A stretch of DNA of 39,962 nucleotides from Rhodospirillales bacterium (lineage in GTDB: Bacteria > Pseudomonadota > Alphaproteobacteria > BOG-932 > Roseiterribacteraceae). The position numbers and the translations under genes are program-made. Where the stretch lies: contig JAQGIF010000391.1 of NCBI GenBank assembly GCA_028291345.1, positions 1-39,962 on the forward strand, read 5' to 3'. The notes under the pieces are model-generated. The model saw only the letters and a program-made list of their open reading frames with translations. It did not search any database and was not told where the DNA came from. This document shows positions 1-39,962 of the stretch, piece after piece; position 1 is the stretch's first letter, and every line of letters starts with the position of its first letter.

Positions 1-3975
<3,975 letters not shown>

Positions 3976-4000
3976 GCGGCTGGCTCATAGCGCTAAAGGA

Positions 4001-4035
4001 AACGCCCGCCCCTCAAAAGAGGGGGCGGGCGTTTT
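4001..4035. terminator. rho-independent terminator after rpoC
   Basis: A GC-rich hairpin of about 14 bp (aacgcccgcccctc, loop aaaa, then gagggggcgggcgtt with one extra g) is followed by tttt on the plus strand. It begins 25 bases after the rpoC stop codon. The complementary strand also carries A/T flanks, so it may work in both directions for the convergent gene at 4116-4355. Confidence 0.9.
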
Positions 4036-4115
4036 CATTTGCGAAAGGTGAATCTTGGAGCTTCAGTTGGTACTAACGGAAATCGGAGCAGATTAAAATT
4101 TCATAAGATCACCAA

Positions 4116-4355
4116 CTAACCCTCAACCTCCGCATCCGGCCGGTCCTCACCATCCGACAATTCCTCATGCCACCTTCCGTCCGGGTCTTCATACAAGATA
4201 GCCTCTGTATGGCCTGGCGTGCGCTGTTCCCCGGCGACCTTTCGCGCCGCTTCGGCCGCGGCTTCGCGGGTGCGATAGGTTTCGGCGAACACGCCGTTCA
4301 TCGTGTAGGTCCAGCCGCCGTCGTGCGGCACTACCTTGTAGGTCACATGCGCCAT
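4116..4355 (-). CDS. DUF2188-like small protein
   Basis: This is a 79-residue soluble, acidic-tailed protein. The layout is that of DUF2188 proteins: a short YKVVPHDGGW strand, a central segment with TYRTREAAAEAARKVA, then a second strand ending near a WHEE motif. The family has no established function. The start at 4355 was chosen because a good ribosome binding site (ggggagg) lies 7-8 nt upstream; a possible ATG nine codons further upstream has none. There is no signal peptide or membrane segment. It stands alone, convergent with rpoC and separated from the TonB receptor gene by hairpins. The family assignment is by pattern only. Confidence 0.7.
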   Translation of the reverse strand: MAHVTYKVVPHDGGWTYTMNGVFAETYRTREAAAEAARKVAGEQRTPGHTEAILYEDPDGRWHEELSDGEDRPDAEVEG

Positions 4356-4456
4356 GGGTCGCCTCCCCAGTTCAACAGGCATCAGCTTGCACCGTCATTC
4401 CGTTGGGCGCAACGCCCCCATATGATTAAGCCTACGCACCGGCAGATGCCCAAACG

Positions 4457-4486
4457 AAAAACGGCGCCCCGAGGAGGTGCCGTTTT
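4457..4486. terminator. putative bidirectional intrinsic terminator
   Basis: An 11-bp stem (aaaacggcgcc paired with ggtgccgtttt, one G-T wobble) encloses an 8-nt loop. On the minus strand it is followed by a T-rich run (tttttcgttt), so it could end transcription of the receptor gene at 4654-7557. On the plus strand it is followed by tttcat. The 4356-4653 interval holds only this hairpin and the one at 4608-4638; I see no gene in it. Confidence 0.6.
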
Positions 4487-4607
4487 CATAGACGCCTCTA
4501 CCGCTTGCAGAAGAGGGAGGGCCCGTGGCTTTGGACGGGACGGCGAGCGTGCATATGCAAGTAGGTGCGAGATCAAAGCTCTTGCAACCTCACCCGGCGC
4601 TTCGCGC

Positions 4608-4638
4608 GACCCTCGCCCGCTTTTAGCGGGCGAGGGTC
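4608..4638. repeat. perfect palindromic hairpin, REP-like
   Basis: A perfect 13-bp inverted repeat (gaccctcgcccgc / gcgggcgagggtc) with loop tttta lies 15 nt beyond the stop codon of the TonB receptor gene. It is flanked by the sequence cacccggcgcttcgcgc. Its composition and post-gene position resemble dispersed REP-type palindromes of high-GC proteobacteria. It could also protect the mRNA 3' end or act as a terminator; on the minus strand it lacks a following T run. Confidence 0.6.
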
Positions 4639-4653
4639 TTTTAGGTTTGCGGT

Positions 4654-7557
4654 TTACGACGTGGGGCCACCCTCATAGACGATCTGAACCCGCCGATTCT
4701 GGGGCTCCTTCACGCCGTCGGCGGTCGGCACCAGAAGGTCACGCTTGCCCTTCGCGATGATCTCGATCTCGGACGACGGGATGCCGTCCTTCTCCAGCTG
4801 AGCTGCGACCGATTCCGCACGGCGGCGGCTGAGACGCATGTTATAGGCGTCCGAACCCACCGTGTCGGTGTGGCCGGTGACTTCCAACTTGGTCACCCTG
4901 GCCGGACCGGCATTCTTCGCCGCCTGATCGACGATCGACGCTGCTTGCGAGGTCAGGTCCGACTTGTTGAAGTCGAAGAACACCAGATAGCTCTTCGGCA
5001 CAGACGGTGCCGGGGCGACGACCGGCGGCGGCACGTACGCAGCCGGGGTTTCTTCCGGCTCGGAGGGCGCGCCGAAGCGATACTTCACCGAGAAGCCGAA
5101 CATGCGCGGTGCATTATAGGCCGCGGAGGTGAAGCCCAGCGTCGTGTAGATCGTCTGCAGACCGGTGATATGGGTGTTGTCGGTCAGGTTCGACACGAAG
5201 GCACCCAGATCGATCGGTTGCCCGAACACATTCGTCCAATCGACCCGCAGGTCGAAATTCTCATAGGACGGCATGATGTTCTGAATCTCGCCGGCGGTCA
5301 CAGTGAAGTACTGATGACCATACCAGGAGTAGGACAGCGCGATGGCGATATCGCCCCAGGATTCGTCGACCGGCAGATGGTAGGTGCCGGTGACGCCGTA
5401 CTGCCACTTCGGAAGATAGAAGAAGGGCGGCGTGCTGCTGGACGACAACGCACCGAAGGCCGACGGATACTGGTCGTACTGGGCGAAAATGTAGGAGGCG
5501 TGCGGCGAAATCTCGACGCCCTTCACCGGGATGAAGGTGGCTTCGAACTCGCCGCCCTCGAGGCTGGCGCTGGCTGCGTTCAGCGTCTCGCTGGCCGCGT
5601 GGGTGGTACCGGTGGAATCGACGACCTGCACCAGCTGGGCGACCTGGATCGCCTTATAGTCGGTATGGAACACGTCGGCGTTAGTGCGTGCCTTCACGCC
5701 GAACAATTCCCAGTCGCTCTTCACGCCGATTTCCACGTCGGTCACATGCTCGGGCTTCAGGTTCTGGAAGGCCGGAAGCACCTGCGGATTGGTGCCGCCT
5801 GGACGATAGGCGTTGCCCGAACGGACATAGACCAGCGTGTCGGGGTTCAGCTGATAGTCCAAGGCTAGGTTCCAGCCATAGGAGCTGAAATGCGTGTTGG
5901 AGGCGACTGCGCAATTCGTGTCGAAGCCCTGCGGCGCGGCGCAATTGTTCGGCGTGCCATTCGCGTTCCGGGTGACGCCGTCGATATTGTTGGTCCCGCG
6001 CTCCTGGATCGACACATAGTCCCAGGTATAGCGATAGCCGGCGGTGAAGCGCAGCCCTTCGACATAGTCGGACAGGTCGTAAATGCCGTGGGCGAATAGT
6101 GCTTGGCTACGCTCCGAATTATGGAAATGGTAATAGGATATCGCTCCTGCCGCCGTCGAAGGCAGCAGGGAATCGCCCAGCGGGTGATCGAATTCTAGAT
6201 AACCACCGGCGACCCAGCTCAGCTTGTCATTGAGCGCCTTGCCCTGGATCTGCAGTTCCTCGGTATATTGAACCGAATTGTCGCCCCAGGTCTTGTTGTT
6301 GACCGGATCGCCGATATTCAGGATCGGCAGGCCAACACTGGTGAAATCGTCGGTCGAAAGCTGTTTGAAGATACGCGCGGCGGCAATGTTCTTGATGGTG
6401 AGCTGGTCGTTGACATCCCAGGTCGCAACATCGGTGAAGCCGTAGAAATAATCCTTGCCCAGACCGGCGATCGACTGGCCGACGATGGAACGCACGCCCA
6501 ACGCCTGCTGCTGCGCGAAGGCCGACTTAAGTGTCGGGAACAGCGAGAATGCCTGCGCGCCAAAGGCCTGCCCAATCGTTGAGGCGGCGGTCGCCGGGTT
6601 GAACAATCCCGCGAGCGCTGGGCCGTTGCCCAACGTGATCGGGAAGTTAAAGATGCCCTGCACCGCCGGGGGGAAGAGAGCCGTCGTCCCTGGCGGAAGG
6701 ACCGAGCCCGCCTTCGGCACGAGCGTGAAGCCAGGGTTGATATATTTGATGACTTCCGACGAGCCGTTCGAATGCTGGTAATAGCCGTCATACAGGAAGT
6801 AGTTCTCGAAATCGTCGGTCGGCCGCATCGTCACGCCGACGCGCCAGGAATAGTAATCGACATTGTCGAGATCTTTGCCGTTGGCGGTATTCAACGTGTA
6901 GCCGTCACGGTTCTGCGTCTGGCCGGCGATGCGCACCAGCAACTTGTCCTGGATGACCGGAATGTTGACCGCACCTTCGAATTCGCGGTCGTTGTAATTG
7001 CCCAGCGTGACCTGGCCATAGCCTTCGAACTCATTGGTCGGATGCTTCGGCTCGATCGAGATTAGGCCGCCGATAGAGTTCTTGCCGAACAGCGTACCCT
7101 GGGGGCCTTTGATCGCTTCCAGATTGTCCAGGTCGTAATAGAGGCCGGCCGACAGGCCGTGGGTCAAACCCGTCGTCGGGTTGTAATCGACGCTGCCCAG
7201 CGGGACGTCGTTGAAATAGATGACGGTGCCCGGGAGGCCGCGCAGCCGGACGAAGCCGGAATAGAGCGCGTTCGGGTCGGACTGGCTTGCGGTCATCGAC
7301 AGCGAGGGAACTTCCCTGGCCAGATCCTTGATCTGATTGATCTGCTTCTTTTCGATATCGGCCTGGCTGAAGGCCGTGATCGCGATCGGAACGGTCTGCA
7401 CCCGCTCTTCCTTACGACGCGCCGTGACGACGATTTCTTCCATGCCGTTGCCGGCGGAGGCTGTTTGCTGATCGGTCTGCGCGAACGCGGCAGGGGCCGC
7501 GGAAAATCCGATGACGGCCGTGCTGGTCAGCAAAGCCGTAAGTAATCTTGACGACAT
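4654..7557 (-). CDS. TonB-dependent receptor with C-terminal OmpA-like domain
   Basis: This is a 967-residue outer-membrane receptor for energised uptake of an unknown ligand. It has a Sec signal peptide of about 26 residues ending AFAQ, a TonB-box-like segment (EEIVVTARR, about residues 40-50), a plug domain containing the GPQGTLFGKNSIGG motif, and a 22-strand-type barrel ending near residue 828 in the aromatic strand GFSVKYRF. A Pro/Ala-rich linker (about 829-855) leads into an OmpA-like domain (about 856-963). That domain carries FFDFNKSDLT and GHTDTVGSD...LSRRRAESV, with the Asp and Arg that bind meso-diaminopimelate in OmpA. The reading frame is continuous, so this is a true fusion. Standard receptors end at the last barrel strand. 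The start is supported by ggggag about 8 nt upstream. The ligand cannot be predicted. Confidence 0.93.
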   Translation of the reverse strand: MSSRLLTALLTSTAVIGFSAAPAAFAQTDQQTASAGNGMEEIVVTARRKEERVQTVPIAITAFSQADIEKKQINQIKDLAREVPSLSMTASQSDPNALYSGFVRLRGLPGTVIYFNDVPLGSVDYNPTTGLTHGLSAGLYYDLDNLEAIKGPQGTLFGKNSIGGLISIEPKHPTNEFEGYGQVTLGNYNDREFEGAVNIPVIQDKLLVRIAGQTQNRDGYTLNTANGKDLDNVDYYSWRVGVTMRPTDDFENYFLYDGYYQHSNGSSEVIKYINPGFTLVPKAGSVLPPGTTALFPPAVQGIFNFPITLGNGPALAGLFNPATAASTIGQAFGAQAFSLFPTLKSAFAQQQALGVRSIVGQSIAGLGKDYFYGFTDVATWDVNDQLTIKNIAAARIFKQLSTDDFTSVGLPILNIGDPVNNKTWGDNSVQYTEELQIQGKALNDKLSWVAGGYLEFDHPLGDSLLPSTAAGAISYYHFHNSERSQALFAHGIYDLSDYVEGLRFTAGYRYTWDYVSIQERGTNNIDGVTRNANGTPNNCAAPQGFDTNCAVASNTHFSSYGWNLALDYQLNPDTLVYVRSGNAYRPGGTNPQVLPAFQNLKPEHVTDVEIGVKSDWELFGVKARTNADVFHTDYKAIQVAQLVQVVDSTGTTHAASETLNAASASLEGGEFEATFIPVKGVEISPHASYIFAQYDQYPSAFGALSSSSTPPFFYLPKWQYGVTGTYHLPVDESWGDIAIALSYSWYGHQYFTVTAGEIQNIMPSYENFDLRVDWTNVFGQPIDLGAFVSNLTDNTHITGLQTIYTTLGFTSAAYNAPRMFGFSVKYRFGAPSEPEETPAAYVPPPVVAPAPSVPKSYLVFFDFNKSDLTSQAASIVDQAAKNAGPARVTKLEVTGHTDTVGSDAYNMRLSRRRAESVAAQLEKDGIPSSEIEIIAKGKRDLLVPTADGVKEPQNRRVQIVYEGGPTS

Positions 7558-8073
7558 GAAATTCTCCCCGAAGCGCCCGCGTAAGGCGGCTTTTTTCCAA
7601 ATGAACGGCCGGAGCTTTCTCGGTGGGGCGAGGGCGTCTTCTTGATATTGAGCGCAACTTGATTCGAATCGCCGTGGGCGTCAACCCCGCCGCAGACGAT
7701 TCACATCACACTGTGTCAAAACCGACACGGCTGCTGCAAAGTCCGAACGTTGCAGGAAACACAGAGGCAAATTGTATTAATAAACTTGGCAAATCTGAAA
7801 TGTGAGTTATACATTTACATGCCGAATTTCGGCCGGCGTCAGCGGCGCCGGATATCTATATGTGCTGATTTCGCCGCATCGTTCGCACACCGTGCGAGCC
7901 GGCATATTGTGTCCCCCACAACGGTGCGATTCGCGGCGCAAACAGGCGGCGGCTGGTTCTCGTTTCATTTCGTGGACAGAGTCGGTCGATTGGTTCATCT
8001 TCCGCTCGAAAATCCCAACCGTGCGGCGGAATCCTCAGGCCGCGCCTCATTCCGTCCAAGCGAGACTGTCATA
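7558..8073. other. divergent intergenic region, receptor / IalB-like gene
   Basis: This 516-nt stretch separates the divergent receptor and IalB-like genes. I see no convincing gene in it; the short frames read through it lack family signatures. Two things stand out. One is an operator-like inverted repeat, gtgtc-aaaacc-gacac at 7713-7728, which overlaps a TTGACA hexamer on the minus strand and could belong to receptor control. The other is a candidate plus-strand promoter at 7786-7813. No riboswitch consensus was recognised. Confidence 0.4.
7786..7813 (+). promoter_or_regulatory. candidate sigma70-type promoter
   Basis: TTGGCA (5 of 6 to the -35 consensus) is followed after 16 nt by TATACA (4 of 6 to -10), in a locally AT-rich patch. 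It points towards the IalB-like gene, but the coding start is about 260 nt away, implying a long leader. Tentative. Confidence 0.25.
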
Positions 8074-8667
8074 ATGAACATGGTTCGTATCGCCGCCTCG
8101 GTCCGCTTCGCCGGGGCTGCCCTCATCTTTGCGGCAGCGTCTATCGCCATAGCTGGTCCGCTTGGGGCTGCACGGGCCGCCGATGCTCCGGCTCCCGCGC
8201 CCGTCGGCGCGGAACCGCAGAACACGTCCGCGACCTATGGCGACTGGATCCTGCGCTGCTCACGGGTCGGCGATGGCGCTGCCGCCCAGCGTGTCTGCGA
8301 GATCGTCCAGCCCTTCCAGCTTCAGGGGCAGCAGGGCGTATTCGCTCAGCTCGCGATCGGCCGGACCGGGGCAAAGGACCCGCTGCGCGTCACTGCCGAA
8401 ATGCCCGCGACGATCACCTTCCCCAGCACCGTCAAGCTTTTGACGGACGAGAAGGACATGCAGCCGCTCGAGTTGACCTGGAAGAAATGCCTGCCGGGCG
8501 CCGGATGCTTCGCGGATGCCGAGTTCAAGGACGATTCGGTCAAACGCTGGAAGACGCAGACCGGCAGCGGCCGACTGACATTCAAGGACGGCATGGGCCG
8601 CGACCTGGTGATCCCCTTCTCCTTCCGCGGCCTGCCGCAGGCGCTCGACGGTCTGGCGAAAAGCTAA
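8074..8667 (+). CDS. invasion-associated locus B (IalB)-family periplasmic protein
   Basis: This is a secreted protein of 197 residues. A signal peptide with a hydrophobic core AALIFAAASIAIAG ends at about residue 35 (ARA-AD). The mature part starts with a proline-rich stretch and then YGDWILRC, the typical opening of the IalB family (PF06776). Four cysteines lie in the family arrangement (two around RC...VCEIV, two in KKCLPGAGC), probably as disulfides. Family members are periplasmic or outer-membrane-associated proteins of alphaproteobacteria; their biochemical role is unclear despite the name. The start at 8074 (alternative ATG at 8080) gives a normal signal peptide; much longer in-frame starts would not. 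The stop overlaps the convergent hydrolase gene by 4 nt. Confidence 0.8.
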   Translation: MNMVRIAASVRFAGAALIFAAASIAIAGPLGAARAADAPAPAPVGAEPQNTSATYGDWILRCSRVGDGAAAQRVCEIVQPFQLQGQQGVFAQLAIGRTGAKDPLRVTAEMPATITFPSTVKLLTDEKDMQPLELTWKKCLPGAGCFADAEFKDDSVKRWKTQTGSGRLTFKDGMGRDLVIPFSFRGLPQALDGLAKS

Positions 8668-10685
8668 CGCCTGAGTACGTCGCTCTCCTCGGCCTGCCTG
8701 ACGATCCGGTCACGATCGTCGGGCAGCAGAAGTCTTTCCGATACAAGCTTTTCAGCTGCCGCGCGGACTCGCGCGACATAGGCGTCATGCGTGCCGTAGC
8801 GTTCCTCCAGAGACGGGCGCGGATCGCCCGATGCCGTCCGTTCCGCCTTGGTGTTGGCGAACGGAATGAAGCCGCCGGCAAAGCCGCAGCCCTGGCCCTT
8901 ATAAAAGCCGCCGCCGGCCACGTTCCAGCCCAGATAGGTGCCGAGCGGCGCTTGGAAAAGCGCGGAGGGCGCGCCAACGATCTCGTTGCCGTCGGTATCG
9001 ACCTTGGGCACCAGGGATGGCAGCGTCCGCTTTACGACCGGCGGCTCGACCGAGATGATGCCGCTGAGATCCTGATAGTTGAAATCAGGCCCGAAATCAT
9101 AGTCGAGGAACGGGTTTAATTTTTCGTCGGGCGACGGTGCGCCGGGGATTTTCGGGAATCCCATCGCCGCCGCGGTTGGGGCCACGAGTTGGCCGGCGCT
9201 CATTGTGGGATAACGGCTGGGCGGTGGTTCGATTCCCTTGGCGACCCAATCGAGCAGCGCGGATGTCAGCGCCCGGGTCGTATCGGATGACGGGTTCGGG
9301 TTATTGGGCAGAAGGCACACGCCGGTGATCGACTGTGCGGGCTGGTCCGGGACTGTCGAGAAGCCACCTTTTCCGCCGCCATGGGTTACGCCGGGGAAAT
9401 AATAGCGGCGGACCTTGGCCGGCAGCGGAATGTCGGCATTGGCGTCGGTGCCGACGAGATTCGGCGACATGCGCAGACCCCATAATTCCGAGGCGCCGAA
9501 CAGTTCGAAGATTTTTGGGCAGCTATTGGTGACCCGGCACCGGTCCAGCAGGCTGGCCCTGCCGCGGCCGCGCATCGCATCGTCATAGCCGCCCCACCAC
9601 AGCACCCCCTCGCTGCCTGGCTCATCGACCCCGGCCGCCCCGCCCGGCGCGGCAAAACGCAGATTCATCGCCAGCTGCCGCCCGGCGATATTGGATTCGA
9701 CACCGTCCCACAGGACTCTGTTGGCTTCATCTAGGTTGAAGCCAAGATTGATGAAGCTGCGCAGGAAATTGCCAGATTGCGAGAAGCCGATGGCGATGGC
9801 GGCATGGATTCTACCCGTGAGCGGGTTGGCGAACCCGGCGCGATCATGCGCTTCACTCTTGAAGAAGGCGTTGATATCGCGCGTCGCGGCGAAGCCGATG
9901 CCCAGCACCGGTGGGTTCTTGGCGATATAGGTCAGCTCATAGAGGTAGGCCGGATCGAACCCGTCCTTGAGGCACAGCCGGTGCGGGTCCCGCGTGCCGG
10001 GAAAGGGCTTTACGCCGCAATCGGCGAATGCCCAGTCGGTGCGCGGAACTACGATGCGCGGTCCGTCCTGCGTGCGCTTGGTCAGCTGCGCTGTCGCCGT
10101 GTGCAGGCTGGCAGGCTCAGGACGCGGCGTGCCCAAGCCGATGCCGCCGGTTAGCGGCAGCGAATGCTGACCCGGCGGCATGTTCGCCAGGGTGGCGATC
10201 GCTAGGCCGGTGACCCTCGACCCGTCGGCATTGCGTGCGACCGGCACCGCGATCGTTTGCAGGCCGGCTTGAGGGGGAATGTCGCCCTGCCAGCCGCTGG
10301 TGAGCATCACGTTACCGCTGTCGTCGGGTGTGCCCAACAGCACGCCGCCGCGATTGGGCACTTGATAGATCAGAACGCCGCTGGACCTAGACATGTCGAC
10401 CGGCTTGATGAGCGTAAAGGTGGCGGAATAGACCACCATGCCGTAGGCGTTGCGCGGCGCCAGCGCGATATCGGTGATGATGGCGTTGTGCGGATCCTCT
10501 GGGTTCAGTGCGCCGAAGACATGGCCGCTGAGGATTTCATACTGGCCGGCGGGCCCAAATGCACGTCCATCGAAGGCGGGCGACTTGATATCCTCGACCA
10601 CCACCCGGGTGACCTTGGCCTGCGCCGGCAATATCGCAAGCGTACCGAACAGGACGACGCATGTCCTGAAGATGCCCTGACGCAT
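8664..10685 (-). CDS. secreted alpha/beta hydrolase-domain protein
   Basis: This is a 673-residue exported hydrolase. A signal peptide of about 23 residues ends LPAQA. The mature protein matches the large alpha/beta-hydrolase-domain family (PF20091 type). It has an N-terminal beta-rich region (VTRVVVEDIKSPAFDGRAFG), then a hydrolase fold with the nucleophile elbow GFSQSG (Ser about 302). Downstream come an acid/His-bearing region with FPGVTHGG and a C-terminal segment rich in Pro and Gly. Members are presumed esterases or lactonases, and their substrates are mostly unknown. A strong ribosome binding site (agggaga) precedes the start. The gene is divergent from an SDR gene 103 nt away, so they may share a control region. 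A role in breaking esters or lactones of the substrate handled by the neighbouring oxidoreductases is inference. Confidence 0.85.
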   Translation of the reverse strand: MRQGIFRTCVVLFGTLAILPAQAKVTRVVVEDIKSPAFDGRAFGPAGQYEILSGHVFGALNPEDPHNAIITDIALAPRNAYGMVVYSATFTLIKPVDMSRSSGVLIYQVPNRGGVLLGTPDDSGNVMLTSGWQGDIPPQAGLQTIAVPVARNADGSRVTGLAIATLANMPPGQHSLPLTGGIGLGTPRPEPASLHTATAQLTKRTQDGPRIVVPRTDWAFADCGVKPFPGTRDPHRLCLKDGFDPAYLYELTYIAKNPPVLGIGFAATRDINAFFKSEAHDRAGFANPLTGRIHAAIAIGFSQSGNFLRSFINLGFNLDEANRVLWDGVESNIAGRQLAMNLRFAAPGGAAGVDEPGSEGVLWWGGYDDAMRGRGRASLLDRCRVTNSCPKIFELFGASELWGLRMSPNLVGTDANADIPLPAKVRRYYFPGVTHGGGKGGFSTVPDQPAQSITGVCLLPNNPNPSSDTTRALTSALLDWVAKGIEPPPSRYPTMSAGQLVAPTAAAMGFPKIPGAPSPDEKLNPFLDYDFGPDFNYQDLSGIISVEPPVVKRTLPSLVPKVDTDGNEIVGAPSALFQAPLGTYLGWNVAGGGFYKGQGCGFAGGFIPFANTKAERTASGDPRPSLEERYGTHDAYVARVRAAAEKLVSERLLLPDDRDRIVRQAEESDVLRR

Positions 10686-10788
10686 TATCGTCTCCCTGTT
10701 TCGTGTCCGAACCCTTAGTTTGATGCGAGTATAGGGCGCGCATCACGGATTATCGGCATATAAATGCCGACAGAAAAAGGGGGGAGTC

Positions 10789-11571
10789 ATGCTGGTCAAG
10801 GACAAGGTTCTTATCATCACCGGCGTCGGGCCGGGCATGGGCCGCAAGCTGGCGCTGATCGGCGCGGCGGAGGGCGCGAAGGTGGCGCTGGCGGCGCGGT
10901 CGAAGGATTTCGTCGAACAGGTAACCGCCGAGGTGCGGGCGGCGGGCGGCGACGCGATCGGCGTGCCGACCGATGTCGATGACGCCGCCCAATGCCAGGC
11001 GTTGGCCGACGCGACGCTCAGCGCCTGGGGGCGGATCGACGGGCTGATCAACAGCGCCTATATGCACGGTCCCTTCGCCAGCTTCGAGGACAGCAGCATC
11101 GAGGCCTGGCAGTCGGTGATGAGCGTCACCTGCTTCGGCGCGCTGCGTATGGTCAAGGCGGTGCTGCCGGCTATGAAGACTCAGGGCGGCGGCGCGATTG
11201 TCAATGTCAGCAGCATGAGCAGCGTGCAGCCTTATGCCGGCGGCGCCGGCTATGCCACCGCTAAGGCGGCGCTTGAGGGCGCCACCCGGCAGCTGGCCAA
11301 GGAACTCGGCGCCCATAACATCCGTGTCAACGCCACTCGCATGGGCCGGATGGAGGGCGTGCCCTGGCACGGCGCACGCGCCTATATGGCCCAATCGTCC
11401 GGCCAGACCGAAGACGAGATCGACGCCCCGTTCCACAAGATGATCGCGCTGGGCCGACTGCCGCCCGACGATGAGTGCGCGAAATCGGTGCTGTTCTTCG
11501 TCTCCGACTATTCGCGGGTCATCAGCGGCACGTCGATCGACATCAATGGCGGGGAATATATGGCGGGGTGA
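10789..11571 (+). CDS. SDR-family oxidoreductase
   Basis: This is a 260-residue classical short-chain dehydrogenase/reductase acting on an alcohol or ketone with NAD(P). The cofactor motif TGVGPGMG is at residues 11-18. The usual NAG motif is replaced by NSAY near residue 88. The catalytic serine lies in NVSSMSS, and YATAK gives Tyr155/Lys159. The C-terminus ends in the family motif GTSIDINGGEYM. Length and layout are standard. A very strong Shine-Dalgarno (aggggggag) sits just upstream of the ATG. It is divergent from the alpha/beta hydrolase and convergent with the DUF385-like gene. Many steroid and terpenoid hydroxy-dehydrogenases are SDRs, so it may belong to the same pathway as the KshA/KstD-like enzymes. 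That link is contextual only. Confidence 0.92.
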   Translation: MLVKDKVLIITGVGPGMGRKLALIGAAEGAKVALAARSKDFVEQVTAEVRAAGGDAIGVPTDVDDAAQCQALADATLSAWGRIDGLINSAYMHGPFASFEDSSIEAWQSVMSVTCFGALRMVKAVLPAMKTQGGGAIVNVSSMSSVQPYAGGAGYATAKAALEGATRQLAKELGAHNIRVNATRMGRMEGVPWHGARAYMAQSSGQTEDEIDAPFHKMIALGRLPPDDECAKSVLFFVSDYSRVISGTSIDINGGEYMAG

Positions 11572-11580
11572 TCCCGCCGG

Positions 11581-11616
11581 GCCCACTGCATCGATGGACT
11601 CGTCGATGCGGTGGGC
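11581..11616. terminator. hairpin between convergent genes
   Basis: A 14-bp stem (gcccactgcatcga / tcgatgcggtgggc, one G-T wobble) with an 8-nt loop begins 10 nt after the SDR stop codon and 19 nt from the end of the convergent DUF385-like gene. It is placed to end transcription from both sides but has no clear T tract. Confidence 0.5.
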
Positions 11617-11634
11617 AAACGCTACCGGATCTGA

Positions 11635-12162
11635 TCAATGAAGGCTGTCCCCTCGCGGAGTCAGGACGACAAGCGGCAACTGCCGGCCATTGCGCCGGGT
11701 TTCGATGTCGTAGCTGTGTACGAACGGCTGCTCAGCCGCGAGGTTGTCGAGGAGGCGTTCGCGCTCGTCGCCTGCCGCGATGTGCGCCAGCACCGGCTTT
11801 GAGCACCCTTTATGGCGAACCCAGCATTGCGGGTCGGCGCGCAGATTGACGACCCAGTTCGGATCTTTCGGGCCGCCGCCATTGCTGCCGACGACAATGA
11901 GTGACGCACCACGTTCGAAGTAGGGAAGCACCGACCGGCGCTGCTCGCCAGTTCGAGCACCCGTCGTCGTCAACATGATGACCGGCCGGTAGGGCACGCC
12001 TCCGGCCATGGCGTATTGCCACGAAATGAGTGAGAAGCCGGTCCAACGCACGATATGCCGATCGACCTTGAGGCCCCATTGGCCCCTCAGGATCAGCCAG
12101 AAGGTGCGCCCGCGCGACGAGAATTTTTCCCGCTCTTTAATTTCCTCTTTCGCGATCTTCAT
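11635..12162 (-). CDS. DUF385 / F420H2-quinone-reductase-like protein
   Basis: This 175-residue protein has the features of the deazaflavin-dependent nitroreductase/quinone-reductase family (PF04075). The segment PVIMLTTTGARTGEQRRSVL corresponds to the conserved TTGRKTGK-like cofactor loop. It is followed by a hydrophobic strand LIVVGSNGG, then DPNWVVNLRADPQCWV and a C-terminal region with YDIETRR-PLVVL. Characterised actinobacterial members use F420H2; proteobacterial members may bind another flavin or none. An N-terminal basic helix precedes the core. There is no signal peptide. A strong ribosome binding site (agggagg) precedes the ATG. It lies 71 nt downstream of the KstD-like gene on the same strand and is probably the last gene of that transcription unit. 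Confidence 0.8.
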   Translation of the reverse strand: MKIAKEEIKEREKFSSRGRTFWLILRGQWGLKVDRHIVRWTGFSLISWQYAMAGGVPYRPVIMLTTTGARTGEQRRSVLPYFERGASLIVVGSNGGGPKDPNWVVNLRADPQCWVRHKGCSKPVLAHIAAGDERERLLDNLAAEQPFVHSYDIETRRNGRQLPLVVLTPRGDSLH

Positions 12163-12233
12163 GAAGCCTCCCTATCGTCCGTTTCCCACCGGCGCAAACC
12201 TATGGTCATCCTAAGTGACGGAGTGACCGGCTG

Positions 12234-13832
12234 CTACGGGTTCGGCGTCCGCGCCATATCCATTGCCGCCAGATACGAGAACACCATGCACGAACCGATC
12301 GGGGTGCCTGGGGCGGGATAGGCTTCGCCGGAGGCCGCGGCCATGGTGTCGCCTGCCGCGTAGAGACCTGGGATGACCGAGCCGTCGGGGCGCAGGACAC
12401 GGGCGGTGGCGTCAGTTTTCAGGCCGCCTTTGCTGCCCAGGTCGCCGAGACCGACTTTCGCGGCATAGTATGGGCCTGTGGTGAGCGGGATCAGGCAGGC
12501 GTTGGGGCTGCCCACTTTCGTGGTTTCACCCAGCCCGAACAAGGCCGGCAGTTCGCTGGCGATATAGAGGTCGTAAGGGGTTTCGCCCCGGTGGAAATCC
12601 TCGTCCACGCCGGTGGCGGCGAAGCGGTTGAAGCGTTCGACAGTGAGGGTCAGCCCCTCCGCCGGCACGCCGATCTCGGCGGCCAGCTCGGCCAGGGTCG
12701 CGCCCTGTTTCCACAGGCCGGCGCGCGTATAGGTTTCGCGGTCCAGGATCGGCATCGAGTTATAGACGGAAGGAATGGATGGCCCGAAGCTGGCGTCCCA
12801 GACCCACCAGGCCGGGACATGCGGCACGCCGGTCGTATCGCCTTCCCGCATTTTGCGGCCGAACCGGTCATAGGGGCCGGTTTCATTGCCGAAGCGCTCG
12901 CCGGCGCCATTGACGATGATGCCGCCATTGACTGAGGCGATGAAGCCGGTCCGGCCGTTGGGCTGGATAAGGCCGGGCATAAACCAGCATTCGGTCATCA
13001 GGTCGGTTGCCGCGCCGATTTCCATTCCGGCGCGGATCGCCTTGCCGGTGCCGCCCGGCGCGCCGCAGGACCAATTGGCGTCCCCGGCCACGCCGAATTC
13101 GTCGCGCATCTGCTGGTTGCGCTCGAATCCACCCGCCGCCAGAATTACCCCGCGACGGGCACGAAAGCGCGTCGGCCGGCCGCCATACACGGCCTCAGCC
13201 CCGATAACCTTGCCGTCCTCGACTATCAGCCCATGCATTTCGCAGTTGAGCAAAAAGCGGACTCCGGCATCATGGCAGGCCAGCAGCAGCCGACCGACCA
13301 GCGCCCGGCCACCCATCAGCGGGTCGGGTTCCGGCACACCGGCGATATCGTTCGCCATCGACAGGCGCAGCTTGCCGGCGAATTGACCGAGTTCTGCAAT
13401 GGGCAGCACTTGAGTCAGCACGTCGCGTCCGCGCGCATGGGCCGGCGGGCAGCCGATATCGCCGTAATAGTCGGGAAAGGCCATCCATTCGAAATCGATG
13501 CGCGGGCTGCGCTCCAGATATTCGACCACGGGCGGCCCGTTCCGGACAAAAGCGCGCTGCAGGTCGGCCGGTGTGCGGTCGCCGACGATGCGCTGGAAAT
13601 ATTCCAGTGCAATATCGTTGGTGTCATCTAGTCCCGCGCGTGCCGAGGCCCGGTTGCCGGGGAGCCAGACCGCCCCGCCGGAATAGCAGGTGGTGCCGCC
13701 GAACCTGTTGGTGCTCTCGATCACCATGACGTCGAGCCCTTCGGAGGCGGCGACGAAGGCCCCGGTCAGCGCCCCGCCGCCACTGCCGACCAAGAGCACG
13801 TCGCAATCGAAATTCCAGTCGGTTGAGGTCAT
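12234..13832 (-). CDS. KstD-like FAD-dependent dehydrogenase
   Basis: This is a 532-residue flavoprotein of the 3-ketosteroid delta1-dehydrogenase / fumarate-reductase superfamily, expected to introduce a double bond next to a ring ketone. The FAD-binding motif GSGGGALTGAFVAASEG begins at about residue 17, followed by VIES and GGTTCYSGG. The KstD catalytic tyrosines appear to be kept: one in FPDYYGD, and one in EAYPAPG, where Tyr and Gly four residues later match the enolising Tyr/Gly of KstD. A C-terminal FAD loop GLYAAGDTMAA is present. There is no signal peptide. A good Shine-Dalgarno (aaggagagg) precedes the ATG. The neighbouring KshA-like Rieske oxygenase fits the steroid B-ring-opening pair. 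The exact substrate is uncertain because the family is broad. Confidence 0.85.
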   Translation of the reverse strand: MTSTDWNFDCDVLLVGSGGGALTGAFVAASEGLDVMVIESTNRFGGTTCYSGGAVWLPGNRASARAGLDDTNDIALEYFQRIVGDRTPADLQRAFVRNGPPVVEYLERSPRIDFEWMAFPDYYGDIGCPPAHARGRDVLTQVLPIAELGQFAGKLRLSMANDIAGVPEPDPLMGGRALVGRLLLACHDAGVRFLLNCEMHGLIVEDGKVIGAEAVYGGRPTRFRARRGVILAAGGFERNQQMRDEFGVAGDANWSCGAPGGTGKAIRAGMEIGAATDLMTECWFMPGLIQPNGRTGFIASVNGGIIVNGAGERFGNETGPYDRFGRKMREGDTTGVPHVPAWWVWDASFGPSIPSVYNSMPILDRETYTRAGLWKQGATLAELAAEIGVPAEGLTLTVERFNRFAATGVDEDFHRGETPYDLYIASELPALFGLGETTKVGSPNACLIPLTTGPYYAAKVGLGDLGSKGGLKTDATARVLRPDGSVIPGLYAAGDTMAAASGEAYPAPGTPIGSCMVFSYLAAMDMARTPNP

Positions 13833-13861
13833 GAAAAGCTTCCTCTCCTTACATCTTTATG

Positions 13862-13935
13862 CCTGGACTTGATCCGGGTCCGCGTCATATTTGCGCAGGC
13901 GGAGCCGCGTGGATGGCCGGATCAACTCCGGCCAT
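13862..13935. repeat. pair of REP-like palindromes
   Basis: Between the LLM and KstD-like genes lie two related palindromic units. One is cctggacttgatccggg (13862-13878). The other is a perfect 9-bp stem atggccgga / tccggccat around the loop tcaac (13913-13935). The shared core, ccgg-atcaa-tccgg read on alternate strands, and the paired layout resemble BIME/REP elements common in sphingomonad intergenic DNA. There is no gene in this 121-nt gap. Confidence 0.55.
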
Positions 13936-13953
13936 GACGAAATTTATTTTTTC

Positions 13954-14895
13954 TCAAAACATCGAATCGATACGCTTCAACACGCGGCGACAGAACGCGG
14001 CCATCTCGCCCGGATCGTCGATGAAGCAGGATGGTTTGATGGCGATCAGGTCGCAGCCCTGACTGACGAGCGTATGGATCTGCGCATCCAACGTGGCGTC
14101 GATGTCGGCCACTCGATCATCGGGGAAGCACGGCACCAGCCAGCCGGCGATCTCAAGTTCTTGCGCATGTCTGCAGGCGGCGGTCATCGCGGTGTCGAGC
14201 AGCGCCTTGTCGTCTTCGCTGAGCGGAAAGCCGAGGAACAGGCCGTCGGCATAGGTCGTGATCCGGTTCAACAGGCTGGGCCGTAGCTCCGAACCGCCGA
14301 ACCAGAGCTTCAGCCGACTGCGGTCAGGCTTGGGTGAGAAGAAGGTGTTGGTGAACTGGTAGAACTCGCCGTCGAAGGCGGCGGGCGTGTCCTCCCACAA
14401 TGTTTTCCAGATCGCCAGATGCTCGTCCAGCCGGCGGCCGCGCTCGGCGAAATCGACCTGCAACGACTGATATTCTTCGGTGTGCCAGCTGACGGTCGGC
14501 ATGACCGTGAAGCGGCCGTTCGAGATCAGGTCCAACGTCGCCAGGTCCTTGGCGAGCAGGATCGGATGGCGCAGCGGCGCGATGATCGCGGCGGAGATGA
14601 TGCGTATGATCGAAGTCGCCCCCGCCATCGCCGCCAGCTTGATTAGCGGGCTGGGCCAGGGCGTCGCTGGGTCCTGCATCCCGGGCATCACGAACTGGCG
14701 GGGATTGTCCGGCCTTCCCAATGCGCCGGCACCGGGCCCCATCACCACATGCTCGCTGACGAACAGCCCCTCGATGCCCTCGCCCTCCGCCACCTTGGCG
14801 AATTCGATATGGCGGTGTTCTTCCTCTGGGGGCAGCAGGGTGAATAGCTCGCTCATAGCGAGCATCACCTTCGGCTTGGCGCCGGTATTGTTCAT
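13954..14895 (-). CDS. luciferase-like (LLM) flavin/F420-dependent oxidoreductase
   Basis: This is a 313-residue TIM-barrel enzyme of the bacterial luciferase superfamily, using FMN or F420 for monooxygenation or hydride transfer. Recognisable segments are EFAKVAEGEGIEGLFVSEH near the N-terminus, a long insertion after it, ISAAIIAPLRHPILLAKDLATLDLISNGRF (the conserved ASLD-like strand-helix region), and the WHTEEYQSLQVDFAERGRRLDE-LAIWKTLW block typical of the family. LKLWFGGSEL follows. The stop codon of the upstream Rieske gene lies inside this gene's Shine-Dalgarno (gagtaggaa), so the two are translationally close (6-nt gap). It is probably co-expressed with the Rieske oxygenase. A DUF385 protein nearby makes an F420-linked pair conceivable, but no F420-synthesis gene is seen. 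Confidence 0.88.
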   Translation of the reverse strand: MNNTGAKPKVMLAMSELFTLLPPEEEHRHIEFAKVAEGEGIEGLFVSEHVVMGPGAGALGRPDNPRQFVMPGMQDPATPWPSPLIKLAAMAGATSIIRIISAAIIAPLRHPILLAKDLATLDLISNGRFTVMPTVSWHTEEYQSLQVDFAERGRRLDEHLAIWKTLWEDTPAAFDGEFYQFTNTFFSPKPDRSRLKLWFGGSELRPSLLNRITTYADGLFLGFPLSEDDKALLDTAMTAACRHAQELEIAGWLVPCFPDDRVADIDATLDAQIHTLVSQGCDLIAIKPSCFIDDPGEMAAFCRRVLKRIDSMF

Positions 14896-14901
14896 ACGTT
14901 C

Positions 14902-16065
14902 CTACTCGCTCTGATTTCCGGCGAGTTCCTTCGCCCAGACTTCATTGGCGTGGCGCGTATCGACCTGCTTCTCGAAATGGGCGACCGATTGCGGGCGGAT
15001 GTCCGCGCGATCGACATAGAACTGGTCGTACCAGGTGCGGAGGCGATAGACGGGGCCGTCCCCGTCGGAGAGCAGCGGGTTGTCGATCCGTGTCTTGCGC
15101 TGCCAGATCCGCACATCCTGAAAGGTCGCACCGCGCAGCATCTCGAAATTATTCTGGTGGCGGCCGGCGTTCTCCTCCTCCGACAGGTCGGGCCGCTTGC
15201 GGGTCAGGACGCCCATCGACAGGCGGAACTTGCCGGGCTCGATCGGCAGGATGGCGAGGAACAGGACCGAGAATAGGACTCCAACATCCGGGAAGCGCCA
15301 CCACAGATAATCGACCGAATAGGCCGGCCCGTTCCAGGTCGATTCTGACCGCAGATAGCCGTCGATCTTTTCCGGGTCGCCGTGATAGGGCTCGTCGCGC
15401 GGATAGGTCGGCTCGACATCGTCGGAGCCTGATTCCAGATATTGGGTCGCGGTGTGGCCGTCGAACACACATTTGAAATAGCCCGGCTGGCCACCCTTGC
15501 GTTCGCCATGGACATAGAAGAAGTGCGCCATGTCGGCGAGGTTATCGATCAGTTCGCGTGGATGGTTCTCAATGATCGCGTCGCACCAGGCCCAGTCGGG
15601 ACTCCAATCGTCGCTATAGGCGCCGTCGATGCGCGGCATCTCGATATCGGGCGGGTTGCCTTCCGGGTCGTGCCAGACCAGCAGGTGCTTGTTGATCTCC
15701 CGCGTGGTCCAGGATCGGGTGCGCGCGCCCTGCGGGATGCGCTTGGCATAAGGAACCGAGGTGCAAACGCCATCACCGCGCCAGCGCCAGTCATGGAACG
15801 GGCAGGCGATGGTATTGCCGACGACAGTGCCGTCCGACAGGTCGCCGCCCATATGCAGGCAATAGCTGTTCAGGACGTTGAGATGGCCGTCATCGCCCCG
15901 GAAAACCACCAGCTTGGTTCCGAATGCTTCTATCGCATGCGGCTTGCCGTCCTTGAACATCGAGGACGGTCCAAGGCAGTGCCAGCCCCGGCCATAGCGC
16001 CGCGGGATCGGGCTGCTCTCGATTTCCCGAACGGCCTGGCGTTCGGCCAATGGGTTGTCCGGCAT
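14902..16065 (-). CDS. KshA-like Rieske oxygenase, terminal component
   Basis: This is a 387-residue Rieske non-haem iron oxygenase. The [2Fe-2S] ligands are Cys69-x-His71 and Cys88-x2-His91, spaced by 16. The mononuclear iron motif DNLADMAHFFYVH provides His181 and His186. Segments such as CPFHDWRW-GDGVCTSVPYAKRIP and the motif spacing strongly recall the oxygenase of 3-ketosteroid 9alpha-hydroxylase (KshA), which works with a separate reductase; no reductase gene is in the window. The start at 16065 was preferred because ggggaa lies upstream; an ATG at 16104 has no ribosome binding site. It is first of a minus-strand series with LLM, KstD-like and DUF385 genes. Together with KstD this would give the two reactions that open steroid ring B, but sphingomonads have many KshA paralogues with other substrates. 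Confidence 0.9.
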   Translation of the reverse strand: MPDNPLAERQAVREIESSPIPRRYGRGWHCLGPSSMFKDGKPHAIEAFGTKLVVFRGDDGHLNVLNSYCLHMGGDLSDGTVVGNTIACPFHDWRWRGDGVCTSVPYAKRIPQGARTRSWTTREINKHLLVWHDPEGNPPDIEMPRIDGAYSDDWSPDWAWCDAIIENHPRELIDNLADMAHFFYVHGERKGGQPGYFKCVFDGHTATQYLESGSDDVEPTYPRDEPYHGDPEKIDGYLRSESTWNGPAYSVDYLWWRFPDVGVLFSVLFLAILPIEPGKFRLSMGVLTRKRPDLSEEENAGRHQNNFEMLRGATFQDVRIWQRKTRIDNPLLSDGDGPVYRLRTWYDQFYVDRADIRPQSVAHFEKQVDTRHANEVWAKELAGNQSE

Positions 16066-16174
16066 GTCGTTTCCCCGTTTGCCTGTCCGGCTTCCGTCCA
16101 GCATAGTTCGTTAGGCGGCCGGTACGGGCGTAGTAAACCACGCACTGGCACCGGAAGGGCAAGGGGAAAGTTCC
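16066..16174. promoter_or_regulatory. divergent control region, Rieske operon / aldo-keto reductase
   Basis: A 109-nt gap separates the Rieske gene (minus) from the aldo/keto reductase gene (plus) and must hold the promoters of both. No clear -35/-10 pair or operator palindrome was recognised. A strong Shine-Dalgarno (aaggggaaag) serves the plus-strand gene. Confidence 0.4.
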
Positions 16175-17206
16175 ATGCGTTATAAGCTTCACGGCAGATC
16201 GGGTCTTCGCGTTTCGGAATTGTGCCTGGGGGCGATGACCTTCGGCAGCGATTGGGGCTGGGGCGGTGATGACGACCAAAGCCGGGCGATGTTCGACGCG
16301 TTCGCCGATGCAGGCGGCACATTCATCGACACCGCCCATGTCTATACCGAAGGCGCGAGCGAGCGGCTGGTCGGCGAATTCATCCAATCGGACCGGGACC
16401 ATTTTGTCGTCGCGACCAAATATACGCCGTCGAGCGGCACCGACATTTCCAAGTCCGGCAACAGCCGCAAGAATATGATGCGCTGCGTCGAGGAAAGCCT
16501 TGGACGGCTGGGAACCGATCATATCGACCTCTATCTCGTCCATTTCTGGGAAGGCACGACGCCGGTTGACGAGATCATGCGCGGGCTGGACGACCTCGTC
16601 TCCGCTGGCAAAGTTCTCTATGTCGCGATTTCCGACACGCCGGCGTGGCAAATTTCGCGCGCCAATATGCTGGCCGATCTGCGGGGCTGGTCGCCCTTCG
16701 TCGGCATCCAGGTGGAATACAGCCTGGTCGAACGGACGGCGGAGCGGGAATTGCTGCCGATGGCGAAGGAACTGGACCTCGGCATGACCGCCTGGTCGCC
16801 GCTGGCCCAGGGCGTGCTGTCGGGTAAGTTCCTGGGCAAGGGCACGACGGAGGCAACGCGGCAGCACGCCGACCGGATTCCGGCCAAGCATATAGAGGTG
16901 GCCCAGCTGGTCGTCGACATAGCCCGCGAATATGGCTGCTCGCCGTCCCAGGTCGCGCTGGCCGCCATCCGGCAGATGTCTCGTTTCGGCGAAATCATCC
17001 CAATCATCGGCGGCCGCAACGTCGTGCAAATCAAGGATAATATCGGCTGCCTCGATGTCGTTCTGGACGAGGCGCAGCTGAAGCGTATCGACGAGGCGAC
17101 AGCAATCGACATGGGCTTCCCGCATAATATGCTGAAGCAGCAGTTCGTCCGCGATTTCTCGTTCGGTCGGGGGAATTACGAGAAGTTCGATAATCACCGG
17201 GCCTAG
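16175..17206 (+). CDS. aldo/keto reductase
   Basis: This is a 343-residue NADPH-dependent aldo/keto reductase with the complete catalytic tetrad: Asp52 and Tyr57 (in [11 protein letters not shown]), Lys82 (ATKY) and His123 (LVHFW). Other family marks are the N-terminal [18 protein letters not shown], the typical [13 protein letters not shown] and [14 protein letters not shown] segments, and the cofactor-binding [15 protein letters not shown] near the C-terminus. Members of this branch reduce aldehydes and ketones; the substrate is unknown. It is divergent from the Rieske operon, which suggests shared control. Its last four bases overlap the convergent alpha-hydroxy-acid oxidase gene. Confidence 0.93.
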
Positions 17207-18369
17207 TTAGATGAAGTGAAAGCTTCAAATGGGGCCAATAACGACCGATTGATCTCTGTCACTGACGTCACCCCCGTCAGCGCCATCGCCACCCTCATCT
17301 CGGCTTCGATCAGGCGCAGCATGTGGGTCACGCCGTCCTGGCCGCCGCCCGCCAGCGCATAGGCCCAGGCACGGCCGAGCAGGACGCCTTTCGCGCCCAG
17401 CGCCAGCATCCGCACGACATCCAGGCCGGAGCGTATCCCGCCGTCGGCCAGCACCGCCAGGCGGTCGCCCACGGCGCCGGCGATGGGCGGCAAGGCGCGT
17501 GTGCTGGACAGTGCGCCGTCCAGTTGCCGGCCGCCATGGTTGGAGACGATCAACCCGTCGGCGCCCAGGTCGGCGACGGAGCGGGCATCGTCCGGGTCGA
17601 GGATGCCCTTGATGATCAGCGGCCCGGTCCAGGTGTCGCGGACCCATTCCAGGTCCTTCCAGGTCACGGTCGGGTCGAAATTGGCGCGCATCCAGGCGAA
17701 GAAATCCTCCAGTCCGGTGCGGCCTTTCAGGACCGGCGCCACATTCCCAAGGATGTGTGGGCGGCCGAACAGGCCGACATCCCAGGCCCAGGACGGCCGG
17801 GCCGCGGCCTGTCCGAAACGGCGCACGGCACCGGCGAGCCCGGGCGCGCCGGCGAGGCCGGAGCGTAGGTCGCGATAGCGCGATCCCGGTACCGGCATAT
17901 CGACAGTAAAGACCAGTGCGGAACAGCCGGTCGCCGCCGCCTGGGCCAGCAGGTCGCGCATGAAGACGCGGTCGCGGATCATATAAAGCTGAAACCAGAA
18001 TGGCTTGTTCACGCCCTTGGCGACTTCCGGCAGCGGGCAGGCAGAGACGGTGGACAGGCAGAAGGGTATCCCGACGGCCTCGGCCGCACGCGCAGCCTGG
18101 ACTTCGCCGCGCCGCGCCGTCAGCCCCGCTAGTCCGATCGGAGCCAGGGCCACCGGCATGGCCATGGCCTGGCCGAATATGCTCGTCGAAAGATCGATCG
18201 CCGACACGTCGCGCAATATCCGTTGGCGGAGCGCGATCTGCTCCAGGTCGCCGACGTTCCGCCGCAAGGTCACCTCGCCGTAAGAGCCGCCGTCGATATA
18301 ATCGAACAGGAAGCGCGGCAGCCGGCGGCGCGCCAGCTCACGATAATCCAGGACTGACGCCGCTTTCAT
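17203..18369 (-). CDS. FMN-dependent alpha-hydroxy-acid oxidase/dehydrogenase (LldD-like)
   Basis: This is a 388-residue member of the L-lactate dehydrogenase / glycolate oxidase / mandelate dehydrogenase family, which oxidises an alpha-hydroxy acid to an alpha-keto acid with FMN. It opens with [20 protein letters not shown] and carries [22 protein letters not shown] and the substrate/FMN segment [11 protein letters not shown], whose His278 is the expected catalytic base. [28 protein letters not shown] follows. The start at 18369 was chosen because homology starts there and gcgggaga lies upstream; the 121 further in-frame codons upstream lack family features. There is no signal peptide, and membrane association is possible as in LldD. 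The substrate is unknown; mandelate-like or lactate are options. Confidence 0.9.
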
Positions 18370-18480
18370 CCAGTTTCTCCCGCCGGCCAGCGCTCTCGAT
18401 GCCTGGTCCGCCACCCTGGATATAAGATGACTTCCCATCGGGGAAGCGTTACCGGAAGCGGCGGGATATGAGGGATCGAA

Positions 18481-19221
18481 ATGGGACAGGAAAACAAGAC
18501 AGCCGCCGCGGGCGTCATCTGCACGGCCGCCGGAGCATTCGAAGCGCTGCACCGGCAGGCCGATCCTGCCCGCGCCGAATCTTCGGCGCGCTACTTCAAG
18601 ACCGGCCCTGACGGTTATGGGGCGGGCGATCGCTTCATCGGGCTGACCGCGCCGCAGCTGCACGGTCTGGCGCGTAGCTATCATACGATGCCGTTTGACG
18701 AGATCGACAAGCTGCTTCAATGCGAAATTCACGAAGTGCGGTCATTGGCGCTGACGATCATGGGCGCGCGCTATAAGAAGGGCGATGCGGCGGAGCGCGC
18801 GGCGATCTTTCAGCTCTATCTCGACCGGCTGGACCGGGTCGATAACTGGGACCTGGTCGATGGCAGTGCGCCCTATATCACCGGCCCCCATCTGCAGGGG
18901 TGTGACCGGTCGCTGCTGCAGACGCTCGCCGATTCGCCTGTGCTATGGCGGCGGCGGGTTGCGATATTGAGCACGCTCCATTTCATCCGCGCCGGTGAGC
19001 TGCAGCCGACTCTGGATCTATGCGACCGGCTGATCGCCGACAGGCACGACCTGATGCATAAGGCCTGTGGCTGGATGCTGCGCGAGGTCGGCAAGCGCGA
19101 CGTGGCGTTGCTGGAGGGCTGGCTGGACGACCGCGGGCCGCGCCTGCCGCGCACCATGCTGCGCTATGCGATCGAGCGCATGACGCCGGAGCGACGTCGT
19201 TATTATATGAACCGCAAATAA
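18481..19221 (+). CDS. AlkD-type DNA alkylation repair glycosylase
   Basis: This is a 246-residue all-helical protein of the AlkC/AlkD HEAT-like-repeat family, which removes positively charged alkylated bases such as 7-methylguanine and 3-methyladenine. The signature DNWDLVD at residues 121-127 supplies Trp123 and Asp127, matching the Trp/Asp pair four residues apart used for catalysis in Bacillus AlkD. A second marker, [11 protein letters not shown], supplies the later conserved Trp, and [12 protein letters not shown] follows. Length is normal. A Shine-Dalgarno (gaggga) precedes the ATG. It is divergent from the LldD-like gene and end-to-end with the SnoaL-like gene (3-nt gap). It looks like a housekeeping repair gene unrelated to the catabolic block. 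Confidence 0.9.
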
Positions 19222-19224
19222 GCC

Positions 19225-19671
19225 TCACGTGACGTCCACGCGCAGGCGGCTCAGGCGGATCGTCTTGATCACCCAGGCGCCGCCGCGCTTTTCATAGGTC
19301 TCGTGATAATGGCCGAAGGCGTGCAGCGTCTTGAACGGCACCGGCGCCCCGTCGCGCGCCCATAGCAGATCCTCCATCGCCCAGACGCCGGTCGCGGTGG
19401 TGGGCGAGGTAATGTCGATCTCGGGCATGTGGCCGTGATGCACCGTCGTAACATCCCGCAGGATTGGCGCGAGGTTGGCGACATAGAGCGCCGCCCCATG
19501 GGTCAGCAGGGTCTCGTCGCGCGTGCCGGTCGAATCGCGGAAATCGGCGACCAGGTCGGGCGCGAACACCGCCTCTAGTCCCGGCCAGTCCTTCTCGTCC
19601 ATGCAGCGGAAATAGCGCGCCTTGAGCGTCTCGATTTCGGCGATTGCCGTCAGGCATTGTGCGTCATCCAT
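19225..19671 (-). CDS. SnoaL-like / NTF2-fold protein
   Basis: This is a 148-residue protein with the cone-shaped NTF2/SnoaL fold. The opening helix IAEIETLKARYFRCMDEKDWPGLEAVFAPD is the standard start of SnoaL_4-type proteins and is followed by VHHGHMPEIDI and the strand GHYHETYEKRGGAWVIKTIRLSRLRV. Relatives include ketosteroid isomerase-like and hydratase/dehydratase enzymes, and small proteins of unknown role often found in aromatic and steroid gene clusters. The substrate is unknown. A strong ribosome binding site (ggggaggaag) precedes the ATG. Histidines and an Asp in the putative pocket make an enzymatic role possible. Confidence 0.85.
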   Translation of the reverse strand: MDDAQCLTAIAEIETLKARYFRCMDEKDWPGLEAVFAPDLVADFRDSTGTRDETLLTHGAALYVANLAPILRDVTTVHHGHMPEIDITSPTTATGVWAMEDLLWARDGAPVPFKTLHAFGHYHETYEKRGGAWVIKTIRLSRLRVDVT

Positions 19672-20039
19672 CGCTTCCTCCCCATCTCAGCTGCCCTTGC
19701 GGGCAATCCATTCGCGGCGTTGCCGCTCAGAATGGATAAAAGTCTCTACAATTCCGGCGGGCTGAATATATGCGCTTATCAATCCCAGGCGAGGCGCGAA
19801 CCATCAATCCGGAATATCGAAGGCCGCCGTAAGCCGCCGGAAACGCTACAATGCCGTCTATACAAGTCGAACGCATTGAGCCCACACATTATTATGCATT
19901 ACGAGCGCAATATTTCTAGACACACCTCGGCAATGTACTTTATGGTCCGGCCGTCAGCAAAGCTCATGCTTTTGGGTTACCCTCAAGGGTGGAGGTTGTG
20001 GACATGTCCGAACTCAATCTTCAACGCGCGGGGAAGAGC
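19672..20039. other. regulatory region upstream of the multihaem operon
   Basis: This 368-nt gap is more AT-rich than its neighbours and must contain the promoter of the seven-gene redox operon. I see no gene in it; the frame at 19657-20043 has no family features. Weak inverted repeats are present (for example tccatt...aatgga around 19708-19737). No FNR/CRP-type TTGAT-N4-ATCAA site was found. Two Shine-Dalgarno-like sequences sit at the 3' end: ggagg before an ATG at 20004 and ggggaag before the ATG at 20040. Confidence 0.4.
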
Positions 20040-21383
20040 ATGAGTCAACCGCGTGGCCGGTACTCACTGTTGTTGCTTGTAGTATTGTTCCTTAGCTTGG
20101 CACACGCGGGGCAAGCTCAGACGACATCAGTTACGGCAACGGCCGATGTTCATTTGGGTGTTGCGACCTGCGCCGGCGGTCCCTGCCACGGCGCCGCGTC
20201 GACCGCCAAGAAAAACGGCGTTCTCCAAAACGAATATCTGACCTGGCAAGTCCACGACAAGCACGCCAGGGCCTACTCGGTGCTCGAGGGTGACGTGGGC
20301 AAGCGGATCGCCGCGAACCTCGGAATCGGCCCCGCCACCGAAGCCAAGCAGTGCCTCGACTGCCACGCCGACAATGTCCCGGCCGAGGCGCGCGGCGTGC
20401 AGTTCAAGATTTCCGACGGTGTCGGTTGCGAAGCCTGCCATGGTGGCGCGCAGCGCTGGCTCGGGCCGCACGTGTCCGGCCATGTCGATCATGCCGCGCT
20501 GGTCAAGGATGACGGTCTTTATCCGACCGACCTCCCGGCCGACCGGGCAAAATTGTGCCTCGGCTGCCATCTCGGCGACGAGACGCATGTCATCACCCAT
20601 AAGATCATGGGCGCCGGCCATCCCAGGCTGTCGTTCGAGCTTCAGACCTTTTCGCAGATTCAACCCGCGCATTATGTGATCGACGACATCTATCGCAAGC
20701 GCAAGACGGTCTCGCAGGGTGTCCAGTTCTGGGCGGTCGGCCAGGCCATGGGGCTGGAAAAGCTGGTGTCGGGGATCGCCGCCGACAAGCATCAGGGCAA
20801 CGGCGTGTTCCCCGAGCTGGTGTTCTTCGATTGCCAGGCCTGCCACCACCCGATGAGCAATCTGCGCTGGCAGAAGCGGGCCTCGACCGGCCTCGGACCC
20901 GGCATCCCGCACTTCAACGACGCCAACGCGATCATGCTCCGCACCATCGCCGCCCGGGTCGCGCCGGAGATGAGCAAGTCGCTGGACAGCGACATCCACG
21001 CCCTGCATCTCGCATTGAGCGCCGGCGAGGGCAACCCAGCCGAGATCGCAAAACGGCTGGGCGCGACCGCGCATCAGATCGGCGGTGTGCTGGCCGTGCA
21101 TGACTTCACCAAGGCAGACATGCACGAAATGCTGCTGGCGGTCGCGAAATCCAGCACCAATGGCGACGCCAGCGACTATGCGGCGGCCGAGCAGGTGACG
21201 ATGGCGTTCGCCTCGATCATCTACACGCTGAACAGTGCGGGCGATCTCGACGCGGCGACCTATGCGGCGCTCAAGGGCGGCCTCAACCAGTGCTACGGCG
21301 CGATCCAGAAGGAAGACAGTTACGATCCGGTGAAATTCGCCGCGGCCGCCAAGGCGGTGACGCAGGCGATGCCTTCATCGTGA
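20040..21383 (+). CDS. secreted five-haem cytochrome c (c554-like)
   Basis: This is a 447-residue exported multihaem cytochrome. The start at 20040 (ribosome binding site ggggaag) gives a compact signal peptide, MSQPRGRYS followed by a leucine-rich core and ending GQAQ. An ATG at 20004 with ggagg upstream is an alternative that adds 12 residues. Haem sites are one CX4CH (CAGGPCH, about residue 44) and four CXXCH (CLDCH, CEACH, CLGCH, CQACHH), all before about residue 270. The C-terminal half is helical and haem-free. The opening VHLGVATCAGGPCHGA recalls cytochrome c554-type proteins. It is the first gene of the operon and probably a periplasmic electron carrier or terminal reductase. The haem count is read from motifs; redox role is inferred. 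Confidence 0.85.
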   Translation: MSQPRGRYSLLLLVVLFLSLAHAGQAQTTSVTATADVHLGVATCAGGPCHGAASTAKKNGVLQNEYLTWQVHDKHARAYSVLEGDVGKRIAANLGIGPATEAKQCLDCHADNVPAEARGVQFKISDGVGCEACHGGAQRWLGPHVSGHVDHAALVKDDGLYPTDLPADRAKLCLGCHLGDETHVITHKIMGAGHPRLSFELQTFSQIQPAHYVIDDIYRKRKTVSQGVQFWAVGQAMGLEKLVSGIAADKHQGNGVFPELVFFDCQACHHPMSNLRWQKRASTGLGPGIPHFNDANAIMLRTIAARVAPEMSKSLDSDIHALHLALSAGEGNPAEIAKRLGATAHQIGGVLAVHDFTKADMHEMLLAVAKSSTNGDASDYAAAEQVTMAFASIIYTLNSAGDLDAATYAALKGGLNQCYGAIQKEDSYDPVKFAAAAKAVTQAMPSS

Positions 21384-21426
21384 GGTCCCGCGCAGTGATC
21401 CGATTCTTTGGACAGGCGGGCGCGCA

Positions 21427-23859
21427 ATGACCGAGCATTACAAGGTCGCGATCATCGGCTCGGGGCCCGGGGGCCTGTCGGCGGCGATTACCGCCGCGGA
21501 TCAAGGACTGTCGCATGTGCTGCTGGAGCGGACGAACCACCTGTCCGATACCATCTTCAAGTACCAGAAGGGCAAGAAGGTCATGGCGCATCCGATGCGC
21601 CTGCCGCTTCAGGGAAGCATGCCGTTCGAGGAAGGCTTCCGCGAAGGTATATTGGACAACTGGAACGTGGCCGCCGAGAAGTCCGGCGCCAATATCCGGC
21701 TGAATGCCGAAGTTAAGAAAATGTCCGGGGAGCGCGGCAGCTTTCAGCTGACGCTGCCCGGCAATGAAATCATCACAGCCGATGAAGTCATCCTGGCGAT
21801 CGGCCTGCAAGGCAATCTGCGCAAGGTGCCGGTGCCCGGTGCCGACCGGGAATGGGTGCAATACCAGCTCGACGATCCCGATGCCTATCAGAACGAGCGC
21901 ATCGCGATCATCGGCGCCGGCGATGCCGGTATCGAAAACGCGATCGCGCTGGCGTCGCATAACGAAGTCAGCATCATCAACCGCCAGCCCGACTTCTCGC
22001 GCGCCAAGCCGGGCAACGTTGCGGCGATCGAAAAGGCCATCCGGTCCGGCCAGATCAGGGCCTATGCCAATTCCGCCCCGGCCCGCATCGACGATAAGGC
22101 GCTGATCCTCGACACCGCTGAAGGCCAATCGATCGTTCCGGTGGATCGCATCATCGCCCGGCTGGGCGCAATCCCACCCCGCAAATTCCTCGAAGAGGCC
22201 GGGATCAAGTTCCCCAGCGACGACCCTGCGGCGGTGCCGGAACTGTCCGAAACCTATGAATGCAACGTCCCCGGGCTGTATATCATCGGCGCGCTGGCTG
22301 GCTTCACGCTGATCAAGCAGGCCGTCAACCAGGGGCACGAGATCATCCGCCGGATGGCCGGCGATCCGATCGCGCCGGCGGACGAAGACCTGCTACAGCA
22401 GCGGTTCGAGTCTGCGTTCCAAGGCGCGTCGGTCAACGCGGTGCTGACCTATCTCAGGGAGCATGTTCCCATCCTGGCCGGCTTGACCATGCTGCAGCTG
22501 CGCGAGGTGATGCTGGAAAGCACGATCGCGCGTTTCAGAGCCGGCGACGTCGTGTTCAAGCGCGGCGATTATACCAACTCGCTGTGGAATATCGCCGAAG
22601 GCACCGCCCACGTGCTGATCAATGAGGCGCGGCCGGACATGGCGGTGCGGATCGGCGAGGCGGAATTTTTCGGCGAGATCGGCCTGATCTCGGGCCGCCG
22701 CCGTGGCGCGACCGTGGTCGCGGGCGAGGCATCGGTCATGGTCGAAGTTCCGCGCCGGTCTATGCGGCGCCTGCAAAGCTCGATCAAGGCGATCAAGGTC
22801 GAGCTCGACCGCGTCGCGATGCGCCGGATCATCCATACCGCACTGGCGCGCGACCGGCCGATCAGCGAGATCGAGGACATCATCGCCGGCGCGGAACTGA
22901 AGCGCTACAAAGCTTTCGAGACGATCTGCGCCGAAGGCGAATTGGTCGATGCGCTCTACATCATGCGCACCGGCTCGGCGACGGTGTCGCGTATCGATAA
23001 CGGTCGCGAGGTCGCGCTGAACTTCATCGCCGCCGGCAGCCTGTTCGGCGAACGCGGATTGCTCGAAGACGAGGCCAAGCGCGCGGCGACGATCCGCGCC
23101 ACGGTGGCGTCAGAGGCTGTGCGCATCGACGCGTCGGTCATCCGCGGCAGCATGGAGCGGATGCCCGAACTCAGGGGGATTTTCGAAAAGGCGGTGCAGT
23201 CACAGCTGGACCAGACGGTCCACAGCGCCCTGGCCCGCGCCGGCCAGCGCGTCGGCGGAACGGACGGTTCCGCTGTCACCGCCTTCCTGGTCAATCAAGG
23301 CGTCGGCGAAGCGACCAACGCTTTCATCATCGACGAGGGGCTATGCACACGCTGCGGCAACTGCGAATCGGCCTGCGCCTCGACCCATGACGGCATCAGC
23401 CGCGTCAATCGCGACGCTGGTCCGCGCGCGATGTCAGTTCTACTGCCCGTGGCCTGCCGCCATTGCGAGAACCCGCACTGTATGACCGATTGCCCGGTCG
23501 ATGCGATCACGCGCGCGCCGACAGGCGAGGTTTTCATCAATCAGAACACCTGCATCGGCTGCAGCAACTGCGCGAATAACTGCCCCTACGGCGTGATCAA
23601 CATGGTCGATCCGACCTCGGGCCATAAAGAGCATCAAAACTGGCTGACATGGCTGCTCGACAGCGTCGGCCTGCCGACGCCGGCGCCCAAGCCGCACGAT
23701 CATAACGCCCCGCATGCGACGAAGGCCGTCAAATGCGATTTGTGCAAGGATACCGGCGGCTCGCCGGCTTGCGTCGCGGCCTGCCCGACGGGCGCTGCGA
23801 TCCGCGTTGCGCCCGAGACCTATATGGCATGGGTCCGTGACGGTCGGGGGCGGTCATAA
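21427..23859 (+). CDS. FAD/NAD(P) reductase - double cNMP-binding - 4x[4Fe-4S] fusion protein
   Basis: This is an 810-residue soluble protein with no signal peptide, so cytosolic. Residues 1 to about 335 form a two-dinucleotide-fold flavoprotein resembling ferredoxin-NADP or thioredoxin reductase: FAD motif GSGPGG, NAD(P) motif GAGDAG, and VPGLYIIGALAG near the end. The CxxC disulfide of thioredoxin reductase is absent. Two cyclic-nucleotide-binding domains follow, with cassettes FGEIGLISGRRRGAT (about 417) and FGERGLLEDEAKRAAT (about 539). The C-terminal part is a DmsB/NrfC-type ferredoxin with sixteen cysteines in four groups (640-650, 677-689, 709-719, 770-786), enough for four [4Fe-4S] clusters. 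It probably moves electrons between NAD(P)H and the membrane cytochrome b encoded next, gated by cAMP or cGMP. The second cassette keeps the Arg-Ala pair; the first is less canonical. Confidence 0.9.
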   Translation: MTEHYKVAIIGSGPGGLSAAITAADQGLSHVLLERTNHLSDTIFKYQKGKKVMAHPMRLPLQGSMPFEEGFREGILDNWNVAAEKSGANIRLNAEVKKMSGERGSFQLTLPGNEIITADEVILAIGLQGNLRKVPVPGADREWVQYQLDDPDAYQNERIAIIGAGDAGIENAIALASHNEVSIINRQPDFSRAKPGNVAAIEKAIRSGQIRAYANSAPARIDDKALILDTAEGQSIVPVDRIIARLGAIPPRKFLEEAGIKFPSDDPAAVPELSETYECNVPGLYIIGALAGFTLIKQAVNQGHEIIRRMAGDPIAPADEDLLQQRFESAFQGASVNAVLTYLREHVPILAGLTMLQLREVMLESTIARFRAGDVVFKRGDYTNSLWNIAEGTAHVLINEARPDMAVRIGEAEFFGEIGLISGRRRGATVVAGEASVMVEVPRRSMRRLQSSIKAIKVELDRVAMRRIIHTALARDRPISEIEDIIAGAELKRYKAFETICAEGELVDALYIMRTGSATVSRIDNGREVALNFIAAGSLFGERGLLEDEAKRAATIRATVASEAVRIDASVIRGSMERMPELRGIFEKAVQSQLDQTVHSALARAGQRVGGTDGSAVTAFLVNQGVGEATNAFIIDEGLCTRCGNCESACASTHDGISRVNRDAGPRAMSVLLPVACRHCENPHCMTDCPVDAITRAPTGEVFINQNTCIGCSNCANNCPYGVINMVDPTSGHKEHQNWLTWLLDSVGLPTPAPKPHDHNAPHATKAVKCDLCKDTGGSPACVAACPTGAAIRVAPETYMAWVRDGRGRS

Positions 23860-23900
23860 CCCCCCCCGCTGAACCCACCTCGATCCATCGCTCCTTCCTG

Positions 23901-24719
23901 ATGTGGAAGGACGCCTATTATGGCAAGGTCGCGCTCATCCTGTCGGTGGCGGCGATCTTTTTTTACCTGATCGATCATCCCAGCGGCGTGCCCAATGGTG
24001 GATCGTGGCTGGGCTATACTTACGGCACGGTCGGCTTTGGGCTGATCGGCTGGCTCGCCTGGTTCGGCATCCGCCGCCGCCGCTATGGCGGGCAGGGGCC
24101 GCTCGAGGGCTGGATGTCGGCGCATGTCTATCTTGGGATAGCGCTGATCGTCGTCGCGACCCTGCATACCGGCTTCCGCTTTCACTGGAACGTCCACACG
24201 CTGGCCTATGTCCTGATGGCGATCGTCATCGTCAGCGGCATTTTCGGGGCATACACCTTCCTGCGCTATCCGGCGATGATGACGGCCAACCGCGCCGGCT
24301 CGACCTTGAAGACAATGTCGGCCGAGCTGGCGGGACTCGATCAAAGCTGCCGCGATCTAGCACTGACCTTCGACGACGAAACTGCGGCCCTGGTGGTCGC
24401 CGCGACGCAGGATTTCGGCGGGCGCTTCACCTTCCGTGAAATCTTTCTCGGGCGCAGCGTCAATCTGGTTGAGGGTGCGACCGGCGGCGCGATCGCGCGG
24501 TTGAGGGACCAGGTTGGCGGCGTTGGTAATGCCCAGCCGGCCGAAGTCCTGCCGCTGGTCCAGAACCTCACGAAGCGTGCGACGGTGGTGGTTAAGATGC
24601 GCCGCGACTGGCGCTATCGGGCTCAGATGCTGCTGTGGCGCGCCATCCACGTTCCGTTGACTATCGCTCTGGTGCTCGCTCTTACGATCCACGTCTTCGC
24701 GGTCTTTTACTACCGGTAA
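23901..24719 (+). CDS. five-helix di-haem b-type membrane cytochrome (putative)
   Basis: This is a 272-residue inner-membrane protein. Predicted helices are about 8-25, 39-57, 74-94, 97-119 and 248-270, with RRRR at 58-61 marking the cytoplasmic side. Helix 3 has His75 and His89 and helix 5 has His250 and His264. Both pairs are exactly 14 apart, the spacing of the haem ligands in cytochromes b, and the predicted topology puts one His pair near each membrane face. A cytoplasmic loop of about 125 residues lies between helices 4 and 5 and may dock the iron-sulfur protein encoded just upstream. No named family was recognised. The ATG at 23901 has no good ribosome binding site, and the frame is open to 23841, so the true start could lie slightly upstream at a rare codon. 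Confidence 0.75.
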   Translation: MWKDAYYGKVALILSVAAIFFYLIDHPSGVPNGGSWLGYTYGTVGFGLIGWLAWFGIRRRRYGGQGPLEGWMSAHVYLGIALIVVATLHTGFRFHWNVHTLAYVLMAIVIVSGIFGAYTFLRYPAMMTANRAGSTLKTMSAELAGLDQSCRDLALTFDDETAALVVAATQDFGGRFTFREIFLGRSVNLVEGATGGAIARLRDQVGGVGNAQPAEVLPLVQNLTKRATVVVKMRRDWRYRAQMLLWRAIHVPLTIALVLALTIHVFAVFYYR

Positions 24720-24722
24720 CCT

Positions 24723-26450
24723 ATGTCGACGCTTCTCCGCTTCATACCGCGCGTCGGCGCATCGATTGATCCAAGACAGGATCGATTGGTCGCAGAGCCA
24801 GAGATCACGGTCGGCCGCGCGCCCGATTGCAGCCTGCAGCTGAAGCGCGACGGCTTGCGCTATCACCACGCCGTGCTACGCGAGGACCGGGCGGATATCG
24901 TCGTCGAGGCGCTGCCGGGGGCGACGCTGAAAAAGGGCACCGCCGAGGTTGCGCGCGCACGCCTGTCGATCGGCGACTCCGTGCGAATCGGCCCGTTCAT
25001 CTTCACCGCCGTGGCACCCGACGAGACGAGCGGTGCCGACCATGTCGTCACCATCACCGCCGCCGAAGAAAGCGCGTTCGACGAGGTCGCCCAGGCCAAA
25101 TCCTATATGGGCCGCTTCGAGGTCAGCCTGCCGAACATCCGCCTGTTCGCTTTCGTGACCTCGGTGCTTGTGTTCGTGCTGTTCTTCATCGTCCCGCTCA
25201 TTTTCGGGCCGCTTAAGCCCGGCGACAGCTGGACGACCAAGGTGGGTCGAGCCGAGGCCTCGCTCGAAGTTCATACCGGGTTGTTCCATTCGGCCCGGCT
25301 CTGGAATGTCGGCGAGATCTCCGGCGCGCATAAGGCTTTCGGCACGAATTGCGCGAGCTGTCACGAAAGCCCGTTCGTGCCGGTCCGCTCCAGCTCCTGC
25401 CTGTCCTGCCATCAGTCGATCGGACAGCATGCCGATCCGCGTCTGGCGCCGAGCGCGGACCTGAACAATGAACGCTGCGAGTCCTGTCATCACGAACATA
25501 AGGGTACGACGCTTGCCACTAAGGACGACCAGTCCGACTGCGTGGGTTGCCACAGCGCACTGAAGAGCGTCATGCCCGCGACGAAGCTGCGCGACGTCAG
25601 CGACTTCGGCAGCGACCACCCCGAATTCTCGCCGTCGCTGGTGCAGGATGCGAGTGCGCATACGATGGCCCGCTTCCCGCTGGACGACAAGAACGCCGTC
25701 GATAACAGCCACCTCAAATTCACCCACATGACGCATTTGAAGCTCGACAAGGTGAAGAAGGCGGGTGCCGAGAAAGGCTCGACCTGCGCGACGTGCCACG
25801 AGGAAGCGCCCGGCGGCATGGTGTTCAAGCCCGTTCGCTACGACAAGAACTGCGCCGATTGCCACCAGCTGCAGTTCGAGCCCAAGCATCCGGAGTGGCG
25901 GCTGCCGCACGGCCATCCCGAGGATGTCGCCAACCGGCTGAGAGGTTATTATTCCGAGGCGGCACTGCGCAACGAGATCTTCCCTGCGCCCAGGAGCGAC
26001 ATCTTCGTCAAGCCGGGCGCGGACCTGCCGCCGCCGCCCCCGACCGGCGCGGAGATGGTTTCGGCCCAGACAGCCAACGCCATGATGTCGTCGATCGCCC
26101 GCAGCGCCTGCGGGGAATGCCATGTCACCGCCCCACCGGAACCGGGTGCCGATCCTTCGGAATGGAAGGTGTTGCCCGTCTATGTACCGGACCGGTTCCT
26201 GCCCAAGGCCCAGTTCCGGCATGACAAGCACACCACCATGACCTGCCAGGGCTGCCATGCCGCCGAGACCAGCGATGGCGGTGTCGCCGCCCTGCTGCCC
26301 GGTATCGAGACTTGCAAGGGCTGCCATGCCGGCGAAAGCGGCGCAGCGCAGCGCATCGCATCGCGCTGCGTGTCCTGCCACGTGTTCCACAATCCCGACC
26401 ATCCGATCGCCGGGCTTCGCGCTGCCGCCGCGACGGAATCTGCGAAATAG
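24723..26450 (+). CDS. FHA domain - transmembrane - decahaem cytochrome c
   Basis: This 575-residue protein starts 3 nt after the preceding stop. Residues about 20-100 form a forkhead-associated (FHA) domain: ITVGRAPDCSLQL, then YHHAVLRED, with the conserved Gly-Arg and a His motif for phospho-threonine recognition. One transmembrane helix follows (about 139-162, LFAFVTSVLVFVLFFIVPLIFG). After it lie ten CXXCH motifs between about residues 210 and 550: CASCH, CLSCH, CESCHH, CVGCH, CATCH, CADCH, CGECH, CQGCH, CKGCH and CVSCH. With the N-terminus inside, FHA is cytosolic and the haems are periplasmic. The cytochrome part resembles class III / c7-like modules. It probably takes electrons from the di-haem cytochrome b and passes them across the periplasm. 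Coupling a cytosolic phospho-peptide reader to a multihaem wire is very unusual. Confidence 0.9.
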   Translation: MSTLLRFIPRVGASIDPRQDRLVAEPEITVGRAPDCSLQLKRDGLRYHHAVLREDRADIVVEALPGATLKKGTAEVARARLSIGDSVRIGPFIFTAVAPDETSGADHVVTITAAEESAFDEVAQAKSYMGRFEVSLPNIRLFAFVTSVLVFVLFFIVPLIFGPLKPGDSWTTKVGRAEASLEVHTGLFHSARLWNVGEISGAHKAFGTNCASCHESPFVPVRSSSCLSCHQSIGQHADPRLAPSADLNNERCESCHHEHKGTTLATKDDQSDCVGCHSALKSVMPATKLRDVSDFGSDHPEFSPSLVQDASAHTMARFPLDDKNAVDNSHLKFTHMTHLKLDKVKKAGAEKGSTCATCHEEAPGGMVFKPVRYDKNCADCHQLQFEPKHPEWRLPHGHPEDVANRLRGYYSEAALRNEIFPAPRSDIFVKPGADLPPPPPTGAEMVSAQTANAMMSSIARSACGECHVTAPPEPGADPSEWKVLPVYVPDRFLPKAQFRHDKHTTMTCQGCHAAETSDGGVAALLPGIETCKGCHAGESGAAQRIASRCVSCHVFHNPDHPIAGLRAAAATESAK

Positions 26451-26457
26451 CCTTCCC

Positions 26458-29274
26458 ATGCACATCACGACATCACAAGCCGTCACCTCATGGTCCCGGA
26501 TGACCGTCGCTGTGAAACGATGCCGCCTCGGCGGAATCGCAGTGGCGGCTCTGTTAGGGGGCGGGATTACGACCTCGGCATTCGCCCAGGCCACGGCATC
26601 GTTGGTGTCCGCGGTGTTGCCGAGCAGCCGGTCGGTCCAGATCGGCCAGACCGCGACCGCCTTCGCAACGATCATCAATGCCGGCACGGCGACGGGCACC
26701 GCCTGCTCGATTGCGCCGTCGACGACGATCCCGGCGAATTTCGCCTATCAGACGACGAGTTCGGCGACGAACGCGCCGACCGGGTCGGCCAATACACCGA
26801 TCGATATCGCTCCGGGTGCCTCGCAGAGCTTCATCATCTCGCTGACCCCGACCGCAGCGATTCCGCCCATATCGGTCGGGTTTTCCTTTAGCTGCACGAA
26901 CGCCGCGAGCGCGCCGCTGACGACCGGCGTCAACGACCTGTTATTGTCGGGCTCGGCCACCCCGGTGCCGGGTATGGTCGCGATGTCGGCGACGGCGAGC
27001 AACGACGGAATCGTCCACATTCCTGGCAACACGGGGACAGGGGCATTTGCGATTGCATCGGTGAATGTCGGGGCGACAGGCGACCTGACGGTTTCGGCCG
27101 ATACCGGCTCGGCCGGCATCCCGCTCGCTTTGACCTTGTGTCAGACCATGCCCTCCACCGGCGCCTGTCTCCAATCGCCTAGCGCGTCGGTGCATCCGAC
27201 GATCAATGCCGGCGCGACTCCGACTTTCTCGGTTTTTGCCGTTGGATCGGGTGCCATTCCGTTTGCACCAGCGACCAGCCGCGTGTTCGTGCGCTTTACC
27301 GACTCAGGCGGCGCAGTGCGCGGTTCGACCAGCGTCGCCGTGGTCACCGACAATCCGACAACGACCGGCTCGGCATCGATTTTGCTGCCCGGCCCTAGCG
27401 TCCTGGGAACGGCCCTGACACAGGCGGATGTCGGAAAGATCATCAGTCAGGTCGTCCAGGAGGCCAAGGCGCGCGGGAAACCCGCGACGATCGCGATCGT
27501 GGACCGGCTGGGCGCGGTGCTGGCGGTTTATGCCATGAACGGCGCGCCCGCCACCTTCCAGATCGAGAGCAATCCCAACGGACCGAACGCGACCCAGCTT
27601 ATCGACGGGTTGAGCGGTGTCGCAAATTTGGGCGCCGTTCCGCTAGTTCCAGCCACCTTGGAGGCGATCGCCAAGGCTGTGACAGGCGCGTATCTTTCGA
27701 CGTCGCACGGCAATGCCTTCACGACGCGGACGGCAAGCCAGATCGTCCAGGACCATTTTAATCCGGGAACGATGGGCGCGCCCTCGGGTCCGCTGTTCGG
27801 TGTGCAGTTCAGTTCGTTGCCCTGTTCGGACCTTAATGTCCGCTACTCTCCGACTGCCGATCTCAGTTCGACGACGCGCGGGCCGCATCGCTCGCCGCTC
27901 GGCCTCGCCGGCGATCCGGGCGGCTTTCCGCTCTATAAGAACGGCGAACTGGTCGGCGGCATCGGCGTAAAGGCGGAGGGGCCGTATCGGGTAGACGAGT
28001 ATATCTACGACAACGATCACTCGACCGACGAGATCGAGGCGCTGGCCGGCACGATCGGCTTCGACACGCCGGCGGCGATCCGCGCCGACACGATAAACGC
28101 GGGCGGGATCACGCTGCGCTATTCCGACGCCACGCCGAGCGACTTCGTCACCACCCCGGCATCGGCGCCCGCCTATGCATCGCTTCCCGTTGGCACGGGA
28201 TCGCTGCTCAGCGTGTCGGGCTATTACAGCAGCGCCGACGGCTTGCGGGCGGGGAGCCCTTACGGATCATCGGCGTCGGGCATCGTCCAGGATTTCTCCG
28301 GCACGGTCAGCACCTCCGTTCCGCCCTATCTGCTTGTCGATGGCGCCAGCATGGTCCGCTATCCGGCGGTCGCCGGCGCCGGCCCCAGCGCGATGACCCA
28401 GGCAGAGGCGCTGCAGGTGTTGAAGAGCGCCTATGCCAGCGCCATCCAGACCCGCGCGCAAATCCGCAACCCGCCTGGATCGGTTCTCGCAGTCACGATC
28501 AGCGTGGTTGACGTCTATGGCACGCCTGTGGGCGTCGCGACTCTTCCCGATGCGCCGGTGTTCGGCATTGATGTGTCACTGCAAAAGGCGCGCACCGCCG
28601 TATTCATGTCGAGCGCCAATGGCGACGCGGCCCTGAAATCGACTCCCGCCAACCCGGCGGGCGGGCCGAGCGTCGGGAAATTCTCCGATGCGGCGGCGGC
28701 GTTCTTCGGCAGGCCGGTCTTTTCGGGCGGGTACGCCTGGGGGGCGCGCGCCATCGGCAATATCTCGCGCGACAGCTATCCCGATGGCATCGATACGACG
28801 CCCAATGGCCCGCTGTCGCTGGCGAAGAACTTGTCCACGCCGTTTTCCGTTGGCCTTCAGCTCGACCTCATCCTCGGTAACATCAAATCGCATCTGGTAT
28901 CCGTGGTTACCGGCGATCCGACGGCGGATACGCCGCCATTCTGTACCGCGTTGCCGGCTCCGCCCGGCAGCCCGACGGGCAAGCCGGTCATGGCCAACGG
29001 CGAACAGATTTTCCCGGGCGGCTTTCCGATCTACCGCAACGGCGTGTTGATCGGCGGTGTAGGAATATCGGGCGATGGCGTCGACCAGGACGACATGACC
29101 GCGTTCCTGGGCATCTATAATGCCGGGCAGGCCCTGGGCACCGGCCTCGGTGAAGCGCCGCCTGCCATCCGCGCCAGCACGCTCTATGGCAACGGCGCCG
29201 CCCCGCATTATGTGAATTGCCCGTTCGCGCCCTATGTCGGCAGCAACTCGCAAAATCTATGCGCCGGCAAATGA
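26458..29274 (+). CDS. secreted protein with two GlcG/HbpS-like domains
   Basis: This is a 938-residue exported protein beginning 7 nt after the preceding stop. An ATG at 26500 would give a shorter, more typical signal peptide (MTVAVKRCRLGGIAVAALLGGG...AFAQ). The N-terminal third is Thr/Ala/Ser-rich beta-sandwich material like bacterial adhesin or choice-of-anchor repeats. Two GlcG-like (PF03928) domains follow. The first runs from TQADVGKIISQVVQEA and includes IAIVDRLGAVLAVYAMNGAP. The second runs from MTQAEALQVLKSAY and includes ISVVDVYGTPVGVATLPDAP. Each is interrupted by long loops and closes with FPLYKNGELVGGIGV or FPIYRNGVLIGGVGI. GlcG/HbpS relatives bind haem or small ligands. No CXXCH motif is present. 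Stop and next start overlap as ATGA. It may be a periplasmic or surface haem- or ligand-binding partner of the cytochromes. Confidence 0.8.
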   Translation: MHITTSQAVTSWSRMTVAVKRCRLGGIAVAALLGGGITTSAFAQATASLVSAVLPSSRSVQIGQTATAFATIINAGTATGTACSIAPSTTIPANFAYQTTSSATNAPTGSANTPIDIAPGASQSFIISLTPTAAIPPISVGFSFSCTNAASAPLTTGVNDLLLSGSATPVPGMVAMSATASNDGIVHIPGNTGTGAFAIASVNVGATGDLTVSADTGSAGIPLALTLCQTMPSTGACLQSPSASVHPTINAGATPTFSVFAVGSGAIPFAPATSRVFVRFTDSGGAVRGSTSVAVVTDNPTTTGSASILLPGPSVLGTALTQADVGKIISQVVQEAKARGKPATIAIVDRLGAVLAVYAMNGAPATFQIESNPNGPNATQLIDGLSGVANLGAVPLVPATLEAIAKAVTGAYLSTSHGNAFTTRTASQIVQDHFNPGTMGAPSGPLFGVQFSSLPCSDLNVRYSPTADLSSTTRGPHRSPLGLAGDPGGFPLYKNGELVGGIGVKAEGPYRVDEYIYDNDHSTDEIEALAGTIGFDTPAAIRADTINAGGITLRYSDATPSDFVTTPASAPAYASLPVGTGSLLSVSGYYSSADGLRAGSPYGSSASGIVQDFSGTVSTSVPPYLLVDGASMVRYPAVAGAGPSAMTQAEALQVLKSAYASAIQTRAQIRNPPGSVLAVTISVVDVYGTPVGVATLPDAPVFGIDVSLQKARTAVFMSSANGDAALKSTPANPAGGPSVGKFSDAAAAFFGRPVFSGGYAWGARAIGNISRDSYPDGIDTTPNGPLSLAKNLSTPFSVGLQLDLILGNIKSHLVSVVTGDPTADTPPFCTALPAPPGSPTGKPVMANGEQIFPGGFPIYRNGVLIGGVGISGDGVDQDDMTAFLGIYNAGQALGTGLGEAPPAIRASTLYGNGAAPHYVNCPFAPYVGSNSQNLCAGK

Positions 29275-31004
29275 GGCGGACTCTTCATTTCGCCGCCCTG
29301 TCGGTCCTCGCGCTCGCCATAGCCGGGACCGCGGTTGCTCAGGACGAGTTCCAGAAGCCTGGTGCGGCGATCCAGGGGCCGGTGCCCGACCAGAATCCGG
29401 GCGCATTGCCCGCGCCGTCGCCCGACCTCGAATATCGCCAGGTGCCGATCCCGGACCGCAATCGCATCATGGATGCGCTGGGCGTTCCGGATCAGGCGCT
29501 CAACCCCTATCAGCAAAGCACGCTGAAAGGCGACCGCCCGGTCTATGGCGAAGACTGGTATGTCGCAGTCAGCTCGGTCCTGGACACGCTTTACGAGCCG
29601 CGGACCGTCCCGGTTCCGACCAATGTGGTGTCGACCAATCGCCAGCTGACCAACGACCAGTTCGGCCGGCCCCGGCAGACTTTCTTCGCCGAGACGCTGA
29701 TCCCGACCTTCTCGATCATCAAGGGCGACACGACTTTCAAGCCACCGGAACTCGAATTCACGGTGACGCCTGCGGTCAAGTTCACGCATTTGGGCGTCGA
29801 CGAGCTGGGCATTGCCGATGTGAATCCGGCCAAGGGGCGGAATCGCAATTCGGGCTTTATCGGGTTCCAGGAAGCGTTCATCGATTATCACCTCCGGAAT
29901 GTTTCAGACCGGTACGATTTCGATTCGGTCCGCGTCGGCATCCAGCCGATGAATGCGGATTTCCGCGGTTTCCTGTTCCAGGACCAGCAGCTCGGTGTGC
30001 GCCTGTTCGGCGATCGGGCCAACAACCGGTTCCAGTACAACCTCGCTTATTTCCGGCGGATCGAGAAAGACACCAACAGCGGGTTCAACGATCTGAGCAA
30101 GCCGCTGCGCCGCGATAATATCCTGCTGGCCAACCTGTTCGTGCAGGATCTGCCGGTGACAGGGTTCACCACCGAGTTCAGCGTCGTTGAGAACTGGAAC
30201 CGCGAAGCGGCATTCCATTACGACTCCAACGGCTTCCAGGTTCGGCCCGCCGTGTTCGGCTTCGACGCGCCGCATAAATACAACGTCACCTATTTCGGGC
30301 TGAATGGCGACGGCCATTTCGGCCGGATCAACCTGACCCATTCCTTTTACTATGCGCTGGGCAACGACAGCTTAAACGAGATCAGCGGCAAGAAGGCCAA
30401 TATCAGGGCGTTCTTCCTGGCGCTGGAACCGTCGATAGACTTCGACTGGCTGCGCATCCGCGGTTCGTTCCTCTATTCCAGCGGCGACGACAACCCTGGA
30501 AGCGGCACCGAGACCGGGTTCGACGCCATTACCGAAAATCCGCAATTCGCCGGCGCCGATTCCAGCTATTGGATACGCGAGGGCATACCGTTCATCGGCG
30601 GTGGCGGCGTCGGCCTGACCGGACCCAACAGCCTGATACCGGCGCTGCGCTCGTCGAAAGACGAGGGCCAGTCCAACTTCATCAATCCGGGCCTCCTGCT
30701 GCTTGGTATTGGCGCCGATATCGACCTGCTGCCGGAATTGCGGATCGCACTGAACGCGAACCATCTCAGCTTCAACAATACCAAGATATTGGAGATCCTG
30801 CGCCAGCAAGGGCATATCCGCGACGATATCGGCTGGGACTTATCGGCGACCGCGAACTGGCGTCCCTTCGACACCCAGAACATGATTTTTCGCGTTTCCG
30901 GGGCTGTATTGGTTCCCGGAGATGGCTTTAAGGATCTGTTGTCCTCTCAATCCGAGGACAAGCTGTACTATTCCGTCGTTCTCAACCTCATCCTAGCGTA
31001 CTGA
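29271..31004 (+). CDS. outer-membrane beta-barrel protein
   Basis: This is a 577-residue outer-membrane protein. The start at 29271 overlaps the upstream stop as ATGA and gives a clean signal peptide (MRRTLHFAALSVLALAIAGTAVAQ). A short Pro-rich region (PGALPAPSPDLEYRQVPIPDRNR) is followed by alternating amphipathic strands with aromatic girdles, for example YNLAYFRR, NVTYFGLNGDG, GRINLTHSFYYALG and DLSATANWRP. The sequence ends in LYYSVVLNLILAY, close to the C-terminal aromatic signature of BAM substrates. There are no haem motifs. The number of strands cannot be counted reliably by eye (probably 18 or more). The position between a secreted ligand-binding protein and a decahaem cytochrome suggests a porin sheath, as in porin-cytochrome complexes, but no sequence similarity to MtrB was recognised. 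Confidence 0.82.
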   Translation: MRRTLHFAALSVLALAIAGTAVAQDEFQKPGAAIQGPVPDQNPGALPAPSPDLEYRQVPIPDRNRIMDALGVPDQALNPYQQSTLKGDRPVYGEDWYVAVSSVLDTLYEPRTVPVPTNVVSTNRQLTNDQFGRPRQTFFAETLIPTFSIIKGDTTFKPPELEFTVTPAVKFTHLGVDELGIADVNPAKGRNRNSGFIGFQEAFIDYHLRNVSDRYDFDSVRVGIQPMNADFRGFLFQDQQLGVRLFGDRANNRFQYNLAYFRRIEKDTNSGFNDLSKPLRRDNILLANLFVQDLPVTGFTTEFSVVENWNREAAFHYDSNGFQVRPAVFGFDAPHKYNVTYFGLNGDGHFGRINLTHSFYYALGNDSLNEISGKKANIRAFFLALEPSIDFDWLRIRGSFLYSSGDDNPGSGTETGFDAITENPQFAGADSSYWIREGIPFIGGGGVGLTGPNSLIPALRSSKDEGQSNFINPGLLLLGIGADIDLLPELRIALNANHLSFNNTKILEILRQQGHIRDDIGWDLSATANWRPFDTQNMIFRVSGAVLVPGDGFKDLLSSQSEDKLYYSVVLNLILAY

Positions 31005-31009
31005 GGCTT

Positions 31010-34000
31010 ATGCTCCGCATCGGCATATCCATCGTCCTTCTCTGCCTTGGCCTCGCGGCACCGCTGCGCGCGGACCCGACGTCGGCCGCACCACGGTTTC
31101 AGACGGCTGAGGAGATGCGGGCGAAAAGCGGCGGCTGCCTCAGCTGCCACACCGCCTCGGATGCGCCGACGATGCATGAGAATAAGGCGATCATGCTGGG
31201 CTGTGCCGATTGCCATGGCGGCAATCCGAATGTCAGCCGGCCGGCGAACGCGGCCGTGTCGTTCGGGCCGAGTCAGTCGTCGGCGCCGGAAGGCCTGGCG
31301 GGACATGCGCCCGCCGTCACGCGCAGCACCGACCCCGCCTATAAGACGGCGATGGACGCGGCTCATGTGCAGCCGCGCAATCCAGAGGCCTGGAACTGGC
31401 CGGTCAGCGCAAAGCCTGAGCGCAGCTACACGGCGCTCAATCATGAGAGCCCGGAATTCATCCGCTTCCTGAACCCATCGGATTACCGCGTCGTGCATTA
31501 TGCCTGCGGCGCCTGCCACGATGCCGAGGTCAAGGCAACGCAGCGGTCGCTGATGTCCACCGGCGCGATGCTGTGGGGCGGAGCGTCCTATAATAACGGC
31601 ATCCTTCCGTTCAAGAATTACATCGTCGGCGAGGCCTATACCGAAGAGGGCCATGCCGGGCAGATATTCAATCCGGTCGAGCCTACGGCCGAGATGAAGC
31701 ATCATGGCGTGCTGTCGTCTCTCCTGCCCCTGCCGCCATGGGAAGTGGTGAAGCCCGCCGACGTCTTCCGGGTGTTCGAACGCGGTGGCCGGGTGATCAA
31801 CACGCAATTCCCCGATATCGGCGACCCGAATTCCAGCGGCTCAAGCCAGAAGATGGACGAGCCCGGCCGGCCCGACCTGCATGCGGGCAATCGCGACCTA
31901 GGAACCGGCAGCCGCATCGCCGTCCCGGTCATCAATATCACCAAGACACGCTTGAACGACCCGACCATGTGGTTCCTCGGCACCAATGACCAGCCAGGCG
32001 ACTATCGCAGTTCGGGTTGCGCCGGCTGCCACGTGATCTATTCGAACGACAAGGACCCACTGCATTCCGGGCCTTATGCGATATTCGGTCATGACGGCAC
32101 GAGCCGGTCGATCGACCCGACGATCCCGCACGGCGAATCCGGCCATCCGCTACGCCATGTATTCACGCGGGCGATCCCGACCAGCCAGTGCATGGTCTGC
32201 CACATGCACCAGCCTAATATCTTCGTGAATTCCTTCATGGGCTACACCATGTGGGATTATGAATCCGACGCGCCCAGCATGTGGCCGAAGGAGCAGCAAT
32301 ATCCGACCGATTCGGAGATTCGCGCCGTCAACGACCGCAATCCCGAAGGCGCGGCGCCCCGTGGCAAATGGTCGGATGTCGAATTCCTGTCCAAGGTCGC
32401 GGACCTGAACCCGACCCTGAAGAATACGCAGTTCGCCGATTACCACGGCCATGGCTGGAATTTCCGCGCGATCTTCAAAGCCGACCGCAAGGGCAATCTG
32501 CTCGATGCCAAGGGCGCCATGGTCAGCCAGGACGACCCCGACAAGTTCCACAAGGCCGTGCATCTCGCCTCTATCCATATGGAAAAAGGCATGCAGTGCA
32601 TGGACTGCCACTTCTCGCAGGACGCGCACAGCAACGGCTTCCTGTATGGCGAGGCTTCAGCCGCGATCGAAATTCAATGCGTTGATTGTCATGGCACGGC
32701 CGATAAATTCCCAACCCTGAAAAGTTCGGGTCCCGCCGCCCCGCCGGGTGGCACCGACCTGTCGGCAATCCGCAACCAGGACGGGTCGCTGCGGTTCGAA
32801 TGGCGCGGCAATACGCTGATCCAGCGGTCCGCGGTCACGCCGGGTCTGGAATGGAAGGTCAGCCTCGTGAAGAACTCGGTCGATCCGACCTTCCCAGGCT
32901 ATAATGCCAAGGCGGCGCGGGCCAAGCTGATGTCGGCAGATACGTCGCTGAAATGGGGCCTGGGCGTGGCGACGGAAAATCGCGCCCACCAGGACAAGAA
33001 CATGATGTGCATCAGCTGCCACACATCATGGACGACAAGTTGCTCGGGTTGTCACCTGCCGATCGAGGCGAACTGGAAGACGGATCGTCACCATTTCGAC
33101 GGCGGGGAAAGCCGCAACTTCGCGACCTATAATCCGCAGGTGTCGCGCGACGACATGTTCTTCCTGGGCAAGAACTCGACCGTTAAGGGCAACATCATTG
33201 CGCCGGTGCGCTCATCCTCGGCGCTGATCCTGTCATCCACCAACATCAACCGCGAGAAGATCTATATCCAGCAGCCGCCGATCGCGGCCAGCGGCTACTC
33301 GTCCCAAGCCTTCGCCCCGCATTACCCGCATACCGAGCGCACGGTCGAAACCAAGACCTGCGAAGATTGTCACGTCTCCGCCAAGGACGACAACAACGCG
33401 ATCATGGCGCAGCTCCTACTGCTCGGGACCAACTTCGTCAATTTCGTCGGCTATAATGCCTGGCTGGGCGAGGAAAGCGGCGTCGAAGCTGTAAAGGTTA
33501 CGGAGTGGGATGAGCCGCAAGCCGTGATCGGCAGCTATCTGGATCGCTACGCCTATCCCGACTGGTTCAAGAAGCACCAGGAAAACGGCCAGGAACTGCA
33601 GGAAGCCCATCATCATTCGGGCGATGTCACCCGCTGCATCCAGATGCGCGGCGAATATCTTTACACGGCGGCCGGCGCGGACGGCTTCCGCGTTTACGAC
33701 ATCGCCTCGATCGCGAATAAGGGCTATTCGGAGCGGATCGTGACCGCGCCGTTCTCGGCGCTGGGACACGATACGCAGGTCGATACCAAGGATGCGACTT
33801 GCGTCGCACTGCCGACGAACCAGTCGATTGCCCCGCTGCGCAACCAGGGCGATCTGATGCGGGTCGATAATCAGGAACAGCCGTTCCACCCGATCTATCA
33901 CTACGCCTTCATCACCGACTCCAAGGAAGGGCTAATCGCGGTCGACATCGATTCGCTAACCGACGGCGAGCCACGCAACAACTTCTTGAAGCGGGCGATG

Positions 34001-34831
34001 ACCTGGAACGACGGGGGCATATTGAACGGCGCCCGTCACATCACCATCGCCGGTTCGGTGTTCTATATCGCGGCGGATAAGGGGATCGTGGTCCTCGATA
34101 TGAACGATCCGCTGAGTCCGAAGGTGATGTCGGTGATCGACCTGCCGGCCGCAACGTCCACCGCGGTACAGTTCCGTTATCTGTTCGTCACCGATAGCAG
34201 CGGCCTGCGTGTGGTCGATATCACTCATCCCGACCATCCGGAAATCATCCAGGGCGCATCCGCGCCGCTCCGGAATGCCCATCGCGTCTATGTCGCCCGC
34301 ACCTTCGCCTATGTCGCGGATGGGGCGGACGGTCTGGCGATTATCGATGTCGAGCAGCCGCGCCAGCCGAAGCTGTATCAGATGTTCACCGCCGCGGGAC
34401 GCATCAAGGACGCCAACGACGTCATCGTCGCCACGACAAACGCGTCGCTCTATGCCTATGTCGCCGACGGGGCCGAAGGGCTGAAGGTCATCCAGCTGAC
34501 CTCGCCGGCATCGCAGCCGAATTTCTACGGCTACAGCCCCGATCCCAAGCCTGAACTGATTGCCTGGCGCAAAACCAGCAGCCCGGCGCTCTCCTTGTCA
34601 AAAGGACTGGACCGCGACCGCGCCGTCGACGAAACCGGCAACCAGATCGCCATCTTCGGCCGGTTGGGGTCGCGGCCCTTTACCCTGCCGGAAATGCAGA
34701 AGCTCTATCTCAACCGCAAGGGCTTCCTGTGGACGGTGGATAATACCGGTAGGCCGGGCGATTTCCTTCCGGCTGCGCCGGGTCCCCGGAATACGGTCGG
34801 CCCGCTCTTCCAAAAGCCCGGAACGCAGTAA
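31010..34831 (+). CDS. decahaem cytochrome c with C-terminal LVIVD beta-propeller
   Basis: This is a 1,273-residue exported cytochrome. A signal peptide (MLRIGISIVLLCLGLAAPLRA) leads into a haem region of about 750 residues with ten CXXCH motifs: CLSCH, CADCH, CGACH, CAGCH, CMVCH, CMDCH, CVDCH, CISCH, CSGCH and CEDCH (residue 43 to about 788). From about residue 865 to 1170 come at least five LVIVD-type repeats such as YLYTAAGADGFRVYDI, FYIAADKGIVVLDM, YLFVTDSSGLRVVDI, FAYVADGADGLAIIDV and YAYVADGAEGLKVIQL, which form a beta-propeller. The gene starts 5 nt after the barrel gene and ends the operon. The propeller may mediate surface or barrel docking, or substrate binding. Whether it faces the periplasm or the exterior cannot be told from sequence. 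Confidence 0.9.
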   Translation: MLRIGISIVLLCLGLAAPLRADPTSAAPRFQTAEEMRAKSGGCLSCHTASDAPTMHENKAIMLGCADCHGGNPNVSRPANAAVSFGPSQSSAPEGLAGHAPAVTRSTDPAYKTAMDAAHVQPRNPEAWNWPVSAKPERSYTALNHESPEFIRFLNPSDYRVVHYACGACHDAEVKATQRSLMSTGAMLWGGASYNNGILPFKNYIVGEAYTEEGHAGQIFNPVEPTAEMKHHGVLSSLLPLPPWEVVKPADVFRVFERGGRVINTQFPDIGDPNSSGSSQKMDEPGRPDLHAGNRDLGTGSRIAVPVINITKTRLNDPTMWFLGTNDQPGDYRSSGCAGCHVIYSNDKDPLHSGPYAIFGHDGTSRSIDPTIPHGESGHPLRHVFTRAIPTSQCMVCHMHQPNIFVNSFMGYTMWDYESDAPSMWPKEQQYPTDSEIRAVNDRNPEGAAPRGKWSDVEFLSKVADLNPTLKNTQFADYHGHGWNFRAIFKADRKGNLLDAKGAMVSQDDPDKFHKAVHLASIHMEKGMQCMDCHFSQDAHSNGFLYGEASAAIEIQCVDCHGTADKFPTLKSSGPAAPPGGTDLSAIRNQDGSLRFEWRGNTLIQRSAVTPGLEWKVSLVKNSVDPTFPGYNAKAARAKLMSADTSLKWGLGVATENRAHQDKNMMCISCHTSWTTSCSGCHLPIEANWKTDRHHFDGGESRNFATYNPQVSRDDMFFLGKNSTVKGNIIAPVRSSSALILSSTNINREKIYIQQPPIAASGYSSQAFAPHYPHTERTVETKTCEDCHVSAKDDNNAIMAQLLLLGTNFVNFVGYNAWLGEESGVEAVKVTEWDEPQAVIGSYLDRYAYPDWFKKHQENGQELQEAHHHSGDVTRCIQMRGEYLYTAAGADGFRVYDIASIANKGYSERIVTAPFSALGHDTQVDTKDATCVALPTNQSIAPLRNQGDLMRVDNQEQPFHPIYHYAFITDSKEGLIAVDIDSLTDGEPRNNFLKRAMTWNDGGILNGARHITIAGSVFYIAADKGIVVLDMNDPLSPKVMSVIDLPAATSTAVQFRYLFVTDSSGLRVVDITHPDHPEIIQGASAPLRNAHRVYVARTFAYVADGADGLAIIDVEQPRQPKLYQMFTAAGRIKDANDVIVATTNASLYAYVADGAEGLKVIQLTSPASQPNFYGYSPDPKPELIAWRKTSSPALSLSKGLDRDRAVDETGNQIAIFGRLGSRPFTLPEMQKLYLNRKGFLWTVDNTGRPGDFLPAAPGPRNTVGPLFQKPGTQ

Positions 34832-34854
34832 GGCAATACGAAACCGATACGCGG

Positions 34855-35037
34855 TTACTCGCTGGGCAATCGGCGCGGGCGAATGACGATGAGAAATTTG
34901 TCCTTCGGCCGTAAGACCAATCGCGACGGCCAGACGGGCCATCGCCAGTAACGGCGCTCCGGCGCGTGGTGGTCGCCGTGCACGGGCTCGATCGCCTTAA
35001 AGCTGCGCGCCCCTTCGAGAATCTGCTTGGTCGCCAT
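34855..35037 (-). CDS. small basic ORF of unknown function (doubtful)
   Basis: This is a possible 60-residue protein, very basic and Trp-rich at its centre (RRYWRWPVWPSRLVLRPKDKFLIV). A G-rich stretch (ggtggggaag) lies just upstream of the ATG, and a GTG three codons earlier is an alternative. I recognise no family. It could be a chance ORF in the 395-nt gap between the decahaem gene and the membrane protein gene. The rest of that gap (35038-35226) shows only a 9-bp inverted repeat, cagtgtcgg at 35091-35099 and ccgacactg at 35149-35157. Confidence 0.3.
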   Translation of the reverse strand: MATKQILEGARSFKAIEPVHGDHHAPERRYWRWPVWPSRLVLRPKDKFLIVIRPRRLPSE

Positions 35038-35226
35038 CTTCCCCACCTTAGCCTGTCGTTCCGCTTAAATCCGTCTAAGATTCAGCGATGCAGTGTCGGT
35101 CTTAACGGAGGAAAGGATTCTATCGTTCCAATCAACGCTGACACCGCGCCGACACTGGCGGTTTGCTCCGGACCGCAACGGCGCAAATCGGGTCGTTCCC
35201 TGAGGTCCAGCTTCGCGCCAGCCCAA

Positions 35227-36885
35227 CTACGGGTGGCTGCCGCGCCACACGAGACGATCGCCGTGCGGTAACGTTGGCGCGAACCGATCTAAGGCCTCGG
35301 TAATCTTTGCGGTATCCTCAGGGCGGGCGGCGTAGAAAAGAATATGATTCGCCGTGGGGCCATTCCCACCCGGCGTTTTCAGTTCCGCGATTTCGCTCCA
35401 TCGCTCGGGAACCGTCGGGACATTATCGCTGTCGATGATGGCCAAGCCGATATGACGATGAGCCAGAAGGGTATCCATCCAGTCGACCGAATGTTGGTCG
35501 GCGCGCGCCCGGCGCACGGCTTCCGAACTCAGTCCGGACAGATCGAGCACATAGTAAGGGTTATCATAATTGACATATCCCAGCTGATCCGTAGCGACGG
35601 GGCTATGATAAAAATCGGTCACGAACCGATGAAGTTGAAATGGCCCCAAATACTCTTTGCGCGCCAGAGCCGGCACGGCGAAGGTCTGCGACGCGTAACC
35701 GGCGAAGACCAGAACCAGAGCGGTGGCGAATACGCCCACCCGCGACCAAGTCGCCCGCTCGCACCAAGCGCTTACGGTGTCGCGGTAGATGACCGCGATC
35801 CCACACAGGTTCAACGCAAGTACATAGGCTTCATAGCGCGGCGGGACGGAGGCGATCTTGCCGCCGACCAATTGCGCCACGCTGACGAAACTCAGGAAGA
35901 AAGCCAGGATCAGCTTGACCTGATCCTCTTTGTTGAACGCGGTCGAATCTGGCCCCATAAGTTTCGCGCTGGCCCATACCCATGTAAGTGCAACGCCGCC
36001 AAGAATTTCCACCGCGCCGAAGCTGTTCAGATTCTGATACAGATTACGGAAGACGGAGATCAGGACGGTCAGGACGCTGCTATGGCCGCTTACTGCGGCG
36101 TTCGACCAGTCCGAGCGCGACAGGACGGAACTGGGCAGAAGCGGAAGCCCCAGCGCGTGCAGAAACAGGGAATAGCCGCCAACCAGCGCTAGCCCGATCA
36201 TGACTACCGCGAGCGCATAGTCGTAGCGGCGGTAGCAAACGAAGATCAGGCCATCCGCCAGCAGAAGGCCGGCGCCCTCGAAACGAATGAGCGGCTGGAC
36301 GATGATGCAGAGGAACCACCACCAGTCGCAGCGGCCGCGCCGAATGAAGCGGGCCAGCCCCAGAATGTAGACAACAGAGGCGGCGACATGCAGCGAATGC
36401 TCCAAGCCGGTAAAGGCCAGTCCCGCCAGATTCAGCGCCAGCGCTACTGCAACGGTCAGGGCGAATATTCGCGCGGGCGCAATACGGCGCAATGGCAGGC
36501 CGCACTCGTCCGCCAGCAGCACCGCGAACATCCCGGCAAGAAGAGCGGCGGTGTTGTTGATTACCAATGGAAGGGCTGTTCCGAGGCGCAGCGGCGCCAG
36601 GGCGGCAAGCAGGAAAGGATACAGAATGGTCGAACTGGGTGCGGCAGACTCGCCAGCAACAAGGCCATAATGCCCAAGCGCGATCTGGCTCGCCAGGGTC
36701 AGGTGAACATAGGGGGCCTCGATCACATAGGCGAGGTGGCCCCCGGTCGCGACCAGCGTCGCCACCAGTTCCAGAACCAGAATCAGCGCTATGCCTCCCA
36801 GCACCGCAATATAAGTGGAAGCGAATCGCAGGGCAGCGAACGGGGTCGATCTATCGGAAACAAGGCCGGGATCAACGCTGCTCAT
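35227..36885 (-). CDS. polytopic membrane protein, GT-C glycosyltransferase-like
   Basis: This is a 552-residue inner-membrane protein with about ten or more predicted helices and a soluble C-terminal domain of about 140 residues. The first loop reads EAPYVHLTLASQIALGHYGLV, followed by PSSTILYPFLLA. This matches the DDAYI-LRYA-N-GLV...SSPLYPLLLA layout of GT-C proteins, which transfer sugars from polyprenyl-phosphate donors on the periplasmic side. The usual Asp pair is replaced by Glu-Ala. The C-terminal part contains YVNYDNPYYVLDLSGLSS and HIGLAIIDSDN, a pattern seen in related uncharacterised membrane proteins. The start at 36885 is supported by aaaggggg just upstream; the 17 extra upstream codons lack support. 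The role is probably cell-envelope glycan or glycolipid modification, with no specific acceptor predictable. Confidence 0.75.
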   Translation of the reverse strand: MSSVDPGLVSDRSTPFAALRFASTYIAVLGGIALILVLELVATLVATGGHLAYVIEAPYVHLTLASQIALGHYGLVAGESAAPSSTILYPFLLAALAPLRLGTALPLVINNTAALLAGMFAVLLADECGLPLRRIAPARIFALTVAVALALNLAGLAFTGLEHSLHVAASVVYILGLARFIRRGRCDWWWFLCIIVQPLIRFEGAGLLLADGLIFVCYRRYDYALAVVMIGLALVGGYSLFLHALGLPLLPSSVLSRSDWSNAAVSGHSSVLTVLISVFRNLYQNLNSFGAVEILGGVALTWVWASAKLMGPDSTAFNKEDQVKLILAFFLSFVSVAQLVGGKIASVPPRYEAYVLALNLCGIAVIYRDTVSAWCERATWSRVGVFATALVLVFAGYASQTFAVPALARKEYLGPFQLHRFVTDFYHSPVATDQLGYVNYDNPYYVLDLSGLSSEAVRRARADQHSVDWMDTLLAHRHIGLAIIDSDNVPTVPERWSEIAELKTPGGNGPTANHILFYAARPEDTAKITEALDRFAPTLPHGDRLVWRGSHP

Positions 36886-37156
36886 TTGCCCCCTTTTACG
36901 GACCTCCATAACCGTGCCTCTCGTGCATCGCAGCAAATCGCATCTGCCGGCTGCCCTACAGGCAGCGAACCAGCCAGCGGCTAGCCAAAAAATGGCGACG
37001 CCGAAGGGACGATCCTGGTTTTCATCGTTAACTGGTTAATCCGAAAAGTGTAGAGGCATGTTGTGGTAAAGTAGTGACTTACCCAATTAAGCTTTTTTTA
37101 ATCCACACTTTGTTTACTAATTTAGGGGAGCTACTCAGTATAAAGTATTGGGGTGA

Positions 37157-37237
37157 ATGAGCCCAGTCAAATACCACGCTTTAAGTGTAGTTTTTGGCGA
37201 AGTTTACTGCCGTCATCGTCATGTAATGTATTCGTGA
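37157..37237 (+). CDS. very short ORF, possible leader peptide (speculative)
   Basis: This ATG-initiated ORF of 26 codons reads MSPVKYHALS and then a hydrophobic stretch VVFGEVY, ending RHRHVMYS. A G-rich sequence (ttggggtga) lies directly before the ATG and TATAAAG about 20 nt upstream. Codons such as tta, gta and agt are rare in the neighbouring genes. It may be chance in AT-rich DNA. Confidence 0.15.
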   Translation: MSPVKYHALSVVFGEVYCRHRHVMYS

Positions 37238-37287
37238 GCGCGACATTGGCGATCGAAGATCGAGCCGGACGCGGTCTCAGCCCTCCA

Positions 37288-37321
37288 AATGCCACTGTGT
37301 CGCGTGATGGTCAGTGGCATT
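37288..37321. repeat. perfect 9-bp inverted repeat
   Basis: aatgccact (37288-37296) and agtggcatt (37313-37321) pair perfectly around a 16-nt loop. It lies about 150 nt upstream of the DUF442 gene. It could be an operator or an mRNA hairpin; there is no T tract. Confidence 0.35.
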
Positions 37322-37473
37322 GCGAGCGGATTAATCGGGGACGATTTGCTCGCCGCGCTCAAAAATGCGATCCGTCGCTTGGTGGGCGACTTGACCGCTT
37401 TCGGGCGGTAAGCTGTACCGATGGTTCCGGGACACCTTGGCCCGGACCCGCCGTCTTCCGAAAGTTTAAGATC

Positions 37474-37893
37474 ATGCAGGCGAAAATCACTTCCTTGACC
37501 GACAGTTTCTCCGTCGCATCACAGATCGTCGCGGACGACATCCGCGAAATAGCCGGCGCCGGCTTCCGGACGCTCATCAATAATCGGCCCGACAACGAAG
37601 AGCCGGGTCAGCTCACATCCGACGCTGCAAGAGGCCGGGCCGAGATACTCGGCGTCGCTTACCACTACCTCCCCTTTACTGCTTCAACCCTGACCCTGGC
37701 GGAAATCGAGTCCTTCGAGAGGTTGATGGCCGAGGCCGACGGTCCCGTGATCGCTCATTGCCGCTCTGGAACGCGCTGCTACCTGCTATGGGCCGCGTCC
37801 GAACTTCGCAACGGAACGGCCTCCGCCGAGGTGCTGATCCGGCAAGCCGCCGATCGTGGATTCGATATCGCGGCGCTGAGGCGTTTTCAGTAG
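37474..37893 (+). CDS. TIGR01244/DUF442 phosphatase-like (sulfur transferase) protein
   Basis: This is a 139-residue cytosolic protein of the DUF442 family, related to the N-terminal domain of beta-lactamase-hydrolase-like (Blh) proteins and to dual-specificity phosphatases. The order is FSVASQIVADDIREIAGAGFRTLINNRPDNEE, then YHYLPFTASTLTLAEIESF, then the loop HCRSGTR with Cys96 and Arg102, the CX5R signature of cysteine-based phosphatases and sulfurtransferases. Length is normal for a stand-alone domain. The start was chosen where homology begins; the ribosome binding site is weak (gaaag). In other proteobacteria relatives neighbour sulfide-oxidation or Blh genes; none is seen here, so the role is open. 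Confidence 0.88.
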   Translation: MQAKITSLTDSFSVASQIVADDIREIAGAGFRTLINNRPDNEEPGQLTSDAARGRAEILGVAYHYLPFTASTLTLAEIESFERLMAEADGPVIAHCRSGTRCYLLWAASELRNGTASAEVLIRQAADRGFDIAALRRFQ

Positions 37894-37958
37894 GCTGAAT
37901 CCGGCTCGCTGTTTCATTGGCATTAATTTCACCGCCCATCAAGACGAAGGGTTATGGA

Positions 37959-38399
37959 ATGAGCGACACGCTGGCGCGTGATATTTCGAATCTGGTCGGC
38001 GCCTGGACCCTCTCGGCAGCCGAGTGGGAGCTGACTGAAACCGGCGAACGCTTCGACATGTACGGTCCCAATCCCCGCGGCTGCATTAGCTTCGCGGCTA
38101 CCGGACGAATGGTCGCGCTGGTGACGTCCTCGTCGTCGGCACCACCGAAGACCGATACCGATCGCGCCGCGCTGACCAAGGCCATGATGGCCTATTCGGG
38201 TAAGTTCCGTCTGGAAGGGGGAGTTCAATTTATCACCAACGTCGATTTGGCGTGGCATCCCGCCTGGGTCGGGACCGAGCAGCTACGCTTTTTCAAGATC
38301 GAGAACGACACGCTATCGATCTGGTCGCGGGAACAGGCGCACCCCTCATTTCCGGGTAAAACGGTGCGCGGCCATCTGTCCTGGAGGCGGGATCGATAG
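37959..38399 (+). CDS. lipocalin-like domain protein
   Basis: This is a 146-residue soluble protein of the Lipocalin_5 type (PF13924). The opening NLVGAWTLSAAEWELTETGERFDMYGPNPRG is characteristic, followed by ISFAATGRMVALV, a middle helix ALTKAMMAYSGKFRLEGG, and VDLAWHPAWVGTEQLRFFKIENDTLSI. Proteins of this type are small ligand-binding barrels without a known reaction and often accompany degradation genes. The start at 37959 has a gaaggg sequence about 10 nt upstream. It lies between the DUF442 gene and the AraC regulator, all on the same strand, and may be co-transcribed with the former (65-nt gap). Confidence 0.85.
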   Translation: MSDTLARDISNLVGAWTLSAAEWELTETGERFDMYGPNPRGCISFAATGRMVALVTSSSSAPPKTDTDRAALTKAMMAYSGKFRLEGGVQFITNVDLAWHPAWVGTEQLRFFKIENDTLSIWSREQAHPSFPGKTVRGHLSWRRDR

Positions 38400-38498
38400 G
38401 ACTGCGCACCATCGGGATTGCCCCGACATTACGGCTCGACATGCCGCCGCGGCGCCCTAAACTGTTTTGGGCAAGCAAATGAAGAGCAGGGGGATCCC

Positions 38499-39374
38499 AT
38501 GGGAAATGGCCATCTCACCATCGAAGGCGAGATTCAGGCGCGGAATGTCACCGTCCAGGTGCGCAATTACGGCCCGCAGTCTGATCTGCTGGAGGAAATT
38601 ACCATATGGCCGGATTACACGCTGATCCGGTCTCTTGGGCCGGTCAGCTATAGCAGCAATACCGGCGCAAGCCGGTTTATCGGTTTTGGGGAGGTGTTTC
38701 TCGTCCCGGCGCGAGTACCGCTCAAATATAAAGGCGTGGGCGGTCCGTACAGGCATGTCACCTGCCGGTTGGACAGCAATTCCTTTGAAGCATTGACCGG
38801 CTTCCAGGACGATTGGGACGATAGCCTGCTCAATGCCTGCCGCAATATTCGCACGCCGCAGATCAATGCTGCCTTGCTGCGGCTGGCGCAGGAAACGCTG
38901 ACGCCATCATTTGCCTCGGACCTTCTCGTCGATTCGCTGGCCAACGTCATCACGGTCGATCTGGCGCGTTACCTGCGCAACGAGGTGGGAGAAACGCGGA
39001 AAGCCAAGGGCGGCTTGGCGCCATGGCAAATGCGGCGGATCGAAGAGCATGTCGCGGAATCGCCGGACATGTCGCTGTCGATCACTTTGCTCGCCGAACT
39101 CTGTGGGATCAGCGGCGGCCATCTGATGCGGGCCTTCAGGCAGACCACCGGTGAAACGGTGCATAGCTATGTCGAACGCATCAGGCTTAGCAAGGCGCAG
39201 CGCCTGCTCTGCGAGACGAACCTCCCACTCAAAGCCATTGCCGCGGAGCTGGGTTTCAGCACGCCGAGCAGCTTCTCCTTCGCCTTTCGCCGCGCGACGG
39301 GGGGCACGCCCGCCAGCTTTCGGGAACAGCTATTCAAGGCGGCCTCAAAGCCGCCGCGATCAAAAACGCACTAG
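38499..39374 (+). CDS. AraC-family transcriptional regulator
   Basis: This is a 291-residue regulator. The N-terminal 180 residues form an effector-sensing region without a clear named domain. The C-terminal 100 residues hold the double helix-turn-helix of AraC/XylS proteins: MRRIEEHVAESPDMSLSITLLAELCGISGGHLMRAFRQTTGETVHSYVERIRLSKAQRLL for the first, and LPLKAIAAELGFSTPSSFSFAFRRATGGTPASFRE for the second. The start at 38499 has a strong ribosome binding site (caggggg). It is followed 139 nt later by the P450 gene on the same strand, which is a likely target. Regulators of this layout often respond to the substrate of adjacent catabolic genes. Confidence 0.92.
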   Translation: MGNGHLTIEGEIQARNVTVQVRNYGPQSDLLEEITIWPDYTLIRSLGPVSYSSNTGASRFIGFGEVFLVPARVPLKYKGVGGPYRHVTCRLDSNSFEALTGFQDDWDDSLLNACRNIRTPQINAALLRLAQETLTPSFASDLLVDSLANVITVDLARYLRNEVGETRKAKGGLAPWQMRRIEEHVAESPDMSLSITLLAELCGISGGHLMRAFRQTTGETVHSYVERIRLSKAQRLLCETNLPLKAIAAELGFSTPSSFSFAFRRATGGTPASFREQLFKAASKPPRSKTH

Positions 39375-39465
39375 CGTTTACAATTCCGAACACGAAGCGC
39401 CGGTTCCACCCGTAGCTGTCACGGTGTCGCTTGCCGGGGCCGGCGTTATCCGCTTACGGTTCCTT

Positions 39466-39475
39466 GGCACGTGCC
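39466..39475. promoter_or_regulatory. palindrome upstream of the P450 gene
   Basis: ggcacgtgcc is a perfect 10-bp palindrome located 38 nt before the P450 start, in the 139-nt gap after the AraC-type gene. It may be an operator. AraC proteins usually bind direct repeats, so another regulator or chance is equally possible. Confidence 0.25.
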
Positions 39476-39513
39476 GCTGCGCTGGTCGGCTCGATTAGAT
39501 TGAGAGACCTCCA

Positions 39514-39962
39514 TTGGTCGAGTTTGACCCCTATTCGGAAGAATTATTCACCGACCCGTTCCCGACCTACAGACAGCTGCGCGATACCGCGCGGGACCTC
39601 TACCTGGAACAGTATGACTGTTTCTTCCTGTCGCGGTTCGAGGATGTTCATAACGCCTGCCGCAACAAAAGCTTTTCTCACGCGCGCGGCACAACGCCGA
39701 TGACCCTGCTGCAGGGCCTTCCCCCGCCGCCGCGCGCGCTGTCCAGCATGGTCGCGCCGGAACACACCGCGCTGCGGGCGTCGCTCAATCCCGACTTCAT
39801 GCCCAATGCCGCCCGTGCGATCGAGGCGCAGGCGCGCGAGGTCGTACGCGGCTATCTCGACGAGTTGATGCCGCGAGGCACGTTCGACGTGAACGGCGAC
39901 TTCGCACAGCGCCTTGCCGTCTATCTGACCCTGAAGATCATCGGACTCCCGATCGAAGATGC
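39514..39962 (+). CDS. cytochrome P450 (3'-truncated by window)
   Basis: The first 149 codons of a bacterial cytochrome P450 are present; the frame is open at the window end. The N-terminus FDPYSEELFTDPFPTYRQLRD is the usual start of soluble class I P450s. APEHTALRASLNPDFMP matches the conserved helix C region (normally PPEHTRLRRLVNPAF). The helix D/E region follows (VNGDFAQRLAVYLTLKIIGLPIED). The haem-binding Cys loop lies beyond the window. The start is probably TTG at 39514, because an in-frame stop (tag) lies at 39496-39498 and no ATG occurs in between; a gagaga sequence precedes it. It probably hydroxylates a hydrophobic substrate with an external ferredoxin system. Confidence 0.9.
   Translation, partial: MVEFDPYSEELFTDPFPTYRQLRDTARDLYLEQYDCFFLSRFEDVHNACRNKSFSHARGTTPMTLLQGLPPPPRALSSMVAPEHTALRASLNPDFMPNAARAIEAQAREVVRGYLDELMPRGTFDVNGDFAQRLAVYLTLKIIGLPIED

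What the first reader, a model, noticed from the sequence alone, without database searches (positions are those of the whole stretch)
20040..34831. Seven-gene trans-envelope electron-transfer operon without a recognised counterpart
Seen: seven same-strand genes with gaps of 43, 41, 3, 7, -4 and 5 nt encode a five-haem cytochrome, a cytosolic FAD/FeS protein, a two-haem-b-like membrane protein, a membrane-anchored decahaem cytochrome, a secreted GlcG-domain protein, an outer-membrane barrel and a decahaem cytochrome with a propeller. Known: porin-cytochrome conduits (MtrCAB, PCC) combine multihaem cytochromes with a barrel. Inferred: this is a complete path from NAD(P)H to the cell surface, or the reverse, built from different parts and placed in a presumably aerobic sphingomonad. 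It does not match Mtr, Pcc, Cyc2, Nrf, Hao or DMSO-reductase operons that I know.
Basis: partly seen in the sequence, partly recalled or inferred. Interest (0 to 1): 0.92.

Follow-up and report, generated by a model that had tools for sequence, protein, structure and literature searches.

The report
Regulated electron conduit across cell envelope
Seven neighbouring genes appear to build a wire that carries electrons from the cell's interior fuel carrier NAD(P)H towards or through the outer membrane of oxygen-breathing bacteria; relatives occur in many other bacteria, but its purpose is unknown and it looks like a new version of an already described kind of wire.

Summary
In detail: seven tightly packed genes at 20040-34831 with the stated gaps, haem counts (5, 10, 10) and domains. 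"No counterpart" is wrong. A genome scan found 246 stretches encoding relatives of g7, and 56 of 87 neighbourhoods examined hold all seven families. In a 398-genome sample three families tested (g2, g3, g7) co-occur almost perfectly. The inner-membrane core (a protein with two cyclic-nucleotide-binding domains and four Fe-S sites, a di-haem b membrane protein, an anchored decahaem cytochrome) is homologous to loci that fit "PCC4", a porin-cytochrome cluster named in 2017. The outer parts differ: an AlgE-like 18-strand barrel, a GlcG protein and a very conserved decahaem-propeller protein. New points: a TrxR-like FAD domain fused to the Fe-S protein, invariant cyclic-nucleotide-cassette arginines, a cyclic-nucleotide-phosphodiesterase-like gene behind the core in seven of seven genomes of one family and on a Sphingobium plasmid, and haem-copper oxidase in all 19 host genomes tested. 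Best reading: a cyclic-nucleotide-gated, NAD(P)H-driven trans-envelope electron conduit, probably outward. A new variant of a known kind. Direction, substrate, gating and passage through the barrel are unproven.

The parts
20040..21383 (+). g1: secreted pentahaem cytochrome (c554-like), outer module
   Evidence: Pfam PF13435 1.7e-09; 5 haem motifs in 65 of 65 closed homologous ORFs
21427..23859 (+). g2: cytosolic FAD/NAD(P) reductase (Pyr_redox_2, YpdA/TrxR-like, no CxxC in the FAD part) + two cyclic-nucleotide-binding domains + four [4Fe-4S]-type sites
   Evidence: 16 cluster cysteines and phosphate-cassette arginines R426 and R552 invariant in 69 aligned sequences; no CxxC in the first 320 aa in 68 of 68
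23901..24719 (+). g3: inner-membrane di-haem b protein, two WX3HX13H motifs and SGXXG (IMP class of PCC3/PCC4)
   Evidence: H75/H89 and H250/H264 invariant in 66 sequences; two motifs in 64 of 65 and SGxxG in 61 of 65 homologues
24723..26450 (+). g4: degenerate FHA-like cytosolic domain, one transmembrane helix (read from the sequence), periplasmic decahaem cytochrome c7/c3
   Evidence: 10 haems in 64 of 65; 10 invariant histidines outside the motifs; FHA reported in 9 of 20 members
26458..29274 (+). g5: secreted protein with GlcG/HbpS-like domains
   Evidence: PF03928 1.4e-23, three stretches
29271..31004 (+). g6: outer-membrane beta-barrel, 18 long strands predicted, AlgE-like fold, proline-rich N-terminal linker
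   Evidence: AlphaFold mean pLDDT 82.6; VIA Z 27.8, rmsd 2.8, 359 aligned to AlgE 3rbh_D
31010..34831 (+). g7: secreted decahaem domain followed by an LVIVD beta-propeller
   Evidence: 10 haems in 80 of 81; LVIVD 3.1e-17; propeller VIA Z 28.6, rmsd 2.3, 275 aligned to 1l0q_A

Best explanation
The operon encodes a porin-cytochrome-type trans-envelope electron conduit whose inner-membrane core is shared with PCC4-like clusters. NAD(P)H, probably NADPH, reduces the FAD domain of g2. Electrons pass along four [4Fe-4S] clusters to the two b haems of g3, which carry them across the inner membrane. They then pass to the anchored decahaem g4, the periplasmic pentahaem g1, and the g6-g7 outer-membrane unit (18-strand barrel plus decahaem-propeller), with the GlcG protein g5 as accessory. 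Binding of a cyclic nucleotide to the two regulatory domains of g2 opens or closes the path. Flow is more likely outward (disposal of reducing power or reduction of an external or periplasmic acceptor) than inward, and the hosts respire oxygen. Shown by sequence: domains, cofactor ligands, co-occurrence, modularity, the g2-g3 fusion and homology to PCC4-like cores. Inferred: electron order, NADPH as donor, cyclic-nucleotide gating, outward direction, and the exit route at the outer membrane.
For: Ligands are invariant: 16 Fe-S cysteines and both cNMP-cassette arginines in g2, four haem-b histidines in g3, ten haem sites with ten extra histidines in g4. g2 and g3 are one open frame in two genomes of one genus. 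g2 (E<=1e-60) and g3 (E<=1e-68) fall in the same 15 of 398 genomes, and all 11 genomes with g7 are among them (chance P 1.7e-27 and 1.6e-18, relatedness not corrected). Three of the seven f13 genomes keep g2-g3-g4 far from g1-g5-g6-g7, so there are two modules. PCC4-like loci L163 and L166 have a CNB-CNB-FeS protein (L166's aligns with g2 at 1e-38) and L166 a homologous IMP and decahaem, but a separate NAD(P)H reductase of another family, FAD_binding_6 + NAD_binding_1 + Fer2. Two different NAD(P)H modules on one core point to pyridine-nucleotide coupling. A SpdA/CpdA-like phosphodiesterase lies directly behind g4 in 7 of 7 f13 genomes and on plasmid pMSHV. All 19 host genomes tested have a haem-copper oxidase match over the Pfam cut-off, one marginally.
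Against: No direct evidence of electron flow, direction, substrate or cyclic-nucleotide binding. The 18-strand barrel may be too narrow for an MtrA-like wire: estimated C-alpha radius about 16 A against 23 A for 26 strands (textbook formula), so surface delivery is doubtful. g7 is unusually conserved for a wire. The two phosphodiesterases scanned are below the curated cut-offs (139.5 of 400 bits at best), and no such gene was found near the operon in the window or in the loci outside f13 and pMSHV except L130, where it lies about 4.9 kb from g4. The models printed for PCC3/PCC4 draw flow inward to the quinone pool.
Confidence: 0.5

Rival explanations
1. The terminal reaction is periplasmic. 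g6 is a selective channel that lets a soluble substrate through the outer membrane and g7 is an enzyme that reduces or oxidises it, fed by g1 and g4; there is no wire to the surface.
For: g6 folds like the alginate exporter AlgE and OprD-type substrate channels. g7 has the highest median pairwise identity of the seven (64.8%, against 30.8-53.9%) and 327 of 1273 positions at 98% or more in 81 sequences, more like an enzyme than a wire. g6 and g7 identities correlate best (0.73; next g1-g7 0.68).
Against: The loci were picked by g7, which inflates its conservation. No catalytic haem was identified and the haem part of the g7 model is of low confidence.
Confidence: 0.3
2. The conduit runs inward: an external electron donor (Fe(II), Mn(II), a reduced organic compound) is oxidised by g7, and electrons reach the inner membrane and are used to make NAD(P)H or feed respiration, as drawn for PCC3/PCC4.
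For: PMC5566968 models PCC3/PCC4 inward and lists metal oxidisers among the hosts. The window's genome has form I RuBisCO with cbbX, so it may fix CO2.
Against: Of 19 host genomes only the window's own has a form I RuBisCO match over the cut-off (five others have weaker matches, best 159 bits in G096, not identified further) and none has a form II match over the cut-off; the same-genus genome has no match in either. Moving electrons to NAD(P)+ is uphill and against the membrane potential (general bioenergetics, not tested).
Confidence: 0.17
3. A haem or iron acquisition or sensing device: GlcG/HbpS and the cytochromes reduce or handle external haem or Fe(III), working like an extended ferric reductase/NOX.
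For: HbpS-like domains in g5; g3 has the HX13H arrangement that PMC5566968 compares with ferric reductases and NOX; one of 24 g3 sequences weakly matches PF01794.
Against: Twenty-five c-type haems are costly for iron uptake (judgement). Most neighbouring genes were not annotated, so a link to iron uptake was not tested.
Confidence: 0.08

Closest known systems
PCC4 (He et al. 2017, PMC5566968; sections 15-18 read) as represented by loci L158, L163, L166, L169, which fit its description
   Same: Fe-S protein in front of an IMP with two WX3HX13H motifs, then a decahaem cytochrome (4 of 4 loci); two CNB stretches in the three Fe-S proteins scanned; homology of L166's Fe-S protein, IMP and decahaem to g2, g3 and g4; an NAD(P)H-type flavoprotein in L163 and L166
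   Different: Flavin domain is of another family (Pyr_redox_2 against FAD_binding_6/NAD_binding_1/Fer2) and fused to the Fe-S protein; no tetrahaem; FHA-like N-terminus on the decahaem; barrel not detectably homologous to two candidate porins; adds GlcG and decahaem-propeller proteins; L166's pentahaem does not convincingly match g1
PCC3 (same paper) as represented by L159, L160, L161
   Same: IMP of L159 is homologous to g3 (hhalign 98.5%)
   Different: PCC3-like cytochromes have 21-35 haems in these loci (one further protein in L161 is cut by the contig end); here 10 at most
Porin-cytochrome 'group 1' in PMC13264449 (11 clusters: large decahaem next to a ~20-strand porin, ferredoxin-NADP reductase nearby in 7 of 11; section 18 and passages read)
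   Same: Probably the same or a sister operon: large decahaem beside an ~18-strand barrel, NAD(P)H reductase nearby
   Different: Sequences and figure not available to me, so identity was not tested; no name or mechanism for it in the section read
Ext cluster of Geobacter (extHIJKLMNOPQS; PMC5877670, passages)
   Same: g7 weakly matches ExtM (65.7 bits); both pair a porin-like protein with multihaem cytochromes
   Different: Far below the ExtM cut-off of 800; by the paper Ext uses rhodanese, Rieske and cytochrome b parts
MtrCAB / MtoAB
   Same: Decahaem cytochromes plus a barrel
   Different: No Pfam family on g6; MtrC/F domain model reaches 26.8 of 30 bits on g1 and the DmsE/MtrA model 30.2 of 192.2 bits on g4

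Membership tests
PCC4 | IMP with five TM helices, two WX3HX13H and SGXXG | tested here: met
   two motifs in 64 of 65, SGxxG in 61 of 65; the number of helices of g3 was not predicted here
PCC4 | Fe-S (pfam13247) gene upstream of the IMP (Subgroup II) | tested here: met
   g2 carries PF13247 (2.9e-13) and precedes g3, but is fused to a FAD domain
PCC4 | three multihaem cytochromes with 4, 5 and 10 haems | tested here: not met
   here 5, 10 and 10
PCC4 | porin of the PCC4 family | tested here: inconclusive
   hhalign found no match of g6 to two ORFs in the likely porin position; one of them has no Pfam match, the other was not scanned
PCC3 | cytochromes with very large haem numbers (medians 34 and 21) and large porin | tested here: not met
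   10 haems at most and 18 predicted strands
MtrCAB/MtoAB | MtrA/DmsE-type decahaem and MtrB-type barrel | tested here: not met
   TIGR03508 30.2 of 192.2 bits on g4; no Pfam family on g6
Geobacter OmbB-OmaB-OmcB | homologous porin and cytochromes | not tested
   no reference sequence was compared
Ext cluster (ExtM) | ExtM equivalog score | tested here: not met
   65.7 bits against 800
Cyclic-nucleotide-binding regulators | intact phosphate-binding cassette (G-E ... R) | tested here: met
   G416, E417, R426 and R552 in 69 of 69; G541 in 68; E542 in 60 (Q in 8, V in 1); ligand binding itself not testable
FHA (phosphothreonine-binding) | conserved FHA residues | tested here: not met
   no position at 95% in the FHA region of g4; 9 of 20 members match PF00498 at E<=0.01
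Ferric reductase/NOX | PF01794 domain | tested here: not met
   1 of 24 g3 sequences, E 0.0066
Porin-cytochrome conduit (general) | cytochrome physically spans the barrel | not testable with these tools
   no complex prediction available; the 18-strand barrel leaves it open

The most novel reading that the evidence does not exclude
A second-messenger-gated electron valve: cyclic nucleotides bound to g2 switch an NADPH-fuelled, 27-haem trans-envelope wire (2 b haems, 25 c haems) on or off in oxygen-respiring bacteria, with a dedicated cyclic-nucleotide phosphodiesterase in sphingomonad-type hosts and a Ser/Thr phosphatase plus a two-FHA protein in gammaproteobacteria tuning it. Alternative flavoprotein modules and outer-membrane ends plug onto one conserved inner-membrane core.
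Probability: 0.35. Interest if true: 0.8.

Novelty: new variant of a known kind. Interest (0 to 1): 0.57.

Why it matters
If true, many aerobic heterotrophs (record titles include Limnobacter, Steroidobacter, Alcanivorax, Parahaliea, Sphingobium; their aerobic habit is recalled) would own an envelope-spanning electron outlet, and extracellular or periplasmic redox chemistry of this sort would not be a specialty of metal-respiring anaerobes. Direct control of a conduit by cyclic nucleotides would be a new way to regulate electron export. The shared core also suggests that PCC4-type conduits, drawn in 2017 as quinone-linked and inward, are NAD(P)H-linked. A cultured host with the genes on a sequenced plasmid (S. 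herbicidovorans pMSHV) makes it testable.

Tried and rejected
Rejected: 'no counterpart', because relatives are abundant and the core matches PCC4-like loci. Rejected: a sphingomonad host for the window. Rejected: a link to autotrophy as the general role, since 1 of 19 hosts has form I RuBisCO over the cut-off and none form II (the 14 control genomes gave no form II match over the cut-off either). Rejected: phosphothreonine binding by the FHA part of g4 as a conserved mechanism. Led nowhere: the AlphaFold model of g7 (mean pLDDT 65.6) gave a confident propeller only; the haem domain is low-confidence and barely tested by the fold searches. PDB sequence search of g7: no match at E<=0.1. Promoter and terminator scans gave counts close to shuffles (6 against 3.7 and 13 against 11.3).

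Papers: ten searches were made; searches listed none. In what I saw no paper names this system. PMC10734462 (passages) lists a ten-haem 'Forkhead-associated protein' in 27 of 87 iron oxidisers, possibly a g4 relative; not tested. PMC7399161: one passage, nothing relevant. The other titles were seen as listings only.

Results against the reading: four of 15 genomes with g2 lack a g7 match at 1e-30 (G096, G123, G239, G240; in G240 the contig ends just behind g6). In the nearest sample g7 was found in 7 of 96 genomes, two of them only by partial or weak matches (G011, G025). Neighbourhoods with 10 kb on both sides but no g1 exist (L074, L094), and L099 lacks g1-g4. One plasmid with g7 (Sphingopyxis indica) has no g2 on it. 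G096 has only a marginal haem-copper oxidase match (33.7 bits, counted over the 34.8 cut-off with its neighbours).

Biases: the 80 best of 246 loci were chosen by g7 similarity; L013 and L020 come from the same contig; the 87 loci include two weak-match neighbourhoods without the operon (L017, L019).
Full report
WHAT IS THERE. Pfam and NCBIfam give: g1, a c554-like cytochrome; g2, Pyr_redox_2 (best NCBIfam model YpdA, 137 of 340 bits) + two cNMP_binding stretches + 4Fe-4S domains; g3, a membrane protein with only a sub-threshold cytochrome b561 match; g4, c7/c3 cytochromes with a weak FHA-like start; g5, HbpS-like (GlcG) domains; g6, nothing; g7, c3/c7/c554 cytochromes and LVIVD repeats.

IT IS A CONSERVED SYSTEM. 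A scan of genome contigs with g7 found 246 stretches encoding relatives, of which the 80 best were kept; record titles are mostly of Proteobacteria, among them Limnobacter, Steroidobacter, Alcanivorax, Parahaliea, Kineobactrum, Silanimonas and Woeseiaceae. Of 87 neighbourhoods examined (L013-L099), 56 hold all seven families; many of the others reach a contig end, which I did not classify one by one, and some with 10 kb on both sides lack g1. Of the 56, the order is g2-3-4-5-6-7-1 in 22, g3-4-5-6-7-1-2 in 17, the first with g1 inverted in 11, the window's order in 4, others 2: mostly rotations of one order. Haem numbers hardly change: g1 has 5 in 65 of 65 closed ORFs, g4 10 in 64 of 65, g7 10 in 80 of 81.

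CO-OCCURRENCE TEST. In a sample of 398 genomes of the phylum, g7 (E<=1e-30) is in 11, g2 (E<=1e-60) in 15 and g3 (E<=1e-68) in the same 15 (the next g3 match is 2e-19). All 11 g7 genomes are among them; chance probabilities are 1.6e-18 (g7 with g2) and 1.7e-27 (g2 with g3), with relatedness not corrected for. The other four families were not run over this sample. In three of the seven genomes of family f13 (G298, G433, G480) g2-g3-g4 lies far from g1-g5-g6-g7 or on another contig, and in G096, G123 and G239 g2-g3-g4 occurs without g7. So there is an inner-membrane module (g2-g3-g4) and an outer module (g1-g5-g6-g7).

COFACTOR ANATOMY. Aligned homologues keep all 16 Fe-S cysteines of g2 (69 sequences), the histidine pairs H75/H89 and H250/H264 of g3 plus H99 (66), ten haem sites and ten further histidines in g4 (66; one motif histidine at 98%), and five haem sites in g1 (66). 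Both cNMP phosphate-cassette arginines of g2 are invariant (R426 and R552, 69 of 69; E417 69, E542 60). No g2 of 68 has a CxxC in its FAD part, so it does not look like a disulphide reductase; conserved R186 and K194 (96% and 100%) behind the second glycine motif suggest NADPH, which is inference. The FHA-like part of g4 has no position conserved at 95%, so phosphothreonine binding is unlikely to be general.

PHYSICAL LINK OF g2 AND g3. In two genomes of one genus (G123, G239) g2 and g3 lie in a single open frame (searches give frames of 1120 and 1125 aa; one search prints the G123 protein uninterrupted). This supports direct transfer from the Fe-S clusters to the b haems.

RELATION TO KNOWN SYSTEMS. 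PMC5566968 (sections 15-18 read) named PCC3 and PCC4; their inner-membrane protein has five helices, two WX3HX13H motifs and SGXXG. g3 has both W-H-H motifs in 64 of 65 and SGxxG in 61 of 65 homologues. The g3 profile finds weaker relatives in 14 more genomes of the sample. I fetched places from 12 of those 14. Four (L158, L163, L166, L169) have a 4-haem cytochrome, a 566-607 aa Fe-S protein, the IMP and a 10-haem cytochrome in the order described for PCC4 Subgroup II, L166 also a 5-haem one; L159, L160 and L161 look like PCC3 with 21-35 haems per protein; in the other five the cytochromes have 7, 7, 8, 10 and 12-24 haems and I did not assign them. The three PCC4-like Fe-S proteins scanned (L163, L166, L169) each have cNMP_binding and Fer4_11 domains and no FAD domain; L166's aligns with g2 residues 364-804 at 1e-38. 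L166's IMP and decahaem are homologous to g3 and g4 by profile (97.7% and 98.6%). Barrel candidates of L166 and L158 and the pentahaem of L166 are not convincingly so. L163 and L166 carry a separate NAD(P)H reductase of another family, FAD_binding_6 + NAD_binding_1 + Fer2. Thus two different NAD(P)H modules serve the same core. The published model draws PCC4 as quinone-linked and inward; this finding argues for a pyridine-nucleotide link.

PMC13264449 (section 18 read; passages) reports 11 clusters with a large decahaem next to a ~20-strand porin, seven with a nearby ferredoxin-NADP reductase; this is probably the same operon, but I could not compare sequences. PMC10734462 (passages) lists a ten-haem forkhead-associated protein in 27 of 87 iron oxidisers, perhaps a g4 relative.

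OUTER MODULE. g6 was modelled well (mean pLDDT 82.6; 18 long strands by my count) and matches AlgE best (Z 27.8, rmsd 2.8, 359 aligned, 12% identity). A standard formula gives a C-alpha radius near 16 A for 18 strands and 23 A for 26, so an MtrA-like wire would hardly fit; this keeps open a channel-plus-periplasmic-enzyme rival. g7's C-terminus is a propeller (model 791-1179, protein about 814-1202; Z 28.6 to 1l0q); its haem domain is unresolved. g7 is the most conserved member (median pairwise identity 64.8% over 51 loci; g6 53.9, g5 50.4, g2 49.9, g3 41.0, g1 38.8, g4 30.8), though loci were chosen by g7. g6 and g7 identities correlate most (0.73).

REGULATION FROM NEIGHBOURS. Directly behind g4, on the same strand, all seven f13 genomes (L100, L101, L105/L131, L108, L127, L128, L129) and Sphingobium herbicidovorans pMSHV (L170) have a metallophosphoesterase. 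Two copies were scanned; their best NCBIfam matches are the cyclic-nucleotide phosphodiesterases SpdA (139.5 and 132.6 of 400 bits) and CpdA (84 and 78 of 225 bits). f13 is unnamed; that it is the sphingomonad family is my inference. In loci mostly labelled gammaproteobacteria a PP2C phosphatase follows the operon in 14 and a two-FHA protein in 16 of 86 loci searched, 60 of which have 5 kb or more downstream of g7. Neither kind was found beside the window's operon.

HOSTS. Of 19 genomes (15 with g7, four with g2 but no g7 match) all have a haem-copper oxidase match over the cut-off, one only marginally; one, the window's own, has form I RuBisCO over the cut-off and none form II. Plasmids of 12 Sphingobium strains carry both g7 and g2; one Sphingopyxis plasmid only g7.

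VERDICT. A real, widespread, mechanistically coherent electron-transfer system that is a new variant of porin-cytochrome conduits of the PCC4 type, not a system without counterpart. Most likely NAD(P)H-driven, cyclic-nucleotide-controlled and outward; direction, acceptor and outer-membrane crossing are open.

Noticed in passing
G000:C287:16906-18300 (locus L137): Form I RuBisCO large subunit with cbbX and class II fructose-bisphosphate aldolase in the window's genome; no match in the same-genus genome G001.
   Followed up: partly
window 4654-7557 (-): 967-aa protein that joins a TonB-receptor plug domain and a C-terminal OmpA domain, a combination that looks unusual to me.
   Followed up: no
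window 11635-16104 (-): Cluster of F420H2-quinone-reductase-like, FAD_binding_2, luciferase-like and KshA-type Rieske oxygenase genes, suggestive of steroid breakdown.
   Followed up: no
L170:473-8626 (S. herbicidovorans pMSHV): Two-partner-secretion pair (FhaC-like and a 2092-aa filamentous exoprotein) directly upstream of g1; related pieces in L104 (both) and L109, L127 (exoprotein only).
   Followed up: partly
L034:5606-6205 and 12 other loci: Small secreted-looking protein without Pfam match lying between g4 and g5 in 13 loci.
   Followed up: partly
L055, L053, L031 upstream of g3: Genes that look like cytochrome c maturation (ccm) parts 9-12 kb from g7 in about 10-14 loci (label by eye, not scanned).
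   Followed up: no
G096:C17:52535-54949: Second copy of g2 without g3 or g4 beside it.
   Followed up: no
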